Shown: positions 1-64,000 of the stretch, in pieces | How the letters are laid out: each line of letters opens with the position of its first letter | Numbering within the stretch: the stretch's first letter is position 1 | Notes under the pieces: generated by a model | Seen by the model: the letters and a program-made list of their open reading frames with translations, nothing else | The model's database searches: none | What the model was told of the DNA's origin: nothing | Position numbers and translations under genes: made by a program | Source of the DNA: Mizugakiibacter sediminis | GTDB taxonomy: Bacteria > Pseudomonadota > Gammaproteobacteria > Xanthomonadales > Rhodanobacteraceae | DNA: 64,000 bases | Direction of reading: 5' to 3' | NCBI RefSeq assembly: GCF_000953855.2 | Contig: NZ_DF970238.1 | Span: forward strand, 17,657 to 81,656

Positions 1-891
1 CTGCATCTGGCGCAGGTTGACCGCATCGGTGGCTGCGGTGGCGTCGGCGACGTGGATGATCTGACGTTCGTTGCCGGCCGCGCCGACCGCGACCGCGTTG
101 GCGCGGTCGGCCACCGAGCCTGCGCCGATGGCGGCGCCATTGGCGGCCTGCACCTGCGCGCCGGCGCCCAGCGCCACGCCGTTGGCCAGGCCGGCGCCGA
201 CGTTCGCCCCGGTGCCGATCGCGATCGCATTGTCGGCGCCGTCCTCCACCGCGGTGCTGCGGCCGATGGCGATGGCCGCCTGCGCGCCGATGCCGGTCGC
301 GGTGCCGACTCGGGCCCCGGTCGTGGGGCTGTCGCCGCCGCCGATCGCAATCGAGTACTGCGAGGCCGCCGGGTTCGCCCCCGTGTCGCCCAGCACTTGT
401 CCGTAGCTGCCGAAGGCGCTGCTCAAAGTGCCCGAAGCCGTGTTGAAGTAGCCGAAGGCACTGCTGAAGCCGCCCGAAGCCGTGTTGCTGCGGCCGAAGG
501 CGGTGCTGAAATCGCCCGAGGCCGTGTTGGATTGGCCGAAGGCGGTGCTGGCAACGCCCGAGGCCGCGTTGGAGCGGCCGAAGGCGAAGCTGAAATTGCC
601 CAAGGCCGCGTTGAAATGGCCGAAGGCGCTACCGAAATCGCCCGAGGCCGTGTTAGAGCGGCCGAAGGCGCTGCTGCCAGTGCCCGAGGCCGTGTTGGAT
701 TGGCCACAGGCGATGGCGCCAAGACCGGCCGCGGTCGAGCCTCCGGTGCCGCCGGCACCATCGGCGTCGCAGACGTCGCCGGCCACGGCCACCGGCGACA
801 GCCCGCTCGCCGCTGCACACGCCAAGGCCAGGACGCAACCACGCATACCACCGCGCCGCACACGGCGCACAGAAGTCTTCGCGACGAACAT
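1..891 (-). CDS. YadA-like trimeric autotransporter adhesin, N-terminal part (runs off left edge)
   Basis: Reading the minus strand from an ATG at 891 gives 297 open codons to base 1 with no stop, so the gene continues outside the window. Residues 1-37 look like an extended signal peptide: a basic start, a hydrophobic LALACAAASG stretch, then VAVA before a likely cleavage site. Residues of about 55-165 are repeats of the type SNTASGDFSTAFG, the left-handed YadA head repeat, followed by looser AIAIG repeats. The last visible residues, DATAATDAVNLRQM, match the neck motif that joins head to stalk in this family. Such proteins are exported by the Sec pathway and form trimeric surface adhesins anchored by a C-terminal barrel, which is not in the window. 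The plus-strand frames over this region are shadows caused by the repeats. Confidence 0.9.
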   Translation of the reverse strand, partial: MFVAKTSVRRVRRGGMRGCVLALACAAASGLSPVAVAGDVCDADGAGGTGGSTAAGLGAIACGQSNTASGTGSSAFGRSNTASGDFGSAFGHFNAALGNFSFAFGRSNAASGVASTAFGQSNTASGDFSTAFGRSNTASGGFSSAFGYFNTASGTLSSAFGSYGQVLGDTGANPAASQYSIAIGGGDSPTTGARVGTATGIGAQAAIAIGRSTAVEDGADNAIAIGTGANVGAGLANGVALGAGAQVQAANGAAIGAGSVADRANAVAVGAAGNERQIIHVADATAATDAVNLRQMQ

Positions 892-1243
892 GGGTTCACT
901 CCTCTTCGATGGCCCACAGGGATCGGGGAGCAAGCGGGGAGGAGTGCCGGGCGGATGCGGCCGGGGGGAGAGGGGCGAACGGTGGACGCATGCGGCGCGC
1001 GGCCACGGCATGGCGCGACGGCCGCTCCCTGGCTCGGCCTCCCCTGTTCCCCTCGTTCGAGTACTATGGATTCGTGATGCCGGCGCAAGCCGGGAGGCGG
1101 GCGAGCAGGAATCCGATGCCTGAGGGGAGGCCACGCCTTTCACCCCCCCATCCCGTCCCCGAACGCCACCCCTGCCGGGCCCCTGCCGACCGGACCGCAA
1201 CCCACCCCTCCGCGGCCGGAGCCGTTGTCCTGTCGCGTTCCCC
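892..1243. other. Intergenic region upstream of the adhesin, no gene seen
   Basis: No open frame here has coding character on either strand. The stretch should hold the promoter and leader of the adhesin gene, but no convincing -35/-10 pair is visible. Around 1073-1120 there is a sequence (TGATGCCGGCGCAAGCCGGG and following) that resembles the short dispersed palindromes found between genes of many GC-rich proteobacteria; this is only a resemblance. Confidence 0.4.
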
Positions 1244-1430
1244 ATGCCAGCCGGCACGCCTACGCGCCCCGCCCATGATGCACTGTGGAAGCTCGATCTC
1301 GCTCAGGGCGATCTGCTCGTCGTGCTCGGCGGGCCGATCGGGGCGGAGGAAGACGCGCTTTATCCGTACCTGACCGGGGAAGTCCGAAGGATCCGCGGGC
1401 GCATCGACAGCGGTCGGCCGCTCGGGTCGA
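1244..1430 (+). pseudogene. Remnant of a class I glutamine amidotransferase
   Basis: The plus-strand frame encodes DLLVVLGGPIGAEEDALYPY followed by a basic helix (LTGEVRRIRGRID) and SGRP. This is the segment of class I glutamine amidotransferases that precedes the catalytic GxCxGxQ nucleophile elbow. Right after SGRP the similarity stops where GICLGAQ would be expected, and upstream of about 1265 the usual N-terminal half is missing. Only some 50-60 codons remain, with no catalytic Cys or His-Glu pair. It lies about 65 bp from the first island repeat, so it may be a chromosomal gene destroyed when the island or an earlier element entered. The family call is mine from the motif. Confidence 0.6.
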
Positions 1431-1494
1431 GGCCCTCCCTGTGTCGCTGCGGCGTCCTGCGTCTCGATCGATGGATTCCGTTGTCCTGAGTGGT

Positions 1495-1761
1495 TGGTCA
1501 TGCAAGCGCGATGGACAACCGATGGCAGCGGCGCACGCGCAAGTCACCGACGCAGAAGGCCGCCTGCGTGTGCTCCGGCGAAGAAGCTGGCGCGGGTTTC
1601 GAGAGAACTGAGAGCGAAGGAAAGTCGAACCGGGCGGTTTCCGGACGCGGTGTCACCACCGCGTGGCACAGGCAGATCGGCGCCGAACTCCCCGTGGTGT
1701 CGCGGAACGCAGAAATGAAAACGCCCAACCGGTAAAGGTTGGGCGTGAAAGGGTGGTGGTG
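1495..1761. repeat. Island repeat, copy 1
   Basis: About 265 bp nearly identical to 7189-7461, with the last 110 bp present again at 12120-12232. The shared part runs from TGGTCAT through the terminator hairpin to a GGTGGTGGTGG tail, and weaker similarity (ACCGGCATCTACA) continues to about 1797. The three copies bracket different defence modules. The short open frames inside it are the same in copies 1 and 2 but show no protein features. It could be an attachment-site relic or a scaffold for recombination between modules. Confidence 0.85.
1715..1746 (-). terminator. Rho-independent terminator in repeat copy 1
   Basis: On the minus strand an ACGCCCAACC / GGTTGGGCGT stem with a 6-nt loop is followed by TTTTCATTTC. 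It lies about 100 bp downstream of the stop of the minus-strand gene ending at 1847, so it plausibly ends that transcript. Confidence 0.75.
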
Positions 1762-1846
1762 GACTTTACCCAGAAAGAAAACCGGCATCTACAACGAGTG
1801 CGGCTTCGGGCGGAATCCATCGCGATGGCGCGGCAATCCTGGGGCC

Positions 1847-2704
1847 CTACGCCGGCATTTCACCGACCGCCAGAAAGTCGCCTTGATCGTCATCTCGCAG
1901 ACTGACGTACTCTAGACGCCACTGATCCACGCGGCGCAGATCAGCCAGCGTCAAGTGCGTGTCTGCCACGGCTTCGCAAGCGTCTAGCGCGATCTCCGTG
2001 GCAACGTCGGGCTTGCCGTAGGTCTTTTCGAACAGCTCGCGCAGCTGCCCAGCGACACGCTCAGCCGACCCTCTCGCTTCGCCGCCTCCCTCGGTGGCGT
2101 CGTAGACAACGGACACAGAAAGCGTGTAGGGCTCCCCTTCGACCACTTCTGCGCCTCGCTGCTCACCCAGATCGAAGAACAGCCCGACCAGATACTTCGC
2201 ATCAGGCTCCAGAATCTTTGCGATCATCTGCTCGACGGTGCGCTTGCCAGAGAGCTTGCGCAGCCGCTCCTCGAAAGCGTTGGGGAAGGCTGGTCGGCCG
2301 TATCGCGCAGCAAGCCATTGCTTGAGCGCACGCTTCGCGTCGACCGGCAGCGCGAGGCTGTTATCTTTGACTGCGCGCTCTGCGAAGTCGCCTTTCGGTA
2401 CACTGCGGCGATCACCATGCCGGAGCTCAAGAATCAACGGCGCAGCGTCGGTGCCCTCGTAGGCGAGGTGGAGTCGTCGCGGGTTCTTGGCGTAGGAGAG
2501 CTGCGGGTCAGGCCTGGGTTCCTTCACGACCAACTCGGCGACGATGACCTCGACGCACAGCTCGCTGTCATGCGGCAAGTCGCAGTCATGGGTGATGACG
2601 ATGACGCGGCGCCCGTGGTCGGTCGCGCCGACCAAACCCAATGCAGCAGCGGCCTCGCAAGTTAGAAGATCACCCTGTCGCCAGTCCGTATCGCGCGCCA
2701 GCAT
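1847..2704 (-). CDS. Hypothetical protein with THDCDL motif
   Basis: A 285-residue protein with no signal peptide or membrane segment. It carries QGDLL at residues 10-14 and VITHDCDL at 36-43, a signature seen in scattered uncharacterised proteins of mobile islands, where a strand ends in (S/T)xxCDL. The rest is acidic and mixed alpha/beta, with no recognised catalytic motif. It is the last gene of a three-gene minus-strand set (with the genes at 2720 and 3387), 15 bp after the preceding stop, and is followed by the repeat-borne terminator. Function is unknown. The context between the repeats and beside a large GTPase-like protein suggests a role in a defence module, which is inference only. 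Confidence 0.7.
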   Translation of the reverse strand: MLARDTDWRQGDLLTCEAAAALGLVGATDHGRRVIVITHDCDLPHDSELCVEVIVAELVVKEPRPDPQLSYAKNPRRLHLAYEGTDAAPLILELRHGDRRSVPKGDFAERAVKDNSLALPVDAKRALKQWLAARYGRPAFPNAFEERLRKLSGKRTVEQMIAKILEPDAKYLVGLFFDLGEQRGAEVVEGEPYTLSVSVVYDATEGGGEARGSAERVAGQLRELFEKTYGKPDVATEIALDACEAVADTHLTLADLRRVDQWRLEYVSLRDDDQGDFLAVGEMPA

Positions 2705-2719
2705 CCATCGCCCCCCGAC

Positions 2720-3367
2720 CTATCGCTCGGGGGATCCGGGAATGGACACCTCGGTACGCCAATCGTCCGAGGGCTTCGCTTTCGACTTCGCCAAGCCTGA
2801 TCGGTCGTAAGCCGCATCCATCGCCTGGGCTTCGGCGATCAGCGACTGGATGTGCGACGGCAAGAGCTGACCGGCAGCAGCGAGGTCCATCAAGGACCGG
2901 CCTTCAAATGCCTTCATCTTCAGCATGGAAGACGCGCGAGTGATGCCCGCGCCTCGGAAATCGTCGGCTGCATGGCTGAGGGCGCGAATCCGCTCGAACT
3001 TGTCGGGTTCGGGCGTCGCTTCCTCGCCGATCCACTTGTAGATCGCCTGTCTGGAGACGCCGAACACAGTGGCCAGATCCGCGATGGCCGGATTCAACAC
3101 CTGGCGGATGTTGCTGAGGTGGTCAGATGCTGATCGAACATCAGGGCGTTGCTCCTGGCTGTCATCAGCCATCCCGACGTCGACGTGGAAGGGAACTCGC
3201 GCCTCCAGCATCCCGCGCCAGTCTCCGGCACGGGAGATCTCGAAAACGCTGCCGGTACCACCGACCGCAAGGGCTGAGCAGATCAGCGCAAAGGCTGCGG
3301 TCGCGGCAGCCCCAATCGGCGCGGCGAACGGCATGGGTCGATGAGAAGGGAGGATCGCGGTGTACAT
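2720..3367 (-). CDS. Membrane-anchored HTH protein
   Basis: I take the start at the ATG at 3367 (MYTAILPSHRP), which gives 215 residues; the longer frame would overlap the upstream gene. Residues of about 13-40 form a hydrophobic Ala-rich segment likely to span the membrane. The middle (about 100-130) holds a helix-turn-helix reading FGVSRQAIYKWIGEEATPEP, typical of XRE-type or antitoxin-like DNA-binding domains. The C-terminal part is charged and helical. Membrane-linked HTH proteins next to TIGR04255 proteins could act as sensors or regulators of the pair; no experimental link is known to me. Confidence 0.65.
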   Translation of the reverse strand: MYTAILPSHRPMPFAAPIGAAATAAFALICSALAVGGTGSVFEISRAGDWRGMLEARVPFHVDVGMADDSQEQRPDVRSASDHLSNIRQVLNPAIADLATVFGVSRQAIYKWIGEEATPEPDKFERIRALSHAADDFRGAGITRASSMLKMKAFEGRSLMDLAAAGQLLPSHIQSLIAEAQAMDAAYDRSGLAKSKAKPSDDWRTEVSIPGSPER

Positions 3368-3386
3368 GGCGTCTGATTTGTCCGGT

Positions 3387-4187
3387 TCAGGCCCACGCGT
3401 CGCGCGCATGATCCGTCGTCGTTGCTCCGAAGACGGACTTGATGGTCGCATGCAGCGAGAGCAGCTGCTCACCTAGCTTGTCCATGTCGATCGGCATGCG
3501 GCCTTCGACGAAGTGGTCCGTATCGATGACCGCATGCGCCCGAGGTTCCTTCACCTCGAATTTCGGATTGATCATCAAGCCGTGGGGCTGCAGGTCTGGC
3601 GGGAACCCCAAAGACGCGGTCATCCTATACACCCGGGTCACGAGCGTACCCGTCGGCGCCAGTGGACCGGTTTCCGTGCCGAAGACTGACTCCGTCAGCC
3701 TGTAAAGCTGCGTGGCATTGAACTCGACCCCATGCAATCCGCTGACGAGGTACTGCTCCACGCTCTCACCGGCGCGAGGCAACACGGCATCCAAATAGCG
3801 AAGGCCCAACCGACTGACGTGATCGAGCGTTGCCACCTCGTGCACGGCCGTCAAGCCGCGCAGCAGCTCCGGGATGAACTCGTTGTACGTGTCATAGTGG
3901 GTCGTGTGATACGTGATGGCCGACGGTGCCAGGATGAACCCGGCCGTACGGTCGCTGCGCGTGATGAGCCAGGAGACCGTATGCGTAATCTGCGGCTCTG
4001 CTCGCTGCCCCTGGCCAGGACCCGGAACAACCAGGTGCGTGACCTGTTGCGGCTCGAACAACGGATATCCCTCGCGCCGCAGACGATCCTGGATCTGATC
4101 CACGTACTTGGACATCGCGACGACAGGATTGAAGTGCGCCTGCGCGAGCGCGTAGTACACCGGCGCGTTCGCCATCCTTTCGCTCAC
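3387..4187 (-). CDS. TIGR04255 family protein
   Basis: A 266-residue protein with the layout of the sporadic TIGR04255 family: an N-terminal NAPVYYALAQAHFNPV strand, a central LDHVSRLGLRYLDAVL segment, and a C-terminal IDTDHF stretch followed by a long helix (LGEQLLSLHATIKSVF). The GTG at 4187 is preferred as start because a GGAG lies 7 nt upstream; an internal ATG is four codons later. The family has no established activity and is often found in genomic islands. It is the first gene of the minus-strand set and is divergent from the GTPase-like gene at 4396. Confidence 0.75.
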   Translation of the reverse strand: MSERMANAPVYYALAQAHFNPVVAMSKYVDQIQDRLRREGYPLFEPQQVTHLVVPGPGQGQRAEPQITHTVSWLITRSDRTAGFILAPSAITYHTTHYDTYNEFIPELLRGLTAVHEVATLDHVSRLGLRYLDAVLPRAGESVEQYLVSGLHGVEFNATQLYRLTESVFGTETGPLAPTGTLVTRVYRMTASLGFPPDLQPHGLMINPKFEVKEPRAHAVIDTDHFVEGRMPIDMDKLGEQLLSLHATIKSVFGATTTDHARDAWA

Positions 4188-4395
4188 TTGTAGGCTCCGA
4201 TCTCTTCTTGGTTGACAGTTCGGTTGTCAGTTTACACCTTGGTTGACGCGTACTGCCAGAAGGTTTGCGCGCGCGGTGCTCTCCGTACTCAAGCTGCGCC
4301 AGCGTTGTTCCGCTGTTGTTCCGATTTCGCTTGACCGCTCGTGCCGACACACCTATGATCCGCTTCGGAACAACAAATGAACAACAAGGTGCGGC
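4188..4395. promoter_or_regulatory. Divergent intergenic region with operator-like palindrome
   Basis: This 208-bp gap separates the minus-strand set from the plus-strand GTPase-like gene and should contain both promoters. At 4213-4229 there is an inverted repeat TGACA-N7-TGTCA, and a further TTGAC lies at 4243-4247. The spacing suits a dimeric HTH regulator, and the HTH protein at 2720 is a natural candidate. No unambiguous -10 boxes can be picked. Confidence 0.4.
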
Positions 4396-6663
4396 ATGGA
4401 AAAGCGTTTTGTGGCGACCCTGAGCCGGTCGCAGGGTCGCAGTGCATGGGCTGTGATCTTCCGCCACCCAGTTCGGGTCGACCCAAACACTGGCAAGCCG
4501 GGCCTGCGAGTCCGCCAGGGGCTCGGAACGTCCGATGAGGCCGAGGCCAATGATCTTAAGGATCAACTCAACCAGCTACTGGCAGAGGAAAGCTTCTGGA
4601 GCTTGCCGGCCAGGGCGGAGGCTGAAAAGCGGTTCCATCGCCGGGTCGTCGAGATCTTCTATCACGGCATGGAACCTGAGCAGAGCGACTTCGGTGCGAT
4701 CCGCGAGTCGATCATTCCCCTCCCGACGTCGAAGGATTCCGACTATCGGCGGGCGCTGCTCCTAGGGACGACCGGCGCCGGCAAGACGACGCTGCTTCGG
4801 CAATTGATCGGCACGGACCCGGAGACCGAGCGCTTTCCGTCGACATCGACGGCGAAGACCACGGTGCATGAGACCGAGGTCGTGCTTGCGCCAGGCCCTT
4901 ACAAGGCTGTGGTGACCTTCTTCCCCGTCGACGAAGTCCGTGAGCATTTGAACGAGTGCATCTCCGAGGCCGTGCTGTCCGCCTACCGTGGCGACGGCGA
5001 CGGTGAAGTGCTGCGCAAGCTGTTGATGCATGTGAACCAACGGTTCCGCTTCAACTACGTGCTCGGCAACGGGCCGCAGGCGGCAGGCGCCGACGACGAT
5101 GAGGATGACGAGGACGCCGCCGCGGAGCCGACCGAGGAGACCGCTGCTGACGGCGCGATTGATCTCGACGCCACCAATGCGCTGTTGACGAAGACGTTGA
5201 CGGCGTTGCGCGCCATCGCCGCCCGCCACGGCGACCAACTGAAGACCGAGTTGGGCGCCACTGACGAAAAGGACCAGCGGGTCGTCGACGAGCTATTCGA
5301 GGAGGAACTTGATCGCCGGCTTCGTGAAGACGACGAATTCCACCGCATCAGCGACGAGCTCATGGACGAGATCGAGCTTCGTTTTTCGCTGCTTGCGGAT
5401 GGCGTGGTACGCCGCAACAAGCAGGGCTGGCCGCAATCGTGGTCGTGGGAGACCGACGACCGTGCGACCTTCATTAAGACAGTCACGCGCTTCTCCAGCA
5501 ACCACTCCTCACGCTTCGGGCGCCTGCTGACGCCGCTGGTTAATGGAGTCCGTGTGTCCGGCGCGTTCCTGCCGGCGTGGAACGGCGGCCAGCAGCCCAA
5601 GCTCGTGCTCCTCGACGGTGAAGGCCTGGGCCACACGCCCAAGTCGGTGGCGGCCCTCTCGACCTCGCTGACGCGGCGCATCGAGTCGACGGATGCCATC
5701 GTGCTCGTCGACAACGCTGTTCAGCCGATGCAGGCAGCGCCGGTTGCGGCCATGAAGGAGATGATCACGTCGGGCAGCGCCAGCAAGCTGCTGCTCGTAT
5801 TCACGCACTTCGACGAGGTCAAGGGCGACAACCTGCCCAACGCGACGGCCAAGGAGCAGCACGTCCTGGCTTCCGCCGAAAACGTCCTCGCCTCCATTGG
5901 TGAGGAACTGGGCCCGTTCGCGGAACGAGCACTTCGCGGTCGCCTGAAGGACGCCTGCTTCTTCGTCGGCAGGATCGACGAAGACCTGGACGCCACGAAG
6001 AAGACCCACAAGCGGACCATCGGACAACTGCAGGCGCTGCTCGCGGCAATCGATGCCATCGTCGAGAAGCCCGAGCCCGTGCGCGCGAAGCCGGTGTACG
6101 ACCGGATGAATCTCGTCCTGGCCGTGAAGAACGCTGCCGAGAGCTTCCACGATGCGTGGTGGCCGCGCTTGGGCCTCGACTACAAGCCCGGCGCCAGCAA
6201 GGAACACTGGAAGCGCATCTGGGCATTGAGCCGACGACTCAGCACGCCCGGCCTCGGCGACGAGTACGACAACCTCAAGCCGGTCGCGGATCTACGCAAG
6301 CAGCTGCAGGATCGGCTGTATGTGCTGCTGCAGAACCCGCTCCGGTGGGACTCCGTCGAGCCGACCGACGACGCGCACAAGCAGCAGGTGTTTGACGGCC
6401 TGGCCAACGCGCTGTCCACCAAGACGCTGGACCTCGCTACTCGCCGCGTTCGATCCGAGCGGATGCCGGAATGGCAGTCGGCGTTTAACCAGTCCGGGCG
6501 TGGTTCCAGCTACGCGCGCGCGTCGATCATCGGCGAGCGCATCTACGAGAGGGCTGCGCCGATTCCTGACGTCACCCCCTCGCCGGATCGCAATTCCTTC
6601 CTGCACGAAGTGGCGGCTGTGGTCGAGAGCGTCTGCGAAGAGGTCGGCGCCAAGCTCGCGTAG
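4396..6663 (+). CDS. Large GTPase-like P-loop protein
   Basis: A 755-residue soluble protein. A G1/Walker A motif GTTGAGKTT is at residues 124-132, and a G3-like DGEGLGHT begins at D407 after a hydrophobic strand (KLVLL). A G4-like VFTHFD is at about 468-473. The G3 form DxEGLG recalls guanylate-binding and atlastin-type large GTPases rather than ABC or AAA proteins. Residues 230-250 are a very acidic linker (ADDDEDDEDAAAEP). The N-terminal 60 residues (FRHPVRVDPNTGKPG and following) resemble the small N-terminal domain of tyrosine integrases. A helical C-terminal half follows the G domain. It is transcribed divergently from the TIGR04255 set and lies between two island repeats, so a role in phage defence is plausible but inferred. 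Confidence 0.65.
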   Translation: MEKRFVATLSRSQGRSAWAVIFRHPVRVDPNTGKPGLRVRQGLGTSDEAEANDLKDQLNQLLAEESFWSLPARAEAEKRFHRRVVEIFYHGMEPEQSDFGAIRESIIPLPTSKDSDYRRALLLGTTGAGKTTLLRQLIGTDPETERFPSTSTAKTTVHETEVVLAPGPYKAVVTFFPVDEVREHLNECISEAVLSAYRGDGDGEVLRKLLMHVNQRFRFNYVLGNGPQAAGADDDEDDEDAAAEPTEETAADGAIDLDATNALLTKTLTALRAIAARHGDQLKTELGATDEKDQRVVDELFEEELDRRLREDDEFHRISDELMDEIELRFSLLADGVVRRNKQGWPQSWSWETDDRATFIKTVTRFSSNHSSRFGRLLTPLVNGVRVSGAFLPAWNGGQQPKLVLLDGEGLGHTPKSVAALSTSLTRRIESTDAIVLVDNAVQPMQAAPVAAMKEMITSGSASKLLLVFTHFDEVKGDNLPNATAKEQHVLASAENVLASIGEELGPFAERALRGRLKDACFFVGRIDEDLDATKKTHKRTIGQLQALLAAIDAIVEKPEPVRAKPVYDRMNLVLAVKNAAESFHDAWWPRLGLDYKPGASKEHWKRIWALSRRLSTPGLGDEYDNLKPVADLRKQLQDRLYVLLQNPLRWDSVEPTDDAHKQQVFDGLANALSTKTLDLATRRVRSERMPEWQSAFNQSGRGSSYARASIIGERIYERAAPIPDVTPSPDRNSFLHEVAAVVESVCEEVGAKLA

Positions 6664-6708
6664 TGGACGGTCACAGACATTCGAGGAGGGGCTCGCCCCG
6701 GAGCGGGG

Positions 6709-7080
6709 CTAGGCTTGCGCTTGCCAGCGGTCTCGCTCGGCGGTCACCGGAGCTATCAGTACGCGGAGCTTGGTGACCGCATCCGATGCGACATGCGGCA
6801 GGGAGGTGAATACGATCTTCCTGCCGCCATCCAAGCTCCAGGGGCTGAACTGCTCGGCCTGCGGGATCGACGGCTGTGCAGGGTCCAGCGGGTAAGCCAG
6901 TATGCCCCAGGACATCCTGCCTACTGCAGGAGTGAACCGGCCGAGGTACGCGGCAATCTGGTACAGATCCTCGCGCTGCGGACCATTCGGCGCGCTTGCG
7001 GACGGATGCAGCGACTTGTACTTTGCGTCCACCACCCCTTGAACCTGCCCTCCGGCATGGAGGATCGCGTCCGGGTTCAC
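6709..7080 (-). pseudogene. C-terminal fragment of a McrC-like restriction subunit
   Basis: The minus-strand frame encodes NPDAILHAGGQVQGVVDAKY then a KSLHP loop and REDLYQIAAYLGRF. This is the PD-(D/E)XK nuclease core found at the C terminus of McrC proteins (D before the strand, then DAKY, then the YQ helix). Full McrC is some 350-450 residues; here about 123 remain, and an in-frame TAG at about 7098-7100 closes the frame upstream. No McrB-like GTPase is nearby. The nuclease residues look intact but the N-terminal domain that binds McrB is gone. It ends only 46 bp from the convergent GTPase-like gene. Confidence 0.7.
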
Positions 7081-7188
7081 TGTTGAGCCGTTGCGTGCCT
7101 ACCGAACCCTCGTGGTCACGCAGCAGTGCGCGGGCTTGTACTCAATGCCCTGTGCGGCGGCGTCGAGCCTTGCGCCGGCCTGATGCCC

Positions 7189-7461
7189 TGGTCATCCAAG
7201 CGCGATGGACAACCGATGGCAGCGGCGCACGCGCAAGTCACCGACGCAGAAGGCCGCCTGCGTGTGCTCCGGCGAAGAAGCTGGCGCGGGTTTCGAGAGA
7301 ACTGAGAGCGAAGGAAAGTCGAACCGGGCGGTTTCCGGACGCGGTGTCACCACCGCGTGGCACAGGCAGATCGGCGCCGGATCCCGCGTGGTGTCGCGGA
7401 ACCCGCAAACGAAAACGCCCAACCGATAGAGGTTGGGCGTTGAATGGTGGTGGTGGAGTCC
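7189..7461. repeat. Island repeat, copy 2
   Basis: About 270 bp matching 1495-1761 almost base for base at an offset of 5694 bp, with small differences in the last 80 bp before the hairpin. As in copy 1, weaker similarity (CCGGCATCTACATCGGGG) continues to about 7496. It separates the GTPase/McrC module from the kinase-phosphatase-VWA module. Confidence 0.85.
7408..7441 (-). terminator. Rho-independent terminator in repeat copy 2
   Basis: On the minus strand AACGCCCAACC, a TCTATC loop and GGTTGGGCG are followed by TTTTCG. It lies about 200 bp downstream of the kinase gene stop at 7647 and could terminate the triad transcript. Confidence 0.7.
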
Positions 7462-7646
7462 TAAGCGGAACCCAACCGGCATCTACATCGGGGTGGGAAT
7501 GTAGCGGAAATGGTGGGAAATGAGGGGCGCATGGAGAGATTCGTCGTCCGCGGCCATCCCAAATCTGCGCATTGCAATGGCTGAGGCTGACCAATTGCGG
7601 CTGACTGGCAGCGCCGCCCACGACGCCCCAAGCTACGTCGCGGCCC

Positions 7647-9293
7647 TCATCCGAACAGCCACTTGAACAGTCGCTCGACCACGCCTGGTTGCTGCGACGG
7701 AGGTTGATAGGTGTGGCGGCCAGGGGAGACAGGGGGCGGAGTCGGCACTGAAGGTCCGGATGAGGCCCGGATCTTTTGGAGTACCTGCGCGTTCGAGGAG
7801 GGGGCTGGAGATGAAGCGCGTGGGCCTGCAGGGCTCGGTGCCGGGCCAGACACGCCCTTGATCTTGTCGAGCGTCTGCTGATTGCTCGTCGTCGCTGCGG
7901 TGAAAGCCCCTGCTGCCCTACCTGCGCCAGCCAAGCGCCATTGCGCCTCCTGCTCCGTGATCGGCGTCATCGTCCCTGCCGCGCCGACGGTGATCGACAG
8001 GTGTGAGTAGCGGAACTTCTTGTTCACGAAGGGTGGCTCCATCAACCCAACGACGCTGACCCACTTGCCAACCCAGGATGCGTCCGGCTTGGACTTCACG
8101 TGTGCCAAACCGTCCGACCAGATCGACACCTTGAAAATGCTGCCTTGCCAGGGGCCGAAGTTGACGAAGATGTAAGGCTTGCCGCCGCGTGTCTTGTCTA
8201 GCTTCACCTCGACAATGCGGCCAATGACTTCGACCTTGTCGCCAACAGCTCTGAGACAGGCCGCATAGTCGGTGGCCGAGAGCACGGGATACGCGCCCAC
8301 GTAGCCCGGTCGGGCCGCGACTGAGATCTGCCCAGCGGTGGGCCTGGGAGGCGCGATGACAATGGGAATGGTGGGAATGTTCCGGCCAGCCAGGAAGTCC
8401 GCCAATTCCGGTGCTCGCGCCATCGGCGACTTGCAGACCGCGGCGAAATTCTTGACGTGGGTTGCGAGGCTGGTGTTCCTGGCAACGAGCGCGAATGCGC
8501 TGGACCCTGCCGGATCGAGGAAGTCGTTGGTACGGAAGAGGATGGCGTCCGCCTCCGAGTTGGTCTTGCTCCAAAGCGATGCGTCCAATTGCAGAGCGCG
8601 GATGGACAGCGACAAGGCGATCAGCGAGAAGCGATCGAGCGACGCATCAAACGGATTAAGGGACTTGCGCTGCGGGTGTTGGAAGTTGACGTGTCCTAGC
8701 TCCGCGCTGCCCAGGTCCTTGATCTCGTCGACGAACATGCCGTCATAGTCGATCAGCTGTACCGAAGAGCCGTCGCGGCTCACCATCAGATTGCCGCTTT
8801 GCAGGTCGCCGTGTGCGATGCCTTCCTTCTGCAAGTAGGCGGCGAGCTTTGCCAATGCGTCCGCGAGACGGCCAAGCGCCGCTGAATTTCTGAGGTTGTC
8901 CTCTAGAAACTCGCCGAGCGTCGTTCCACTCGCCCAGGCCATCTTGACCACCGGATAGGCGGCCCCATTGACTCGGATACCCTACGGCTGAAACTGGAAG
9001 TCCAGGAAGTAGGGCGAGCGCAGACTGGCAAGCTTCTTGGAGATCGCCGCGTAGCGTCGCTCAAGACCCTTGGATTCCCGATGAAAGCAGCGGACAGCAA
9101 ACTTTCCGCGAGCCGTGCTGACCGTGTAGGTCAGAGCGAAGCCTCCGCTGATCGCCAGCGGCAGCCCAAGGCCGCTCTTGGCGAGGGTCCCGGCGCGCAG
9201 CTCAGGGTCCGCGAGCAACGTGCCGTGGGCGGAGAACGCTTGGTTGTACTGCTCAAGGGAGGGGTAAGCCAACTGCGTCCTCCCCAGCCCCAA
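7647..9293 (-). pseudogene. Ser/Thr protein kinase with C-terminal OB-like domain, interrupted by one amber codon
   Basis: One frame runs from an ATG at 9293 to a stop at 7647 (548 codons) but is broken by a single TAG at 8982-8984. The upstream piece (103 codons) encodes the N-lobe start (FALTYTVSTARGKFAVRCFH, with a candidate VAIK-like lysine or arginine). The downstream piece (434 codons from its first ATG at 8951) has the catalytic loop HGDLQSGNLMV and the DFG-like LIDYDG, then at about residues 215-335 an OB-fold-like segment (VEVIGRIVEVKL), and a Pro/Ser-rich tail. The sequence across the TAG aligns smoothly (FQFQP*GIRVNGAAYPVVKM), so one point mutation, for example GAG to TAG, explains it. 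It overlaps the phosphatase gene by 41 bp. The kinase is the third member of a VWA-phosphatase-kinase triad. Confidence 0.8.
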
Positions 9294-10008
9294 ACTTCAA
9301 GATCGCCAAAGTCGAATCGTCGACCCGCATGCGCTTCGCGTCGCGCTCTGCGACGACCAGAGAAGTGAGCTGCTCTGAGCTTCGGATGGCCAGAAGATCG
9401 GCCAACCGCCCCGGATCGTCGCTGGCCATTCGAAGTGTCCACTCCCCAAGCGCGTCGGTCATACAAAGAAGCTTGGGCTCGGGAAATGGTGCCAAGTCCA
9501 ACTCGATACGCGCAAGCGATCCGAAATCGGGCGCCTGCGTGAACTCGTTGTGCGCTCGCAAAGTGGAAAGCAGTGTCGGTCGCTCCTTAAACCTATCCGG
9601 GTGATCCAACGGCCACGCGCGGACAACTTCTACGCCCACCAAAAGCACAGCAACGGAGTCGCCGACCCCAAAGAGCGATAGGCGGTGATTGACGGCGTCG
9701 TGCTCGACGCCGAGCAAGGTGGCGAAGCAGCCGCGCTCGAAAGCGAGCTGCTGCGACCAAGTCATGGCGGCGAAGTCATGCTCAGCCTGATAGGCCGCCA
9801 CTGCGCTCTCGATCCACTCTTGGTCGAAGCGCGGATCGTCTGCAAACTTTCCAGCGAGCAAACGCGCCCAGAGCCGTGAGTCATAGGACTCACTGGCTCC
9901 GTCACTTAGCGCGAGGCGCTGCCGGTCGACGGAGAATGCGTAAGCATCCTCGTTCGTCTCTGGCCTGTCAGGCTCCTTCGCGCAGGTCCCCACGAACAGG
10001 GCCCGCAT
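9253..10008 (-). CDS. PP2C-family protein phosphatase of a TerY-P-like triad
   Basis: A 251-residue cytosolic protein with PP2C metal-site motifs: NEDAYAF at residues 19-25, LSDGASE at 34-40, GVGDSVAVLLV in the middle and DDSTLAILKF near the C terminus. It should remove phosphate from Ser/Thr residues using two bound metal ions. It is 9 bp downstream of the VWA gene and its 3' end overlaps the kinase gene, so the three are probably co-translated. In VWA-phosphatase-kinase triads of this type (described around TerY), the phosphatase and kinase are thought to set the phosphorylation state of the VWA protein or a partner. Confidence 0.85.
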   Translation of the reverse strand: MRALFVGTCAKEPDRPETNEDAYAFSVDRQRLALSDGASESYDSRLWARLLAGKFADDPRFDQEWIESAVAAYQAEHDFAAMTWSQQLAFERGCFATLLGVEHDAVNHRLSLFGVGDSVAVLLVGVEVVRAWPLDHPDRFKERPTLLSTLRAHNEFTQAPDFGSLARIELDLAPFPEPKLLCMTDALGEWTLRMASDDPGRLADLLAIRSSEQLTSLVVAERDAKRMRVDDSTLAILKFGAGEDAVGLPLP

Positions 10009-10017
10009 GGCGTCTGG

Positions 10018-10851
10018 TCAGCGAAGCTGGGACGCGCGCGTGCCAATGTCGAAGAAGTCGACGATCTCGCCGGCCTCAGCATTGAACATGTAGCCTCGCG
10101 ACTCCGGACTCACCGCGTAGCCCTTGTCCTTCGCAAACGCGGCGACGTGTGGAGGCAGCACGCTCGACATCCGAAACAGCATCTTTGCGTAGCTGTCGGG
10201 CAGCCCGGACTCAGAACTCGGGAACTTGATGGTGTCAGAGCCAAGCGCGCTGACATGAATGTTCATCACGACCACCGAGCCGTCATTGGTCCGAAGTTGT
10301 CCCAAGTTTGCGGCGATCTCCTCGGGGTCTCCGTCGCCGGATTCGCCGTCGGTGACGTGCAGAATAGTTGGCGGATAGCTCTCGGGGTGGGCGTCGCACC
10401 AAGCCGCCAGTTCTTCAGCTGCCTTAGTGAGAGCCGCGCGCATGGGCGTTCCTCCGTCGGCGCGAGGCTCAAACCAGACCGGAAACTTCACCGATGTCTC
10501 AACGATGCCGCCCGCTCCATCGTCCATCTTCTTCTTGCGATCCTCCACGCGAGTCGGGTTCTGCTCGATCGCCGACACGGGGTTGAGCACGCGCGCCCCG
10601 AGCGCTCCGGAAAAGCCGTTGTCGACACCGCGCCCGCCGTAGCCGATCACGCCGACCTCAAAGTAATCGCGAACGCCCTCCGCCTTCGTGCAGCGGCCAA
10701 TAAGGTTCATGATGGTACGGTTCAGCGCGTCGGAGACGAATTCCGCCTTGCTCTTGCCGATAGCCATGCGATCCGACATCGAGCCCGACTGGTCCACGAC
10801 GAAGAGGAACGCGGTGGGGTTGTTGCGGCTGATCTGAGCCTCATGCGACAT
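10018..10851 (-). CDS. TerY-like von Willebrand factor A domain protein
   Basis: A 277-residue VWA protein. The metal-ion-dependent adhesion site DQSGSM is at residues 20-25, preceded by the hydrophobic strand AFLFVV; ADGGTPM supplies the Thr of the site, and LHVTDGESGDGDPEEI carries the later Asp. Unlike typical 210-residue TerY it has a C-terminal extension of about 45 residues (AAFAKDKGYAVSPESRGY and onward). It is the first gene of the triad. The sequence upstream is cut by an IS element 87 bp before the start codon, so its original promoter may have been displaced. Confidence 0.85.
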   Translation of the reverse strand: MSHEAQISRNNPTAFLFVVDQSGSMSDRMAIGKSKAEFVSDALNRTIMNLIGRCTKAEGVRDYFEVGVIGYGGRGVDNGFSGALGARVLNPVSAIEQNPTRVEDRKKKMDDGAGGIVETSVKFPVWFEPRADGGTPMRAALTKAAEELAAWCDAHPESYPPTILHVTDGESGDGDPEEIAANLGQLRTNDGSVVVMNIHVSALGSDTIKFPSSESGLPDSYAKMLFRMSSVLPPHVAAFAKDKGYAVSPESRGYMFNAEAGEIVDFFDIGTRASQLR

Positions 10852-10977
10852 GAAGGTGCCCTCTCTTGTTCAAGAATTCGACAGCATCTTGCGGGTTACT
10901 GCTCCCGCGAGCAAGAATACTCACGGAACCATCGACGTCCCCCCGCTTTGAGTAGCGGGACGGTTTAGAGTCCGGGG

Positions 10978-11802
10978 TCACTGTAACTGCTTCGCGTAGG
11001 CGGCGGGCGTCAGCCCGCCTAATGCCTTCTTCGGACGCTCCTCGTTGTATTCCCGCCGCCAGCGCTCGATCTCGGCGCGTGCGTGCAGGAGGCTGGGGAA
11101 CCAGTGCTCGTTGAGGCACTCGTCGCGCAGGCGGCCGTTGAACGATTCGATGTACGCGTTCTGGTTCGGCTTGCCCGGCTCGATCAATCGCAGCTGCACG
11201 CCACGCTCATGTGCCCAGGTGACCATCGCCTTGCCACAGAACTCCTTGCCGTTGTCACTGCGAATCACCTTGGGTAGGCCACGGCTGAGCGCGAGGCGAT
11301 CCATCACCCGCGTCACGCCGATGCCGGAGATCGCCCGCTCAACCTCGATGACGACCGCCTCGTGGGTGGCGTCATCGACGACCGTCAGGCACTTCAGGAC
11401 GCGGCCTTCGGCTGTGCGATCGAACACGAAGTCCATCGACCAGACCTCGTTCGCTGCCGTCGGGCGAGCCAGCGGCTGGCGTTCGGCCAGAGGCACCTTT
11501 TTGCGCTTGCGACGGCGCACCTGCAGCCGGGCTTCCTGATACAGCCGCTCCACGCGCTTGTAGTTCACCGGCAGCCCGGCCTGTTTCAGCTTCAGATGGA
11601 TCATCCCGACGCCGTAGCGCTTGTGCCGCTGCGCCAGGGCCACGATCCGTTGTCGGAGCTCCACGTTGCGATCCGGGCACGGCGCATAGCGATATGCACT
11701 CGCACTCATGCAAGCAACGGCCAGCGAGCGCCGCTCGCTCAGTCCCTGGTCGATCATCTGCCGCACCAGCTCGCGTCGAGCCGGTGCGCTCACCACTTTT
11801 TT
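10978..11802 (-). CDS. IS3-family transposase OrfB (DDE integrase core)
   Basis: Read from the frameshift site, about 274 residues carry the rve/DDE core: D in [10 protein letters not shown] in [10 protein letters not shown] and E in [15 protein letters not shown], with the HTH_21 segment ([20 protein letters not shown]) before it. The 5' part of the longer open frame up to 11976 overlaps OrfA out of frame and is not part of OrfB. The product is made as OrfAB and catalyses excision and circularisation of the element and its insertion. Confidence 0.88.
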
Positions 11803-12059
11803 CGCAGCGCGTCCTTGATCACCTCGTTCTCGAGGACCTGCTCGGCCAGCAGCTTCTTCAGCCGGGCGTTCTCCGTCTCCAGCTCCTTCAAGCGACGCGC
11901 CTCCGACACGCTCATGCCGCCGAACTTGCTGCGCCACAGGTAGTAGGAGGCCTCGCTGAAGCCGTGCTTGCGGCAAAGGTCCTTCACCGCCAGGCCGGCT
12001 TCCGCCTCACGCAGGAAGCCGATGATCTGCTCTTCGGAAAAGCGCTTCTTCACGTCCAA
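11790..12059 (-). CDS. IS3-family transposase OrfA
   Basis: An 89-residue protein with an HTH of the IS3 OrfA type ([20 protein letters not shown], then [20 protein letters not shown]) and a C-terminal leucine zipper-like helix ([20 protein letters not shown]). It binds the IS ends. Its last codons read through AAAAAAG, a classic -1 slippery heptamer, into the OrfB frame, which would give the full OrfAB transposase. Confidence 0.9.
11796..11802 (-). promoter_or_regulatory. Programmed -1 frameshift heptamer AAAAAAG (OrfA to OrfAB)
   Basis: OrfA reads CGA AAA AAG TGG TGA. Slipping back one base gives GCG AAA AAA GTG GTG AGC, which enters the OrfB frame at [12 protein letters not shown]. This is the standard way IS3 elements make OrfAB. 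Confidence 0.8.
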
Positions 12060-12119
12060 TCTCCTTCGGATGGGGGATTGGACTCCAAACCACAGTGCTA
12101 CTCAAAAGCGGGGGGACGT

Positions 12120-12232
12120 CGCACCACCGCGTGGCACATGCAGATCTGCGCCGAACCCCGCGTGGTGTCGCGGAACCCGGAAATGAAAACGCCCAACCGA
12201 TAGAGGTTGGGCGTTGAATGGTGGTGGTGCTG
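12120..12232. repeat. Island repeat, copy 3 (5' truncated)
   Basis: From CACCACCGCGTGGCACA to GGTGGTGGTG this matches the last 110 bp of copies 1 and 2, including the hairpin. Its left part is missing where the IS3 element is inserted. It marks the left border of the type I restriction-modification module. Confidence 0.8.
12184..12215 (-). terminator. Terminator hairpin in repeat copy 3
   Basis: The same AACGCCCAACC / GGTTGGGCGTT stem as in the other copies, followed on the minus strand by TTTTCATTTC. No minus-strand gene lies directly upstream of it now, which supports the idea that it is carried along with the repeat. Confidence 0.6.
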
Positions 12233-12413
12233 AGGCGACGCCACGCGGCCTATCACGGCTGCAATGAGTTCCGATGAGCACCGTTCAGCGATGATTCTAC
12301 GCTGATCACCGTCCTTTCGCACTCCTGTGTCGTATCCGGCCGTCTTTTGCGGACGCCGGTTCAATCCCCAAACACGGAATCGAACTCAAGTCCTGAGCGT
12401 GGCTACGCTCGTG
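12233..12413. other. Gap between repeat copy 3 and the regulator promoter
   Basis: I see no gene here. The sequence is less GC-rich than its surroundings and contains no obvious repeat or RNA gene; a short GGTTCAATCCCC resembles a tRNA T-loop but has no matching stem. Confidence 0.4.
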
Positions 12414-12458
12414 TTGTTGTAGTCCAAGTTGTGGCGCATAATGTCATCAATTTGATGA
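12414..12458 (+). promoter_or_regulatory. Candidate sigma-70 promoter with overlapping palindromic operator
   Basis: TTGTTG (12414-12419), a 17-bp spacer and CATAAT (12437-12442) form a plausible -35/-10 pair reading toward the WYL regulator. Directly after the -10 box, TCATCAA-T-TTGATGA (12444-12458) is a perfect 7-bp inverted repeat that would cover the start site. WYL regulators of BrxR/CapW type repress their own operons by binding such palindromes, so autoregulation of the whole restriction operon is likely. Confidence 0.6.
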
Positions 12459-12517
12459 TGTGAGCTGCCTAGCAATGGACAAACATAAAACCAGTCGCAG
12501 TCTTTCGGTCGTCCGCC

Positions 12518-13447
12518 GTGGATGAGGAACCTTCAGTGACTCAACCCCAGCGCGTCGAGAGCTTGAGCCACGCCCAGCGCGAGCGGCTGGCCTACATCGA
12601 CTTCCGGCTCTACTTCTTCGGTGAGATCGGTCGCCCAGATCTGATTGAGCGCTTCGGCGTGGCGCCGGCAGGGGCGACGCGCGACTTGGCGCTGTACCGG
12701 GAAATCGCGCCGCAGAACATCACCTTTGACGGTAGCCACAAGATCTACCGGATCGGGCAGGCGTTCTCCCCGCTGTTCAACCACGCCCCGCAGCGCGTGC
12801 TGTCGGCGCTGGCGCTGGGCTTCGGCGATGGTGTGAACGGCCCGAATCAGTCCTTGCAGCCGCTGCTGCCGTGCGAGTCGCCCACCGCCCTGAGCAACCC
12901 CAGGATGGATGTGCTGGCTCCGGTCTGCCGGGCGATCCACGCCAAGCGCCCCGTCGCCATTCGCTACCACTCGATGAGCAGCGGTGAATCCGAGCGCGTC
13001 ATCGTTCCGTTCGCACTGGTTGATACCGGCCTGCGCTGGCATGTCCGGGCCTTTGATCGCAAGAGCGGAGAGTTTCGGGACTTCGTCGTCACCCGTATCG
13101 AAGCGCCGACGCTGCTCGACGAGGAGCCACAGGCCTTTGAGCGACCGGAAAACGACATCCAGTGGACGCGCATCGTCGAGCTGGAGTTGGTGCCGCACCC
13201 GCGCCTTGAACACCCCGAGATCATCAGGATGGACTACGGGATGACCGACGGCTCGATCCGGATGCGCGTTCGCGCCGCCGTCGCGGGCTACATGCTGCTG
13301 CGCTGGAGCGTGGACTGCTCGCCCGACCACCGCCTCAAGGAAGAACAGTACCGCCTATGGCTCAGCGATCCGCTGGCGCTGTACGGCGTTGAGAACGCAA
13401 AGCTCGCGCCGGGGTATCAAGCTCCGAGCAGCCCCAAGAAACGATAG
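12518..13447 (+). CDS. WYL-domain transcriptional regulator (BrxR/CapW-like)
   Basis: A 309-residue protein with an N-terminal winged helix (about residues 17-75: RLAYIDFRLYFFGEIGRPDL then IERFGVAPAGATRDL), a central WYL-like SH3-barrel fold (about 135-215: PVAIRYHSMSSGESERVIVP, WHVRAFDRKSGEFRDFV) and a C-terminal WCX-like extension. The start is probably the GTG at 12518; another GTG six codons later is possible. Related regulators sit at the head of BREX, CBASS and restriction islands and bind a palindrome near their own promoter; one is visible at 12444-12458. It precedes the DUF262 gene by 15 bp and should control the operon downstream. Confidence 0.85.
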   Translation: MDEEPSVTQPQRVESLSHAQRERLAYIDFRLYFFGEIGRPDLIERFGVAPAGATRDLALYREIAPQNITFDGSHKIYRIGQAFSPLFNHAPQRVLSALALGFGDGVNGPNQSLQPLLPCESPTALSNPRMDVLAPVCRAIHAKRPVAIRYHSMSSGESERVIVPFALVDTGLRWHVRAFDRKSGEFRDFVVTRIEAPTLLDEEPQAFERPENDIQWTRIVELELVPHPRLEHPEIIRMDYGMTDGSIRMRVRAAVAGYMLLRWSVDCSPDHRLKEEQYRLWLSDPLALYGVENAKLAPGYQAPSSPKKR

Positions 13448-13462
13448 GAAAGAACAAGCGCA

Positions 13463-15196
13463 ATGGCCAAGACACTTGAAGCCCACGACAAGCTGATCCG
13501 GGAGATCTTCGAAGGCAGCTACCAGTTCGAGATTCCGGACTACCAGCGCCCCTACGCCTGGACAACCGAGCAAGCGGGAGAGTTGTTTGATGATCTGGTC
13601 TCCGCTATGCAGGATGCCCGAGCCAACGGGGCCACAAGCCAATACTTCTTGGGCAGCATCGTTCTTATCAAGAACGACCGCGACCCCAAGGCGATGGTCG
13701 TTGACGGCCAGCAGCGACTGACCACGCTCACGATCCTGTTTGCGGCCCTGCGCGCAGCGTGGGAGGCGGCCAACTACCCACCAGGCGTCAAAAGCGTGAC
13801 CCCTTTCCTCTACGAAGAGGGGGACGAGATGCTGGGCAAGGCCACCGGCTACCGATTCACCGCCCGCGAGGAAGATGCGACGTTCTTCCGTCAGTATATC
13901 CAGGAGCCGGGTGGCATCGCACAGTTGGTCGCCAGTACGGACAAGCTGAAAGACAGCCGTCTGCGTTACCGCGAAAACGCCACGCTGCTGCTCGAAAAGG
14001 CCAAGGCCCTGTCGCCTGACGACTTGAATGCCCTGTGGAAATTCCTCGCGAACGACTGCTCCCTGGTCGTCATTTCCACACCCGACCTCGAAGCGGCCTA
14101 CCGCATCTTCTCGGTACTGAACAATCGTGGGCTCGATCTGGCACCCATCGACATCATTAAGGCGGAAGTGCTCGGTTCGATCCGTCGCATCGGCGGGGAG
14201 GACAAGGCGCGCGCCTATTCGAAGAAGTGGAGCGAGATCGAAAGCCAGCTTGGCCGCGACGCTTTCGGCGACCTGTTCGGCCATATCCGCACCATCTACG
14301 CCAAGCAGAAGCAGCGGGCCACGCTGGTCAAGGAGTTCCAGGAGCACGTCACCGAGTACAAGGCCCCCATCGACCTCGTCGACAAGGTCATCAAACCCTA
14401 TGCCGAAGTGTGGGACTTCGTGCGCGATGCCGACTTTGAAGCCACCGAGCACGCCGAGACCATCAATGACTACCTGTCCTGGCTCAACCGCGTGGACTTC
14501 AAGGACTGGGTGCCCCCGGCACTGGTCTATTTCAAGCGCTTCCGGCAGCAGCCCAAATTGCTCGCCGAGTTTTTCAAGTCACTGGAACGCCTGACCTATT
14601 TCCTGCTGGTCACCAAGGTGGGTATCAACGAGCGCATCGAAACCTACGCTGCGCTGACCAAGGAAATCGAGCCGGAGACCTTCAAGGGGGATCTGGCCGC
14701 GCTCACCACGCTGACACTGACTGACGCGCAAAAGCGCAAGTTCGTCGCGGCACTCGATGGCGACGTTTACGACGATCTGCCCAAGGCACGGATGGCGCTG
14801 GTCTTGCGCCTTGAATCCTTGGTGCGCGCCCCCGGCGTGCAGCTCCAAGATGCCGTGTCTCTGGAGCACGTTCTGCCGCAAACCCCGCCCGACGGTTCGG
14901 ACTGGATCAAGTGGTTCCCGGATGAAGACGAGCGCAATGGCTGGACGCACCGTTTGGCCAATCTGGTTCCGCTGGATAGGAAGAAGAACTCGTCTGCCAG
15001 CAACTACGACTTTGCCAAGAAGAAAGACGCCTACTTCAGAGGTAAGGGCACTGCATCACCATTCGTGCTGACGCAGGAAGTCAGATCGGAAAAAGAATGG
15101 ACGCCCACGCTCCTGGCCGAGCGCCAGAAACGCCTTGTAGGCGTCCTCAAAGACCATTGGAATCTCGCCGTCTCCACAGGCACGGCGGCGAGCTGA
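13463..15196 (+). CDS. DUF262/DUF1524 nuclease (GmrSD/BrxU/SspE-like)
   Basis: A 577-residue protein. The N-terminal DUF262 domain shows IPDYQRPYAW at residues 24-33 and DGQQRLT at 81-87, the ParB-like nucleotide-binding motif of GmrS. The C-terminal DUF1524 domain has LEHVLPQ around H469 and NLVPLDRKKNSSASN downstream, the His-Me finger (HNH-like) nuclease site. Proteins with both domains restrict modified or modification-sensed phage DNA (GmrSD, BrxU, SspE). Its place between the regulator and hsdM suggests either a companion type IV activity or an accessory part of this type I system. It ends 11 bp before hsdM. Confidence 0.85.
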   Translation: MAKTLEAHDKLIREIFEGSYQFEIPDYQRPYAWTTEQAGELFDDLVSAMQDARANGATSQYFLGSIVLIKNDRDPKAMVVDGQQRLTTLTILFAALRAAWEAANYPPGVKSVTPFLYEEGDEMLGKATGYRFTAREEDATFFRQYIQEPGGIAQLVASTDKLKDSRLRYRENATLLLEKAKALSPDDLNALWKFLANDCSLVVISTPDLEAAYRIFSVLNNRGLDLAPIDIIKAEVLGSIRRIGGEDKARAYSKKWSEIESQLGRDAFGDLFGHIRTIYAKQKQRATLVKEFQEHVTEYKAPIDLVDKVIKPYAEVWDFVRDADFEATEHAETINDYLSWLNRVDFKDWVPPALVYFKRFRQQPKLLAEFFKSLERLTYFLLVTKVGINERIETYAALTKEIEPETFKGDLAALTTLTLTDAQKRKFVAALDGDVYDDLPKARMALVLRLESLVRAPGVQLQDAVSLEHVLPQTPPDGSDWIKWFPDEDERNGWTHRLANLVPLDRKKNSSASNYDFAKKKDAYFRGKGTASPFVLTQEVRSEKEWTPTLLAERQKRLVGVLKDHWNLAVSTGTAAS

Positions 15197-15207
15197 GGAA
15201 CGTATCG

Positions 15208-17586
15208 ATGCAGAAGAAGCAACAACAAGACCAAAGCCAGATCAAGTGGATCTCCGACTTCATCTGGAACATCGCGGACAACCGACTGCGCGATGTTTAT
15301 GTGCGCGGCAAGTATCGCGACGTCATCCTGCCCTTTACCGTGCTTCGGCGTCTTGACGCCGTGCTGGAGGAGACCAAGCAGAAGGTGCTGGAGCGCAAGC
15401 GCTTCCTCGACAAGAACAACGTCGCCGAGCAGGACGGAGCCCTGCGGATGGCTGCAGGGCAGGCGTTCTACAACGTCTCCGAGTTCACGCTCGCCACGCT
15501 CAAGGCCAGCAGCCAGGGCCAGCGCCTGCGGGAGGACTTCATTGCCTACCTCGATGGCTTCTCACCGAACGTCCAGGAGATCCTCACCAAGTTCAAGTTC
15601 CGCGACCAGATTCAGACGCTGGTGGATGCGCATGTTCTGGGCTACTTGATCGAAGACTTTCTCGACCCCGAGATCAACCTGTCGCCGCTACCGGTCAAGG
15701 ACGCCGACGGCCGCATCAAGCTGCCCGCGCTGGACAACCACGGCATGGGCACCGTGTTCGAAGAGCTGATCCGCCGCTTCAACGAGGAAAACAACGAAGA
15801 GGCCGGTGAGCACTTCACGCCGCGCGATGTCGTCAAACTGATGGCCAAGCTGATGTTCTTGCCGGTGGCCGATCAGATCCAGTCCGGCACCTACCTGCTC
15901 TACGACGGCGCCTGCGGCACGGGGGGCATGTTGACCGTTGCCGAGGAGACCTTGCGGGAGCTGGCCGAGGAACACGGCAAGGAGGTCTCCATCCACCTGT
16001 TCGGCCAGGAGATCAACCCCGAGACCTACGCCATCTGCAAGGCCGACCTGCTGCTCAAGGGCGAAGGCGACGAGGCGGAGCACATCGTCGGCGGTGCCGA
16101 CAAATCGACCCTATCGGCCGATCAGTTCCGTTCCCGCGAGTTCGACTTCATGATCTCCAACCCGCCCTACGGCAAGAGCTGGAAGACCGATTTCGAGCGC
16201 ATGGGCGGCAAGCAGGGTTTCAACGACCCGCGCTTCATCGTCAGCCACGGCGGTGATCCGGAGTTCAAGCTCATCACCCGCACGAGCGACGGGCAGCTCA
16301 TGTTCCTGGTGAACAAGCTGCAAAAGATGAAGCGGCACTCGCCGCTGGGCAGCCGCATCGCCATCGTTCACAACGGCTCGGCCCTGTTCACGGGCGATGC
16401 CGGCCAGGGTGAGAGCAACATCCGGCGCTGGATACTGGAAAACGACTGGCTGGAAGCCATCATCGCGCTGCCGCTCAACATCTTCTACAACACCGGCATC
16501 GCCACCTACGTCTGGGTGCTCGCCAACCGCAAGCCCGAGCACCGCAAGGGCAAGGTGCAATTGATCGACGCCAGCCAGTGGTTTCAGCCGCTGCGCCGTA
16601 ACCTTGGCAAGAAAAACTGCGAATTGTCCGAGGCCGACATCCAGCGCATCGTCGATCTCTACCTCGGGCCACCGCAGGACACGCCGCAGTGCAAATGGTT
16701 CGACACCACCGACTTTGGCTACTGGAAGATCACCGTCGAACGCCCGCTGCGGCTCAAAAGCCAGCTCAAGCGCAGCGCCATTGAGAGCCTGCGCTTCGCC
16801 AGCGGCGATGAGGCCCTGCGCGCCGAGATCTGGGCCAAGTACGGCGACAGGCTCTACGCCGAGTTCCCCAAGCTCAAGCCCGAGATCGAGGCGTGGCTGA
16901 AGGGCGATACCGGGGAAGAGAACGACGATGCGGAAGGCGATGAGGACGAGGGTACGCCCGCGAAGAAGGCGGTGCCCGAGAAGCGCCGCAAGAAACTGCT
17001 CGATTTCGCCACCTGGCAACGCGACAAGACCCTGATCGAGCTGGCGCTGCTCGCGCAGCAAGAGCTCGGCGACGGCGTGTTCGACGACCACAACGAGTTC
17101 CGCGCCCGCTTCGAGGCGGTCATGGCCAAGCACGGCAAGAAGCTCGCCGCCGCCGAAAAGAAGGCCATCTTCAAGGCCGTGAGCTGGCGTGACGAAACGG
17201 CGCCACCGGTGATTGCCAAGCGCACCAAGCTGAAAAAGGACGAGCCCTTCGAGCCGGGGCTCGACGGCGTGTACCTCGAGGTGGCGGGCAAAGACCGCTT
17301 CCTGGTCGAGTACGAGCCAGACACCGACTTGCGCGATACCGAGCAGGTGCCGCTGAAAGAGCCCGGCGGCATCGATGCCTTCTTCCGGCGTGAGGTGCTG
17401 CCCCACGCGCCGGACGCCTGGGTTGCGCGCGAGGCCACCAAGATCGGCTACGAGATCTCCTTTGCCCGCTACTTCTACAAGCCCGCGCCGCTGCGCTCGC
17501 TGGAGGAGATTCGCGCAGACATCCTCAAACTGGAACAGCAGACCGAAGGACTGTTGCAAAAGATCATTGGAGGGGTGCCGGCATGA
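15208..17586 (+). CDS. hsdM: Type I restriction-modification methyltransferase subunit HsdM
   Basis: A 792-residue protein; the ATG at 15208 is chosen because TGAGGA lies about 10 nt upstream, whereas the open frame extends further 5' into the DUF1524 gene. Residues 1-150 form the HsdM N-terminal helical domain (SQIKWISDFIWNIADNRLRD). The methyltransferase core has motif I DGACGTGGM at 233-241 and motif IV NPPY at 318-321, the signature of N6-adenine methylation. The C-terminal 220 residues are an unusually long charged extension (EENDDAEGDEDEG then KKAVPEKRRKK), making it larger than the usual 480-550 residue HsdM. Its stop overlaps the next start as ATGA. Confidence 0.95.
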   Translation: MQKKQQQDQSQIKWISDFIWNIADNRLRDVYVRGKYRDVILPFTVLRRLDAVLEETKQKVLERKRFLDKNNVAEQDGALRMAAGQAFYNVSEFTLATLKASSQGQRLREDFIAYLDGFSPNVQEILTKFKFRDQIQTLVDAHVLGYLIEDFLDPEINLSPLPVKDADGRIKLPALDNHGMGTVFEELIRRFNEENNEEAGEHFTPRDVVKLMAKLMFLPVADQIQSGTYLLYDGACGTGGMLTVAEETLRELAEEHGKEVSIHLFGQEINPETYAICKADLLLKGEGDEAEHIVGGADKSTLSADQFRSREFDFMISNPPYGKSWKTDFERMGGKQGFNDPRFIVSHGGDPEFKLITRTSDGQLMFLVNKLQKMKRHSPLGSRIAIVHNGSALFTGDAGQGESNIRRWILENDWLEAIIALPLNIFYNTGIATYVWVLANRKPEHRKGKVQLIDASQWFQPLRRNLGKKNCELSEADIQRIVDLYLGPPQDTPQCKWFDTTDFGYWKITVERPLRLKSQLKRSAIESLRFASGDEALRAEIWAKYGDRLYAEFPKLKPEIEAWLKGDTGEENDDAEGDEDEGTPAKKAVPEKRRKKLLDFATWQRDKTLIELALLAQQELGDGVFDDHNEFRARFEAVMAKHGKKLAAAEKKAIFKAVSWRDETAPPVIAKRTKLKKDEPFEPGLDGVYLEVAGKDRFLVEYEPDTDLRDTEQVPLKEPGGIDAFFRREVLPHAPDAWVAREATKIGYEISFARYFYKPAPLRSLEEIRADILKLEQQTEGLLQKIIGGVPA

Positions 17587-18617
17587 GTGAGCGCCAAACC
17601 CTGCTGACGGCCATCGCGCAGACGATTCAGGACTACCGCGACGGATCACTACCAAAGCCGATCACCGACCATGTCGACCGCTGGGTGCAGCAGTTCGATG
17701 TCGGCGTGCAGCTTCCGATCCTGCGCGAGGTGGATCATGTCCTGAAGAACACCTATTTCTCGAAAGAGAAGGTGTCGGAGTTCCTCCGTGGGGCAATCCT
17801 CACGGCCAAGCTCACGGGCCCAAACCCCAAGGAGTTCTGGCGGTCCGCAAACTTCCTGGACATCCAGGGCGGCGGTGCCAGTCAGACCGACATGCTCGCC
17901 TTGTTCTCGGAGGTGCTCCGAGAGGAATTCGGCATCGGCATCGAAGATTGCGGCCAGGGCAACGATGTCTTTATCTACCTTGATGACGGCATCTTCACCG
18001 GCAATCGGGTGAGGCGCGATCTGGAAGGTTGGGTGCGCGACCTGGCTCCTGCGCAGGCAACGGTGCATGTGATCTGCATCGCGCTGCACAGCGGCGGGCA
18101 GTACTACGCGAACGGCAGGATTCAGACAGCCGTGAAAGCGGCTGGCAAGAAGGTCGACATCACCTGGTGGCGTGCCATCGAGCTGGAGGATCGCCGGGCC
18201 TACAGCGCGTCTGCAGACGTGCTGCGCCCCACGGCGATCCCGGACGACCAAGCAGTGCGGGATTACGTGGCGGGTATGAAGTACCAGCCGACGCTGCGCG
18301 CACCCGGCAGCCCTGGCAATGCCGGCTTGTTCTCCAGCGACGCGGCCAAGATTCTGCTGGAGCAGGAGTTCCTGAAAGCCGGCGTCCGCATTCGGCAGAT
18401 GTGCCCGAACCTCGGCGACACGCAGCGCCCGCTAGGGCACATGACGCTGGAAACGCTGGGCTTCGGCTCGCTCATCGTGACCTACCGCAACTGTCCCAAC
18501 AATGCGCCGCTGGCGTTCTGGGTGGACGCGCCGTGGTACCCGCTGTTCCCCCGAACCACGAACACGCAGACGGCTGTGCGAAGGATGTTCGCGGACTTGA
18601 CTGGGGGCGGGCTTTGA
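17583..18617 (+). CDS. Phosphoribosyltransferase-like protein (PRTase-CE type)
   Basis: A 344-residue protein. After about 120 helical residues, FIYLDDGIFTGNRV (about 130-143) matches the PRPP-binding loop of phosphoribosyltransferases (hydrophobic strand, two acids, then the small-residue T-G turn). The following VHVICIALHSGG strand fits the next beta strand of the fold. PRTase-like domains of this kind have been predicted by Aravind and colleagues to act in conflict systems. It sits between hsdM and hsdS, overlapping hsdM by ATGA and the NADAR-HsdS gene by TGATG. Substrate and reaction are unknown; the tight coupling with a NADAR domain suggests they act on the same nucleotide or nucleic acid chemistry. 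Confidence 0.6.
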   Translation: MSERQTLLTAIAQTIQDYRDGSLPKPITDHVDRWVQQFDVGVQLPILREVDHVLKNTYFSKEKVSEFLRGAILTAKLTGPNPKEFWRSANFLDIQGGGASQTDMLALFSEVLREEFGIGIEDCGQGNDVFIYLDDGIFTGNRVRRDLEGWVRDLAPAQATVHVICIALHSGGQYYANGRIQTAVKAAGKKVDITWWRAIELEDRRAYSASADVLRPTAIPDDQAVRDYVAGMKYQPTLRAPGSPGNAGLFSSDAAKILLEQEFLKAGVRIRQMCPNLGDTQRPLGHMTLETLGFGSLIVTYRNCPNNAPLAFWVDAPWYPLFPRTTNTQTAVRRMFADLTGGGL

Positions 18618-20821
18618 TGAGCAGCCGAGATCAAGTCCGCACCTACAGCCGCGCCGAAAGCGTCGTCTTCCTGAAGACCGACGAGCCGTTTGGCGGCCTC
18701 TCGAACATGGCCGGGGGCTACCCCATTCGTGTGAATGGCATTCGCATCCTTACGTCCGAGGCGCTGTACCAAGCTTGCCGGTTTCCGCACCTGCCCGACG
18801 TGCAGCGCATGATCATCAGCGAGAACAGCCCGATGACGGCCAAGATGCGGAGCAAGCCTTACCGCAAGGACTCGCGTCGGGATTGGGATCACGTCCGCGT
18901 CCGCATCATGCGCTGGTGTCTGCGGATGAAGCTTGCCAACAACTGGAGTGCGTTCAGCGAGCTACTGCTCCGGACCGGTGACCGACCGATTGTGGAGGAG
19001 TCTCGAAAGGACGACTTCTGGGGCGCCAAGGCCGTTGGCGATGGCAGCACGCTGGTGGGCATGAACGTGCTCGGTCGGCTGCTGATGGAACTGCGCGAGC
19101 AGGTGAAAGAACACGGCCGTGATGCCTTCCTGCGTGTTGAGTTGCCTGATGTTCCAGACTTTCAGTTGCTCGGCCGCCCGATTGAGGTCTGGACCTTGAA
19201 AGAGGCCGTCGCCCTGGCAACGCCGCAGCCTGGGCTATTTGGTGATGACCTGCCGAGCGTTCAAACGGCGGCCGTCCCTGCATCAGCAACCTTGACCCCG
19301 CAAATGAGTGGGCAGCTATCGAAACCCGATGCGTTGAAAGTAGAGGGGGAAGCCGACTGCGCCACGCCGGTTCGCCCTGCTGAGGCGGGTGACCAGGCGA
19401 GCGCTTATCCGAGCTACCGAGACTCAGGCCTTCCCTGGGCTCCAAAGATACCTGAAGGCTGGCAAGTGCTGCGCAATGGCCGGCTCTTTAGCCACCGCGT
19501 GGAGACTGGCTTCCCCGACTTACCTATCCTGGAGGTATCGCTGCGCACCGGCGTTCGGGTCAGGGACATGGAGAACCTGAAACGCAAGCAGGTCATGAGC
19601 CAGAAGGAAAAGTACAAGCGCGCAGCCAAGGGCGACATCGCCTACAACATGATGCGCATGTGGCAAGGCGCGGTTGGCGTGGCCCCGGTGGATGGGCTGG
19701 TCAGCCCGGCCTACGTGGTGGTCAAGCCGTACCCGGAAGCCAACTCGGCGTACTTCAGCTACCTGTTCCGGACCAGCGCCTACATGCGCGAGGTCAACAA
19801 ATTCTCGCGTGGCATCGTGGCGGACCGCAATCGGCTCTATTGGGAGTCGTTCAAGCAAATGCCGTCCCTGGTGCCCCCGCGCGCCGAGCAAGACCAGATC
19901 GTCGCCTACCTGCGCGCGCAGGACGCGCACATCGCCCGCTTCATCAAGGCCAAGCGCGAGCTCATCAAACTGCTGACCGAACAGAAGCTGCGCATCATCG
20001 ACCACGCCGTCACGCGCGGGCTTGACCCCAACGTCCGCCTCAAACCCACCGGCATCGAATGGCTGGGCGAGGTGCCGGAGCATTGGGAGGTCGCTCTCAT
20101 TAAGCACATCGCGGACGTGCGCTTCAGCGGCGTCGATAAGCACTCGCACAACGATGAAATGCCCGTGCGCCTGTGCAACTACACCGATGTCTACAAGAAC
20201 GACCGCATCACCGAAGATATGGACCTGATGCGCGCCACAGCGACGGCTGCGGAAATCGCCCGCCTGACGCTGAAAGCGGGTGATGTCATTTTGACCAAGG
20301 ATTCGGAAACCCCGGACGACATTGGCGTACCCGCATGGGTGCCGGAGGATTTACCCGGTGTGGTTTGCGCCTATCACCTTGGCCTGCTGCGCCCCATACC
20401 GGAACGTGTGTTGGGCGAGTTCCTGTTTCGTGCTATTGGATCAGCGCGTACTGCGCAACAGTTTCACGTTTTAGCCACCGGCGTCACGCGCTTTGCACTC
20501 AGCAAGCACGATGTGAAGAACGCAGTCATCGCGTTGCCACCCATCGAAGAACAGCAAACCATCTGCCGCTGGATCACCGACGAGTGCCAGCCGCTGGACG
20601 GTGCCATCGCCCGCGCCGAAGAGGAAATCAAGCTGATCCGCGAGTACCGCGACCGCCTGATTGCCGATGTGGTGACCGGCCAGATCGACGTGCGCGGCTG
20701 GCGGCCAGGGCCGGATGACGTGGCGAGCGATGTGGAACTGGCCGCACTGGGGGGTGAGGAGGAAAATACCGGAGAAGAAGATTTGCACGAGGAGACTGCG
20801 TCATGGCCGACATGCACTTGA
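18617..20821 (+). CDS. hsdS: NADAR-HsdS fusion: type I specificity subunit with N-terminal NADAR domain
   Basis: The ATG at 18617 overlaps the upstream stop (TGATG) and gives 734 residues; the open frame upstream is a shadow. Residues of about 15-165 form a NADAR (YbiA-like) domain: [27 protein letters not shown] with E48, [32 protein letters not shown] with DDFWG, and [14 protein letters not shown] Pro/Ala-rich linker (about 205-262) leads to a standard Hsd[21 protein letters not shown] starts target-recognition domain 1, and a second half starts at the FKPTG(I)[12 protein letters not shown]-type segment. HsdS normally has 400-450 residues and starts directly with the first half. NADAR enzymes cleave N-glycosidic bonds, including ADP-ribose from guanine, so this subunit may couple sequence recognition with a deglycosylation step. 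Confidence 0.88.
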
Positions 20822-21252
20822 CCCAGGCCGAGGCGGACGCCTTGCTTGCGATGGCCAAACACCGCAGCGACGAGGAGCGCTACGACTTTCCGATGGGCGG
20901 GCAAAGCCTTTCCATTCCTCTGCGCTCTCATGACCATCGCGAGCACTTTCTGCTGGACCTGCACCGTGCACGTATCAATCTGGCCAAGGTGAAGTTTCAG
21001 AGCCGCGCCCGTCAGGTCGTGGTGCTGGCGCGTCTGGACCTGGGCGGCGCGCCGCATCGAAACCCGGATGACACGGAAGTTCCGGCGCCGCATTTGCATC
21101 TTTACCGTGAAGGCTACGGCCACCGATGGGCCTACCCGGTGCCAGCCGAGCGGTTCCGTGATGTGGCCGATCTGTGGCGGACGCTGGAGGACTTCATGGC
21201 TTACTGCAACATCGTCGAGCCGCCCATCATCGAGCGAGGGTTGTTCACATGA
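20803..21252 (+). CDS. Small conserved protein paired with a DUF1829 protein (DUF6978-like)
   Basis: A 149-residue soluble protein overlapping the 3' end of hsdS by 19 bp and the next gene by ATGA. It begins with an acidic helix ([20 protein letters not shown]), has a central strand-rich part ([19 protein letters not shown]) and a conserved-looking [20 protein letters not shown] block, typical of the small partner that accompanies DUF1828/DUF1829 proteins. The family name is from memory and should be treated as tentative. The pair looks like a two-gene cassette embedded in the restriction operon, possibly a toxin-antitoxin-like or antiphage unit. Confidence 0.6.
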
Positions 21253-22013
21253 TCGCTGACATTCAAGGCCTGGTGGACGCCTATCACGCTTGGCTGAAGG
21301 ACAAGACCGTCCTCAAGCAGATCAACGATTGGGTGGAGATCACCACGCCGTATCTCGACCGCCACAACGACTACATCCAGATCTATGCGCGCCGGGATGA
21401 CGGCGGCGTGCTGCTGACCGACGACGGCTACACGCTGGAAGACCTGCGCGACAGCGGCTGCAAGCTGGATTCTCCCAAGCGGCAGGCGCTGCTGCGGCAA
21501 ACGCTCAACGGCTTTGGTGTGCAGTTGTCCGGAGATCGGATTGAAGTGCACGCGACGCCGGAGAACTTTGCCTTGCGCAAGCACAATCTGGTGCAGGCCA
21601 TGCTGGCGGTGGGGGATATGTTCTATCTCGCCGTGCCACTCGTGGCGAGCTTGTTCTACGAGGATGTGGTGGCCTGGCTGGACCTGCACGATGTGCGCTA
21701 TACGACGAATGTCAAGTTTTCGGGCAAGTCGGGCTTTGATCACCGCTTCGACTTCGTGATCCCGAAATCCCGCCGCCAGCCGGAAAGGGTGTTGCAGGCC
21801 ATCAACCGCCCCCGGCGCGATGCTGCTCAGGCGATCGCTTTCTCGTGGATCGACACGAAAGAAACGCGGCCCGCGGAGTCACGCGCGATTGCGTTGCTCA
21901 ATGATTCGGAGCAGAGCGTTTCCGGAGACATTCTGGATGCTTTGCGCAATTACGACGTGCGCCCAGTGCTTTGGAGCCAGCGAGAAACCGTGGTCGAGGA
22001 GTTGGCCGCATGA
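21249..22013 (+). CDS. DUF1828/DUF1829 domain protein
   Basis: A 254-residue protein from the ATG at 21249, whose A overlaps the preceding TGA. The N-terminal DUF1828 part shows [20 protein letters not shown] followed by [20 protein letters not shown], and the C-terminal DUF1829 part shows [20 protein letters not shown] and [14 protein letters not shown]. The second half has the spacing of a restriction-endonuclease-like fold (D-x-FDF strand), but no classical ExK is obvious. Function unknown. It is followed by a HigA-like gene with an ATGA overlap. Confidence 0.75.
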
Positions 22014-22306
22014 GTGGCATCGAGACCGGGGCACCGTTTGCGCCCGATTGGGTGTCTCCGCCAGGCGACACCATTGCCGATGTGCTGGTGGAGCGCGGCT
22101 GGTCGTGCGCTGAGCTGGCCCGCCGCATGGGCTGTGCTGAAACGCATATCAGCCAGATCATCAACGGCGAAGCCCGTATCACCGAAGAGACGGCCTCCGG
22201 TTTGGCGCGGGTCATTGGCAGCACCGCAAGCTTTTGGTTGCGAAAAGAAGCTGCATACCGCGCACGACTGTCCGTGCGCACTGACGACACAGGAGCTGGG
22301 CAATGA
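22010..22306 (+). CDS. HigA-like XRE-family HTH protein
   Basis: A 98-residue protein with the HigA/VapI antitoxin layout: [20 protein letters not shown] followed by [21 protein letters not shown] (the helix-turn-helix) and [18 protein letters not shown]. The start overlaps the DUF1829 stop by ATGA and its own stop overlaps the hsdR start by ATGA. No HigB-type toxin is beside it; the DUF1828/1829 pair directly upstream is the only candidate partner. It could also regulate the operon from within. Confidence 0.85.
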
Positions 22307-25300
22307 TTGCCACGGACACCAGCGAAAAAGGCCTCGAAGCCCTGATCGTGCGGCATCTCGCTGGCATCAGCGAGCATCCTCCAGTTTCTTCCGGTTCCGC
22401 ACAAGAACCGACCGGCATTTATGCCCCCGGCGGCTATGTGTTGGGGCGGGCGTCGGACTACAACCGCGACCTGGCGCTGGACGTGGTCCAGTTGCTCGCC
22501 TTTCTGCGGGCGACTCAGCCGAAGGTGGTCGAGACGCTGAACCTGGACGCCGAAGGCATTCAGCGCACCCAGTTCCTGCACAGGTTGCAGGGCGAAATTT
22601 CCAAGCGCGGCGTGGTGGACGTGCTGCGCAAAGGGGTCAGCCACGGGCCGGTCCACGTGGACCTCTACAAGCTGTTGCCCACCCCAGGCAACGCCGCCGC
22701 GGCCGAGTCCTTCGGCAAGAACATTTTCAGCGTCACCCGGCAGGTGCGCTACAGCAACGACGAGTCCCAGCGCGCGCTGGACATGGTGATCTTCATCAAC
22801 GGCTTGCCGGTGCTCACCTTCGAGCTGAAGAACTCGCTGACCAAACAGACTGTTGCGGACGCTGTGGTGCAGTACCAGACCGACCGCAACCCGGGTGAGC
22901 TGCTGTTTCAGCTCGGCCGCTGCATTGCCCACATGGCAGTGGACGATGCCGAGGTGCGCTTCTGCACGCACCTGACTGGCAAGACCTCCTGGTTCCTGCC
23001 GTTCAACCAGGGTTGGAACAGCGGCGCCGGCAATCCACCGAACCCTCATGGCCTGAAGACCGACTACCTCTGGAAGCAGGTGTTGGCAAAGGAGTCGCTG
23101 GCCAACATCATCGAGAACTTCGCTCAGGTGGTGGAGGAGGAAGAGCAAGACGCCAGCGGCCGCAAGCGCAAGACGCGCAAGCAGATCTTCCCCCGATACC
23201 ACCAACTGCGCACGGTGCGCGCCTTGCTGCGCCGCAGCCGTGTGGATGGTGTCGGCAAGCGCTACCTGATTCAGCACTCAGCCGGCAGCGGCAAGAGCAA
23301 CACGATTGCCTGGCTGGCGCACCAGTTGGTCGAGCTGAAAACGGATGCGGGGCGGGCGCAGTTCGACTCCGTCATCGTCATCACCGATCGGCGAGCGCTG
23401 GACACGCAGATTGCCCGCACGATCAAGTCCTACGACCACGTGGCTTCGATCTACGGCCATTCGGAAAGCGCCGAGGAGCTGCGCACCTTCCTGCGCCGCG
23501 GCAAGAAAATCATCGTCACCACGGTGCAGAAGTTTCCGTTCATCCTGGACGAGCTGGAGGACCTCGGCGACAAGAAGTTCGCGCTGCTGATCGACGAGGC
23601 CCACTCCAGCCAGGGCGGCAAGACGACGGCCAAGATGCATCTGGCGCTGTCCGGACACAATGCTGAGGGCGGCGAGGAGGAAGAGGAGGAATCGGTCGAG
23701 GACAAGGTCAACGCCTTGATCGAGTCTCGCAAGATGCTGGCCAATGCCAGCTACTACGCCTTCACGGCCACGCCCAAGACCAAGACCCTGGAGCTGTTCG
23801 GCGAGCGCCAAGTGGTTGGCGACACGGTGCAGTTCCGTTCGCCCGAAGAGCTGACGTACACCACCAAGCAGGCGATTCAGGAGGGTTTCATCCTCGACGT
23901 GATCGCCAACTACACCCCGGTGGCGAGCTTTTATCACGTCGCCAAGATCGTCGAGCACGACCCGGAGGTGGACAAGGCCAAGGCGCTCAAGAAGATCCGG
24001 CGCTACGTGGAGTCCCACGACAAGGCGATCCGTCGCAAGGCGGAGATCATGGTCGATCATTTTGTCGAGCAGGTGATCGGCGCCAAGAAGATCGGCGGCA
24101 AAGCGCGGGCGATGATCGTCTGCAACGGCATCGCCCGGGCCATCGACTACTTCCGCGAGGTTTCGGACTACCTCACCGAGATCAAGAGCCCGTACAAGGC
24201 CATCGTGGCGTACTCCGGCGAGTTTGAGATCGGCGGGTCAAAGAAGACCGAGGCCGATCTCAACGGATTCCCGAGCAAGGACATTCCGGCCAAGCTCAGG
24301 CAAGACCCGTATCGATTCCTGATCGTCGCGAACAAGTTCGTCACGGGCTTCGACGAGCCGCTGTTGCACACGATGTACGTGGACAAGCCGCTGGCGGGCG
24401 TCCTGGCCGTGCAGACACTCTCGCGACTGAACCGCGCGCATCCGCAGAAGGCGGACACGTTCGTGCTCGACTTCGCCGACAACGCGGAGGCCGTCAAGGC
24501 GGCGTTCCAAGAGTACTACCGTGCCACGATCCAGGAAGGTGAGACCGATCCGAACAAGCTCCACGACCTGAAGAGCGATCTGGACGCACAGCAGGTCTAC
24601 AGCTGGCAGCAGGTCGAAGACCTCGTCGCGCAGTACCTTGGCGGAGCTGAGCGGGATCAGCTCGACCCAATCCTCGATGCCTGCGTCGCGGAATACGTCG
24701 AAAAGCTCGCTGAGGACGACCAGGTGAAATTCAAGGGCAAGGCGAAAGCCTTCGTCCGCAGCTACGGCTTTCTCGCGGCCATCCTGCCCTATGGGCATCC
24801 GGCATGGGAGAAGCTGTCGATCTTCCTCAACTTCCTGATTCCGAAGCTGCCTGCGCCCAAGGAGGAGGATCTGTCCAAGGGCGTGCTGGAAGCCATCGAC
24901 ATGGACAGCTACCGCGCTCAGGCCCAGGCTTCGATGCGGATGGCAATGGACGATGCGGACGCATTCGTCGAACCCCCACCGCCGGGAGGTGGTGGAGGTG
25001 GCGGCGAGCCAGAGCTGGACAGGCTGTCGAACATCATCAAGCAGTTCAATGACCTGTTCGGCAACATCGAGTGGCATGACGCCGACAAGATTCGCAAGGT
25101 CGTCACCGAAGAGATTCCGGCGCGCGTGGCGCAGGACAAGGCTTACCAGAACGCGCAGGCCAATTCGGGCAAGCAGAACGCGAGGCTGGAGCACGACAAG
25201 GCGCTCAACCGCGTGGTGCTGGAGCTGCTCGACGACCATACAGAGCTCTTCAAGCAGTTCAGCGACAACCCGAATTTCAAGCGCTGGCTGGCGGACATGG

Positions 25301-25368
25301 TGTTCGATTCGACCTACCGCCCAGGACAGAAGCCGTCGGTTCCGCCTCAATCGGGCGCTCAGGCCTGA
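22303..25368 (+). CDS. hsdR: Type I restriction endonuclease subunit HsdR
   Basis: A 1021-residue protein. The N-terminal nuclease site is D160 with E174-L-K176 in VLTFELKN, the PD-(D/E)XK residues of HsdR. The translocase follows with Walker A SAGSGKSNT at 326-334, DEAH at 431-434 (LLIDEAHSSQGG), motif III around FTATPKTKT, and the RecA-like second domain ending with VQTLSRLNRAHPQK. The C-terminal region is helical with a Pro/Gly-rich loop (EPPPPGGGGGGGEPEL) and binds the HsdM/HsdS complex in this family. It cleaves unmodified DNA after ATP-driven translocation. It is in one operon with hsdM and hsdS, and all motifs look intact. Confidence 0.95.
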   Translation: MIATDTSEKGLEALIVRHLAGISEHPPVSSGSAQEPTGIYAPGGYVLGRASDYNRDLALDVVQLLAFLRATQPKVVETLNLDAEGIQRTQFLHRLQGEISKRGVVDVLRKGVSHGPVHVDLYKLLPTPGNAAAAESFGKNIFSVTRQVRYSNDESQRALDMVIFINGLPVLTFELKNSLTKQTVADAVVQYQTDRNPGELLFQLGRCIAHMAVDDAEVRFCTHLTGKTSWFLPFNQGWNSGAGNPPNPHGLKTDYLWKQVLAKESLANIIENFAQVVEEEEQDASGRKRKTRKQIFPRYHQLRTVRALLRRSRVDGVGKRYLIQHSAGSGKSNTIAWLAHQLVELKTDAGRAQFDSVIVITDRRALDTQIARTIKSYDHVASIYGHSESAEELRTFLRRGKKIIVTTVQKFPFILDELEDLGDKKFALLIDEAHSSQGGKTTAKMHLALSGHNAEGGEEEEEESVEDKVNALIESRKMLANASYYAFTATPKTKTLELFGERQVVGDTVQFRSPEELTYTTKQAIQEGFILDVIANYTPVASFYHVAKIVEHDPEVDKAKALKKIRRYVESHDKAIRRKAEIMVDHFVEQVIGAKKIGGKARAMIVCNGIARAIDYFREVSDYLTEIKSPYKAIVAYSGEFEIGGSKKTEADLNGFPSKDIPAKLRQDPYRFLIVANKFVTGFDEPLLHTMYVDKPLAGVLAVQTLSRLNRAHPQKADTFVLDFADNAEAVKAAFQEYYRATIQEGETDPNKLHDLKSDLDAQQVYSWQQVEDLVAQYLGGAERDQLDPILDACVAEYVEKLAEDDQVKFKGKAKAFVRSYGFLAAILPYGHPAWEKLSIFLNFLIPKLPAPKEEDLSKGVLEAIDMDSYRAQAQASMRMAMDDADAFVEPPPPGGGGGGGEPELDRLSNIIKQFNDLFGNIEWHDADKIRKVVTEEIPARVAQDKAYQNAQANSGKQNARLEHDKALNRVVLELLDDHTELFKQFSDNPNFKRWLADMVFDSTYRPGQKPSVPPQSGAQA

Positions 25369-25386
25369 ACCATACCCGGAGGCGAT

Positions 25387-26337
25387 ATGCAGGAAAAGCT
25401 CAACCTCAGCAAGGCGCTGCTCAGTTTCCTGAAGGAACGTGCGGGCGAGAAATTCACCGCACGGCAGATCGCCGAGTGGGTGTTCGCGACCTACCCGGAC
25501 GAGTGCCAAGCCAAGAAGGCCAGCAGCAAATTCATTACCGACGACGCCGGCCTGGTGCAACAACTGGTGGCAGAGATCAGTTCGCAACGGCCTGCACTAC
25601 AGAGGCGTTACCCCGAGTTGAAGACCACTGAGGGACGCCCGCGCAAGTACTACTACTCCGAGAAGTCCGACAGCGCCGAGGTGGCAGCGGCTGAGGCAGG
25701 ACAAGCTGAGGCGCCCGCTGCCGATGCGGCGGCAGGCAAGCTCGGCGAGCACGCGCTGTATCCAATGCTGTCGCAGTACCTGTGGGAGGAGTTCCGGGTC
25801 TTCTCCAAGCGCATCGACGAGAAGAAGTCGTCGAATAAGCGCGGCCCCAACGGCAACCGCTGGCTCTACCCCGATGTGGTGGGCATGGAGGACCTGGGCG
25901 CCGAGTGGCATCAGGAGGTGCGCGACTGCGTCAATCAGTACTCCGACAAGCGAACCCGACTGTGGTCCTTCGAAGCCAAGCTGCTGATCAACCGGTCAAA
26001 CGCGCGCGAGTGCTTTTTCCAGGCTGTTTCCAACTCATCATGGGCCAACTTCGGCTACCTGGTCGCGGCGGAGATCGAGGGCCAAGACACGCTCAAGGAG
26101 CTGCGCATGCTTTTCGCGGCGCACGGCATCGGTCTGATCAAGTTGGACACCGAGAACCCGGTCGACAGCCAGGTGTTGATTCCGGCGCGCGAGCGGGACG
26201 AGATCGATTGGGACATGGCCAATCGTCTGGCGACCGAGAACAAGGACTTCCTCGGCTTCGTAAAGCTCGTCAAGCAGTTCTACCAGACCGGCGAGGCGCG
26301 CGCGGCGGACTGGGATCTGCCCACGGCGGCTGTCTGA
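25387..26337 (+). CDS. COG2958-like protein with N-terminal wHTH and nuclease-like domain
   Basis: A 316-residue protein 18 bp after hsdR, with a GGAGG ribosome-binding site just before the ATG. Residues 1-95 form a winged-helix (HARE-HTH-like) domain (TARQIAEWVFATYPDE, then KYYYSEKSD); an Ala-rich linker covers about 97-118. The C-terminal part has WLYPDVVGME and LWSFEAKLLI, the D and ExK of a PD-(D/E)XK nuclease fold, so it may cut DNA. Related proteins are found next to restriction systems (HrgA-like). It is the last gene of the operon and the last of the island. Confidence 0.75.
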   Translation: MQEKLNLSKALLSFLKERAGEKFTARQIAEWVFATYPDECQAKKASSKFITDDAGLVQQLVAEISSQRPALQRRYPELKTTEGRPRKYYYSEKSDSAEVAAAEAGQAEAPAADAAAGKLGEHALYPMLSQYLWEEFRVFSKRIDEKKSSNKRGPNGNRWLYPDVVGMEDLGAEWHQEVRDCVNQYSDKRTRLWSFEAKLLINRSNARECFFQAVSNSSWANFGYLVAAEIEGQDTLKELRMLFAAHGIGLIKLDTENPVDSQVLIPARERDEIDWDMANRLATENKDFLGFVKLVKQFYQTGEARAADWDLPTAAV

Positions 26338-26342
26338 CCGCG

Positions 26343-26633
26343 CTACTCGAGGTGCCCGACCACGTCGAGCCGCTGGTCGCCACGCTGGAGCGCGCCGAAC
26401 CAGGAGTCTCTCGAATCGGCGCGGGCGCGGCTGATGAGCATGGCGAAGCCCTCGCATCCGCGTTGACGAGACGTGGCGAAGTCGGTGGTGTCGAATCGTG
26501 CCTCTCTCACCAGCGTGGGCGCGACTGACTTCATGGCATACTCAAAGAATTCGAGCAGGCTGCTCTGCAGCTTGTCGTCGATGTTCGCTGCGGTGACGTC
26601 GTCGATGATGGCTTTCCTGAATCGGGGGTTCAT
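26343..26633 (-). CDS. Small hypothetical protein at the left end of the prophage
   Basis: A 96-residue protein from the ATG at 26633, supported by CGGAG about 8 nt upstream. It starts MNPRFRKAIIDDVTAANIDD and is a mostly helical soluble protein with no recognised motif. Its leader (26665-26692, minus strand) is the same 28-nt element found before three accessory genes near 48.6-49.6 kb, so it is probably expressed independently of the lysis genes. It ends 5 bp from the restriction island's last gene, which reads toward it. Confidence 0.55.
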   Translation of the reverse strand: MNPRFRKAIIDDVTAANIDDKLQSSLLEFFEYAMKSVAPTLVREARFDTTDFATSRQRGCEGFAMLISRARADSRDSWFGALQRGDQRLDVVGHLE

Positions 26634-26664
26634 AGAATCGCTCCGGGATCGATGGGATGACATG

Positions 26665-26692
26665 AACGCGCTGTTCCGGCGAAAAGCCAAGC
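26665..26692 (-). promoter_or_regulatory. Conserved leader element, copy 4
   Basis: On the minus strand GCTTGGCTT, seven variable bases and GAACAGCGCGTT, identical in both blocks and in spacing to the elements at 48624, 48927 and 49543. It ends 31 bp before the ATG at 26633. It is discussed under findings. Confidence 0.75.
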
Positions 26693-26711
26693 GCGTCTGA
26701 CCTGCCTTGCA

Positions 26712-27176
26712 TCAGGTGTTGCCGAGCAGCCAGGTGACTTCGGCAGCTCGGCGCGCTACCAAGCCCGGGAGTACCTTTCCGCCGCCGTAGATCCATCGGC
26801 GCAGTTCCGTTGCTGCTGCGATCCAATCCCGTTGATTGACCCGCCGCCGCAGCGTCGAGGTCTGCAGCCGCCCGGCGCCGAGGTTGAAGGTGAAGTCCAC
26901 GATGGCCGCGAGCCGCCCTTCCGGCTCGGTCGCCAGCACAGGGCAGTAGCGCAACGTCGCAGCCAGCGCGATCCTGAGGTCTTCTGCCAGGTAGCGCTCC
27001 GCCTCGACCTCCGTGATCGGCGGATGATCCGGATCGCAGAGGTGACCGTAGCCGACTGTCCAGTAGCCGGCTGGGCAGACGTAAGGATGCGCGCGGCCGG
27101 GATCGTTCTTCGGTACGCGGTGAAAGCCCTCGAAGCGTTTGGCCAGATCGATGGCCGCCTGCGGGACCGCGATCAC
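26712..27176 (-). CDS. Phage endolysin, GH24 lysozyme
   Basis: A 154-residue lysozyme of the T4/P22 type. The GTG at 27176 overlaps the stop of the gene upstream (GTGA), so it is preferred over the much longer open frame. The catalytic Glu is in KRFEGFHR, and the conserved TVGYGHLCD supplies the Thr of the E-D-T triad; FTFNLGAGRLQTSTLRRRVN is the second family signature. There is no signal or SAR anchor at the N terminus, so it should need a holin. It cleaves the glycan strands of peptidoglycan at the end of the lytic cycle. Confidence 0.9.
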   Translation of the reverse strand: MIAVPQAAIDLAKRFEGFHRVPKNDPGRAHPYVCPAGYWTVGYGHLCDPDHPPITEVEAERYLAEDLRIALAATLRYCPVLATEPEGRLAAIVDFTFNLGAGRLQTSTLRRRVNQRDWIAAATELRRWIYGGGKVLPGLVARRAAEVTWLLGNT

Positions 27177-27649
27177 GGCCGCACCCGGTCGAACACGCGC
27201 CCGAGGAACCAGAAGTTCAGCACCCCGGCCCACAGGGCCTGGTCGGCCTCGGTCCAGGCCGCCTGGATGGCGGGGATCCAGTCCGCCCCGGCCTCGATGG
27301 CACCCACGAAGGCGGCAGTCTTGGCCGCGCAGTACAGCGCCATGAACCAGTAGGTGATCACCGGACGGACGCTGCTGGACAGCGCATCGGCCCACTTCAC
27401 GCCCGAGGGCCGCCCCTGCGCCGCAACCGCCTCGCGCAAGGCCTCGATGGCTCCGGTGTTCCATGCTGCGTCGGCCCCGGCGCCGATCTCGGCCATGCGC
27501 TGGGCGCCGCGCAGCTTTTCGAACTCCAAGGCCTTGTCCTGCATGGCGAGTTCATGGCTGCGCTCGCCCTTGCGGTCGATCCACTTCAGCACTTCGGGCG
27601 CCAAGCGGAAGGCCCCGCCGAGGAGGCCGCCAAGCAGGGTCTCGATCAT
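27173..27649 (-). CDS. Holin-like membrane protein (3TM phage type)
   Basis: A 158-residue protein with an N-terminal hydrophobic LLGGLLGGAF segment, a charged helix (KALEFEKLRGAQRMAEIGAG) and C-terminal hydrophobic stretches including VRPVITYWFMALYCAAKTAA and LWAGVLNFWFLGRVF. The VRPxxTYWF block is typical of the GTA/phage 3TM holin group. It overlaps the lysozyme gene by GTGA and the upstream small membrane protein by ATGA, which fits a lysis cassette. The holin role is inferred from topology and position. Confidence 0.65.
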   Translation of the reverse strand: MIETLLGGLLGGAFRLAPEVLKWIDRKGERSHELAMQDKALEFEKLRGAQRMAEIGAGADAAWNTGAIEALREAVAAQGRPSGVKWADALSSSVRPVITYWFMALYCAAKTAAFVGAIEAGADWIPAIQAAWTEADQALWAGVLNFWFLGRVFDRVRP

Positions 27650-27948
27650 TGGCCACCTCCCATCAGCTTGAGCTTGATGGCGGCGCCGACCAACAGCAGC
27701 GCCAGGATGCCGGTGGTCGCCACCTTGATGGTGGTCTGCCAGGCGGTCTTGCGGGCATCGCGCCAGGCTTCGAGCAGATCGCGCAGTTCGCGGATGTCGC
27801 GCGCGGCGTGGCCGTTTTCCAGGCCGAGGTGGGCGAGCACGCGCTCGGCCCCGCGTTCGGCGGCACGGTCGAGCAGTTCGTCGAAGTCCTCGCGGCGCAG
27901 GAGTAGCGTGTTCTCGACGAAGGCGGGGGCTTGGGTCGGTTCAGTCAT
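27646..27948 (-). CDS. Small membrane protein of the lysis cassette (DUF6127-like)
   Basis: A 100-residue protein. The ATG at 27948 has GGAG six bases upstream and is preferred over an upstream TTG. It has an acidic helical N-terminal part (LLRREDFDELLDRAAERGAE, then IRELRDLLEAWRDARKTAW) and a single C-terminal transmembrane helix (VATTGILALLLVGAAIKLKL). The layout resembles holin accessory proteins next to endolysins. The family name is tentative. Confidence 0.6.
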   Translation of the reverse strand: MTEPTQAPAFVENTLLLRREDFDELLDRAAERGAERVLAHLGLENGHAARDIRELRDLLEAWRDARKTAWQTTIKVATTGILALLLVGAAIKLKLMGGGQ

Positions 27949-27967
27949 GGGCGTCTCCAAATACGAC

Positions 27968-27990
27968 GAACCCGCCTCGTGGGCGGGTTC
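27968..27990 (-). terminator. Hairpin between the DUF2793 gene and the lysis genes
   Basis: A GAACCCGCC / GGCGGGTTC stem with a 5-nt loop. The run after it on the minus strand (GTCGTATTTGG) is only weakly T-rich, so it may be a partial terminator or an RNA-processing site in the late transcript. Confidence 0.5.
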
Positions 27991-28014
27991 ATGTGGTTGC
28001 GAAGGGATGGAGAT

Positions 28015-28365
28015 TCAGATGGCGATGCCGGGACTCCAGCCGGTGGCTTTGTAGGCCGAGAGCACTGCCTCGTCCTCGATGTAGCAAAGCCAGCCGATGT
28101 TGGGCGTGTGGTACTCCCAGGCATCGGCAATTCGCACGGCGATCTGGTTGGTTTTGCCTGCCCAAACGCCCGTGGCGGCGGCAGGAATGAGGTAGCGGTC
28201 GCCGTTGGCGGGGCTGGCCGGTGGCGTGGTCAGGTCGCGGTCTTTCACGGACAGGCCAACCACTGCGCCGAGGCGCTTGAGATTGGCGTCCATGCCGGTG
28301 TCCCAGCCGCTCTCGCCGAGCGTCCAGCCGTAATTGAGTCCAAGGTTCGGATCGGTTGATGACAT
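28015..28365 (-). CDS. DUF2793 domain phage structural protein
   Basis: A 116-residue protein from an ATG with GGAGATA upstream. The sequence LGLNYGWTLGESGWDTGMDA followed by NLKRL, and later NGDRYLIPAAATGVWAGKTN with the closing YHTPNIGWLCYIEDE, is the DUF2793 signature seen in tail-tip or fibre-associated proteins. It sits after the tip gene and the glycosyltransferase-like gene, so it is probably a distal tail component. Confidence 0.8.
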   Translation of the reverse strand: MSSTDPNLGLNYGWTLGESGWDTGMDANLKRLGAVVGLSVKDRDLTTPPASPANGDRYLIPAAATGVWAGKTNQIAVRIADAWEYHTPNIGWLCYIEDEAVLSAYKATGWSPGIAI

Positions 28366-28368
28366 GGT

Positions 28369-28977
28369 CTATCTCCAGAGATTCGATGCGTGGCCGATGG
28401 TTTGACGTATTCGCCGGACAGCTTCCGGGTCGCCGATGCGATGGCTTTGCTGCGGGTGTTGTCGCCAATGACGCCCAACGATGGGCAGGTACAGCACGCC
28501 GCCGCGCTTGGCTACGAGCAGGGTCAGCAGCCAGTCGGCGAAGTTGTTGAGGTCGGTGGTTTCCTTGAGCACGGCTTCCACGGCAGATCGGCGCATCACG
28601 ATCAGGCCGTGAACGTGGCTGGCGCTGTTGGCGTGCTGCCAACGGCTGTAGGCCAGACGCCGCACCGCGATGTCCTGGCCGTTTTCGTCGGTCAGCGCTT
28701 CGTCGGTGTAGGCCATCACGGCCTGCGGGCAAGCATCCAGCGCATCGGCCAGTTGGGTGAAGGCACTCGCTTCGTACAAATCGTCGGGATCGACGAAGGA
28801 CACCAACGGCAGCGTGCCTTGCGCATAACCTGCTGCGCGAGCCTCGCCAATGCGACCCGGGATGCCGGGTAGAACGTGCAACTGGATCGGTCCGTCCTCG
28901 AGGCTGGCGATGCAGGCCTCCCGCCATTCGGCAGGCTCGTTCAGGGTGAGCAGATGAACATCGATGCGCGGCTCCAT
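28369..28977 (-). CDS. Glycosyltransferase family 2-like protein in the tail module
   Basis: A 202-residue protein; the ATG at 28977 overlaps the upstream stop (TGATG) and GGGGAGG precedes it. It starts MEPRIDVHLLTLNEP and shows IGEARAAGYAQGTLPLVSFV followed by DPDD, the DxD metal and nucleotide-sugar site of GT2/GT-A enzymes, and a later ILV-type acceptor region (HVHGLIVMRRSAVEAVLKE). At about 200 residues it is a minimal GT-A domain with no membrane anchor. Phage tail-linked glycosyltransferases may decorate tail proteins or act on host surface sugars; the true target is unknown. Confidence 0.7.
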   Translation of the reverse strand: MEPRIDVHLLTLNEPAEWREACIASLEDGPIQLHVLPGIPGRIGEARAAGYAQGTLPLVSFVDPDDLYEASAFTQLADALDACPQAVMAYTDEALTDENGQDIAVRRLAYSRWQHANSASHVHGLIVMRRSAVEAVLKETTDLNNFADWLLTLLVAKRGGVLYLPIVGRHWRQHPQQSHRIGDPEAVRRIRQTIGHASNLWR

Positions 28978-31250
28978 CACACACCTCCCCAATACTGTCC
29001 CCAGCGCAGGCCGTAGCCCGCACGATCCATGACCCGCACCTGCGGCTGCCAGCTACTCAAACCATCGCGCTCGGCACTGATCTCCACCGTGATGCGGTCG
29101 CCCAGCGCAGCGGCATCCAGCGCGGCCACTGCTGCCGTCCAGATAAAGGTGGTGCCGAGCAGTCCCGTTTCGGTGTGCGCCAGCACGCCATTGCGATTGC
29201 GGATGCGTAGCGTGTAGGTCACACCCAGTTCCGGCCCGATGTCGCCTTCGTCTTGCTGCACGAGATAGGCGGTCTGCTGCGTGCGGTCGCGATGCGCCCA
29301 CGCGACGGTGAGGTCACCGGCCACCACGGCAGGCTCGGTCTGGCCATTGAGGCGGATACGACCGGGTGGATACGGCAAAGCCTGCCGACCGGCCAGCACC
29401 ATCGGCTGCCCATTGGCAGCCAACACAGGATCGCCCTGATCGGTCGACGTGCGAGGAATCGCGCCCACGAACACCGATTCGCCTGGAGCGCGCTCCGCAC
29501 CTTCGGATGCCAGCCATTCGCCGACACCGATCAAACGAGTCCCCGAGGCATGTGCTTGGGGTGTGGTGTCGAGCACGCCGCGTGCGAGGTCAACCGTGGC
29601 CGCAGCGGTATCGAAGTCCAGGACAGCGACGGCTTCACGGATCTCACCGCTGCCATCGACCAGATAGGCGTAGTCACCCACGGTCAGCCTTTCCGGCTGG
29701 CTGATGGCCGTCACCGGCACACCGATGGCATCGACCTCGCTGGCAGGCAAGGCTACATCGAGCGTCAGCAGTGGTGCGTAGTCTTCGCCCACCACGGCAG
29801 CGAGATCGCCGCTCGTAGCACCGGTGGCCAGTTGCCAATTCAACTGCCCGGTGCCACCGGCGGCGGCCAGCGCACAGAGATAGGTGTCCGTGTCGGTCAG
29901 GTAGGCCAGATCTGCGCGCGACAAACGCCGGGCCAGCTCCCAATACGGCACCTCGACGGCCAGCACCAAGGCAGGCGGCAAAGGCTCAATGGTCGGCTCC
30001 TCGACGTGCGGTGGCGGGGGCGACAGCACGGTGTTGCTCATCCCGAACACATCTTCCATCGCTTCGATGCGCCACTCGGCCGCGCCCAAGGTGCCGGTGT
30101 CGATGCCGGTGACGCGCACGACCATCTGGTCTAGCCCTAAGCGTGGCCAGTTCAGCAGGAACACGTCGCCCGGCAGCGGCGCACGCTCCAGCGTGTCGCG
30201 CGCTACCGTCAGACTCATCCGGGCCAGGGGCGAACCCAAGGCGCGCAGGTCACGCAAGGCCAGCCGCGCGGCCAGCGGCCCGTAGTTCACACCCGGGTAG
30301 TCGCGGCGCTGATTGATCACGCCGCCTTGCAACTGGATGGCGGCCAGGTTCTCGACCGTGACGGTGGCATCACCGCCGGTTTGCCAGTCGGTGTAGACCA
30401 CGGTCAGTTCGTTGGGCAGCTCGCCCCACTGGGCACGCTCGAAGCGTTCCAGCCGCACAATTTCGTCAGGCCCCAACTGTGGCAGGCTGTCGATCCAATA
30501 GTCGTCGCGCAGCAGCTTGAGCTCAAACGTGCCTTGCTCCGGGTCGGTGTAGAGGATGCCGCCAATGTGGTCGATGACCTGGCCGATGAAGCTCTCGATG
30601 GGCTGCTGCCGTGTCCAGATCAGATTGAGGCCGAAGCCCTCACTCGACAAAGCCCATGCCGCGTTCCAGAAGCTCCAGCCGATGGTGCTCTGCGGATAGC
30701 CCATGCCCCAGTGAGGATCGGTGAGGCACTGCACCAGGATGTGGGCCGGGTTCATGCCTACGCTGACCTCACGGCCTTCGTCGTCATCCCAGACCCGCAC
30801 CTCGGCGTTCCACTCCATCCACGGCGTATCGAACCAACCCGCCGTGAAGCGCCGGACGCGCACTGCCCACGGTTTGATGTAGGGGTTGTTGGCTGCGAAC
30901 AGGATCTTGCGTGCCACCAAGGACAGCACGCCCCGAAATGCCGGAATGGAACTCCCGAGGCGACTCATCAGATAGTCGTTGCGTCCTTGCCCGGCATGAC
31001 CAGAAAGCACATCGATGGTGCCGACCACGCCGCCTTCGCGCTCGTCGCCGCCAAACAGAGTGGGCTTGTTGATCGAGAGGCTGGTCAGCCCATGCCCGCT
31101 GGACAGCGGCGCACGGTCGGCATCACCCCACGCGGTACGGTCGCCCATCTGGATTTCCTGCACGGCATCGACCGGGCCTTGGCACAGGGCCAGATGCAGC
31201 CCCATCCGATAGCGGTAGCCGACGGTTTGCTTCTTGCTGCTGCCACCCAT
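28977..31250 (-). CDS. Tail tip / host-specificity protein (J-like)
   Basis: A 757-residue protein starting MGGSSKKQTVGYRYRMGLHL, the N-terminal form of tip-attachment proteins in this type of siphophage. Residues of about 90-420 contain the hub-like core (NPYIKPWAVRVRRFTAGWFD, then ILVQCLTDPHWGMGYP and YTDPEQGTFELKLLRDDYWI). The C-terminal half is strand-rich (fibronectin-like, GVTYTLRIRNRNGVLAHTET) and probably exposed. It lies at the end of the tail module after the BR0599 and two small genes, as J does in lambda. It should contact the host receptor. Confidence 0.85.
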   Translation of the reverse strand: MGGSSKKQTVGYRYRMGLHLALCQGPVDAVQEIQMGDRTAWGDADRAPLSSGHGLTSLSINKPTLFGGDEREGGVVGTIDVLSGHAGQGRNDYLMSRLGSSIPAFRGVLSLVARKILFAANNPYIKPWAVRVRRFTAGWFDTPWMEWNAEVRVWDDDEGREVSVGMNPAHILVQCLTDPHWGMGYPQSTIGWSFWNAAWALSSEGFGLNLIWTRQQPIESFIGQVIDHIGGILYTDPEQGTFELKLLRDDYWIDSLPQLGPDEIVRLERFERAQWGELPNELTVVYTDWQTGGDATVTVENLAAIQLQGGVINQRRDYPGVNYGPLAARLALRDLRALGSPLARMSLTVARDTLERAPLPGDVFLLNWPRLGLDQMVVRVTGIDTGTLGAAEWRIEAMEDVFGMSNTVLSPPPPHVEEPTIEPLPPALVLAVEVPYWELARRLSRADLAYLTDTDTYLCALAAAGGTGQLNWQLATGATSGDLAAVVGEDYAPLLTLDVALPASEVDAIGVPVTAISQPERLTVGDYAYLVDGSGEIREAVAVLDFDTAAATVDLARGVLDTTPQAHASGTRLIGVGEWLASEGAERAPGESVFVGAIPRTSTDQGDPVLAANGQPMVLAGRQALPYPPGRIRLNGQTEPAVVAGDLTVAWAHRDRTQQTAYLVQQDEGDIGPELGVTYTLRIRNRNGVLAHTETGLLGTTFIWTAAVAALDAAALGDRITVEISAERDGLSSWQPQVRVMDRAGYGLRWGQYWGGV

Positions 31251-31465
31251 CAGCCTTGCTCCCGCTGGCTGGATCGATTGCGGGCGTGATCGACCACACG
31301 TTGTGCCATTGCATCGCCAGTGGCCAGCAAGGTGTCGGCATCACAGCCATCGCGCAGGAAGGCCCGGAAATCCAGATCGTGACGCGCAAACCAAGTGCGC
31401 GTGCCGTTCACGCACAGGCCCACGGCGCGCACGTGATCGATGGTGATGACGGTCTGAGTGGTCAT
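31250..31465 (-). CDS. Small phage protein before the tip gene
   Basis: A 71-residue soluble protein (TVITIDHVRAVGLCVNGTRT, RHDLDFRAFLRDGCDADTLL). Its stop overlaps the tip gene start (TGATG) and it overlaps the preceding gene by ATGA. I do not recognise the family. The position matches small tail-assembly proteins such as lambda K/I neighbours, but no protease or other motif is present. Confidence 0.65.
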   Translation of the reverse strand: MTTQTVITIDHVRAVGLCVNGTRTWFARHDLDFRAFLRDGCDADTLLATGDAMAQRVVDHARNRSSQREQG

Positions 31466-31689
31466 TTCTTGCCACCTTTCTTCTTGATCGGATCGGCTTC
31501 GAGATCGCCATACCAGACGACGTTGGAGCCACGCAGCAGCACGGTGCCGAACACGACGGGAATCGGTCGGCCTTCTTCTGCGGTGGGGGCATCGACGTCA
31601 GACAGGGACGCCGGTTTGGGTTCGGGCGGTTTCGGCGCGAGCGCGACCGAAACCAGCGCCGCCACCACGATGACGACGAGGTACCACAT
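31462..31689 (-). CDS. Small membrane-anchored tail-module protein
   Basis: A 75-residue protein with an N-terminal hydrophobic helix (MWYLVVIVVAALVSVALAPK), then a Pro-rich linker, a compact block PIPVVFGTVLLRGSNVVWYG and a lysine-rich end (KKKGGKK). The PxxFGTxxxxGxxxWYGD block is the same one that opens larger tail-tip assembly proteins. Function unknown; it is coupled to the next gene by ATGA. Confidence 0.65.
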   Translation of the reverse strand: MWYLVVIVVAALVSVALAPKPPEPKPASLSDVDAPTAEEGRPIPVVFGTVLLRGSNVVWYGDLEADPIKKKGGKK

Positions 31690-31707
31690 GGCGATTTCTC
31701 CAGGGAT

Positions 31708-32496
31708 TCAGAACACGCCCGTCGAGAACGGGTTTTTGCTCGGGATGGCGGGAAAGCCACCGTAGTTGTCGAGGTTGCCGAAGCGCGACTCGCACGTGGC
31801 CGTGCTGTGATCGCAGCCGACCGTCAGCAGCACCTCGGTGCCGACCTCAATGGCCACCGGATAGAGCAACTCCACACCACCACCGTAGTCATTGACGATC
31901 ATGTGGCGCGCACCTTCCGGGGTTTGCAGCCAGCCACCGGCCAAGCCACCACTGACGCTGCCGGGCGTGCCACCGTCGAGATCGACGTTGCGGCCATTGC
32001 TGTTGCTCACCAAGGCGCTGGCAGAAATCGGGGAGGCACCACAGGCAGCCGAATACAGCACGTGGGAACACTTGCGGCTATAGAGCCGCCGCAATCCGAT
32101 ACGTTTGAGACTGACTTGCGCCGACTCGCAGCGAACGCGAGCGACATCGTCAGCGACCTCTACGCCCAGCACCCGGCCCATCCAGCGCGTGCCCGAGATC
32201 CACCAGTAGTCGCCCCAGGAGTCGCGCCGTCCGATCCGCAAGGTGACCGAGGTGGTATCCCCGGTGAGCGACGTGGCCAGCAGGTGGCGCACGAGATCGC
32301 AGTCGGGTGGCAGTTTCAGATCCAGCGCCGATTTGGCGGCTTCAGCACCCAGCGCCAGTTCGTTGCGTTCCAAGGCCAGGCTCTTGTAGAGGTTGCCATC
32401 CAGATCAACATCGAATTCGTGCGGCGTCAGATAGAACTGCGCGCTGTTGCTGGCGAAGGCGTATAGCTCGACTTCCAGCAATGGGTTCTGGCTCAT
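31708..32496 (-). CDS. Phage BR0599 / DUF2163 family tail protein
   Basis: A 262-residue protein. The Cys-containing middle (LRRLYSRKCSHVLYSAACGA) and the C-terminal block LLTVGCDHSTATCESRFGNL with YGGFPAIPSKNPF are hallmarks of the BR0599 family. These proteins occur between the tape measure and the tip in many siphophages and gene transfer agents and are thought to form part of the distal tail hub. Cysteines may bind metal. Confidence 0.85.
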   Translation of the reverse strand: MSQNPLLEVELYAFASNSAQFYLTPHEFDVDLDGNLYKSLALERNELALGAEAAKSALDLKLPPDCDLVRHLLATSLTGDTTSVTLRIGRRDSWGDYWWISGTRWMGRVLGVEVADDVARVRCESAQVSLKRIGLRRLYSRKCSHVLYSAACGASPISASALVSNSNGRNVDLDGGTPGSVSGGLAGGWLQTPEGARHMIVNDYGGGVELLYPVAIEVGTEVLLTVGCDHSTATCESRFGNLDNYGGFPAIPSKNPFSTGVF

Positions 32497-32501
32497 CGTG
32501 C

Positions 32502-34085
32502 TTACTCTCCCTCGTAGGTTTGACGGTCATTTCCGCGTGGTTCGGGCAACTGGCGCGCGGTCAAGGTGATCTCCAGCAGCGTCGGGCTGTGCCAGTAGAG
32601 GTCGATGGCGTCGTGGTCGAGGCGGCAGCGCACGAGGCGAATGACGCGGCTGCCTGCAGGCACTTGAGTCTCAAGACCCGAGCGCAGCACCAGCACACCG
32701 CCTTGATCCAGATGGCAGGTCGCCGTCAGGACGTACTGCCGATAGCCGTCTGGGTGCACGATCAAGCAGGCGGCGGGGCGATGCCAAAAATCCGAGATTC
32801 GCGCGGAGATGTTTTTGCCATCCACGCGCAGGAAGCCATCTTCGGGATCGGCTTCGACGTTCACCCACAGGATCGGAGCCAAGCCATCTGGCAGCCAGAA
32901 GGCCTCCAGACGGCCTTGGGTGCGCCACAACCGCGCCCGCCAGATCTCGATTTCATCGAGTGAGCTGGCCAGATAGCGCCGCTGCAAAGTTGTCGTCGCC
33001 CACGGATCGTCCCGGCGCGCCCACGGATCTGCAGGCGAGAAGTCTTGGCGGGTGATCGTGGCCTGCGCGGCGGCTGTCGGATCGTCACGCCAGTTGCCAT
33101 CTGGCCAGACCGGGATCTCGTCGAGCCATGGGTCATCAAGAACATCCTGGTCGGGCAGTGGCGCAGGCTGGATCTGTATGGGAATGTTGCCGCCGACCAT
33201 GCCGGGTACCCACTGCGTGAGATCCGCCGGATCGATGGCCTTGCCCCACACCAAGGGCATGATGGTGCTGCCCACGGCAGCGGCGCGTGCCAAGGGCTCC
33301 GTCAGCCACAGCAGATCGCTTTCCACACGCTCAAGTTGGGCGATCTGCCAGCCATCGGCAGCGATGATCAAAATCCAGCGGCCATTGTTCTCCGTTTCCT
33401 GCCAGCCCTGCACACCGTCGTAGGTCAGATGCACGTTGGCCGAGAGTGGCCCGAACTGTCGCCCGTCAGACTCCGTCACATTGAGTGCCAGTGCGCCACG
33501 TTCGCAGGACTCGGTCAGGTGCACCGCGTACTGCGGCAGCGGCCACAGCGCCATTTGACCAAGATGATCGGCCAGCCAGTCGGCCACCATGGCATCGGTC
33601 TGACGAGCGTTACCCACCTTGTAGGTGAGCCAGCGCCGGGGAACGCGTCGCCGCGCCTGACGGGATTCGTTGCCACTGGCCAGCCGCGTGACGCTGGTCT
33701 GCCACTCCAGCCGTTCTACAAGGGGCTCCATCCAATCATGACGGAAGGCAAACACGCCACGCTGCGCTTGGGGCCAAGGCAGGTTGCCGAAGGCATCCAT
33801 GCCGGTGGCGACAATGGCGCTCGAAGCCGTATCCCGGCGCAACACTTCGACCAGAAAGATCGGTGCATCGATGGGTGGCCAGGGGCCCGCCAAGGATTCC
33901 GCCAGCAGGCTGGCCGCCAGATTGGGCGGCAGCGGAGCAACAGCTGTTTCCGGCATGAAGCTGGCTGCGCTCGCCCCAAAAGTGGCGCGCGAGAGCACTT
34001 CACTCTGGAAGGCGGGCAGTTCGCCTCCCGGCGTCGGTTTGCTGGAAACCTCCGCGAGGTCTTGAACGACGACGCGATCGGTCAT
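32502..34085 (-). CDS. Large tail protein of unknown family
   Basis: A 527-residue soluble protein, rich in Trp and Pro (WTRPxxW-type repeats such as DPWARRDDPWATTTLQRRYL). It starts MTDRVVVQDLAEVSSKPTPG and has a C-terminal all-beta part (LSGLETQVPAGSRVIRLVRC). It overlaps the preceding lectin-like gene by ATGA and precedes the BR0599 gene by 5 bp. Position and size suggest a distal tail or baseplate component. No enzymatic motif is seen. Confidence 0.7.
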   Translation of the reverse strand: MTDRVVVQDLAEVSSKPTPGGELPAFQSEVLSRATFGASAASFMPETAVAPLPPNLAASLLAESLAGPWPPIDAPIFLVEVLRRDTASSAIVATGMDAFGNLPWPQAQRGVFAFRHDWMEPLVERLEWQTSVTRLASGNESRQARRRVPRRWLTYKVGNARQTDAMVADWLADHLGQMALWPLPQYAVHLTESCERGALALNVTESDGRQFGPLSANVHLTYDGVQGWQETENNGRWILIIAADGWQIAQLERVESDLLWLTEPLARAAAVGSTIMPLVWGKAIDPADLTQWVPGMVGGNIPIQIQPAPLPDQDVLDDPWLDEIPVWPDGNWRDDPTAAAQATITRQDFSPADPWARRDDPWATTTLQRRYLASSLDEIEIWRARLWRTQGRLEAFWLPDGLAPILWVNVEADPEDGFLRVDGKNISARISDFWHRPAACLIVHPDGYRQYVLTATCHLDQGGVLVLRSGLETQVPAGSRVIRLVRCRLDHDAIDLYWHSPTLLEITLTARQLPEPRGNDRQTYEGE

Positions 34086-35140
34086 GCCGACTCCACGCCG
34101 AACTCAGCAGCATTGAAGGCGGCCTCCGTCCACTGCACGTTGCCGTTCGGGTTGCGCTCGAAGAGTGCCGTGTGCCAGGCCAGTTGTTCTTGCAGGATGA
34201 CGTCAGTGCTGACGGCGCTTTGTGCACCGCTGACCACGAGGCCTTTGACCTTGCCCAGACCGGCGTCGGTCTTGCGCGCCAGCATCGTGAGCTGGACGCC
34301 ATGGATGGCGGGCGTGGCCATCACCGGCAGCGGCTCAATATCGAAGGACTGGCGCAGCCCTGCAGTGGCCGCACGGATGGCCGTGGCTTCGTCGCCGTCG
34401 CTCACGGCTTCCCATGCGGCGGTACCGACCGGGCTGGCCGTCCACTGGTTCAGGCTGCCATCGGCCTGTGCCTGCAAGGCATCGACGCGCACATCACCGA
34501 GGAAGGTGTTGTTGATCGTGCCGCTGGTGTCGGCGATGTAGAAGTCGTCGACGTCGATGGTGAGCGGACAGCTCTGGCCGGGCACGGCACCCACAAATGC
34601 CGTGAGCAGTTGGCCACCGCCCTGAATGGTGTTCTGCGCGGTCATCTGGATGGCCAGGATGCCGTTGATGCGCACTGACAGAATGCCGTTGCTGGTGCCT
34701 TGCGTGACCTGCAACTCGATGTAGTGCCAGCCGTGCGCCGGAGCGCTGGCGACTGAGACAGAGATCAACTGGTCATAGCCGTATTGCCAACGGTAGAGCT
34801 TGAGCCGACCGTCCTCGCCAATTTTCACGAGGTGCGCAACCTGCGAGTTGGCATCGCGCACGCCGAGTAGCAAGGGCTCGGTGTAGGTGTTTTGGTACGG
34901 CACCACGCGAATGGCCGCCCCGACGATCAGGCTGGTCTTGGTGGCGTCGAGGTTCTTGACGTAGCCACCCCCAGAGCCTTCCGGCAAACGCAGGGCATAG
35001 GACGACGGGCGACGGCCCTGGATGCGGGTGGCCTGCGGGGACAGATACGCCGCCTTGCCACGCGCGAGCCACGGATCGCCAAAGCTGTCCACGGCCTGCG
35101 GGTCGTAGTGATCGAAACCGTCGATGAACAGAAGTGCCAT
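34082..35140 (-). CDS. Concanavalin-like lectin-fold tail protein
   Basis: A 352-residue protein beginning MALLFIDGFDHYDPQAVDSF. The first 220 residues have the pattern of LamG/concanavalin jellyroll proteins (YALRLPEGSGGGYVKNLDAT, WHYIELQVTQGTSNGILSVR, then CPLTIDVDDFYIADTSG), which bind carbohydrate in many phages. The remainder (from about 230) reads AWEAVSDGDEATAIRAATAG. It follows the tape measure and could contact cell-surface glycans. The assignment is by pattern only. Confidence 0.7.
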   Translation of the reverse strand: MALLFIDGFDHYDPQAVDSFGDPWLARGKAAYLSPQATRIQGRRPSSYALRLPEGSGGGYVKNLDATKTSLIVGAAIRVVPYQNTYTEPLLLGVRDANSQVAHLVKIGEDGRLKLYRWQYGYDQLISVSVASAPAHGWHYIELQVTQGTSNGILSVRINGILAIQMTAQNTIQGGGQLLTAFVGAVPGQSCPLTIDVDDFYIADTSGTINNTFLGDVRVDALQAQADGSLNQWTASPVGTAAWEAVSDGDEATAIRAATAGLRQSFDIEPLPVMATPAIHGVQLTMLARKTDAGLGKVKGLVVSGAQSAVSTDVILQEQLAWHTALFERNPNGNVQWTEAAFNAAEFGVESA

Positions 35141-35145
35141 GAGAT

Positions 35146-37851
35146 TTACCCTTGCAGCGCCGCACGGATGGCACGTGCATTGCGCCCGATGATGTTGACG
35201 ATGACTTTCTCTCCGGCAGGCGACTGCAGGTGGTCGTGGGTGACACCCGGATCGACCGCGTTGACGATGCGCACCGCCTGATTCATCTGCGGCTGCGCGG
35301 GCGGCACTTTCACCTCCGGCACCAGTCCGCCCGCTGCGAAGGCCAATTCGCCACCCTTGAAACGTGGGCCTGCCGACAAGCCGTTGATGGAATCGAGGAA
35401 GGCCACGCCGACCTGGCGCACGGCGGCCGCCCGCACCACGTACTCGCCTGCGGACAGACGCGCCGGGATCGAATCCGACGTGGCGCTGCCCGGCCCTGAA
35501 ACCAGACCGCCCGTCGCAAATTTCTTCACGTTGCCGAGCAGCGCCATCACGGCGGCCACCATGGCCACCATGGCGGCAATCGCGAGTCCCGGCCCAACGA
35601 TGGGGATCGAAGCCTGCGAGGCGGCCGCCCCGGCACCGGCCTTGGCGGCATCCATCGACACCACCGCAGAGGTTTCAGCGCTCTTTTGTGCGACCTTGGC
35701 GGCGCTGGCTGCCGCATCGACGGTTTGCTCCTGCTGGATAAAACCGAGCTTGAGCGCCAGCATCCGCGCCTGCATAGCGATCCACTGCTGGAAGGGCTGG
35801 ATCACGATCTGCTGCAGGAAGGCATCAGCCACCTGCTGGAAGATGCTGGCCAACGCGCTGCGCCAGGACTGTGCACGGGTGATCATTCCGCCCAGTGCAC
35901 TGCCGAAGCTCTCGCCGATGCGATTCCATAGGGGTGCCAGTTCGTCGACGACCAGCTTCGTGCGCTCCAGCTCATTGCGCCACGCCTGCACGCGAATCAC
36001 CGCATCCGGCCCGATGGCCTGCGCAGCTTGCTGCATGGTCGGCAACAGGCGCTCCATCTCAGTCGCCGACTGCAGTTGCAGCGCCACGATCTGCCGCCGC
36101 GCCTGGGCTTCGGTGAGCAGCCCGGCCTGCTGCTGGGTCTGAATGGCCTCCTGCGCATTGCGCAGACGCTCGGTGACCTGCCGCCATTGGGCTTCGAGCG
36201 CCGCCAGATTGGCCTGTGCAGCCTTCACATTGATGAGCCGATCAACGAGCGACACGCCGTCAGCATCACTCTCTGCCGCCAGTCGCGCCCGCAGATCGCG
36301 GTAGCTGCGCGCTATGGCCGCCTGCCGGTCAGCATCGGTAGCCGTGCCGGTGATCTGTGCCAGTTCCTCACGGGCCTGCGCCAAGGCGTCGGCCAATTCG
36401 CGCTCGGCTTGTGCTGCCTTGCGGGCATTGGCCTGCTCGATGTCTGTGCGCCGGTTGTTGAGCGTGATCAGGTCGGCTTCCGCCTTGGCGACCTCGGCCT
36501 TGGCTTTCAGTCGGTCGTTTTCCGATTTGCCGGTATTGGCGACTTGCTGACTGCGGGCCAGCTCCTGCTGCTTGCGGGCAATCTCGGCATCGACCTCGCG
36601 CTGCTCGATGGCTGTTTTCTGCGTGTAGTAGTCGCGCACCGAGACCAGACGATCCTCGAGTGCCGCATCCAGCGCAGTTTGTTGCCGGGTCAGACCGTCC
36701 TTGAGCAGGGCGAACTCGGCGTCTAGCTGCGCTTTCATCAGCGTGGTTTGCGCGCCGGTCGTGTCCTGCGCAGGCTTGGCAGCCTTGGGCTTGGTCAGGC
36801 GTTGAAGCAGTTCCGGATCGGCCTGGATCTTGGGTGCCTTGACCTCGATGGGCTTGGGGTCGAACAGGCTGTCACGAAAGGACGCCAGTTCATCCAGCCG
36901 TTTGACCAGATTGCCTTTGAGGTCGGCAATGATGGCCTTGGCCCCATCGGTGTTGCCCTTGAGCGCCTCGACCGCCGCCGCCACACCGGCACCAATGGCC
37001 TCGCCCAAGGCGACGAAGGCCTTGCCAACGGTGGCGGCACCCAGTGCAAGGGTCTTGAGCACCAGCACCACGCCATCCAGGATCGCGCGCAGTGTGCCGC
37101 CTTGCTTGGCCGACTCGACCATGCCACCGGCCATATCGTTCAGGGCGGGCAGCAAGGACGCGATGATCTGGTTGCCAATGCTCTGGGTGGCCAGCTTCAG
37201 CTTGTCGAGCGCGTCGTTGAAGTTACCTGCCTGGGCGGCGGTGTCGGCGGACAACTGCAACCCCAGTTCAGCCGCCTCCTGCTTCAGCGCACCAATGCCC
37301 TCCCGCCCTTGATTGAGGAAGGGGATCATTTCCGCACCGGCTTTGCCGAAGATATCGACCGCCAGCGCTGCTTTCTCCGCGCCATCGGGCATGGCCTGGA
37401 AGCGGTCGGCCAGATCCAGCAATACCTGTTCGCTGTCACGTAGAGTGCCGTCCTGGTTCTGGACCGCCACACCCAGCGCTGCGAAGTTCTGTGCCGATGC
37501 CTCCGAGCCGGTTGCGGCCTCCAGCATGCCGGTGGCCAGCTTCTTGAGCCCGGCTTCGAACTTCTCGGTGGACACCGCCGACAACTCGGCGGCAGGCACC
37601 AGCAGCGACAGCGATTCGACGGCAATGCCGGTACGCTGCGCCATCTCGTCCAGCGCATCCGCCGAATCGATGCTGGACTTGATCATGGCCCCGATGCCCG
37701 CCAGCGAAACGCCCGCACCGAGATTGGCCAGCACGCCGTTGACACTCTTGGCGGTATCCGTCAGGCCGCCCAGCCCGCGCTTGATCGAGTCGAAAGCGGT
37801 CTTGGTCTGGTCGACGGCACTGATCAGGATTTGGGCACGGTTGCTTGCCAT
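35146..37851 (-). CDS. Tail tape measure protein
   Basis: A 901-residue protein with the usual features: an N-terminal helical domain (MASNRAQILISAVDQTKTAF), repeated alanine-rich coiled coils in the middle (QKTAIEQREVDAEIARKQQE and neighbours, about 390-640), and a C-terminal hydrophobic helix (IVGPGLAIAAMVAMVAAVMA). It sets tail length and is ejected with the DNA. It lies downstream of the tail chaperones and the DUF6441-like gene and starts with an overlap of one base with the latter. Confidence 0.92.
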   Translation of the reverse strand: MASNRAQILISAVDQTKTAFDSIKRGLGGLTDTAKSVNGVLANLGAGVSLAGIGAMIKSSIDSADALDEMAQRTGIAVESLSLLVPAAELSAVSTEKFEAGLKKLATGMLEAATGSEASAQNFAALGVAVQNQDGTLRDSEQVLLDLADRFQAMPDGAEKAALAVDIFGKAGAEMIPFLNQGREGIGALKQEAAELGLQLSADTAAQAGNFNDALDKLKLATQSIGNQIIASLLPALNDMAGGMVESAKQGGTLRAILDGVVLVLKTLALGAATVGKAFVALGEAIGAGVAAAVEALKGNTDGAKAIIADLKGNLVKRLDELASFRDSLFDPKPIEVKAPKIQADPELLQRLTKPKAAKPAQDTTGAQTTLMKAQLDAEFALLKDGLTRQQTALDAALEDRLVSVRDYYTQKTAIEQREVDAEIARKQQELARSQQVANTGKSENDRLKAKAEVAKAEADLITLNNRRTDIEQANARKAAQAERELADALAQAREELAQITGTATDADRQAAIARSYRDLRARLAAESDADGVSLVDRLINVKAAQANLAALEAQWRQVTERLRNAQEAIQTQQQAGLLTEAQARRQIVALQLQSATEMERLLPTMQQAAQAIGPDAVIRVQAWRNELERTKLVVDELAPLWNRIGESFGSALGGMITRAQSWRSALASIFQQVADAFLQQIVIQPFQQWIAMQARMLALKLGFIQQEQTVDAAASAAKVAQKSAETSAVVSMDAAKAGAGAAASQASIPIVGPGLAIAAMVAMVAAVMALLGNVKKFATGGLVSGPGSATSDSIPARLSAGEYVVRAAAVRQVGVAFLDSINGLSAGPRFKGGELAFAAGGLVPEVKVPPAQPQMNQAVRIVNAVDPGVTHDHLQSPAGEKVIVNIIGRNARAIRAALQG

Positions 37852-38492
37852 CAGACTTTGTCCAGTTCTTGTTGAATCGCCCGAGCCAGTGCAGGCAAGG
37901 CGCGTTGCACGCCACCCGCCAGATTCAGTCGTCGTTTGAGATCGACGCGCTTGACCAGCACGGCGATGGGAATCTCCTGGCCACGCTTGATCTGCTTGGC
38001 CCCGGTACGACCACGCTCGGCACGCTTGAAGCGGTTGAGTTGTGATGCGTTCTCTTTGATGTTCTCGGCCATCAGCAGCACGCGTCCGTTCTTCTCGATG
38101 AAGAAGGCATTGCCCGAGCGCATCAGGCCGTCAATGACCGCCTTGAAGCGCTTGGGGCCGATGCGCCCGGGCAGCAGCGGGATCAGCAGGTTGCCGCTGA
38201 CCGTGCCGCCTCTTTCGTGCAGGCCGAGCCAGGGAATCTTGCTGCCGACCAGCAAGGCAGGCAGTTGCTCCGGCTTCTTGTCGAACACCTTCACGCCCAT
38301 CGAGGAGATGAAGCTGTTGCGCTTGACGGTGAAAGCACTTCGCATCTCGGATCGCGCCGCATCACGCACTCCACGCCCGCCCGATTGCATGCCCTTGGCG
38401 ACAGCGGTGTGGATGGCACGACGCCGCTCGGTACTCCACGCCGCCAACTGGCGCGGGTCCAGCAAGCCGGTGGTGGTGAGCGAGAGACGCAT
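37851..38492 (-). CDS. Phage tail-module protein (DUF6441-like)
   Basis: A 213-residue basic protein (WSTERRRAIHTAVAKGMQSG, AFFIEKNGRVLLMAENIKEN, LKRRLNLAGGVQRALPALAR). The basic helical pattern matches the minor tail or tail-completion proteins grouped as DUF6441, which are found between the tail chaperones and the tape measure. The name is tentative; the place between those genes supports a tail assembly role. Confidence 0.65.
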   Translation of the reverse strand: MRLSLTTTGLLDPRQLAAWSTERRRAIHTAVAKGMQSGGRGVRDAARSEMRSAFTVKRNSFISSMGVKVFDKKPEQLPALLVGSKIPWLGLHERGGTVSGNLLIPLLPGRIGPKRFKAVIDGLMRSGNAFFIEKNGRVLLMAENIKENASQLNRFKRAERGRTGAKQIKRGQEIPIAVLVKRVDLKRRLNLAGGVQRALPALARAIQQELDKV

Positions 38493-38495
38493 GGG

Positions 38496-38783
38496 TCAGT
38501 CCTTGAGCAGATCGCGTTGCAGTTGTTCAATGCCACGCTTCTCGCCCTGGGCTGCCACGGCATGAATGCCGAGCAGCTGGGCAAGTTGCTGCCGTTCGAT
38601 CTGGCCGTCGGCATCCAGAAAGGCTTGCGCCTGCGTGAGCGTGTAGGCCATCACGTCGCCCAGGCGGTGCCCGGCGCGGATCAGGCGGGCGACGGCAGCG
38701 TCCCAGCCGAGGTCGTCAGCGAGCGCAGCGTCGGGGCGAGTCGCTGGGCCGCGCCCTGAATCGCCGGGACGACGTGCGCCACG
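38496..38783 (-). CDS. Tail assembly chaperone, frameshift extension (GT-like)
   Basis: The frame is open to 38858 but its meaningful part starts at the slippery heptamer (38783-38789). After a -1 shift the ribosome would read RGARRPGDSGRGPATRPDAA and on to LGWDAAVARLIRAGHRLGDV, ending in QLQRDLLKD, 95 residues after the shift. It has no good start of its own. Together with the gene at 38681-39082 it would give a 195-residue G-T fusion, as in lambda. Confidence 0.75.
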   Translation of the reverse strand, partial: RGARRPGDSGRGPATRPDAALADDLGWDAAVARLIRAGHRLGDVMAYTLTQAQAFLDADGQIERQQLAQLLGIHAVAAQGEKRGIEQLQRDLLKD

Positions 38784-39082
38784 AAAAAATCCGCGTTCAC
38801 CTCGAACACGGCGGCGGCCAGTTGCACGGCGTCCTCCAGCGACAGGTCGTTGATCCACGCGCGTTCACGCCGGGTGGTGATCGCCAGCAAATCCAGCACG
38901 GCATCGCCGTGCCGTCCCAGCAGCGCCATCCAGTCCGGATCACTGGTGATTTCCTCGGCCAGCGGGCGCACCACGGCCAGCAGCCGTGGCAACTCACCCA
39001 GCCGGATCGGCGTCAGTTCCAGCGCGGTGCCAGATAGCGTGACGACCACAGGCTCAGGGGGGAAGGTCTTGAAGCCGTCCAT
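38681..39082 (-). CDS. Tail assembly chaperone (G-like)
   Basis: A 133-residue acidic, mostly helical protein (VVVTLSGTALELTPIRLGEL, RRERAWINDLSLEDAVQLAA). The ATG at 39082 overlaps the major tail protein stop (TGATG). A slippery TTTTTTC at codons 98-100 provides a -1 frameshifted longer form. Tail chaperones of this kind recruit tail protein onto the tape measure and are absent from the final virion. Confidence 0.8.
   Translation of the reverse strand: MDGFKTFPPEPVVVTLSGTALELTPIRLGELPRLLAVVRPLAEEITSDPDWMALLGRHGDAVLDLLAITTRRERAWINDLSLEDAVQLAAAVFEVNADFFVAHVVPAIQGAAQRLAPTLRSLTTSAGTLPSPA
38783..38789 (-). promoter_or_regulatory. Canonical -1 frameshift heptamer TTTTTTC in the tail chaperone gene
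   Basis: In the zero frame the codons are GAT TTT TTC (D-F-F, residues 98-100). T TTT TTC fits the X XXY YYZ rule, and a one-base slip leads directly into the open frame 38496-38783. Its position in the second of two overlapping genes before the tape measure is the standard place for this signal. Confidence 0.8.
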
Positions 39083-39834
39083 CACAGCAGCACCAGACGT
39101 CCAAACTGACCGAGATCACCGCCGACTGGCTTGGTCAGATCCGCCAGTACCTGGCCTGACAGCTCAAACTTCAGCAGTTCGTCCGTGATGATCGAGAGTT
39201 CCTTCGCCGGGTTGATGGCCACGCGGTACAGGTCAATCACCACCTCGCGGTTGCCGTCGGCGGTGTTGAGCCCCTCGAAGCGAATCCAGCGTTCGGGCAA
39301 GGGCTGGGTGAACATCGCCGTGCTCTGCGCCGCGCCATAGGCGTAATCGACGGTGAACGGCTCGGTGTACGGACCGCCCGACGTGGCATCGAGCACCACC
39401 AGTGAACCGTGCTTGGCATTGACGCTGTACTGGCTGACCGGGAGCGTCTTGGGCGTGGCATCCGAGTCTTGGATCTGCACGGCGGACACGTTTTGCATAG
39501 CCAACGGATACAGACTGCCCGGCGTGACAGGGTTGGGCAGTAGTTCGCCAGTCACCGTACCGGGGGTGATCGTGGTCGTGGTGCCATAGAGCGCGAGCGC
39601 CAGGTTGGTGGCGATCAGCTCTTCCAACGTGCAGGCGAACTCGCCTTTCTTGGTCTTGATGAGTTGCAGGTCGGTCAGGCGCTGACCCGACTGCGCTTCC
39701 TGGTGCTCGATGGTGTCGACCGACAGCGACACCTTCAGCTCGGGCACGTTCCCAACGAAGGTGAGGCCTGCCGGGTTGCCGAGTGCATCGCGTGCGCCGA
39801 TGTAGACGCGGCCTTGTCCGGAAAAGTAAGCCAT
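39082..39834 (-). CDS. Major tail tube protein
   Basis: A 250-residue protein starting MAYFSGQGRVYIGARDALGN and containing FVGNVPELKVSLSVDTIEHQ and TKKGEFACTLEELIATNLAL, the beta-sandwich pattern of tail tube subunits. Its place directly before the two-frame chaperone genes and after the tail terminator-like gene is that of lambda V. It polymerises into the tail tube. Confidence 0.88.
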   Translation of the reverse strand: MAYFSGQGRVYIGARDALGNPAGLTFVGNVPELKVSLSVDTIEHQEAQSGQRLTDLQLIKTKKGEFACTLEELIATNLALALYGTTTTITPGTVTGELLPNPVTPGSLYPLAMQNVSAVQIQDSDATPKTLPVSQYSVNAKHGSLVVLDATSGGPYTEPFTVDYAYGAAQSTAMFTQPLPERWIRFEGLNTADGNREVVIDLYRVAINPAKELSIITDELLKFELSGQVLADLTKPVGGDLGQFGRLVLL

Positions 39835-39836
39835 GT

Positions 39837-40040
39837 TCAGTCTCCTTGGGTGGCTGCAGTTGTGGAAACACCGGACGTGGCATCACGGCGGGTGGGTTTG
39901 GAATCGGTGGCGGGGGTGGCCGCTTTGGCCGTGCCTTGTGTGATCAGCCAACGGGCACTGGCGTCATTCAGGTCAAGGCGATCACCCACGGCGAGGCGCT
40001 TGCCTGCGTGGGTATGGGGTTTCAGTAGTTCGATGTGCAT
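39837..40040 (-). CDS. Small phage protein before the major tail protein
   Basis: A 67-residue protein from the ATG at 40040 (MHIELLKPHTHAGKRLAVGD, then RWLITQGTAKAA and a Thr/Ala-rich tail). The pattern, with a pGDxLdL turn and a WLI helix, is a common short protein between the tail terminator and tail tube genes of siphophages. No function is known. Confidence 0.7.
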   Translation of the reverse strand: MHIELLKPHTHAGKRLAVGDRLDLNDASARWLITQGTAKAATPATDSKPTRRDATSGVSTTAATQGD

Positions 40041-40044
40041 GGGT

Positions 40045-40470
40045 TCATCCTGTTTGGGTGAGGTCAATGGCATGGGTGCGGTAACGAATCTCGTAACGGG
40101 CGGGCAGCGCGACGGCCCCGGCGTCGGCGTCGTCGAACTCCCATTCGCAGTCGATCTCGCGCACGGCGATGGCCAGACCGCCCAGATTCGGGTCGGCGAG
40201 CATGGCCGCGTGGGCCGCGACCAGCGCCTGGTCGGCGACGTCGAAGGCGTCCGCACCGCGTGCCACCACGGCAAGCCGGACAGACAGCTGCCGGTCGACC
40301 AGGTGGTTGGCGTGGGCGGTGATGCTGTCGCCATCGACGAACAGCAGCAGCGCTGGACTGGCCTCGCGGGTGACCGGCACGGCAGGCATGCGTAGCACCG
40401 GTGTCGGTGCAATCGCAGATGCCAGGCGTGCGACGATCTCCCGCAAGACGCGCTCGCGGACGGAGTTCAT
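40045..40470 (-). CDS. Tail terminator / minor tail protein U-like
   Basis: A 141-residue protein (VRERVLREIVARLASAIAPT, then LLFVDGDSITAHANHLVDRQ and VREIDCEWEFDDADAGAVAL). It has the N-terminal helix and strand pattern of tail terminator proteins, and lies between the head-tail connector and tail tube genes. Its ATG overlaps the stop of a 25-codon ORF (40467-40544). Confidence 0.7.
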   Translation of the reverse strand: MNSVRERVLREIVARLASAIAPTPVLRMPAVPVTREASPALLLFVDGDSITAHANHLVDRQLSVRLAVVARGADAFDVADQALVAAHAAMLADPNLGGLAIAVREIDCEWEFDDADAGAVALPARYEIRYRTHAIDLTQTG

Positions 40471-40544
40471 GGCGTACGTCCCTGTGCACCACCCTTGCGG
40501 GCGCCCTGCGAGCGTGCAAAACGCCAGTCCTGTCGTTTTGTCAT
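40467..40544 (-). CDS. 25-codon ORF, copy A of a duplicated micro-ORF
   Basis: ATG (40544) to TGA gives a 25-residue Arg/Gly/Gln-rich peptide starting MTKRQDWRFAR and continuing SQGARKGGAQGRTP. A GAGGAA ribosome-binding site lies upstream and its TGA overlaps the start of the tail terminator gene (ATGA). A nearly identical ORF of the same length lies at 51201-51278 with the same coupling to a different gene. The nucleotide identity over 78 bp is high and differences are spread over codon positions. Confidence 0.6.
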   Translation of the reverse strand: MTKRQDWRFARSQGARKGGAQGRTP

Positions 40545-40554
40545 GGGAAGTTCC

Positions 40555-40836
40555 TCAGAGTTGAGTGAGCGAGGCGCGACGCTCGGCGCCGTCGCCGATG
40601 GCGCGCACGTCGCGCACCTGATAGGTATTGCCTGCCACCTCGACCGTGTCCCCGGCAGCCAGCGTCAGCCAGGACGCCGGGTAGTCGATCTGGTAGTCCC
40701 GCGACAGCGCAAAACCATCCAGCACGGTTTCGTCCGGGGCACGGAAGGCGCAGTGCACGGTGCTGCCAGCCACCGTGACGGCGGTCAGCAGTCCGGCATT
40801 GCGGGCCGATTCGTAGAACAGCTCGACGGCCAGCAT
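40555..40836 (-). CDS. Head-tail connector / head closure protein
   Basis: A 93-residue protein from the ATG at 40836, whose A overlaps the capsid stop (ATGA). It contains AVELFYESARNAGLLTAVTV, then RAPDETVLDGFALSRDYQID and LAAGDTVEVAGNTYQVRDVR, the compact beta-barrel pattern of head-tail joining proteins such as those of Gifsy and lambda FII-type modules. It should stabilise DNA-filled heads and provide the tail-docking surface. Confidence 0.75.
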   Translation of the reverse strand: MLAVELFYESARNAGLLTAVTVAGSTVHCAFRAPDETVLDGFALSRDYQIDYPASWLTLAAGDTVEVAGNTYQVRDVRAIGDGAERRASLTQL

Positions 40837-41840
40837 CAGGACGCCAGCACCTTCACCAGCACCGCAGGCCGGTGACACATCGGCAGCGGGTTGGACTGGG
40901 TGTGAATGTCGGTGCCCCGGTCGAACTTGCGCGGCTCCTGCTTGGCGTAGAGCGGCTGTCCCAGCGTGTTCGCCGTCTCGTTGAAGTCAGCCGGAGCGAA
41001 GTAGGTGGCGAAGGTATCCACCGTGCCCAGCGGGAAGGCATGGCCTTCGCCGGCGGCAATGAAGCGGCGGACGTTGTCGTCGCCGTCGCTGGCCTCGCCC
41101 GAATATTCCTCGAAGGTGACGCCGCCGAAGGTGAAGCCCGAGCGCAGATCGGAGCGCAGCGCAACGCCGTCCTGCCAGCGCTCGTAAGCCGCGACGACCT
41201 TCTCGTGGCTGGTCAGCGCATCGAAGAATTCCTCGGACACCAGGCAGTGGACGCCGGTCATGCGCTCACCCTTGAGGTTTTTCTCGAGGTAGCGCTTGAG
41301 CTCCAGGCATTTCTTCTTGACGTCCGTGCCGGCGTTGCCCAGCTGGAAATTGATCACCTTGGGCGTGATCCCGAACAGATCGAACAGGTCGTAGAGCACG
41401 GAACCGTCGGCGTCGAGGATGACGCCCTTGAGCGCGCCGATGCGCAGGTGCTCGAGCGTGATCGCGTGCTTGTTGCGCATCGTCTGCAGGTGCTCGGCCA
41501 TGACCGAGGCCACGGTTTGCAGCTCGGTTTCCGAACCGAAGGCGCGGATACCCTGCACTTCCTCGGGCAGCACCACGTCGTCGTGCGGGATGTGCGGAAT
41601 GGCGAAGGAGCGCAGCTTGCGCTTGCCGTGTTTGCCCACAGTGCCGGGCGAGCCGACCGGCATCGTCGGCAGCAGCGTCAGGATGCCGTTTTTCTCCTCG
41701 ACAACCACGGAACGGAAGCGCACCGGCTTGGCCGGGAACAGCCCCATGCTCTCCATCAGCCCGTAGTTGTTGGGCAGGATGTTGATAGCGGCGGTCAGCG
41801 CCGACATCGAGAACGCGGGATTCTCGAAAACGTTGTTCAT
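40836..41840 (-). CDS. Major capsid protein (lambda gpE family)
   Basis: A 334-residue protein from the ATG at 41840. It begins MNNVFENPAFSMSALTAAIN and has KPVRFRSVVVEEKNGILTLL and AHRxFPLGTVDTFATYFAPA-type segments characteristic of the E family, including the KLDRGTDIHTQSNPLPM-like C-terminal loop. The HK97 fold is expected. It follows the decoration protein gene as in lambda. Confidence 0.92.
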   Translation of the reverse strand: MNNVFENPAFSMSALTAAINILPNNYGLMESMGLFPAKPVRFRSVVVEEKNGILTLLPTMPVGSPGTVGKHGKRKLRSFAIPHIPHDDVVLPEEVQGIRAFGSETELQTVASVMAEHLQTMRNKHAITLEHLRIGALKGVILDADGSVLYDLFDLFGITPKVINFQLGNAGTDVKKKCLELKRYLEKNLKGERMTGVHCLVSEEFFDALTSHEKVVAAYERWQDGVALRSDLRSGFTFGGVTFEEYSGEASDGDDNVRRFIAAGEGHAFPLGTVDTFATYFAPADFNETANTLGQPLYAKQEPRKFDRGTDIHTQSNPLPMCHRPAVLVKVLAS

Positions 41841-41842
41841 GG

Positions 41843-42220
41843 TCAGACTCCTTTGCGAACGAGGATACCGAGGCTCTTGAGCTGTGCGATGGCAGCCAGC
41901 TTTTCTGCGGCGGTGATGGCGGCTGGCCACGCCAGGGCGTGATCGGCGACGATGGCGTGACGGGCCAGCATCAGCCCGTCCTCACGGTCGATCAGCGTGG
42001 CGTCGACGGCCTGCATCAGCACGCCTGCGGCGTACTGACTGCCGTCGGTGGCCGAGGGGTCGATCTGCTTGACCTTGCCGGTGGCGGTCACCAGACCGAC
42101 TACCGCACCCAACGGCAGGTTCTGGCCTGCGCCGACGGTGACCTGATCGCGCGAGTAGAGATTGGGCGCTTCGTACTTCAGAAGATCGCCCAGGTTGAGG
42201 CCTTCGGTGATGACGGGCAT
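41843..42220 (-). CDS. Head decoration protein (lambda gpD family)
   Basis: A 125-residue protein from the ATG at 42220 (MPVITEGLNLGDLLKYEAPN). The later stretch YSRDQVTVGAGQNLPLGAVV followed by AAGVLMQAVDATLIDREDGL is the typical HDPD pattern. It forms trimers on the outside of the expanded capsid. It lies between the protease and capsid genes. Confidence 0.88.
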   Translation of the reverse strand: MPVITEGLNLGDLLKYEAPNLYSRDQVTVGAGQNLPLGAVVGLVTATGKVKQIDPSATDGSQYAAGVLMQAVDATLIDREDGLMLARHAIVADHALAWPAAITAAEKLAAIAQLKSLGILVRKGV

Positions 42221-42221
42221 A

Positions 42222-42545
42222 TCACTTCTCCTGTCCGGCGCGGGCACGGGCCGCCAGCACCAAGGGGTTGTCGTTGAGGGATTGCGTTGCCGTGGTGGCT
42301 GCGCTCGGTGTGATCAGGCTGTTGATCTCTTGCCCGGTGGCGCGCGCGGCCAGCAGATGGCCACGCACCGCCGATGGCGACGTACGTGTAGCCAGAAAAC
42401 CGGCGATGCGCTCAGGGCAGCCTGCCAGCGCACACAGCTCGGCGATTTCCTGCGCGTCCTCGATGGTCATCGGCGGGTGCGCGCCATCAGTGCGATCAGG
42501 ATCAGCGCCAACCCCAGGGTCAGCAGTGGTTCCGGGTTCATTCAT
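42222..42545 (-). CDS. Candidate scaffold protein from internal start (Nu3-like)
   Basis: In-frame ATG at 42545 inside the S49 gene, with CTGGAGCCTTTC upstream (GGAG, 6 nt before the ATG), would give a 107-residue protein identical to the protease C terminus (MNEPGTTADPGVGADPDR onward). Lambda makes Nu3 from gene C in just this way. Evidence is the start signal, the domain layout and the lambda precedent. Confidence 0.55.
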   Translation of the reverse strand: MNEPGTTADPGVGADPDRTDGAHPPMTIEDAQEIAELCALAGCPERIAGFLATRTSPSAVRGHLLAARATGQEINSLITPSAATTATQSLNDNPLVLAARARAGQEK

Positions 42546-43430
42546 GAAAGGCTCCAGTCGTGGTGGGTGAAGATGTCCCGACGCCGCAGTTGCAAGCGCC
42601 GGTGGGGGTGAAAGTGCGGCGGTGAGTTCGGCCAGCAGGTCGTCGAACGTGCCGACGGCATCCGCCAGTCCTACTGCGACGGCGTCCTGCCCGAAGAACA
42701 CGCCCGCTTCGGTGGCGCGCACCGCGTCACTGGTGAGCCCGCGATGGCTGGCCACGGTGTCGACGAACAAGCCGTAGATCCGATCCACCTCGCGCTTGAG
42801 AAACGCGTGGGCTTCGTCCGAGATCGGCTCGTGCGGGTTGAGGTCGTTCTTGCGCGCTCCGGCAAAGACGGTGGTGTAGCGGACGCCGTCCTTGGCGTCC
42901 TTCACCGACTGATCGGCGTGCATGGCAATGACGCCAATCGAGCCGACGCCGCCGGTGCGGGTGACAAAGAAGCGGCTCGCCGCCGACCCGATGGCGTAGG
43001 CCGCCGAGTACGCCATGTCATTGGCTAGCGCCCAGACCGGTTTGATCTGCGCGGCAGCACGCACGCGGTCGGCGAGATCGAACACACCACCGGACTCACC
43101 GCCCGGGCTATCGATGTCGAGCACGATGGCCGCCACCGACGGATCAGCGATGGCGCTGTCGAGCTGACGGGCAATGTCCTGATAGCTGGTCAAGCCAGAG
43201 GCGGCATCCAGCCCCACTGTTCGCCGCACCAGCGTGCCATAGATCGGCAGGACGGCGATGCCCGCATCCGGTGCGGGTGGACTGCGCGTAGCAGGTGAAG
43301 GAAGTGGCGTGCCGTTATCCGTCAACCCGATGCGTGGCCCCAGTACGGCGAGGATCACCTCGAGTTTCGGGCGATGAATCAGCAGCGGCGCGCCAAAGAT
43401 ACGCGCCGCCATATGCGGTAGCAGGGTCAT
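42222..43430 (-). CDS. S49 head maturation protease (lambda gpC-like) with C-terminal scaffold region
   Basis: A 402-residue protein from the ATG at 43430. The S49/SppA domain has VLDIDSPGGESGG (residues 104-116), the catalytic Ser at 142 in MAYSAAYAIGS, and a Lys at 194 in GARKNDLNPHEP. The C-terminal 107 residues (from M at genomic 42545) form a separate acidic and helical unit resembling the lambda Nu3 scaffold, with a GGAG ribosome-binding site before that internal ATG. It should cleave scaffold and capsid or portal proteins during head maturation. Confidence 0.88.
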   Translation of the reverse strand: MTLLPHMAARIFGAPLLIHRPKLEVILAVLGPRIGLTDNGTPLPSPATRSPPAPDAGIAVLPIYGTLVRRTVGLDAASGLTSYQDIARQLDSAIADPSVAAIVLDIDSPGGESGGVFDLADRVRAAAQIKPVWALANDMAYSAAYAIGSAASRFFVTRTGGVGSIGVIAMHADQSVKDAKDGVRYTTVFAGARKNDLNPHEPISDEAHAFLKREVDRIYGLFVDTVASHRGLTSDAVRATEAGVFFGQDAVAVGLADAVGTFDDLLAELTAALSPPPALATAASGHLHPPRLEPFMNEPGTTADPGVGADPDRTDGAHPPMTIEDAQEIAELCALAGCPERIAGFLATRTSPSAVRGHLLAARATGQEINSLITPSAATTATQSLNDNPLVLAARARAGQEK

Positions 43431-43440
43431 TGAAAAACCT

Positions 43441-44928
43441 TCAGGGGGGCGACGGATTGCTGTCGGTCGCCTGTGAGTTGGGTTCGGCGCTGCCGCCATC
43501 CTTGGAGGTGCGGCGCGGATCGGAGTCGAAGATCAGGCCAAGTTCATCGGCTCGCTGGTTATCCAAGGCGATCTCGCGGTCAACGTCCTCGGCATCCATG
43601 CCGAACGCCGAGATGGCTTCCGAGCGCGACATCAAGCCCGCGCGGATCGCCAGCAGCATCGCCTTGAATTCCTTCTCGGGATCGACCCATTGCCAGCCCT
43701 GCGGAATCCATTTGCAGGCGATGTAGTCACGCCGATGTCTGGCATAGCCTGGCGCCGTGAGGCTGCCGGACAGCACTGCTTGATCGAGCCAGGCATTCCA
43801 GACCGGGCGACACAGCTGATGCACCAGAACGCCATGCTGAATAGCTTCGGTGCGACGGCGGAACTCCAGCATTCCGGCGCGGATCGAGGAGTAATTGACG
43901 CCGGAAAGATCACCGGTCAGCTGCTCGTAGGTCACGCCAATGGCGGCGGCGACCGCGCGAAACTGCGCGCGCAGAAATTCGCCGTAGCTGCCACCCACGT
44001 CGGCGGGATCGGAGAACTTCACGTCCTCGCCGGGTTCCAGGATTTGCAGCGTCCCGGGCTCCATTCCCGCCAGCGCGATGCCTGCATCGTTGGCCACGCC
44101 TTCACCCAGCAGGTTGTCCTCGGGAGACAGGCGCGTGATGAAGCCGGCGAACATCGCGGCGGTTTTCTTGCGCACGAGCTCGGCGTCGTCGTACTGGTCG
44201 AGTTCGTTGAGTTTCACCAGGGCGCGCGCCAGCCACGGCTCGCCCCGGATCTGTCCGGGGCGCAGCACGCGGTACAGGTGCATGATCTCGGCCGCCGGCA
44301 CGCGCACCGTGTCCTGGCCGCCTTGTCCGGACATCGGGGAAAGCCGGCCGTCCTCCGGATGCGAGCGGTACAGGTGATACGCCACCCGCCGCCCCATCGA
44401 ATCGAATTCGATACCGGAGCGCACGACATTGCCGGACGGCAGTTCCGTGTTGAGATTCAGTGGCAGGTGTTCGGCCTCGAGCAACTGCAGCTGCAGCGGC
44501 ACGACCAGACCGTCCTCGGGGCGGCGGGGGCGCAACCGGATCAGACATTCACCCCCTTCGCACATCGCCCGGGCAGCCAGCGCCTGCAGGCCGTAGAAAT
44601 CGGTCTGCCCGCTGGCGTCGGCCTGCTCGGTCCAGTCGCGCCACAGCGCTTGCACGTCAGCGCGGAAGGTTTCGTCCTTGGCCATCGACTGCGGCTTGAT
44701 GCCGGTGCCGACTGCGTTGGACACGAAGGCTTCGATTCCGGCGTTGGCCCAGGCGTTGCGGCGCACCAGGTCACGCGATTTCACACGCAGCTCGTGGGAG
44801 GTCGCCAGCATGGCGGCCACGGCGCCCGGATTGCCAGGCATCCACGCAAGGGATCGCCGCCCGCGTCCGGCTGCTTCGTGAACAGGTGACGTGCCGAACA
44901 GGCTGCGGATTTTGGAATACCACGCCAT
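43441..44928 (-). CDS. Portal protein (lambda gpB family)
   Basis: A 495-residue protein from the ATG at 44928 (MAWYSKIRSLFGTSPVHEAA); the longer open frame upstream is out of register with the gpW gene. The core includes RRNAWANAGIEAFVSNAVGT, LIRLRPRRPEDGLVVPLQLQ, the VRVPAAEIMHLYRVLRPGQI segment and the SGVNYSSIRAGMLEFRRRTE helix, all typical of lambda portal proteins. The C terminus is Pro/Ser-rich. It forms the DNA entry ring at one capsid vertex. Confidence 0.92.
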   Translation of the reverse strand: MAWYSKIRSLFGTSPVHEAAGRGRRSLAWMPGNPGAVAAMLATSHELRVKSRDLVRRNAWANAGIEAFVSNAVGTGIKPQSMAKDETFRADVQALWRDWTEQADASGQTDFYGLQALAARAMCEGGECLIRLRPRRPEDGLVVPLQLQLLEAEHLPLNLNTELPSGNVVRSGIEFDSMGRRVAYHLYRSHPEDGRLSPMSGQGGQDTVRVPAAEIMHLYRVLRPGQIRGEPWLARALVKLNELDQYDDAELVRKKTAAMFAGFITRLSPEDNLLGEGVANDAGIALAGMEPGTLQILEPGEDVKFSDPADVGGSYGEFLRAQFRAVAAAIGVTYEQLTGDLSGVNYSSIRAGMLEFRRRTEAIQHGVLVHQLCRPVWNAWLDQAVLSGSLTAPGYARHRRDYIACKWIPQGWQWVDPEKEFKAMLLAIRAGLMSRSEAISAFGMDAEDVDREIALDNQRADELGLIFDSDPRRTSKDGGSAEPNSQATDSNPSPP

Positions 44929-44930
44929 GT

Positions 44931-45152
44931 TCAGAACCCTTTGCCGGTGGTGACCCGGATCTGGCGTGGCGCGCCAGGCCACAGTCCGGTGTCCACGGCC
45001 TGCTCGAAGAGGTCGCGCTTGACCGCGCGAATGGCGGCCTGGAGTTCCTCGACGCTGCGGTACTCGACGGTCTTGTCGCCGAAGGTCACGCGCTTTTCGC
45101 CCTTGACCAGCGCCGCTTCCAGTGCGTCGAGGTGTGCTTGTGTGTAGGCCAT
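44931..45152 (-). CDS. Head-tail joining protein gpW
   Basis: A 73-residue protein (MAYTQAHLDALEAALVKGEK, then VTFGDKTVEYRSVEELQAAI), the two-helix plus hairpin layout of gpW. It ends just before the portal gene as in lambda, where W precedes B. It stabilises the packaged head and allows tail joining. Confidence 0.9.
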   Translation of the reverse strand: MAYTQAHLDALEAALVKGEKRVTFGDKTVEYRSVEELQAAIRAVKRDLFEQAVDTGLWPGAPRQIRVTTGKGF

Positions 45153-45544
45153 CAGCGGTACACCGTGAGGTTGATTTCTGATGAATCAGAAAACGACGCT
45201 GAGGTCGTCGCGCAACTGATGTCGACGAACTGGGCGGTCTTCTGGTCGGTGCTGGATCGCACGATGGCGATGCGCTGCGTGCCGCTGTTGGTGCTGCTGC
45301 GGGCAAGCGCCGTCCAGCAATAGTTGGCGTCGGGCATGGCAACGGCGAAGGTCACGCGGTAGCGACCCGCCGCCGTCCGGGTCACGCTGGCCACGTTGTG
45401 CGATGCACGCACGACGACCTGCGTGCCGACATAGCCGAAACACACCCACGCCCGGGCCACGCCGGGGTGGGTTGCGTCGATCTTGGTCTTGACCTCGAGT
45501 CCGACACGACTGGCCAACGCACTGATGCGCGATGCGAGGCTCAT
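45152..45544 (-). CDS. Phage structural protein inserted between terminase and gpW, second of two
   Basis: A 130-residue protein that begins MSLASRISALASRVGLEVKT. The N terminus shares its pattern (MSLAxRIxxLxxRVxxE) with the next upstream gene. The rest is beta-rich with Ser/Thr (NVASVTRTAAGRYRVTFAVA, ANYCWTALARSSTNSG), like the head of a fibre or receptor-binding domain. It overlaps gpW by one base and the upstream gene by one base. I do not recognise the family. Confidence 0.65.
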   Translation of the reverse strand: MSLASRISALASRVGLEVKTKIDATHPGVARAWVCFGYVGTQVVVRASHNVASVTRTAAGRYRVTFAVAMPDANYCWTALARSSTNSGTQRIAIVRSSTDQKTAQFVDISCATTSASFSDSSEINLTVYR

Positions 45545-46035
45545 CAGACCAGCGCACCCACAAAGACCGCGACGAAGTCTGTGTCGGTATTGCCGACATC
45601 GGTGGCTGCGACGGCACCGATGTTGCTGCGTGCCTGAAGTTGCTCGGCCACGGTCAGCGACTGCGCCGCATCGAAGCGCACACGGTTGTTGACGGCGGCC
45701 AGCAGCGCATCCAGACCACTGGTGCCGTTCTGCAGCAGTTGCTGGATCTCCAGCAGCGTGTCGTAGGCGTCGTCGGCGCCGCCCAGGATCTCGGCTTTGA
45801 GCGCGTCGAGCAGCGTGACGATCTTGCTCGAGGAATAGGTGGTGCTCGTGCTGATCTGTGCGTCATCGATGGCGCTGGATGCGGCAACGGCAGCCTGCAG
45901 TTCATTGATGGCCGCCACGAGATTCGACTTGTCAGTCGTGGTGAGGTTGGCCAGGTTGCCCGCCTTGGCGCGGACGTCGTTGAACTCCTGCGCGACGCGG
46001 ATGACCAGGCTTTCGATGCGAGTGGCGAGGGACAT
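45544..46035 (-). CDS. Phage structural protein inserted between terminase and gpW, first of two
   Basis: A 163-residue protein that begins MSLATRIESLVIRVAQEFND and continues with a helical fibre-like sequence (KSNLVAAINELQAAVAASSA, IQQLLQNGTSGLDALLAAVN) and a QARSNIGAVAATDVG segment found in tail fibre proteins. It is probably a small trimeric fibre or spike protein. It lies 17 bp after the large terminase and overlaps the next gene by one base. Confidence 0.7.
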   Translation of the reverse strand: MSLATRIESLVIRVAQEFNDVRAKAGNLANLTTTDKSNLVAAINELQAAVAASSAIDDAQISTSTTYSSSKIVTLLDALKAEILGGADDAYDTLLEIQQLLQNGTSGLDALLAAVNNRVRFDAAQSLTVAEQLQARSNIGAVAATDVGNTDTDFVAVFVGALV

Positions 46036-46052
46036 GTTTTCTCCTTGAGGTG

Positions 46053-48017
46053 TCAGGACAGCCAGCGGCTTTTGATCACGCGCCGACCGGTGTTGCGATT
46101 GCCAGAAACAGCGAGGCCACCGCGTTGGGTGGCCTCGTTGATCGATTCAGTAGGTGTTTCAAGGGCTGGCGGACTGGCCAGCCCCAGTTGTCGCTCCAGT
46201 TCCCGCCAGTGACGTTCCTCGAAGCGATCCAGACCCGCCGCCGATGCAGCCGCACGGGCGTAGACGTAGCAGTCGAGCGCCTCATTGCGCTCACGCATCT
46301 TTTGCCACTCACGCACCGGAAAGCCGTTGCGGTCGCGGCGGGTGATCAGTTGTTCCGCGCAGAGTTGCTGGATGAACTCAGCGTCGATCTTGGGCAGATG
46401 GACGAACCCGGCCGGGTAGGTCACCGTCACGCCGTCCTCGGCCACCTCCGCGCTCTTGCGCAGGTTGTTGTAGAACTCCAGCTTGGCGATGCTGACCGCC
46501 ACCGAGTACACCTTGATGCCCCGGCGCAGCTTCTTGCCACCCTGCGAGACATCGATGGCGGTCGGCGTGCCGATCAGGGCTGCACCACGAGCCACACCCT
46601 TGACCGCCATCACACGCGAATCGCGGCAAGCCCGCACGAAGGCGTAGGCCTCCTGCGTTGCAAACCCGGTATCCAGTGCAAAGCGGGCCAGCGGCATCGA
46701 TGCGCCCGAGGCATGCGTCCAGGTTTCGGCCAGCATTTCAGCAAGGCGCTTCCACACCGTGTCGCGGGCGGTGTCACCCATCAGCACGCGGTGCTCGATG
46801 AGCCAGGACTCCTTGCCGCGCCCAAAGGCCCAGATCGAGGCCTCGATGCGATCCTTCTGGACGTCGGCCGCACCCACCAACAGCAGGCCGCCCAGTGGAA
46901 CGGTGCCCACGGAATAGTCCTCGCGGCGCTCGACCAGCCGTTGCCAGTCGGGCGCTTCGCCTTCCTCGACCCAGGTCTCGCCCAGCTCGGTGTTCTTGAA
47001 AGTCTTGATCGCGGCGGCCGATCCCGACTCTTTACTGACGGCGGCTTCCCACGCAGCAGCGATCTCACGCCACGAACGCCAGCCCACCGGGCTGTACAGC
47101 GACGACAGATGAAAGCCTGCCGTCTTGGCGCTGTTCTTGTTCTCCGGGGCCATCGCGCGCCACTCACCGTGCTCCAACATCCACGTCTTATGGTGCTCGG
47201 CAATCGCGGTGTCACACGACTCGCAGAGGTAGGCGGCGGTCTCCGGTTGCCCTTTGTCCCAGCGCAGTTGCTCGAAGCGCAACCACTGTGGGTGGTTGCA
47301 GTGCGGGCACGGCACGAAGTAGCGACGTTGGTCGCTGGCCTCGTACTCGCGCTCAATGGCCGATGCCCCCGAAATCGTCGGCGTCGAGACGATGAAGATC
47401 TTGCGCCGCGCAAAGGTGCGCGTGCGCGCCTCGGCCAGCGAGATCGCATCGCCTTCACCCTCGACGTCCAGCGGATACCCGTCGACCTCGTCGAGAAACA
47501 GATACCGCACCGGCATCGAGCGCAAGCCCACCGCGCTGTTGGCCCCCGTCATCACCAGCACGCCGCCCCGGAACTCCTTAGCCAGGATGGTGTTGCCCGA
47601 GTCGCGCGAGCGTGCCGGGGCGATCAGTTCCGAGAGCACTGGCGACTCCTCGATCAGCGGGTCGATCCGCTGCTTGGAGTTGCGCTTGGCCATCTCCACC
47701 GTCGGCCATACCGCCATCATCGGCCCGGGTGCGTGGTGGATCACATAGCCGATCCAGTTCGATCCCATTTCGGTCGCGCCAAGCTGCGCGGCCTTCATGA
47801 ACACCACACGCTCGACCGGCGAGGTCGGCGACAGGCAGTCCATGATGGCCTTGAGGTACGGCGTGCGGCTGGTACGCCAGCGCCCTGGCTCGGCAGAGGC
47901 CTTGCTGGAGAGCATCCGGTGCCGATCCGCCCATTCGGACACGGTGAGCAGCGGATCGGGCGTCAGCCCGTCGCGCCACGCGCGTTCAATCTCGTCGGCG
48001 CCTTCGTAGTCATCCAT
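46053..48017 (-). CDS. Terminase large subunit (lambda GpA family)
   Basis: A 654-residue protein; the ATG at 48017 is chosen, two codons after a possible TTG. The packaging ATPase has KAAQLGATEM at residues 75-84 (atypical Walker A) and LFLDEVDGYP at 173-182 (Walker B). A zinc-ribbon-like pair FVPCPHCNHPQW and YLCESCDTA follows, and the nuclease domain lies in the second half (GAADVQKDRIEASIWAFGRG, LARFALDTGFATQEAYAFVR). It cuts concatemers and pumps DNA into heads. Confidence 0.93.
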   Translation of the reverse strand: MDDYEGADEIERAWRDGLTPDPLLTVSEWADRHRMLSSKASAEPGRWRTSRTPYLKAIMDCLSPTSPVERVVFMKAAQLGATEMGSNWIGYVIHHAPGPMMAVWPTVEMAKRNSKQRIDPLIEESPVLSELIAPARSRDSGNTILAKEFRGGVLVMTGANSAVGLRSMPVRYLFLDEVDGYPLDVEGEGDAISLAEARTRTFARRKIFIVSTPTISGASAIEREYEASDQRRYFVPCPHCNHPQWLRFEQLRWDKGQPETAAYLCESCDTAIAEHHKTWMLEHGEWRAMAPENKNSAKTAGFHLSSLYSPVGWRSWREIAAAWEAAVSKESGSAAAIKTFKNTELGETWVEEGEAPDWQRLVERREDYSVGTVPLGGLLLVGAADVQKDRIEASIWAFGRGKESWLIEHRVLMGDTARDTVWKRLAEMLAETWTHASGASMPLARFALDTGFATQEAYAFVRACRDSRVMAVKGVARGAALIGTPTAIDVSQGGKKLRRGIKVYSVAVSIAKLEFYNNLRKSAEVAEDGVTVTYPAGFVHLPKIDAEFIQQLCAEQLITRRDRNGFPVREWQKMRERNEALDCYVYARAAASAAGLDRFEERHWRELERQLGLASPPALETPTESINEATQRGGLAVSGNRNTGRRVIKSRWLS

Positions 48018-48019
48018 TG

Positions 48020-48595
48020 TCAATCCACCCGCGGGCGCAGCTCGCCCAACTCGATCAGGTGCTCACGCACGGCGGCCTCCAGCGCCACGTGCATCGTGTG
48101 CGGGTCGACGCCGAGCGTGGATGCCATCTGCCCGGACACGCGCGCCGGCCAGTTGAGCCAGGCGTCGCGCTCGATGCGCGCCAGCTTGAACACGTGCGCG
48201 ACCGCCTGCGCCCGGTCGACCAGTTCCCTTTTGCGGTGGGCCAGCTCCACCTTGTTGAGCTGGGCCTTGAGCACCTCGTTGACGGTACGCGCCTGCAGCA
48301 GCGAGGTGCCGCCCGCCGATAGCGGCGGCGTAGCGACCTCCGGCGTTTCACGAGGAGGCGGTGGCGTCGCCGGTTCTACGCGCACTTTCGTTGCAGGCGC
48401 CTTGTCGGCTGCTGCGGCCTTGCGCGGCTGCAACGTGTTTTGTGCCCACTGCGCGTCGGCCGCCTGCGGATCAATGGTGCCGTCGGGAAGCGGCGTGATG
48501 CGCCCGGTGTCGATGGCCTTCTTCACGGCCACGTGCGACACGCCACGGTGGCGCGCGTAGGCGCGAATCGAGAGCCCCATCGTCACCTTCTTCAA
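48020..48595 (-). CDS. Terminase small subunit (Nu1-like)
   Basis: A 191-residue protein with an N-terminal winged-helix HTH (SIRAYARHRGVSHVAVKKAI), a Pro/Ala-rich linker (about 55-100) and a C-terminal helical part (LNKVELAHRKRELVDRAQAV). It should recognise the cos/pac site on phage DNA. Its stop overlaps the region of the large subunit start. Upstream, on the other strand, the first accessory gene begins 96 bp away, so this is a divergent point. Confidence 0.88.
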   Translation of the reverse strand: MKKVTMGLSIRAYARHRGVSHVAVKKAIDTGRITPLPDGTIDPQAADAQWAQNTLQPRKAAAADKAPATKVRVEPATPPPPRETPEVATPPLSAGGTSLLQARTVNEVLKAQLNKVELAHRKRELVDRAQAVAHVFKLARIERDAWLNWPARVSGQMASTLGVDPHTMHVALEAAVREHLIELGELRPRVD

Positions 48596-48623
48596 TCATT
48601 TGTTCGTCATTCCTGCGTTTCGA

Positions 48624-48651
48624 GCTTGGCTTCACCGGCGAACAGCGCGTT
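48624..48651 (+). promoter_or_regulatory. Conserved leader element, copy 1
   Basis: GCTTGGCTT, seven variable bases (CACCGGC), GAACAGCGCGTT. The element ends 39 bp before the ATG at 48691 and is the first of three plus-strand copies in tandem. Confidence 0.8.
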
Positions 48652-48690
48652 CATCACGTCACGCCAACCATCCCTCGAGAGGAACACGCC

Positions 48691-48897
48691 ATGAGCCAGA
48701 TCGACACCATCCTCACCCTCATCGCCCAGAAGCATCTGGGCATCGACACCCTGCAAACCCGCCACGCCGACAGCCTGGACTTCCACGACACGGCAGTGTG
48801 GTGCCTCAAGGACGCGTTGGAAGCAGCCTTCCAGGCCGGCGTCGAATTTGCCGCATCGAACCCGAAGGCCAAGGACGCGGAAATCGCCAAGGACTGA
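48691..48897 (+). CDS. DUF6900-like accessory protein
   Basis: A 68-residue protein (MSQIDTILTLIAQKHLGIDT, LDFHDTAVWCLKDALEAAFQ) with a GAGAGGAA ribosome-binding site. The sequence fits the small DUF6900 family common on mobile elements of proteobacteria. It is read against the flow of the head genes and has its own leader, so it is likely a moron expressed in the lysogen. Function unknown. Confidence 0.75.
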   Translation: MSQIDTILTLIAQKHLGIDTLQTRHADSLDFHDTAVWCLKDALEAAFQAGVEFAASNPKAKDAEIAKD

Positions 48898-48909
48898 TCG
48901 GAAACCGAC

Positions 48910-48954
48910 GAAGCCAAGCAGAAATCGCTTGGCTTCACTCTTGAACAGCGCGTT
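48910..48954 (+). promoter_or_regulatory. Conserved leader element, copy 2, with hairpin
   Basis: GCTTGGCTT, CACTCTT, GAACAGCGCGTT (48927-48954), 36 bp before the ATG at 48991. The first block is the right arm of an AAGCCAAGC / GCTTGGCTT stem with a 7-nt loop (48911-48935), which could also act as a terminator for the preceding gene. Confidence 0.8.
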
Positions 48955-48990
48955 CATCACATCGTCATCACCACCCAGAAGGAGCAGCAA

Positions 48991-49512
48991 ATGACCACCG
49001 TCCAACTCACCCCGGCGCAACACGCCATCCTGGCATACGCCATCAACCACACCGCCGGCAAGATCGACTGGTTCCCCGACAACATCAAAGGCGGCGCACG
49101 CAAGAAGGTGCTCGACGGGATGTTCAACCGCGCCCTGATCACGCCCGACGGCGACGGGTGGTGTGTCGCCGCCGAGGGCTACGACGCCTTGGGAATGAAG
49201 CGCCCCACGATCCCGCAGCCGACGCCGGAAGTCGATGCCGAACTGGAGCAGGCTGTTGCCGCCGCCGAAGCGACGTGGACGCAAGCGCCGACAAAGGCCA
49301 AGCCGCGCACGCGCGACAACAGCAAGCAAGCCGAAGTGATCCGGATGCTGCAACGCCCCGAGGGCGCGACCATTGGCCAGATTTGCGCCGCCACCGGCTG
49401 GCAGGCGCACACGGTGCGCGGCACCTTCGCCGGGGCGTTCAAGAAGAAGCTGGGCCTGACCATCGTGTCGGACAAGCCGCAGGGCGGCGAGCGGGTCTAC
49501 CGCATTGCCTGA
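48991..49512 (+). CDS. DUF3489 domain accessory protein
   Basis: A 173-residue protein. The C-terminal DUF3489 block is clear: KQAEVIRMLQRPEGATIGQI, then CAATGWQAHTVRGTFAGAFK and KKLGLTIVSDK. It is a winged-helix-like fold expected to bind nucleic acid. The N-terminal half (LTPAQHAILAYAINHTAGKI) is another helical domain. GGAG lies just before the ATG. Found on many prophages and conjugative elements; function unknown. Confidence 0.85.
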   Translation: MTTVQLTPAQHAILAYAINHTAGKIDWFPDNIKGGARKKVLDGMFNRALITPDGDGWCVAAEGYDALGMKRPTIPQPTPEVDAELEQAVAAAEATWTQAPTKAKPRTRDNSKQAEVIRMLQRPEGATIGQICAATGWQAHTVRGTFAGAFKKKLGLTIVSDKPQGGERVYRIA

Positions 49513-49532
49513 TCAGAAAGATCGAGAAAGAG

Positions 49533-49570
49533 GCCAAGCGGCGCTTGGCTTCTCAATCGAACAGCGCGTT
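49533..49570 (+). promoter_or_regulatory. Conserved leader element, copy 3, with hairpin
   Basis: GCTTGGCTT, CTCAATC, GAACAGCGCGTT (49543-49570), 39 bp before the ATG at 49610. GCCAAGC-GGC-GCTTGGC (49533-49549) forms a tight stem whose right arm is the first block of the element. Confidence 0.8.
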
Positions 49571-49609
49571 ACTACGGGTGTCGCAACGATCAACCCGAAG
49601 GAGCCAGAG

Positions 49610-49978
49610 ATGAACACCACCACGCAGATCCCCGCCACCCAGAACGAGGCCTGGGGCTTTTGGGGCACGATGAGCGAACACGCCAGCGCCGCATGGCCCT
49701 TGGCCATGAACGCCATCTCGGACGCCACCGGCCAGCCCCTCGAATCGGTTCGGGCCTTCCTCGACAGCCGCCACGGACGCCACTTTGCCGACGACGTCCA
49801 GAACGGGCGTTACGAGGGCAAGGCCCTGGCGGACGCGATCAACGCAGCCACCCAACGCTGGATGGGCTGGACGATTGGCCGCCAGACCAGCAAGCAATAC
49901 GGCATCCCGCGCGGCCTGCCTTACCTGACGGGCTTCGTGATTCACTGCGAGATCGTCGACGAGTCGCTCGCCGCCTGA
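49610..49978 (+). CDS. Hypothetical accessory protein
   Basis: A 122-residue protein from the ATG at 49610, with AAGGAG upstream. It reads WGFWGTMSEHASAAWPLAMN and later LDSRHGRHFADDVQNGRYEG and AINAATQRWMGWTIGRQTSK. I have seen similar short proteins with DUF3489 genes on mobile elements but know no function. Its end overlaps the convergent methyltransferase gene by 37 bp. Confidence 0.7.
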   Translation: MNTTTQIPATQNEAWGFWGTMSEHASAAWPLAMNAISDATGQPLESVRAFLDSRHGRHFADDVQNGRYEGKALADAINAATQRWMGWTIGRQTSKQYGIPRGLPYLTGFVIHCEIVDESLAA

Positions 49979-51204
49979 TCAAGCAACGCGCCATCCGCCT
50001 CGCGGGTGGCCTGCTTCCCGGTGAACTCTTCCCACCGACGCACGATCACATCCACGTACTTCGGATCGAGTTCGATCAGTCGCGCAACGCGACCTGACTT
50101 TTCCGCTGCGATCAACGTCGTGCCAGAGCCACCGAAGGGGTCGAGCACCACGTTGCCGGGGCGGCTCGAATTGCGGATCGCGCGCTCGACCAACTCCACC
50201 GGTTTCATCGTCGGGTGCAAGTCGTTCTTCTGCGGCTTCTTGATGTTCCAGACGTCGCCTTGGTCGCGGTCGCCACACCAGTGCCGCTGCGCGCCCTCCG
50301 GCCATCCGTACAGAATCGGCTCGTACTGGCGCTGGTAGTCGGCGCGGCCCAGCGTGAAGGTGTTCTTGGCCCAGATGATGAAGGTCGACCAGTGACCGCC
50401 CGAGGCGCGAAAGGCCGCCTGCAGTACATCCAGTTCGCTGGACGACATCGCCACGTAGATCCCGCCCCGGCAATGCGCCACGGTGGGCGTCAATGCCGCC
50501 AGCAGGAAGTCGTAGAACCCGTCGCCCAGGTTGTCGTTCAGGATCGCGCGATCCTTGCCGCGCAGCTTGTCCTTCGGGCTGCTCCCGTAGTTCACATTGT
50601 ACGGCGGGTCGGTGAAGACCATGTCCGCCAGGTCGCCCTGCATCAACCGCTCGTAGCTCTCGACCACGGTCGAGTCGCCGCACAGCAGGCGGTGCTGGCC
50701 CATGATCCAGACATCGCCCGGACGCGAGATGGGCGTCTCGCCGACCTCGGGCACCGCATCCTCGTCCGTCTGACCCTCGTTATCCGGCTCGTCGCCCGCA
50801 ATCAGTTCGGCCAGCGCGTCGGCGTCGAAACCGGTGATGTCCAGATCGAAGCCTTCGAGCTGCAAGGCTTCCAGTTCGATGCGCAACATCGCGTCGTCCC
50901 AACCCGCGTTCTCGGCGATGCGGTTGTCCGCGATGACCAGGGCGCGGCGCTGGGTCTGGCTCAGATGGTCGAGCACCACGACTGGTACCCGTTCCAGACC
51001 CAGCTTCTGGGCGGCAGCGAGACGACCGTGGCCAGCGACGATGATGCCGTCGCTGCCCGCCAGGATCGGATTGGTGAATCCGAACTCCGCGATGCTGGCG
51101 GCGATCTGCGCCACCTGCTCCTCGGAATGGGTGCGCGCGTTGCGTGCGTAGGGCAGCAACTTGGCGGTCGGCCACTGTTCGATCTTGTCGGCCAGCCAGT
51201 TCAT
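49942..51204 (-). CDS. ParB-like domain fused to a beta-class DNA methyltransferase (DPPY)
   Basis: A 420-residue protein from the ATG at 51204, which overlaps the stop of a 25-codon ORF. Residues 1-115 are a ParB/Srx-like domain (VAGHGRLAAA at 56-65). The methyltransferase has motif IV DPPY at 199-202 before motif I FGGSGTT at 357-363, the beta order, and HPTMKPVELVERAI between. DPPY indicates N6-adenine methylation. It probably protects phage DNA from host restriction. Confidence 0.9.
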   Translation of the reverse strand: MNWLADKIEQWPTAKLLPYARNARTHSEEQVAQIAASIAEFGFTNPILAGSDGIIVAGHGRLAAAQKLGLERVPVVVLDHLSQTQRRALVIADNRIAENAGWDDAMLRIELEALQLEGFDLDITGFDADALAELIAGDEPDNEGQTDEDAVPEVGETPISRPGDVWIMGQHRLLCGDSTVVESYERLMQGDLADMVFTDPPYNVNYGSSPKDKLRGKDRAILNDNLGDGFYDFLLAALTPTVAHCRGGIYVAMSSSELDVLQAAFRASGGHWSTFIIWAKNTFTLGRADYQRQYEPILYGWPEGAQRHWCGDRDQGDVWNIKKPQKNDLHPTMKPVELVERAIRNSSRPGNVVLDPFGGSGTTLIAAEKSGRVARLIELDPKYVDVIVRRWEEFTGKQATREADGALLDQAASDSSTISQ

Positions 51205-51278
51205 GGCGCACATCCCTGTGCGCCACCCTGACGGGCGCCCTGCGGGCGTGCAAAACGCCAGTCCTGTCGTTTTGTCAT
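51201..51278 (-). CDS. 25-codon ORF, copy B of a duplicated micro-ORF
   Basis: ATG at 51278 to TGA at 51201. The peptide starts MTKRQDWRFAR and continues PQGARQGGAQGCAP, differing from copy A at five positions. Its ATG overlaps the stop of the upstream methyltransferase (ATGA) and its TGA overlaps the start of the downstream one (ATGA), so all three should be translated in a chain. Confidence 0.6.
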   Translation of the reverse strand: MTKRQDWRFARPQGARQGGAQGCAP

Positions 51279-52696
51279 GCGGCCACCTCGGCATCAGGGG
51301 TGGTGGCGCGCTCGGCGGCGACCTGCTCGAAGAACTGGCTCGTTGCCAGCAGCGTGACCGGCACACCAGGGTGGTTCTGCTGGAAGCGCTTGATCGCCAC
51401 ATCCACGTACTCGGGCGCGATCTCCACCGTACGGCAGATGCGACCGGTGCGCTCGGCGGCCAGCATCGTCGTGCCGCTGCCGCCGAAGGGTTCGAACACG
51501 ATGTCGCCCGCGTCCGTGTAAGCCTCGATCACGAATTCCGGCAGCGCCACCGGGAACACGGCTGGGTGATCGATGTCCTGACCGATCTTGCCCTTGTGGC
51601 GCATCACGCGGATCACAGAGTCGGGGATGCGGGTGTCTTGCGTGGGCAGCCCCTTGTGCGTCCAACCGCCCACCTCGCCATCCTTACCGCGCATCGCGGT
51701 GGACGACCCGTCAGCGCGCAGGTGGGATTCCTGGCCTGCGTGCTTGCAGGGGACGATCTTGTTCGGCTTGCGGCTCTGCCGGTTGAAGTGGAAGACGAAC
51801 TCGAAGCTCGGCGCGAAGCGGCCCGCCCAGTCGCCGGGCATGCCTGGCCCCTGGTCCCACACGTACCACGCAAAGCGCCGCCACCCCTGCTGGCGCATCC
51901 AGCCGAGCCACGCGTCCCAATACGGGATCACCTCGTTGTCGCGGTGGATCAGGCCCAGGTTGACCAGCACCTGACCGTCGTCGGCCATCGGCAGGTGCGC
52001 GAACACGCCGCGCATCAGGCCATCCCAATCTTTGATCCCGCCCGAGGTGTAGTCGCGCTGGTTGTCGTAGGGCGGCGAAGTGAAGCACAGCCGCGCGCTG
52101 TCGCCTTGCATCAGCGCGGCGATCACGCTCGGGTCGGCGGCGTCGCCGCAGATCAAGCGGTGTGCCCCGAGCTGCCAGACGTCGCCCGGGCGCGACACCG
52201 GCACCACCGGCGTACCCGGCACGTCATCGTCGGCGTCGGGCTCGGCATCAGCTTCCGCATCCTGCTGCTCTGGCTCATCGGCAATGGCGGCATCGGCCAG
52301 CAGCGCGTCGATCTCGAACCGCTCGAAGCCGGTCAGCGCCAGCTCGTACCCGGCCTCGGAAAGCTCGGCCAGTTCCAGCGCCAGCAGCTCCTCGTCCCAG
52401 CCCGCATCCAGCGCCAGCCGGTTATCGGCGATGACGAGCGCGCGCTTCTGCGCCGGGGTCAGGTGCGCAAGTTCGATCACCGGCACCTGATCCAGGCCGA
52501 GCTTGCGCGCAGCGGCCAAACGCCCGTGCCCGGCGATGATGCCGTTGTCGCCGTCGACCAGGATCGGATTCGTCCAGCCGTACTCGACGATGCTGGCCGC
52601 GATCTTGGCGATCTGGCTTTCGGCGTGCGTGCGCGGATTGCGGGCGTAGGGAATCAGCGCCTCGACCTTGCGGTACTCGACGTTGAGCGTGTTCAA
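51275..52696 (-). CDS. ParB-like domain fused to a DNA methyltransferase (SPPY)
   Basis: A 473-residue protein; the open frame starts with TTG at 52696 (M-N-T-L-N-V) and no ATG is available upstream. Residues 1-120 are ParB-like (IAGHGRLAAARKLGLDQVPV). An acidic linker covers about 140-165. The methyltransferase has TSPPY around S207, typical of N4-cytosine enzymes, and FGGSGTTMLAAERTGR near 400. It is not a simple duplicate of the gene at 49942, since the catalytic motif and the middle differ. A terminator lies just upstream. Confidence 0.88.
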   Translation of the reverse strand: MNTLNVEYRKVEALIPYARNPRTHAESQIAKIAASIVEYGWTNPILVDGDNGIIAGHGRLAAARKLGLDQVPVIELAHLTPAQKRALVIADNRLALDAGWDEELLALELAELSEAGYELALTGFERFEIDALLADAAIADEPEQQDAEADAEPDADDDVPGTPVVPVSRPGDVWQLGAHRLICGDAADPSVIAALMQGDSARLCFTSPPYDNQRDYTSGGIKDWDGLMRGVFAHLPMADDGQVLVNLGLIHRDNEVIPYWDAWLGWMRQQGWRRFAWYVWDQGPGMPGDWAGRFAPSFEFVFHFNRQSRKPNKIVPCKHAGQESHLRADGSSTAMRGKDGEVGGWTHKGLPTQDTRIPDSVIRVMRHKGKIGQDIDHPAVFPVALPEFVIEAYTDAGDIVFEPFGGSGTTMLAAERTGRICRTVEIAPEYVDVAIKRFQQNHPGVPVTLLATSQFFEQVAAERATTPDAEVAA

Positions 52697-52708
52697 AGTG
52701 GAAGTCCC

Positions 52709-52746
52709 AAAAGCAAAACCCGCCGAGCGTTGCCGCCGGGCGGGTT
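52709..52746 (-). terminator. Rho-independent terminator upstream of the methyltransferase genes
   Basis: On the minus strand AACCCGCC, a 14-nt loop region and GGCGGGTT are followed by TTTTGCTTTT. It lies between the early gene at 53054 and the TTG start at 52696, so expression of the methyltransferases needs readthrough, antitermination or a promoter inside the short remaining gap. Confidence 0.7.
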
Positions 52747-53053
52747 GAGTGAATGAAGATTCTGGTGGGGTGGTAACTGCGCCTGGGGGTGGTAACCGGA
52801 GCCGGTAACCTGCCGACTGGTAACCTTGCCCGCGCCCTGACGCTAAAAAAGCGTCGCGCTCGCGCCCCCCGCATTGGATTTCGGCCAGGAAGGACCCCTT
52901 TTGCCTCGTGCCGTCCTCGCTGCCTACACCGCTGTCCAGAAGATAGCTGAAATACTACCCCAGAACGGGCCGCTTTGTTGCAGGGGCAAAAACCGCTCTT
53001 GGTAGCTGATGGCAGCACATGGCAGCTTGTTCGCGCCTATTCGCGTTCAAAGA
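52747..53053. other. 307-bp gap with four GGTAAC direct repeats
   Basis: No gene is visible. GGTAAC occurs at 52772, 52791, 52804 and 52819, the middle two within CGGTAACC/GGTAACC contexts. The repeats could be binding sites for a phage regulator or replication protein. The rest has no clear promoter. Confidence 0.45.
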
Positions 53054-53443
53054 CTACACTGCGACCACGCATCCGTTCAGGTGGTCGGTTACGGTCTGCA
53101 AGGCGCGCTGCCAGCGCCGCCACGCCGTGGTGCGGTCGCAGGCGAAGCGAATGCAGATCTCCCGCCAGCCGTAGTGCTTGGCCCGCATCCACACCAGGTG
53201 GCGCTGCTCGACTTCGAGCCATTGCACCCAGCGCATCGTCTCCAGCATGCGCTCGATGGCCTCGGGGCTGGGCGGAAACGGACGGTACACCTTCTCGTCG
53301 GCGGCGAACGCCTCCCACTCCTTGCGCGCGAAGGCCGGCCAGGTGTTGAAGTAGCCCTGGACGCGAACGGGCGGCAGGCGGCGGCCCGTGTTGGCAGCCT
53401 CCTCGAAGCGTTTGGCGACGTCGTCGATGGTCCACTCAGCCAT
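53054..53443 (-). CDS. Phage early protein (DUF6362-like)
   Basis: A 129-residue protein (MAEWTIDDVAKRFEEAANTG, VQGYFNTWPAFARKEWEAFA, then RHLVWMRAKHYGWREICIRF with a TTAWRRWQRAL recognition-like helix). The last part is a helix-turn-helix, so it may bind DNA. Similar proteins are found near terminases and replication genes of prophages. It overlaps the upstream gene by 8 bp. Confidence 0.7.
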   Translation of the reverse strand: MAEWTIDDVAKRFEEAANTGRRLPPVRVQGYFNTWPAFARKEWEAFAADEKVYRPFPPSPEAIERMLETMRWVQWLEVEQRHLVWMRAKHYGWREICIRFACDRTTAWRRWQRALQTVTDHLNGCVVAV

Positions 53444-53651
53444 GACGACCTCCCTGACGGGGCGTGCCGTACAACCGCTCGCCGATATTCTTCAGCAGTT
53501 GCCGCTCCATCCAGTCCAGTCGTTCGTCGTCCTGCGCCACGACCAGCAGGCCCTGCTCGCGCCAGCCGCGTTCCTTGAGCGCCTCCAGATCGGTGTGCTG
53601 CGGTTGCAGTCTGCCCAGCGGGCAGCGGTAACGGTTGCTCGGGATGTCCAT
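53436..53651 (-). CDS. Small hypothetical early protein
   Basis: A 71-residue protein from the ATG at 53651 (MDIPSNRYRCPLGRLQPQHT, DLEALKERGWREQGLLVVAQ, DERLDWMERQLLKNIGERLY). It sits 1 bp after the RuvC-like stop and overlaps the next gene. I do not recognise it. Confidence 0.6.
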   Translation of the reverse strand: MDIPSNRYRCPLGRLQPQHTDLEALKERGWREQGLLVVAQDDERLDWMERQLLKNIGERLYGTPRQGGRHG

Positions 53652-53652
53652 G

Positions 53653-54123
53653 TCACACCTCCTGCGTGTCGATGGCCCAGGCCAGCAGCGCCAGTGCGTC
53701 GGCTTCGTTGTCGTCGGCCGGGGCATGGCCGCGCGCGCGGATCGCCGCGATCACCTCGCCCTTGCCTGCATTACCCTTGCCGGTGACGTGCTTCTTGATC
53801 GTGCCGACCGGCACGCCCTGGTAGGGGATGCCGTGGTGCTCGCACCACGCGGTGAGCGTGGCCAGAAAGCCGCCGTAGGCGTGTGCGGCGTCGGTTGATG
53901 CGTGGCGGCGCACTTCCTCGAAGTGCAGGCAGTCGATGCCGTCGCAGGACTGCTTGATCTCGCTGAGCCAGCGTTTGAAGCGCAGGAAGCGCATTCCGCC
54001 GCCTTCGAAGCGCTGCGGCTTGAAATGCTCGGTGCCGCTCGTGATATGGCCGTCGTTGTCGCGCAGCGCCCAGCCGGTGGTGGTGCCCAGATCGAGGGCA
54101 AGGATGGTCATGGTCATCGTCAT
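53653..54123 (-). CDS. RuvC-like Holliday junction resolvase
   Basis: A 156-residue protein of the RNase H fold. It starts MTMTMTILALDLGTTTGWAL with D11 as the first catalytic acid, E in LHFEEVRRH, and DDNEADALALLAWAI at the C terminus for the last acids. GTIKKHVTGKGNAGKGEVI is the conserved loop of phage and bacterial RuvC. It would resolve recombination junctions before packaging. An inverted repeat lies directly upstream. Confidence 0.85.
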   Translation of the reverse strand: MTMTMTILALDLGTTTGWALRDNDGHITSGTEHFKPQRFEGGGMRFLRFKRWLSEIKQSCDGIDCLHFEEVRRHASTDAAHAYGGFLATLTAWCEHHGIPYQGVPVGTIKKHVTGKGNAGKGEVIAAIRARGHAPADDNEADALALLAWAIDTQEV

Positions 54124-54142
54124 TGCTCCATTTCCGGTGGGT

Positions 54143-54240
54143 GAGTGACGGATTTGACGGGTTTGCCGGAAACTCTCCATGACGTGCGCGTGCGCGCACG
54201 CGTGAGAGGTAAACCAGCAGACCTGTCAAATCCGTCACTC
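54143..54240. repeat. Long inverted repeat between primase and resolvase genes
   Basis: GAGTGACGGATTTGAC (54143-54158) is perfectly repeated in inverse at 54225-54240, and the inner flanks GGGTTTGCC / GGTAAACC match imperfectly. The 66-bp spacer holds an alternating CG-rich stretch (GTGCGCGTGCGCGCACGCGTG). The place next to the P4-type primase fits a replication origin or a regulatory region. Confidence 0.7.
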
Positions 54241-54263
54241 GCCCCTGTGTTCATTGGGTTGGC

Positions 54264-56546
54264 TCAGTCGTCCCGATAGGGGTAGGCGTGGCTGTACGGC
54301 TTGGGGCGCAGGGCGATCCCCGCGATGCCGCGGGCGCCCCCGGTCAGCCGGCATTTCTCGAACTTGCGCGCCGCCATCAGCTCGGAGAAGCGCTTGACCG
54401 AGCCCACGTATTCGCCGGCCCGTTCGGCCCATTCGCGCCAGTCGGCGAACAGTTCGGACACGCCTTCGCGGTGGCTGTTGGCGAGCAGACAGCGCTCATC
54501 GATCCACTGCCCGAGCGCGTCCTCGGCTTCGAAGTACTCCTCCGTCGCCGATACGACACAGGCGGGCGGCTTCAAGCCCTCGCGCCTCCATTCGAGACAA
54601 CCGGCGACGGCCCAGGCAAGGATGCCGTCGCGTTCGGCGAGCAGCTTCTCGGTCAGTCGGCCGTCGCGCTTCTCGGGCGGGATGGTCACCGTGAACGGGA
54701 CGAGGTGCATGCGCCGCTTCATCGCTTCGTCGATGTTGCGGATGGCGGGCTTGTGGTTGCCGACGATCACCGGCTTGAACTGCGGCACGTACTCGAAGAA
54801 GTCCTGGCGCATGAAGCGCGCGGAGATCTTGTCGCCGCCGGTGATCGCCTTGACCTTGGACTCGTTCCAACGCCGTCCCTGTTCGGTTTCGATGGCCGTC
54901 ACGAAGCGGGCGCCGCGCAGTCCGGCGAGATCGGTCGGATGGCGGTCGCCGCGCGTCTCGACGAAGGTGTCCATCGGCGCGGTGGAGGCGTAGTCGCCGA
55001 GGAGGGTAGCGACCACGTTGGCGAACACGCTCTTGCCGTTGGCGCCGGTGCCGTACAGGAAGAACAGCGCGTGCGCACTGGTCACGCCGGTCAGGCAGTA
55101 GCCGACCATTCGTTGCAGGTAGGACTGCAACTCGGCGTCGCCACCGGTGATGTCGGACAGGAAGGACGTCCATCGCGAACATTCGCCCGCCGGCGTGGCC
55201 GTGGTGATCTTGGTCATCCGGTCGGCGCGCTCGTGCGGGCGTATCCGGCCTGTCCTGAGATCGACCACGCCGCCCGGCGTGTTGAGCAGCCAGGGATCGG
55301 CGTCCCACTCGTCGGTGGTCGCCGCGTGCCGGCGGTCTGCGCGCGCCAGCCGCTCGACGCCGCCGACCGTGCCGGAGCTGGCCAATTTGGCGGCGACCTT
55401 GGGGTTGTCGGCGCGCACGGCCGCCTGGCGGCAGACGCTGCGGATCAGGTCGGTCGCCGCCAGCGTGTCCTCGGCGCGCCAGCGTTGTCCGTCCCATACC
55501 AGCCAGCGGCCCCACGCGGCGACGTAGCGCCAGTCGCGGTGGTAGCGCCGCGTGAAGGACAGCGCCAGCGCGTCCTCGGTGCCCCACACCGACTCGTCGC
55601 TGCTGACGACTGGATCAACGTCATCGGCGACGTCGTGCATTTGCAGGCGCGGGCCGTGAGTGAGGAAGGTGGCGACGTCGAAGCCCTCGGCGATGGCATC
55701 AAACGCGTCCCAGCCCTCGGCGGCTTCTTCGGGCGGGTACAAGATGTGGCAGGACTTGGCGCCAGTCGACAGCAGCGCCTGTGCCGCCTGCGTGGCGTAC
55801 TCCCAGCCCGGCTTGTCACGGTCTGGCCAGATCAGCACCGCCTTGCCGGTCAATGGCGACCAGTCGGTCTTGTCGACCGGCGCGTTGGCGCCGTGCATGG
55901 CAGTGGTGGCATTGATGCCAGCGTCGATCAGCGCCTGCGCGCACTTCTCGCCCTCGACCAACACCACCTGCGCGGCGTCCTTCAGCCCCGGCTGGTTGTA
56001 CAGCGGGCGCGGCTCGGGCGGGGCCATCTTGCGCCGCTTCGCATCCCAGGGCCGAAACTGTTTCTTCTGCCCAGGCGGGTCGTAGCGATAGACGACGGCG
56101 ATGAGATGGCCCTCGGCATCGAGGTAGTCCCACTTCGCCGTGGCCGGCCCCAGCTCATCGACGGGCACTTCCTTTTTGCGGGACTTGCGCAGCGGTACAG
56201 AGCGCGAGCGTCCGAGCAGATCGGCGGCCGCATCGAGCACCCGAGGAAAGTCGCTCAGTACGTCGATACCGAGGTGCGCGGCGATCAGTGCATAGATGTC
56301 GCCGCCATCGCCAGTGGCGCGATCTGTCCACAGACCGGCCTTGTCGCCATCGAGCACGACTTCGAGGCTGTCGCCGGGACTGCCGAGGATGTCGCCGATC
56401 AGGAAACGCCCTCGGCGCTTCTTGCCGGCCGGAAACAGCGTGAACAGCACAGATTCCAGGCGCACCAGCAGCTCGGCGCGGATCGCTTCGCGTTCGGCGC
56501 CGAGGTCTCGAGGAGGGGGCGTTTGCGCGTCGTTGAAGTCAAGCAT
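54264..56546 (-). CDS. P4-type primase/SF3 helicase
   Basis: A 760-residue protein. The N-terminal part (about 30-120) has a CHC2-less primase-like region ([20 protein letters not shown]), followed by a TOPRIM-like domain ([36 protein letters not shown]). The C-terminal SF3 helicase has [20 protein letters not shown] with the Walker A at about 499-506, [20 protein letters not shown], and [20 protein letters not shown]. It should start and drive phage replication. It overlaps the upstream sigma-like gene by 8 bp. Confidence 0.92.
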
Positions 56547-57138
56547 CCGCAGCTCCTCCGATCACGTCAGCGATGCCGGCCAGATCACGCGGGATGCGCG
56601 ATTCGTGGCGCAGCTTGCGCATGGCCTTGACCTCGATCTGGCGGACACGCTCGCGTGTGACCGCCATCTTTTCGGCAATCTCGTCAAGCGAGGCATCGGC
56701 AAAGAACCGTTCGCGGATCACGCGGGCCTCACGCGGTGTCAGCGAGTCGATGGCGCTCTGAAGAATGCGGCCTGCCTGCGCGTGGCTGGCCAGCCGCAGC
56801 GGGTCGTCTACGGTATATGTGTCGCTGACCAGCGATTGCACGCTGCCCGCGTCCAGATCGACGCTGGAATAGTTCTGCTGCAGCGGCTGGAGCTGGGCGT
56901 CCGACCACAGATCGGAAGGGGATGCTTGCAGGAAGTCGCACAAGGCCCAGGCGCATTCCCGCAGCAGGCCATCCGGCGTCAGCGGTGAGCGCGTGAGATT
57001 GAGGTAGGGCAGCAGCGCCCCGCTGTAGCTGATGCCAACTGCATTGGCGAACTGAGCCCCCGGCCGGTGGCCCGCCTGTTCGATGGCGCGCAGCAACCGG
57101 GCATTGCGCACCGAGATACGGACACGGTAGTCACTCAT
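56539..57138 (-). CDS. HTH / sigma-70 region 4-like regulator
   Basis: A 199-residue protein. The C terminus is sigma-70 region 4: [20 protein letters not shown], then [20 protein letters not shown] and MRKLRH. The first 80 residues look like a Cro/CI-type domain ([40 protein letters not shown]). There are no regions 2 or 3, so it cannot act as a full sigma factor but may redirect RNA polymerase or bind promoter -35 regions. It overlaps the genes on both sides by 8 bp. Confidence 0.8.
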
Positions 57139-57343
57139 GAGCGCCTCCCAGCGTGGCTGCCCATGCGATGAGCTCCGACATGCGGAAACGAACCATCCGG
57201 CCGACCCGGTAGTGCGGGATGCGCTTCGAGGCGCGGCACCGAGGCTTGGTGAAGTAGTACGCAGGCAGATTCAGCAGACTGGCGGCCTGGCGGGCGTCCA
57301 CCATCGGTTCCGCCGCCGGAGGCTGCGGGTGGAAATGCTTCAT
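57131..57343 (-). CDS. AlpA/excisionase-like HTH protein
   Basis: A 70-residue protein from the ATG at 57343 ([20 protein letters not shown]). [20 protein letters not shown] followed by [20 protein letters not shown] is the MerR/AlpA-type winged helix of small phage activators and excisionases. Its start overlaps the nuclease stop (ATGA). Confidence 0.75.
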
Positions 57344-58077
57344 GGTGTTACCCTCCAGCAGCGGTCTTGCCACGCGCACATCCGGCATTCGAAGTGGGTC
57401 GGGTCATGGAAGGCGCGCGGCAGCAGCTCGCCGGCTTCGGTCGCCGTGATGACCTTCACCGCCCGATCCGACATGCGCTGAGCGAGCGCTGCGTCAAAGG
57501 GCACGAGTTCGGCGTAGATCTCCATCGTGTCGGCGTTCACTGCAGTGAACAGCGCCGGGTGCTCGTGCAATTCGAGATAGGCTTGGTAGAGCGCCACTTG
57601 CGCGGCATAGATGGGCTTGGACGTGGCCAAGCCCTTTTTCTCCAGGTCGTTCCAGGACTTGTGGCTCAAGGCTTTGCACTCCCACAGCGCGGGATAGGCG
57701 AAGCCCTCCGGGCCACCGACGATGACGCCGTCGATGTGGCCTTGCAGACGGCCGTCCGCCGCCGCGAAGCCGAACTGCTCGCCGTCGTCCCGGCGTGTGC
57801 GAAGTTCGAAACCCGCCTCCAGCAACCAGCCCGCCATGCAGTCCTCGATGACGTGGCCGCGTTCGAAGATGCGCAGCATCCGGCCGCCGATCTCGCGACC
57901 CGTGTCGACCGGCGCGTCGGCGTACTCGTATTGCAGCGCGCGCTCGCAACTGGCGCCGAGACGCGAGGCGCCCAGGTAGGCGCGTCTGGGTTGCGTGGCG
58001 CGTGTCCGCTGCATGCCCAGATCGACCAGCGCGGTAAGCCGCCCGGAGAGGGACGAACTTGAATTGAAATCCAGCAT
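57340..58077 (-). CDS. Cas4-like PD-(D/E)XK exonuclease with iron-sulfur cysteines
   Basis: A 245-residue protein. The nuclease site is D116 (GHIDGVIV) with E133-C-K135 (LWECKAL). Four cysteines, C44 (GASCERAL), C231, C234 and C240 (FECRMCAWQDRCW), have the C-x(n)-C-x2-C-x5-C spacing of the Cas4/AddB iron-sulfur cluster. Such phage exonucleases make ssDNA ends for recombination. It lies with a Sak4-like ATPase and an ssDNA-binding-like protein. Confidence 0.85.
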   Translation of the reverse strand: MLDFNSSSSLSGRLTALVDLGMQRTRATQPRRAYLGASRLGASCERALQYEYADAPVDTGREIGGRMLRIFERGHVIEDCMAGWLLEAGFELRTRRDDGEQFGFAAADGRLQGHIDGVIVGGPEGFAYPALWECKALSHKSWNDLEKKGLATSKPIYAAQVALYQAYLELHEHPALFTAVNADTMEIYAELVPFDAALAQRMSDRAVKVITATEAGELLPRAFHDPTHFECRMCAWQDRCWRVTP

Positions 58078-58088
58078 CGCATCCCTCG

Positions 58089-58526
58089 CTAAAATGGAAT
58101 GTCGTCGTCAAAATCGGCGAGCGGATCGCTCACCGGGTTCTCGAGGCCGCGCACCGGCGGGTACTTGCTCGCCTCGTGGTGCTCGACCATCGCCTCGCTG
58201 TAGCGGGTGACGATGGCGTCGATCACGGCGAGCGCCTCGGCTTCCGAGTAGGCGCCCAAGGGCTTGTCGAAACCGATGTGGCCGGCCGCCGCGCCGAAGG
58301 CCTTGAGGCAGGCGCGCCGCGCGCCCTGTTCAATGTCAGACACGCTCATCGCCAGCCCTCCCTTGCGGCCGTCCCGCCAGTTGCCGTACATCGCGGCGAA
58401 CGCGTCCTGGCAACGGCGCGAGCAAAACACCCAGTCCATCGGATAGCGTCGCGGATCGGCCGCCTCGTAGCGGCCGTCCGTGAAGCCGTACCCGCGCGCC
58501 TGTCGCTTGCAGATCCAGCACTTCAT
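58089..58526 (-). CDS. Zinc-ribbon early protein (DUF6511-like)
   Basis: A 145-residue protein from the ATG at 58526 (MKCWICKRQARGYGFTDGRY). CWIC at 3-6 and FCSRRC at about 34-39 form a TRASH/zinc-ribbon-like CxxC...CxxxC site. The rest is helical and acidic, ending DPLADFDDDIPF. The acidic Phe-ended tail resembles SSB-type protein-interaction tips. Function unknown; name tentative. Confidence 0.65.
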   Translation of the reverse strand: MKCWICKRQARGYGFTDGRYEAADPRRYPMDWVFCSRRCQDAFAAMYGNWRDGRKGGLAMSVSDIEQGARRACLKAFGAAAGHIGFDKPLGAYSEAEALAVIDAIVTRYSEAMVEHHEASKYPPVRGLENPVSDPLADFDDDIPF

Positions 58527-58543
58527 CCACGTCGTCTCCTCCC

Positions 58544-59152
58544 TCACTGCGCCCAGGCGGGCTTGCCGGTGACGGGCGCGGCGCGGTGCTGGGCCGCAGG
58601 CGCGGGACGTGCGGCCGTGCCCGCTGCCGGCTGGGACGACCGGCTCGCTTGCCCCATCGCCTGCGCGTACTCGGGCGTGCCCGGCTCGACCGCGAGCTTG
58701 ACCACATTGCGCAGCTCGCCCTTGGCGTCCTTCTCGACGTCGATGCGGCCGACGAATTCGAGGCCGTCGAGCTCGTGGAGACCCTGGATGCGACGGGCGG
58801 CCGTCGCCTGCGGGCTCATGTCCTGCGGGTGGACGTTGCGCGCCGAATTGAGCGCAGCGCGGACGAAGCTGCGGCCCATCTGACCCCAGGTCGGCCCCTT
58901 GGGGCTGTAGAGGCCGACGTTGCTCCACAGTTTGCGTTTCGCGTACTCGCCCTCCAGCACGACGAACTCGCAGGCGAGATAGACCGAGCCGGTGTCGAAG
59001 CTCTGGGTGGCGTAACCTCCGGTCCAGCCTTGGCTTGGGTCGTCGTAGCCGCCCGGCTTGATGGTCATGCGCAAGCGGGCGACGGTGCCCTTGGGGATGA
59101 GGTCGAAGTCGTGCTGCTGTTCGGCGTCGTTGAAATCGTTCCAGGTGGTCAT
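58544..59152 (-). CDS. ssDNA-binding-like recombination partner protein
   Basis: A 202-residue protein (MTTWNDFNDAEQQHDFDLIP, then KGTVARLRMTIKPGGYDDPS and VYLACEFVVLEGEYAKRKLW), the DUF669-like beta-rich form common beside Sak/Sak4 ATPases. A flexible Ala/Pro tail (SSQPAAGTAARPAPAAQHRA) fits an SSB-like architecture. It lies just after the Sak4-like gene. The role is inferred. Confidence 0.7.
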   Translation of the reverse strand: MTTWNDFNDAEQQHDFDLIPKGTVARLRMTIKPGGYDDPSQGWTGGYATQSFDTGSVYLACEFVVLEGEYAKRKLWSNVGLYSPKGPTWGQMGRSFVRAALNSARNVHPQDMSPQATAARRIQGLHELDGLEFVGRIDVEKDAKGELRNVVKLAVEPGTPEYAQAMGQASRSSQPAAGTAARPAPAAQHRAAPVTGKPAWAQ

Positions 59153-59165
59153 GGTTTACTCCTGC

Positions 59166-60026
59166 TCAGCATTCGGTGGTTTGAGGGGCGGCGGCCGGGC
59201 GCGTGAAGTCGAGCCGCTCGGGCGCGGGGCGGGCGGGGCCGGCAATCTTCTGCATCAGGCGGCCGAGGTGCGGCTCCTCGATCGCGTCGAGGCGGCCGGA
59301 GCGGTCCTTGGCGGGGAAACCCCACGCGTTCAGCGTGTGGCAGACGAAGGCGCGGTAGCTCGAGCCGTCGTCGGCCTTCAGTTCGGCGAGCGTGATCACC
59401 TCGTCGACGATGCCGGGCAGTTCGAGGCCGGTCTTGGCGCCGTCGATCTGCAACTGCTGGATGCGGCGGTTGTAGTCGTCGAGCTTCTCCTCGAGGATGC
59501 CGACGAACCACACGTTCATGCCGCGCGTGTGCTGCAGGTGGGTGAGCCAGGCGATCATCTCCTGACCCATCAGGCCGTAAGCGCCCCGGCTGTCCGGCTT
59601 GCCGGTTTTCTCCGAGTAGGCCTGCGGCTGGCCCTTGCACCACTGCAGACAAAGCCGGCCGGCGACCGTGATCGAATCGACGAACAGGGTCTGGTACTTG
59701 GCGAGCTGGGTCGGATCACCGTAGCGGGCGCAGACGGCCTCAAAATGCGCCTGGCTGTACGGCTGGTCGTCGCGCAGCGCCGGGTTCGGTCCGCCGATGA
59801 ACACGGCGAAGTCGCGGCACTCGGCCCAGGTGCGCGGCCGGATCGTGTCGCCGGCCCAGCCCTCGACGGCCAGATCGCCGGCCTCCAGATCGAAGAACAG
59901 GGTGGACGCGACATCGAGCGTCCACAGTTGCGAGGTCTTGCCGATGCCTGCCTTGCCGATCAGCACGCCCTTGACGCCGCGCTTCTCGGCCAGTCGCTGG
60001 TCGGCGGTGACGATGGGAAGTGCCAT
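59166..60026 (-). CDS. Sak4-like RecA-fold ATPase
   Basis: A 286-residue protein from the ATG at 60026, which overlaps the BRO stop (TGATG). Walker A is GKAGIGKTS at residues 24-32, preceded by KGVLI; a Walker B strand is QTLFVDSITVAGR, and WFVGILEEKLDDYNRRIQQL follows. This is the AAA_24/Sak4 single-strand annealing ATPase layout. It acts with ssDNA-binding proteins in phage recombination. Confidence 0.85.
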   Translation of the reverse strand: MALPIVTADQRLAEKRGVKGVLIGKAGIGKTSQLWTLDVASTLFFDLEAGDLAVEGWAGDTIRPRTWAECRDFAVFIGGPNPALRDDQPYSQAHFEAVCARYGDPTQLAKYQTLFVDSITVAGRLCLQWCKGQPQAYSEKTGKPDSRGAYGLMGQEMIAWLTHLQHTRGMNVWFVGILEEKLDDYNRRIQQLQIDGAKTGLELPGIVDEVITLAELKADDGSSYRAFVCHTLNAWGFPAKDRSGRLDAIEEPHLGRLMQKIAGPARPAPERLDFTRPAAAPQTTEC

Positions 60027-60784
60027 CACGCCACCTCCTTCAACTGCTCGGCGACCGCTGGATTCCACAGGATCTGGTAGCCGCTGTGCCCGTTGCGCGA
60101 GTACGGCATGGCCTCGGCCCAGGCTTCACCGGCCTTGGTCAGTTCCCATTCGTCGCGGTCGTTGCGGAACTGGAATCCGCTGGACGCCAGCAACTGGTTC
60201 GTGGCCTTGGCCGAGCGGTTCAGCAACTTGCCGAGCTGGGTCGCGTTGAGCGCGCAGACCGGCGCGTTGGCCGACGGCAGCGCGCGGCGCAGCACCTCGG
60301 TGCTGATGCCGGTGTTCTCCTGGATGCAGGTCAGCGTTGCCGCCGCCGCGATGCCCGGCTTGACCCCCGGCACTTTCGCCACGGCCTCGCCGATCAGCAG
60401 GATCGCCGACACGCGGTCGTGCGTCGGAGCAGGCAAGGCCGCCAGTGCGCCGGGAACGGCGTAGCTGCCCGTCTTGCGGATCGCCGGCAAGACCTCGTGC
60501 GTGACCCAGCGCTTGAAGCGCTTGGCCTCTGGCTTGCGGCTGCCCAGCACGAGGCTGTACAAGCCCGGCTCGTTGACGATGGTCATGTCCTGCTCGCCGC
60601 CAGGGGTCGGAATTGAATTCCGCCCCTTTTCGTCATCGTCCAGGCGGGCGACGGCCTTGTGGGTATCGGGCAGATGGAGCGCGGCACACACATCGGCCGC
60701 GACAAACCAGGGATCGCCCTGTGCATCCGTGGTCACACGGATGGGCAAGCCTTCGAAGGCGAATGGGATCAGTTGGGTGTTCAT
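60026..60784 (-). CDS. BRO-family antirepressor
   Basis: A 252-residue protein with a Bro-N domain at about 5-115 (DPWFVAADVCAALHLPDTHK, EPGLYSLVLGSRKPEAKRFK, RWVTHEVLPAIRKTGSY) and a C-terminal winged-helix-like region (TQLGKLLNRSAKATNQLLAS, YQILWNPAVAEQLKE). Phage BRO proteins counteract repressors or regulate early genes. It is in the middle of the early operon. Confidence 0.88.
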   Translation of the reverse strand: MNTQLIPFAFEGLPIRVTTDAQGDPWFVAADVCAALHLPDTHKAVARLDDDEKGRNSIPTPGGEQDMTIVNEPGLYSLVLGSRKPEAKRFKRWVTHEVLPAIRKTGSYAVPGALAALPAPTHDRVSAILLIGEAVAKVPGVKPGIAAAATLTCIQENTGISTEVLRRALPSANAPVCALNATQLGKLLNRSAKATNQLLASSGFQFRNDRDEWELTKAGEAWAEAMPYSRNGHSGYQILWNPAVAEQLKEVA

Positions 60785-60787
60785 GGT

Positions 60788-61267
60788 TCAGTCCTCCGAG
60801 ACCAGGGCCAGCCGGAACGACGGCTTGCCGGAATCCACGGTGCGAGCGGCGGCGAACTGCTGCTGCAAGGCAGGCGGCCAGTTCGTGAAGCGGGATTCGG
60901 AGACGGACAGCTTGATGTCGAGGTAGCCCTCGACCTTCTCGCCCGAAGCCACGATACGCTCGGCGATTTCGGCCAGTTGCTGCTGGTTCCAGCTGACCTT
61001 CTTGGGCAGCTCGAACTTGATGTGCAGCGGGCCATCGCTGATGTGAGCGGTGCCGAAATCGCGGCCGGATTCACGCAGCGCGGCGCGGGCCTGCTCGCCG
61101 TAACACTGCTCCAGCGCGGCATCGAACTTGTTGCGCGCCTTCTTCAGCCAGTCGATGGCCGCATCGAGGTTCTTGTCGATCTCGGCTTTCTGCGCGGGCG
61201 GCAGTGCGGCCAGTTGGCTGACGGACATCGCGGCGATGTCGGCGGGGAAGATGGTGAGTTCGTTCAT
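60788..61267 (-). CDS. Hypothetical early phage protein
   Basis: A 159-residue protein; the ATG at 61267 has GGAG six bases upstream. It is helical at the start (LAALPPAQKAEIDKNLDAAI) and has KFELPKKVSWNQQQLAEIAE followed by VEGYLDIKLSVSESRFTNWP, a pattern I have seen in phage early regions next to BRO genes. No enzymatic motif. Function unknown. Confidence 0.65.
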   Translation of the reverse strand: MNELTIFPADIAAMSVSQLAALPPAQKAEIDKNLDAAIDWLKKARNKFDAALEQCYGEQARAALRESGRDFGTAHISDGPLHIKFELPKKVSWNQQQLAEIAERIVASGEKVEGYLDIKLSVSESRFTNWPPALQQQFAAARTVDSGKPSFRLALVSED

Positions 61268-61277
61268 GGTCATCTCC

Positions 61278-61589
61278 TCACGCCTGCACACGTTCGGACG
61301 TCGAGGCATAGACGTGGCGCTTCTCGTAATCGAGCACGCCGTTCTTGCCATCGAGGGGATAGGCCACCTTCTTCGAGAACTTGTTGAAGACCGGGCCCCG
61401 GCCGAGGCCGCGCCAGCGCGTCAGTGTCTTGGGGGACATGCCCCAGCGTTGGGCGAGTTCGGCTTCGGAGAGGAAGCGCCGCTCGGATAGCGCCGTGGAT
61501 TCAGAAGTTGGCGTCGAACTGAAACCGACGCCGGGTTTGCGGTCCGGTGTGCCACCGACGCCGCCTGACAGTGCCAATTCATAGGCCAT
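61278..61589 (-). CDS. HTH DNA-binding protein
   Basis: A 103-residue protein. After about 35 disordered residues, ERRFLSEAELAQRWGMSPKT then LTRWRGLGRGPVFNKFSKKV is a MerR/AlpA-type winged helix, with YPLDGKNGVLDYEKRHVYAS forming the wing. It is the first gene after the operator pair and could control the early operon. Confidence 0.75.
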   Translation of the reverse strand: MAYELALSGGVGGTPDRKPGVGFSSTPTSESTALSERRFLSEAELAQRWGMSPKTLTRWRGLGRGPVFNKFSKKVAYPLDGKNGVLDYEKRHVYASTSERVQA

Positions 61590-61684
61590 TGCCGTGCTCC
61601 TTTCCCGTTCAGGGATGGGGACGCGACCGGTGGCCAGTCCTGTACTGGCCGTTGACGCCGGTTCACGCCTTCATCGGGGAAGGC

Positions 61685-61722
61685 GCTACATCCGGCGTAG
61701 CAACAGCTACTTTTGGCGTAGC
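61685..61722. promoter_or_regulatory. Tandem operator-like palindromes GCTAC-N7-GTAGC
   Basis: Two inverted repeats, 61685-61701 and 61706-61722, have the same arms (GCTAC/GTAGC), the same 7-bp spacers ending GGC, and centres 21 bp apart, which is two helical turns. They lie in the 160-bp gap between the recombinase-partner gene and the HTH gene. This is the arrangement expected for cooperative binding of a phage repressor or regulator. A further TGGCCAGTCCTGTACTGGCC palindrome lies nearby at about 61630. Confidence 0.65.
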
Positions 61723-61749
61723 GGAAAAATTTTTTGCGCGGCCCCTCCG

Positions 61750-62226
61750 CTACCCGAGGGAGGCGATCAAACGACGTTGCTCATTCCAGTCCAAGGGCAC
61801 CTTGGCCCGCAGGATGGCCTCCAGCGACACCGCCCGGGGCAGCCGTCCTTCGTAGGCGGCCTGGACGATGTCGGGGGCGAGAAGCGCCAGCCGCAGCAGG
61901 TCGTTCACCGTGGAGCGGTGGATGCCTTCGCGCTCGGCGATCTCGGTGCCGCTGGTCACCGTCCCGTTGTCGATCAGTTGCTGCCAGTAGATACCGCGCC
62001 CCAGTGCCTTGAGCAGCGGGCGATCCTGTTCGGGAGTGAGCACCGGCGTCGCGGTGACGGCGACCGGCTGGCTGACGCCCTCCGGTGCGACGATCACCTT
62101 CTTGACGCCCCGTTTCTTGAAATGGAGGGGAACGAAGGTGGTGATGCGCACCCCGCCTCCCTCCAGTGGGTGGCGGCGCTCGTGGGGTTTGCCATCGCTG
62201 ATCAGCTTCTTGGATGAGCGGTTCAT
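61750..62226 (-). CDS. Recombinase-associated HTH protein
   Basis: A 158-residue protein (MNRSSKKLISDGKPHERRHP). A middle helical segment IYWQQLIDNGTVTSGTEIAE leads into an HTH (REGIHRSTVNDLLRLALLAP), like the DNA-binding part of ParB/KorB proteins. Proteins of this type follow large serine recombinases on many prophages. Its start overlaps the recombinase stop (ATGA), so it may be a directionality factor or a regulator. Confidence 0.75.
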   Translation of the reverse strand: MNRSSKKLISDGKPHERRHPLEGGGVRITTFVPLHFKKRGVKKVIVAPEGVSQPVAVTATPVLTPEQDRPLLKALGRGIYWQQLIDNGTVTSGTEIAEREGIHRSTVNDLLRLALLAPDIVQAAYEGRLPRAVSLEAILRAKVPLDWNEQRRLIASLG

Positions 62227-63590
62227 GACAGTGCCTCCAGCTCCAGCATCTCGCCGCCGATGCTGTCAGGACGCAGTTCCCCGGCCAGCTCCCGCCAGCC
62301 GGACTCGCGCCAGACGATGTCGACGCCGTCGGAGAGGAGCTGGACACGCTCGATCAGCAGATTGACCAGACGCACTTGCTCGGCGGGGAACAGTTGTTTC
62401 CAGACCTCGCCGAGACGGCGCATGGCCAGCACGGTGGTCGGTTCGTCGATCTCCGGGTACTGGCTGCGCACGGTGTTCCAGACTCCCTGAATGCTCTCGG
62501 GCGACTGCAGCGCGCCGATCAGCAGGTTCACCACCACTTCCTCGATCTGGTCGGCCGGGATCATGCCGGTGGCGCTGCTGCGGTAGCCGTAGCGGCTGTC
62601 GGCCTTGGGGATGTAGTAGCGGTACTTCTTGCCCGAGGGCTTCTTGCTGTAAGTGATGTGGTACTTGCCGCCGTCGGGGCCGTACATCAGCCCGCGCAGC
62701 AAGGCATCGGTCTTGTGGCGGGTTTGGGTCTTGCCCATCCGCTCGTAGGCATCCTCGGCCAGGATGCCCTGCACCCGATCCCACAGTTGGCGGGTGATGA
62801 TCGGCTCGTGCTGCCCGGCAAACACCGTTCCCTTGTGGCGGATCTCGCCGACGTAGATCGGATTGCGCAGCAGCTTGGAGATGTACTTCTTGTCCATCGG
62901 CGTGCCGTTGCGCACGCGGCCGTCCTTGAGACGGTTGGGCTTGGTGGTCAGGCCTTCGAGGGCGAGTTCGCGGACGACGTCGGTGATCGAGCGCAGCTCG
63001 GTGAAGCGCGTGAAGATCCGCCGGATGATCTCGGCGTCCTTTTCCTCGATGACGAGCTTGCGGTCCTTGATCTCGTAGCCCAGCGGCGTGTAGCCGCCCA
63101 TCCACAAGCCCTTGCGCTTGCTGGCGGCGATCTTGTCGCGGATGCGCTCGCCCGTGACCTCGCGCTCGAACTGGGCGAAGGACAGCAGGATGTTGAGCAT
63201 CAGCCGTCCCATCGAGGTCGTGGTGTTGAATTGCTGGGTGACCGACACGAACGACACCTTGTGGCGCTCGAACACCTCCACCAGCTTGGCGAAGTCGGTC
63301 AGGCTGCGGGTCAGGCGGTCGATCTTGTAGACCACCACGATGTCGATCTGGTCGGCGACGATGTCGGCCAGCAGGCGCTTCAAGGCCGGGCGTTCCATGT
63401 TTCCGCCCGAGTAGCCGCCGTCGTCGTAGTCGTCGCCCACCGGCAGCCAGCCCTCGGCGCGCTGGCTCACGATGTAGGCCTGACCCGCCTCGCGCTGGGC
63501 GTCGAGCGAGTTGAACGACTGATCGAGACGCTCGTCCGTGGACACACGGGTGTAGACGGCGCAGCGTTTCTTGGTGACCACCGCTTTCAT
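62223..63590 (-). CDS. Large serine recombinase (phage integrase)
   Basis: A 455-residue protein from the ATG at 63590, overlapping the DUF2924 stop (ATGA). The catalytic domain shows YTRVSTDE with the nucleophile S17, VVVYKIDRLTRSLTDF and FAQFEREVTGERIRDKI; the recombinase domain follows (PLGYEIKDRKLVIEEKDAEI). In place of the usual CxxC zinc ribbon there is LLRGLMYGPDGGKYHITYSK, so the zinc cysteines are absent. It should integrate the phage at a specific attachment site. A coiled-coil-like C terminus is present (RRLGEVWKQLFPAEQVRLVN). Confidence 0.92.
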   Translation of the reverse strand: MKAVVTKKRCAVYTRVSTDERLDQSFNSLDAQREAGQAYIVSQRAEGWLPVGDDYDDGGYSGGNMERPALKRLLADIVADQIDIVVVYKIDRLTRSLTDFAKLVEVFERHKVSFVSVTQQFNTTTSMGRLMLNILLSFAQFEREVTGERIRDKIAASKRKGLWMGGYTPLGYEIKDRKLVIEEKDAEIIRRIFTRFTELRSITDVVRELALEGLTTKPNRLKDGRVRNGTPMDKKYISKLLRNPIYVGEIRHKGTVFAGQHEPIITRQLWDRVQGILAEDAYERMGKTQTRHKTDALLRGLMYGPDGGKYHITYSKKPSGKKYRYYIPKADSRYGYRSSATGMIPADQIEEVVVNLLIGALQSPESIQGVWNTVRSQYPEIDEPTTVLAMRRLGEVWKQLFPAEQVRLVNLLIERVQLLSDGVDIVWRESGWRELAGELRPDSIGGEMLELEALS

Positions 63591-64000
63591 TTCCCACCCC
63601 GCTTGGTCTTGGTGATGCCGAAGAACAGCGGTCCCGACCATTGGGTGCCGGTGATGTGGCGCGCGACGCCAGACAGGCTTTTGAAGCGGCGGCCTTCATA
63701 TTCGAAGCTGCCGTCGGCCTGCGCGGTCACGCGGTGCTCGCGGTTGTCGAATTCGCGCACCAGCACGGTGCCCGGCACCACCTGGACTTCGACGCCGCGC
63801 TGCGTCTTGATCTTCGATTGCGCTTCGCCGATGCGCGCCATCTGCGTCTGCACCTCGAGCTTGGTGCCCAGCGCTTCCTCCTGGATCTTGTAGGCGAGCC
63901 GACCTTCGACATAGTTCCGGTTGTGGTGCGGCGGGCGGCGCGGGAAATACTTGTCCCAAAGCGCCCACAACTCGCTCATGGGCAGTTTGGGCAGATTGGC
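63587..64000 (-). CDS. DUF2924 domain protein (likely continues past right edge)
   Basis: At least 130 residues from an ATG at 63979. The frame stays open for the remaining seven codons (ANLPKLP), and DUF2924 proteins usually have 15-25 residues before the SELWALWDKYFPRRP motif, so the true start is probably outside. The core reads RLAYKIQEEALGTKLEVQTQ and GVEVQVVPGTVLVREFDNRE then RVTAQADGSFEYEGRRFKSL, the DUF2924 signature. These proteins accompany phage serine recombinases; function unknown. Confidence 0.85.
   Translation of the reverse strand, partial: ANLPKLPMSELWALWDKYFPRRPPHHNRNYVEGRLAYKIQEEALGTKLEVQTQMARIGEAQSKIKTQRGVEVQVVPGTVLVREFDNREHRVTAQADGSFEYEGRRFKSLSGVARHITGTQWSGPLFFGITKTKRGGK

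Follow-up and report, generated by a model that had tools for sequence, protein, structure and literature searches.

A PRTase gene and a NADAR-HsdS fusion within a type I restriction operon

The window, that is, the whole stretch of 64,000 nucleotides analysed here, contains a prophage-borne operon that encodes HsdM, HsdS and HsdR together and is thus a type I restriction-modification (R-M) system by Pfam and PADLOC (Table 1). Embedded within it are a gene for a PRTase-like protein and an open reading frame in which a NADAR domain is fused to HsdS. The sequence-only reading had reported overlaps at both ends of the PRTase gene, and both were confirmed: the hsdM stop overlaps the PRTase start as ATGA, and the PRTase stop (TGA, 18615-18617) overlaps the NADAR-HsdS start (ATG, 18617-18619) as TGATG. 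The start of the DUF6978 gene similarly overlaps the end of NADAR-HsdS. No reverse transcriptase was found among the ten operon genes scanned, and so the locus does not classify as a type III-A retron.

Table 1. Genes and domains of the operon, in positions of the window
Feature	Coordinates	Strand	Support
WYL-domain protein, probably the operon's first gene	12518..13447	+	PF13280 1.5e-14
GmrSD-type (DUF262/DUF1524) accessory protein, upstream of hsdM	13463..15196	+	GmrSD_N 2.9e-38, GmrSD_C 4.4e-23
HsdM, type I DNA methyltransferase	15208..17586	+	N6_Mtase 6.1e-55, HsdM_N 1.1e-23
PRTase-CE protein, DS32_1-type, 344 aa	17583..18617	+	PF24390, NF053875, AF2, fold
NADAR-HsdS fusion, whole ORF	18617-20821	+	
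NADAR domain, N-terminal (~residues 1-200) of NADAR-HsdS, DS32_2-type	18617..19216	+	PF08719, NF053876
HsdS part (~residues 261-734) of NADAR-HsdS, two target-recognition regions	19397..20821	+	
DUF6978 protein, PADLOC candidate PDC-M24A	20803..21252	+	PF22398 3.4e-47; PDC-M24A 200 bits
DUF1828/DUF1829 protein, PADLOC candidate PDC-M24B	21252..22013	+	PF08862/PF08861; PDC-M24B 358 bits
HTH regulator	22010..22306	+	HTH_3 3.4e-9
HsdR, restriction subunit	22303..25368	+	HSDR_N, SWI2_SNF2, T1R_D3-like

The upstream protein has a PRTase fold

A profile search for PRTase-CE, which had been proposed as a check, gave a full-length match to PF24390 (E=3.4e-61, 207.8 bits against a cut-off of 27, profile positions 1-253 of 253). 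The protein also scored 424.6 bits against NF053875, DS32_1_antiphage (cut-off 250), and only 35 bits, in its C-terminal part, against the PADLOC model PRTase_III-A. PRTase-CE was the sole Pfam family found in it; there was no DarT-family ADP-ribosyltransferase toxin, as DarTG1 would require.

The AF2 model of the protein (pLDDT 93.8) was compared with known structures by VIA-align. All 50 of the matches listed were PRTase-fold proteins, the best being 1o5o_B (Z 9.6, rmsd 3.3, 124 residues), with enzymes of base salvage and the regulator PyrR as the nearest in fold. A structure unrelated to the PRTase fold, which would have counted against the sequence-only reading, did not occur. Foldseek returned a best E of 7.2e-3, with none at 0.001 or better, and the PRTase alignment, searched as a profile against the PDB, found no PRTase, only an EF-hand protein (E 0.036), so that the fold is settled by AF2 and VIA-align. 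The protein contains IYLDDGIFTGN, and its residues 132-142 (YLDDGIFTGNR) resemble a PRPP loop. Across the family D134, D135 and G140 are kept in 114/114 PRTases and S/T139 in 111/114. The usual PRPP-loop motif ends in Thr; the corresponding position is R or K in 110/114.

The NADAR domain carries a family-wide substitution

The NADAR domain matched PF08719 over residues 18-163 of the fusion (2.3e-24), and residues 8-189 matched NF053876, DS32_2_antiphage, at 283.2 bits (cut-off 240). At 76.5 bits it also passed the cut-off (73.7) of TIGR02464, a riboflavin N-glycosidase model. The remainder is recognisably HsdS (PADLOC Specificity_I, 370 bits, residues 261-698; Methylase_S PF01420, 8.3e-10). 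An AF2 model of the whole fusion, built from 5 sequences, was poor (pLDDT 48.9) and was left out of the results.

The residues of interest in the window NADAR are E48, R55, E127, D132 and W135, and the E43, K50 and E125 of the P. nicotianae enzyme correspond to E48, Arg and E127. Among readable PRTase-coupled NADARs, E48 and R55 are kept in 113/113 and E127 and W135 in 112/112. In 6 of the 39 HsdS fusions K replaces D132, whose counterpart in another NADAR contacts pyrophosphate. The phosphate-binding position, Lys in ordinary NADARs, is Arg in 113/113 readable PRTase-coupled NADARs, and this change was seen in 0/18 readable ordinary ones (22 sampled, 4 of them unreadable at this position). 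In another NADAR, the available part of PMC11543638 describes a K95R mutant that retained activity in vitro but lost rescue.

PRTase and NADAR genes travel together

For the locus counts, the best 80 of 171 genome matches to the PRTase were taken. A NADAR gene follows the PRTase gene in 79 of these 80 and in 33/33 viral loci; at the sole miss (L084) the contig ends 81 bases past the PRTase open reading frame. Pairing is thus far from chance, and no PRTase without its NADAR partner was seen wherever the flanks of these 80 genome and 33 viral loci allowed a check. The same counts rule out a one-off insertion of the pair. In the window the order is that of DS32, PRTase then NADAR, directly adjacent. 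At 64 of the 97 distinct PRTase/NADAR junctions the genes overlap, and at another 32 they lie 0-20 nt apart. Distances within the two families correlate across 110 pairs (r=0.885; 0/2000 permutations as high), for which trees were built after rows L037, L196, L002 and L061 had been dropped. By these sequence comparisons the two genes evidently share one history.

Within the phylum, 3 of 398 genomes carry the PRTase, and no NADAR above 100 bits was found outside these 3, where it adjoins the PRTase. The spread of the pair is patchy, on prophages and plasmids. A search of 50,697 phage records gave no match to the PRTase. In E. coli an IS was carried by the PRTase and never by the NADAR, although with 3 of ~62 genomes, two of them near-identical, these cases are too few to count. 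Lone NADARs are common in cells, but this holds for ordinary NADARs and not for the DS32-like subfamily. Lone DS32-like NADARs do lie on 7 large viral contigs; in very large phages they would be ready-made counter-defences.

More distant PRTase-CE proteins do occur without a NADAR. In a retron-like locus (L246) the protein scores 89.5 bits against PF24390 and 319.5 bits against PADLOC PRTase_III-A, and a reverse transcriptase adjoins it; another distant relative adjoins an ORC-CDC6-like ATPase. The PRTase therefore seems to be an effector whose controllers can be swapped, and a NADAR is not generally needed to undo its action. The earlier suggestion that the two proteins perform opposite chemistries at the same bond is accordingly too strong. 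Literature searches on PRTase-CE and on calcineurin-CE yielded nothing useful. PMC9122126, in the portion available, describes protection against T7 and lambda by a DprA-PRTase pair and calls the PRTase effector chemistry in bacterial immunity (retron III-A, DprA-PRTase, DS32) unknown.

The pair has been grafted onto restriction machinery

The sequence-only reading had also proposed looking for the pair beside hsdM or without hsdS, and it was found both ways. Of 114 distinct pairs, 67 stand alone with no fused DNA-recognition part (a count that includes at least 2 cut by contig ends, L037 and L061), 39 have the NADAR fused to HsdS and 5 have it fused to DUF1156/HmaB. The pair is therefore not specific to restriction loci. 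PRTase with hsdM in the absence of a NADAR protein, which had been named as refuting evidence, was not seen in any hsdM locus where the contig allowed a check. Coupling of all three genes had also been claimed. That of PRTase and NADAR is tight, but hsdM and the PRTase gene are more than 30 nt apart in 16/35 hsdM loci (window included), mostly separated by a gene of ~1.8 kb, which was GmrSD-like in both examples checked (L030 and L036). The tight coupling is thus between PRTase and NADAR, not between PRTase and hsdM.

NADAR was found on HsdS in 4/4 restriction loci with a PRTase compared with 0/32 without one, where HsdS was plain in 32/32; a NADAR-HsdS without a PRTase was accordingly sought but not seen. 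Judged from sequence relationships, more than one fusion event appears to have placed NADAR on DNA-acting subunits. On the PRTase tree strong branches force at least 6 changes in HsdS-fusion state; on the NADAR tree only 2 are forced, so that independent fusions are less well supported there, and both trees come from quick searches and have long branches. The module itself is already known, the pair having been named in the DS32 models, of which the sequence-only reading was unaware. Its fusion into restriction complexes, for which no published description was found, is the new part as far as the literature searched extends. These results suggest that bacteria repeatedly wire PRTase-NADAR defence into restriction machinery.

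A putative effector and antidote guarded by a restriction complex

The best explanation, to which we give a probability of about 0.48, is that the PRTase is an effector and the NADAR its antidote, guarded by the R-M complex. The analysis shows the identity of the parts, their fold, pairing, fusions and conserved active-site residues; which partner is toxic, by what chemistry and on what trigger is our inference, as is a restriction complex that would check or guide the pair. The DS32 matches, the shared history, the tie of NADAR-HsdS to the PRTase, the repeated grafts, the PRTase-CE proteins beside a reverse transcriptase or an ATPase and the DprA-PRTase pair favour this reading, as does, indirectly, the occurrence of lone NADARs but of no lone PRTase where flanks could be checked. 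The K at D132 in some HsdS fusions, the PRTase-CE systems that do without NADAR and the DS-5 caution given below count against it. The PRTase would use PRPP or a similar ribosyl-pyrophosphate to place a (phospho)ribosyl group on a nucleobase, in either a nucleotide or a nucleic acid, giving a product that would be toxic or block phage replication. The NADAR would hydrolyse the base-ribose N-glycosidic bond of this product; a product that differs from ordinary ADP-ribosyl-guanine would agree with the conserved K-to-R change. With the antidote fused to HsdS, an intact HsdM-HsdS complex on DNA would keep the effector silent. A phage that disables the complex, through anti-restriction proteins or DNA mimics, or that outruns it, would release the PRTase, and infection would be aborted. 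Such a system would form a second line behind restriction, as PrrC does behind EcoprrI, with base ribosylation replacing tRNA cleavage, and phages disarming restriction would trigger a second weapon. Since most pairs have no R-M partner, this cannot be the general trigger. Of the original proposal, an effector and antidote under restriction control, the first half fits best and the second describes the exception.

A different possibility is a physiological mark: the PRTase would write a ribosyl-type group on DNA bases and NADAR-HsdS would erase it at the sites that HsdS selects, an additional modification layer of the R-M system and not a toxin. NADAR is found on subunits that recognise or modify DNA (HsdS, HmaB), which is consistent with this, as is the action of known NADARs on ADP-ribosylated guanine in DNA (PMC11543638, in the part available). 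We nevertheless regard it as unlikely, given the 67 pairs with no such fusion, the PRTase-CE relatives that do without NADAR in retron-like and ATPase systems, and the anti-phage name in NCBIfam. Similarly improbable is a signalling pair. The PRTase would convert a base, which modified phage DNA might supply, into a small nucleotide-like signal, and NADAR, serving as hydrolase or sensor, would either break this signal down or be switched by it. The nearness of the fold to base-salvage enzymes and PyrR would suit such a role, and a PRTase signal has been proposed for the Ter system (PMC7824862, partial text). However, no separate signal-binding effector is evident beside the standalone pair in six annotated loci or in L012 (by its ORF list), and what travels is the pair alone.

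The effector and the eraser might also be combined, such that the PRTase poisons any DNA by base ribosylation and a NADAR aimed by HsdS cleans the cell's own DNA but not the phage's. We think this quite unlikely; if true, it would amount to self/non-self discrimination through a reversible base-ribosyl mark, with the same trick invented again with HmaB. Very unlikely, in our view, is that NADAR-HsdS acts as a shield, keeping phage ADP-ribosylation off the host DNA and the R-M enzyme; the PRTase would then be an unrelated effector. A host role of this kind has been proposed for Macro/NADAR proteins in other neighbourhoods (PMC9503650, partial text), but NADAR sits on HsdS in none of the 32 restriction loci without the PRTase, and the two share a tree. 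Least likely of all is housekeeping or salvage. Here the PRTase would replenish NAD+ or nucleotides that phage or host effectors had consumed, the NADAR, as a riboflavin-type N-glycosidase, would clear damaged intermediates, and operon shuffling would have produced the fusion by accident. The match to TIGR02464 agrees with this, but the patchy spread on prophages and plasmids, the low prevalence, the repeated fusion to R-M parts and the family-wide K-to-R change do not.

For the preferred reading of a guarded effector and antidote, the grafted forms point to DNA, in the R-M complex, as the workplace of the antidote, and its substrate seems, from the K-to-R signature, to have changed. Together they make the effector chemistry testable with few experiments.

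Comparison with known systems

By their profile matches, both halves of the window pair are assigned to a DS32-type two-gene module, whose families NCBIfam names anti-phage (NF053875/NF053876). From its name, DS32 is presumably DS-32 of DefensePredictor (PMC13092281). Both parts exceed the equivalog cut-offs and share the gene order and tight spacing of DS32, but the window pair lies in a type I R-M operon with its NADAR joined to HsdS, whereas the E. coli pairs examined are standalone, in lambdoid prophages. The available portion of the DefensePredictor text says nothing on how the PRTase-NADAR system works, and cautions, through its DS-5, against assuming that every defence pair of two genes is a toxin with its antitoxin.

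DarT1-NADAR (DarTG1), as far as the partial sources describe it, likewise combines an effector and a NADAR in one operon, and the window NADAR keeps residues equivalent to E43, E125 and W133; the window effector, in contrast, has a PRTase fold and is not an ADP-ribosyltransferase, and the essential Lys is Arg. Type III-A retron PRTase effectors share PF24390 through the retron-like L246. Neither these nor DprA-PRTase of P2-like phages has a NADAR, the partner being reverse transcriptase or DprA; the DprA pair is likened by description.

PrrC also lies within an hsd operon, and its silencing by the EcoprrI complex has been proposed (PMC2610378, in part). However, PrrC is a tRNA-cleaving enzyme that lacks a fused antidote, whereas the window carries a separate, putatively catalytic antidote on HsdS. 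Finally, at L057 the pair is joined to Hma (helicase, methylase, ATPase), an R-M-like system different from the type I system of the window: the locus matches HmaA, HmaB and HmaC, and its HmaB bears the same N-terminal NADAR, with a PRTase gene upstream.

The PRTase–NADAR pair and its operon

The PRTase, read as an ORF of 344 residues, matches the full length of the PRTase-CE profile (PF24390) in Pfam; an ATGA overlap joins its start to the end of hsdM, and a TGATG overlap joins its stop codon to the beginning of NADAR-HsdS. In the fusion protein, Pfam places the NADAR at residues 18-163 and profile searches place type I specificity regions beyond residue 260. The gene order is WYL, GmrSD, HsdM, PRTase, NADAR-HsdS, DUF6978, DUF1828/1829, HTH and HsdR. 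Within this R-M operon, the DUF6978 and DUF1828/1829 genes match the PADLOC candidate PDC-M24A/B, and DUF1829 is newly implicated in defence in the DefensePredictor text searched (PMC13092281). The operon is situated at a prophage end, since endolysin and tail genes follow it on the opposite strand, the ORF list holds more phage-type ORFs throughout the remainder of the window, and a related operon is present on two viral contigs (L005 and L006). Three adjoining ORFs in the same list, kinase-like, PP2C-like and vWA-like by eye, look like a TerY-type phosphorylation set.

Coordinates of the features discussed
Location	Positions	Strand	Feature
Window	8982-10851	-	kinase-like, PP2C-like, vWA-like ORFs
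Window	17583-18617	+	PRTase
Window	18617-20821	+	NADAR-HsdS
Window	20803-22013		DUF6978, DUF1828/1829
L011	5008-8540		SIR2-like, HerA-like ATPase
L059	6995-10733		tandem PRTase-CE, NADAR-DUF4365
L193	3886-5603		GmrSD_N, DS32-like NADAR
L245	5275-9327		MTase, PRTase-CE, ATPase

The PRTase–NADAR pair is already known. The PRTase scores 424.6 bits against the NCBIfam model DS32_1_antiphage (cut-off 250), and the NADAR part 283.2 bits against DS32_2_antiphage (cut-off 240). In the DefensePredictor text searched (PMC13092281), validated systems carry DS-n names and PRTase appears in the Fig. 4 legend; because the string 'DS-32' is absent from that text, we only infer that the model name refers to this paper. 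The searched part of the literature yielded no paper on NADAR fusion to HsdS or HmaB, and the consulted text of the NADAR survey (PMC11125620) gives four E. coli subtypes and describes no PRTase-coupled one. In E. coli, the pair occurs in two types (43 and 19 of 5,426 genomes; coverage at least 80%), and at the three loci read it belongs to a lambdoid prophage, with replication protein P on one side and ybcN/ninE on the other. IS elements break the PRTase gene and leave the NADAR intact in 23CRST001 (L275), ETEC1732 and ETEC1734 (H79, H80); the E. coli matches listed include no IS in a NADAR with an intact PRTase.

Linkage of the two genes

Among the best 80 of 171 genome relatives, a NADAR directly followed the PRTase at 79 loci, the single exception being a contig end; it did so at all 33 viral loci. 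One locus, L059, has two tandem PRTase-CE genes before a NADAR-DUF4365 fusion. PRTase and NADAR distances were concordant (r=0.885, 110 pairs), with none of 2000 permutations as high. Only three of 398 genomes of the host's phylum contained the PRTase; NADARs of 291-365 bits were confined to the same three, adjoining it, and the next-best NADAR reached 95.5 bits. Across 114 distinct complete pairs, the NADAR stood alone in 67, was fused to HsdS in 39 and to a DUF1156 methylase in five, and had a DUF4365 fusion in one and unnamed tails in two. In the DUF1156 loci (L039, L049, L055, L057, L161) it forms the methylase N terminus, just downstream of the PRTase gene; L057, the one tested for the HmaB type, is an Hma system with HmaA, HmaB and HmaC matches. 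At L011, the ORF list has SIR2-like (by eye) and HerA-like ATPase genes between hsdM and PRTase-NADAR-HsdS.

Active sites

The AF2 model of the PRTase (pLDDT 93.8; alignment with 63 relatives) retrieved PRTase-fold proteins in all 50 VIA-align rows listed, with uracil PRTase and PyrR leading (Z up to 9.6; identity 9-19% in the top ten). Within the PRPP-like loop, both D residues of the DD pair and the G were unchanged in 114/114 PRTases. Mapped onto the P. nicotianae NADAR, the window NADAR retains E48 and E127. The essential Lys position is Arg in 113/113 PRTase-coupled NADARs and Lys in all 18 readable ordinary cellular ones; D132 is replaced by K in six of the 39 HsdS-fused NADARs.

Reverse tests

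HsdS was visible at 36 of 45 HsdM loci in viral contigs: four had a PRTase, each with NADAR on HsdS, and the other 32 had neither. Starting from NADAR, a PRTase was present at 34 of 42 loci. Of the other eight, L165 is cut by a contig edge, and seven are on viral contigs 130-500 kb long where the NADAR is alone (L171-L174, L193-L195). Two of these NADARs scored 232 and 216 bits on DS32_2, slightly under the cut-off. Dolichospermum phage Dfl-JY45 is one relative that has a name (46%). The lone NADARs fall near the PRTase-coupled subfamily, with the signature Arg in L171 and L173 (identical proteins), L172, L174 and L194, and Lys in L193 and L195. They could possibly act as counter-defence against DS32 pairs. 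At L193, the DS32-like NADAR gene is overlapped by one for a GmrSD_N protein, a different NADAR partner.

A proposed effector and antidote

Six PRTase-CE proteins exceeded the Pfam cut-off in 369 genomes of the host's class, the window's included: two belong to further HsdM-PRTase-NADAR-HsdS loci (L242, L244) and one to a plain PRTase-NADAR pair (L243). Another lies between an MTase and an ORC-CDC6-like ATPase (PF24389) at L245, and the last beside a reverse transcriptase at L246. Neither L245 nor L246 has a NADAR; PRTase-CE therefore behaves like an effector with interchangeable controllers, and in the window's branch the controller is NADAR.

A more daring alternative would have HsdS direct the NADAR as an eraser, so that self DNA alone is cleaned. 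The reading we prefer is that the PRTase would be the effector and the NADAR its catalytic antidote. In the window operon HsdS would carry the antidote, and the R-M complex would thereby hold the PRTase in check, much as PrrC may be held behind its type I enzyme in the account consulted (PMC2610378).

Follow-up and report, generated by a model that had tools for sequence, protein, structure and literature searches.

The 64,000-nucleotide stretch of the Mizugakiibacter sediminis genome analysed here (the window) encodes a protein in which a NADAR domain is joined to the N-terminus of HsdS, the specificity subunit of a type I restriction-modification system. This fusion is real and not an artefact. 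The gene directly 5' of it encodes PRTase-CE, a phosphoribosyltransferase-like protein which accompanies the fusion wherever upstream sequence could be read. The best explanation of the locus is that a DS-32 pair, PRTase-CE plus NADAR, has been taken into a complete type I restriction-modification operon at the junction between hsdM and hsdS.

Anatomy of the fusion and its operon

The fusion gene (18617–20821, forward strand, as are all features described below) is on translation a single stop-free frame of 734 codons. Its NADAR domain is matched at residues 18–163 by Pfam PF08719 (E=2.3e-24) and by NCBIfam NF053876, ‘NADAR family anti-phage protein’ (E=9.9e-84); Pfam, NCBIfam and alignment together place the domain and its C-terminal extension at residues 1–190 (18617–19186). 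HsdS, with two target-recognition domains, occupies residues 261–698 (19397–20710) and is matched by the PADLOC model Specificity_I (E=4.6e-111), while Pfam Methylase_S covers the second target-recognition domain alone (residues 551–652). In an AlphaFold2 model built with 33 homologues the NADAR domain folds confidently (pLDDT mostly 84–94), and the HsdS part shows two recognition domains and two long helices (residues 422–467 and 643–686). The two parts are separated by a variable linker, at about residues 194–260 (19196–19396), which is predicted to be disordered (pLDDT mostly 23–32). A sequence-only reading of this DNA had described the 734-codon frame as NADAR followed by a complete two-domain HsdS, and its coordinates, its domain limits and its assignment of NADAR agree with the profiles and the model.

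A frame error separating the two domains, which that reading had named as something that would refute it, is ruled out by 35 loci from independent assemblies that hold the same open fusion, 663–763 amino acids long. Because dozens of bacteria carry the same joining, the fusion is regarded as a real design. An internal start that would yield HsdS alone was considered and rejected: a candidate is present in three of 36 loci, and none is conserved. No second NADAR was found in the genome.

The operon opens with a WYL-domain regulator (12518–13447), followed by a GmrSD/DUF262-type protein (13463–15196), which is part of the operon backbone and is present also in operons without the PRTase–NADAR cassette, and by the N6-adenine methyltransferase HsdM (15208–17586). 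PRTase-CE, component 1 of DS-32 (344 aa, 17583–18617), comes next; its start overlaps the hsdM stop (ATGA), and the ATG of the fusion gene overlaps the PRTase-CE stop in the same fashion (TGATG). Between hsdS and hsdR lie two passengers, a DUF6978 protein (20803–21252, PADLOC candidate PDC-M24A) and a DUF1828/DUF1829 protein (21246–22013, PADLOC candidate PDC-M24B), and then a HigA-like helix-turn-helix protein (21998–22306). HsdR (22303–25368) has an HSDR_N nuclease domain and SWI2/SNF2 motor domains. These neighbours were identified by profile matches; the last gene encodes a 316-aa protein (25387–26337) which locus comparison shows to be conserved 3' of hsdR and which has no family match in Pfam, PADLOC or NCBIfam searches. 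The type I set is therefore complete, with HsdM, HsdS and HsdR encoded in one operon and carrying the expected domains; it departs from the usual arrangement in the N-terminal NADAR of HsdS and in the PRTase gene between hsdM and hsdS.

PRTase-CE and the distribution of the pair

PRTase-CE is recognised by Pfam (E=3.4e-61) and by NCBIfam DS32_1 (NF053875), ‘phosphoribosyltransferase-like anti-phage protein’, with E=2.4e-127 and 424.6 bits against a cut-off of 250. The NADAR of the fusion scores 279 bits against DS32_2 (NF053876), for which the cut-off is 240. As both proteins pass the curated DS-32 cut-offs, and stand in the same order as in DS-32, the pair is identified as a DS-32 module. The label itself comes from NCBIfam; the DefensePredictor study, in which 42 E. 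coli systems were validated, names NADAR domains and a PRTase in its text and figure legend, its main text being sparse on DS-32 (PMC13092281). DS-32 stems from these E. coli anti-phage systems, which were validated by experiment. The sequence-only reading had overlooked this obligatory partner. In each of the 34 fused loci whose contig continues 5' of the fusion, PRTase-CE is the gene immediately before it, and neither PRTase-CE nor this NADAR is present in any of 45 loci with a plain hsdS.

A PRPP-loop-like segment of PRTase-CE, YLDDGIFTGNR, follows the class I PRPP-binding pattern of a hydrophobic strand, DD and then TG or SG; its Y132, D134, D135, F138 and G140 are invariant in 38 sequences. 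The structure of PRTase-CE is predicted confidently (pLDDT 88.6), and the best Foldseek matches of the model are uracil phosphoribosyltransferases, although these are weak (best E=0.013, TM below 0.3 by query length). PRTase-CE is also weakly similar to the PADLOC PRTase_III-A models; a sequence search of the PDB returned no relative, and no papers on PRTase-CE were found in the accessible literature. It is present on prophage contigs. None was found in an annotated phage collection, and a scan of viral contigs with a Vibrio PRTase as query gave no match.

Relatives of the fusion were sought in one genome per species across 85,000 species, and 80 loci were kept. The full NADAR–HsdS fusion is encoded in 35 of these, a count which includes three loci whose BLAST alignment ran beyond a stop codon. 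The fused loci belong mainly to Pseudomonadota (Alpha-, Beta- and Gammaproteobacteria), with one case each in Thermodesulfobacteriota, Myxococcota and Melainabacteria. Two more come from metagenome-assembled genomes labelled Chloroflexota and Minisyncoccota, where mis-binning is possible; the Chloroflexota-labelled fusion is 97% identical to that of the window. Two further fused loci were found in other genomes (L087, L088), and several in viral-contig collections. Among 369 genomes from the class to which the window belongs, four pass the NADAR cut-off by profile, three with a fused and one with a stand-alone NADAR; the PRTase cut-off is passed by three of 398 genomes from its phylum. The sequence-only reading knew of no described NADAR–HsdS system; none was found in the accessible literature either, and subscription papers may mention the fusion.

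Every NADAR found adjoining a type I hsdS is fused to it. PRTase and NADAR stand as a pair of their own in Vibrio algicola, in Klebsiella, on a plasmid of Methylobacterium and in a further genome from the class to which the window belongs (L121). E. coli has such a pair as well; its NADAR is a separate protein of 203 aa and not, as here, joined to HsdS in a type I operon. The one E. coli DS-32 locus checked (L129) is part of a lambdoid prophage and is flanked by replication gene P and by ninE; its NADAR stretch is matched in 62 of 5,426 E. coli genomes. The cassette is also found in a different host defence system. In the Hma systems of two genomes (L122, L123) the pair lies between hmaA and hmaB, giving the order HmaA-PRTase-NADAR-HmaB-HmaC, and on a viral contig (L153) NADAR is joined to the N-terminus not of HsdS but of the HmaB methyltransferase, in a protein of 1360 aa. 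The joining of NADAR to a methylation component has thus arisen in two kinds of system.

Operons of the same family also occur in other states. An E. coli plasmid has the order WYL-GmrSD-hsdM-hsdS-hsdR with the cassette absent, and other slots of the operon family hold YhcG nuclease, GmrSD, RhuM and AlbA/Schlafen proteins. DarTG has been reported generally inside type I operons (PMC5179494). In the present set, DarT and a DarG macrodomain protein lie between hsdS and hsdR in eight of 40 plain loci as against none of 32 cassette loci, a complementarity with p=0.007 (Fisher, uncorrected) that loses significance with phylogenetic pairing. The data are thus suggestive of DarTG and the cassette excluding each other, but fall short of significance on the tree.

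Evolution, active site and linker motif

Between loci the NADAR half of the fusion is 66–83% identical, whereas in most comparisons the HsdS half falls to 27–50%, so that NADAR is held constant whatever target is read. Target recognition varies freely across loci and NADAR does not. In the window's clade NADAR has a dN of about 0.03–0.12 against a dS of about 0.5–1.8, indicative of strong purifying selection, and the linker evolves much faster than NADAR. An HsdM tree with 75 proteins shows 14 switches between presence and absence of the cassette, of which well-supported branches force at least 11; the PRTase–NADAR pair has therefore been repeatedly gained or lost at one junction. In near relatives that have no cassette, HsdS has its own start codon just 5' of a YPxYR segment, which in the window's fusion comes after the linker. 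A single origin of the fusion is rejected by the PRTase tree, which does not accept the fused loci as a clade (p-AU 0.0007, a rough test with long branches), while the NADAR tree lacks resolution on whether they form one. There may have been more than one fusion event, or some splitting, an interpretation which the long branches limit.

The active site was compared through an alignment with YbiA and the P. nicotianae NADAR (PDB 8bau), with ADP-ribose contacts taken from PMC11543638. Among 33 fused proteins E48, R55, K76, R87, W90, R94, E127 and W135 are invariant. E48 and E127 are the distal-ribose glutamates, equivalent to E43 and E125 of the 8bau protein, and E127 is also the YbiA-type catalytic Glu of the ‘IVExS’ motif; on the phosphate side K76, W90, R94 and W135 are retained. 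The adenosine-side contacts are changed: Tyr84 is replaced by a variable residue, Asp86 by the invariant R87 and Lys50 by the invariant R55, and R55 is common to the stand-alone members too, being found in all family members compared. The domain thus differs from DarT1-associated NADAR antitoxins, with Glu127 in place of Asp and Arg55 in place of the Lys that is K95 in E. coli C7; in the latter, K95R keeps activity in vitro but abolishes rescue from DarT1 (PMC11543638). The sequence-only reading had suggested ADP-ribosyl-guanine as the substrate, an idea which the replacement of the conserved Lys by R55 throughout the compared proteins weakens.

The retention of phosphate and ribose contacts together with the loss of adenosine contacts would fit, weakly, a phosphoribosyl rather than an ADP-ribosyl substrate. 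The natural substrates of YbiA are phosphoribosylamino intermediates of riboflavin synthesis. A phosphoribosyl adduct would be a chemically natural substrate for this NADAR, given that its obligatory partner is a phosphoribosyltransferase. The argument is a weak one, since YbiA likewise has no adenosine contacts and nevertheless hydrolyses guanine-ADP-ribose in vitro (PMC11125620).

Within the otherwise variable linker there is a conserved motif, Q-x-[SAG]-L-F, which in the window is QPGLF (residues 204–208, 19226–19240). Of 42 linkers or tails, 36 contain the pattern Q..[LIM]F, where shuffled sequences would lead one to expect 0.4; related sequences are not independent in this count. In stand-alone NADARs the motif lies at or near the C-terminus, with terminal QSLSLF in E. 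coli and terminal QPALF, QRDFF or QMELFSA, or QGSLF, in others. The clamp-binding consensus of transposases and repair enzymes is commonly C-terminal in unstructured sequence (PMC4549789). The linker motif, a Q-L-x-L-F-like sequence in a disordered segment, matches the sliding-clamp-binding consensus, and it may dock NADAR on the host beta sliding clamp; it could instead be a docking site for PRTase. Most NADARs that have no PRTase neighbour lack the Q-x-x-L-F motif. One exception is a Vibrio NADAR beside a Dam methylase (L085), which ends in QLGFF and for which no PRTase was detected on the replicon.

Possible roles of the embedded pair

The scheme proposed here is plausible but held tentatively: DS-32 would be embedded in the operon as a second layer of defence, with PRTase as effector and with NADAR as an eraser or brake tethered through HsdS. 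PRTase would transfer phosphoribose from PRPP to a base, whether in DNA, in RNA or in a nucleotide, and NADAR, a member of an N-glycosidase family, would strip the resulting adduct or otherwise restrain PRTase. The fusion to HsdS would retain this eraser or brake within the HsdM/HsdS complex, and the Q-x-x-L-F motif of the linker would possibly anchor it to the host sliding clamp as well. As long as the methylation complex and the replication of the host stay undisturbed, PRTase would be held back; it would fire once the restriction enzyme has been blocked, degraded or bypassed by a phage, through a DNA mimic for instance. Alternatively, PRTase may act on phage DNA to which the tethered eraser does not go along. 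Since DS-32 works without HsdS, the fusion is dispensable for the basic function.

The logic would be that of PrrC in EcoprrI, a type IC system, and of DarTG in type I operons. PrrC, too, is an additional effector housed in a type I operon, where the restriction complex keeps it latent (PMC3874165), but it is a tRNA nuclease directed at the anticodon and is not fused to HsdS, whereas here the putative effector is PRTase-like and it is NADAR that is fused. From operon position and the fusion, the type I complex may guard the effector here in a comparable way. DarTG1 and DarTG2 similarly combine a base-modifying enzyme with a reversing enzyme, which in DarTG1 is a NADAR. The present locus differs in having a PRTase partner and no ADP-ribosyltransferase, and in a NADAR of YbiA type. 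Membership of DarTG1 is rejected: the neighbours are HsdM, PRTase-CE and DUF6978 with no DarT adjacent, and the diagnostic residues differ. A more specific version of the proposed scheme, which is rather doubtful, is a reversible phosphoribosylation of nucleic acid in which PRTase-CE would use PRPP to write a phosphoribosyl adduct on a base and NADAR, tethered to HsdS/HsdM or HmaB and to the clamp, would erase, so that self DNA would be cleaned and phage DNA would not.

The sequence-only reading had proposed that HsdS delivers NADAR to the recognition sequence, there to remove a base modification, be it protective or harmful, or to sense modified phage DNA. Such chemistry at target sites is possible but not favoured and seems unlikely: the physical joining of the domains, the retained distal-ribose glutamates and the occurrence in type I operons of DarTG, a DNA ADP-ribosylation pair, speak for it, but NADAR stays nearly constant across diverging HsdS specificities, this NADAR also works in DS-32 pairs that stand alone, and PRTase-CE always accompanies it. 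The linker, moreover, is disordered over about 67 residues and so does not imply a fixed position of NADAR on the site. Both proteins might instead be effectors, PRTase making a modified nucleotide or base which NADAR renders toxic or depleting, with neither acting as antitoxin and with HsdS linking the triggering to the restriction complex. DS-32 is indeed annotated as a two-component anti-phage system, and PRTase-like proteins, to whose models the window's PRTase is weakly similar, typically serve as effectors in type III-A retrons (PMC12548924); this account is nonetheless possible rather than probable, as the best-characterised toxin-adjacent NADARs are antitoxins that reverse the toxin's work (PMC11543638, PMC11125620).

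For the DarTG of type I operons a role in selfish stabilisation has been put forward (PMC5179494), and DS-32 could by analogy be an addiction module retaining the operon, with the fusion tying retention of the specificity gene to that of the antidote. Frequent gain and loss of the cassette and the overlapping genes are compatible with this, but DS-32 is classed as anti-phage by itself and the conserved linker motif would be left unexplained, which makes the idea improbable. The loss of a stop codon between two unrelated genes, giving a fusion of no consequence, would sit well with a long, disordered and fast-evolving linker. It is highly improbable in view of dozens of loci in several phyla where NADAR adjoining a type I hsdS is without exception fused, in intact frames and under purifying selection, of the lack of a conserved internal start for HsdS alone and of the parallel NADAR–HmaB fusion.

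Through the fusion two anti-phage strategies, restriction-modification and the PRTase/NADAR pair, come together in a single protein complex, a combination that is met again in dozens of bacteria. To the effectors embedded in type I operons, such as PrrC and DarTG, it adds a case of covalent attachment to the specificity subunit. Together with the stand-alone form of E. coli prophages and the NADAR–HmaB fusion, it makes the function of DS-32 directly testable. If the more specific version of the scheme were true, reversible phosphoribosylation would be a form of DNA-damage immunity in which self and non-self are told apart by the anchorage of a repair enzyme.

Surroundings of the window operon

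The defence operon is closely preceded by an IS3-type two-frame transposase (window 10978–12059). Prophage-like genes, lysozyme-like and tail-like, lie directly downstream on the minus strand (window 26700–32500). hsdR is followed by the gene for a 316-aa protein (window 25387–26337), which is kept in several related operons and has no match in Pfam, PADLOC or NCBIfam.

The interval between hsdS and hsdR

In the window this interval (20803–22306) contains DUF6978 and DUF1828/1829, which PADLOC lists as candidates PDC-M24A/B, together with a HigA-like antitoxin that has no toxin gene beside it. DarT and/or DarG macrodomain genes are located between hsdS and hsdR at L049:11380–13117, whose type I operon belongs to this family too, and likewise at seven further plain loci—those with neither NADAR on HsdS nor PRTase-CE. 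Within this sample, no operon combined DarT/DarG genes with the PRTase-NADAR cassette.

Clamp-like motifs in other NADARs

A DS-32-like NADAR adjoins a Dam methylase at L085:6971–7600. No PRTase was detected on this 882-kb Vibrio replicon; nevertheless the NADAR terminates in QLGFF, a motif resembling the sliding-clamp-binding consensus. The linker of the L039 fusion bears two such motifs in tandem (QSSLFD and QPPLFD, residues 214–225).

DS-32 in a prophage and in Hma systems

In E. coli the DS-32 pair (L129:6941–8574) belongs to a lambdoid prophage, whose nin/replication region houses it beside a replication P gene. At L122:6671–18691 and at L123, the pair is inserted between hmaA and hmaB of an Hma defence system. 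At L153:3965–8047, NADAR is joined to the N-terminus of HmaB, an adenine methyltransferase of the DUF1156 type; PRTase-CE and HmaA are encoded upstream. This NADAR-HmaB protein is an independent, second kind of fusion between NADAR and a methylation component.
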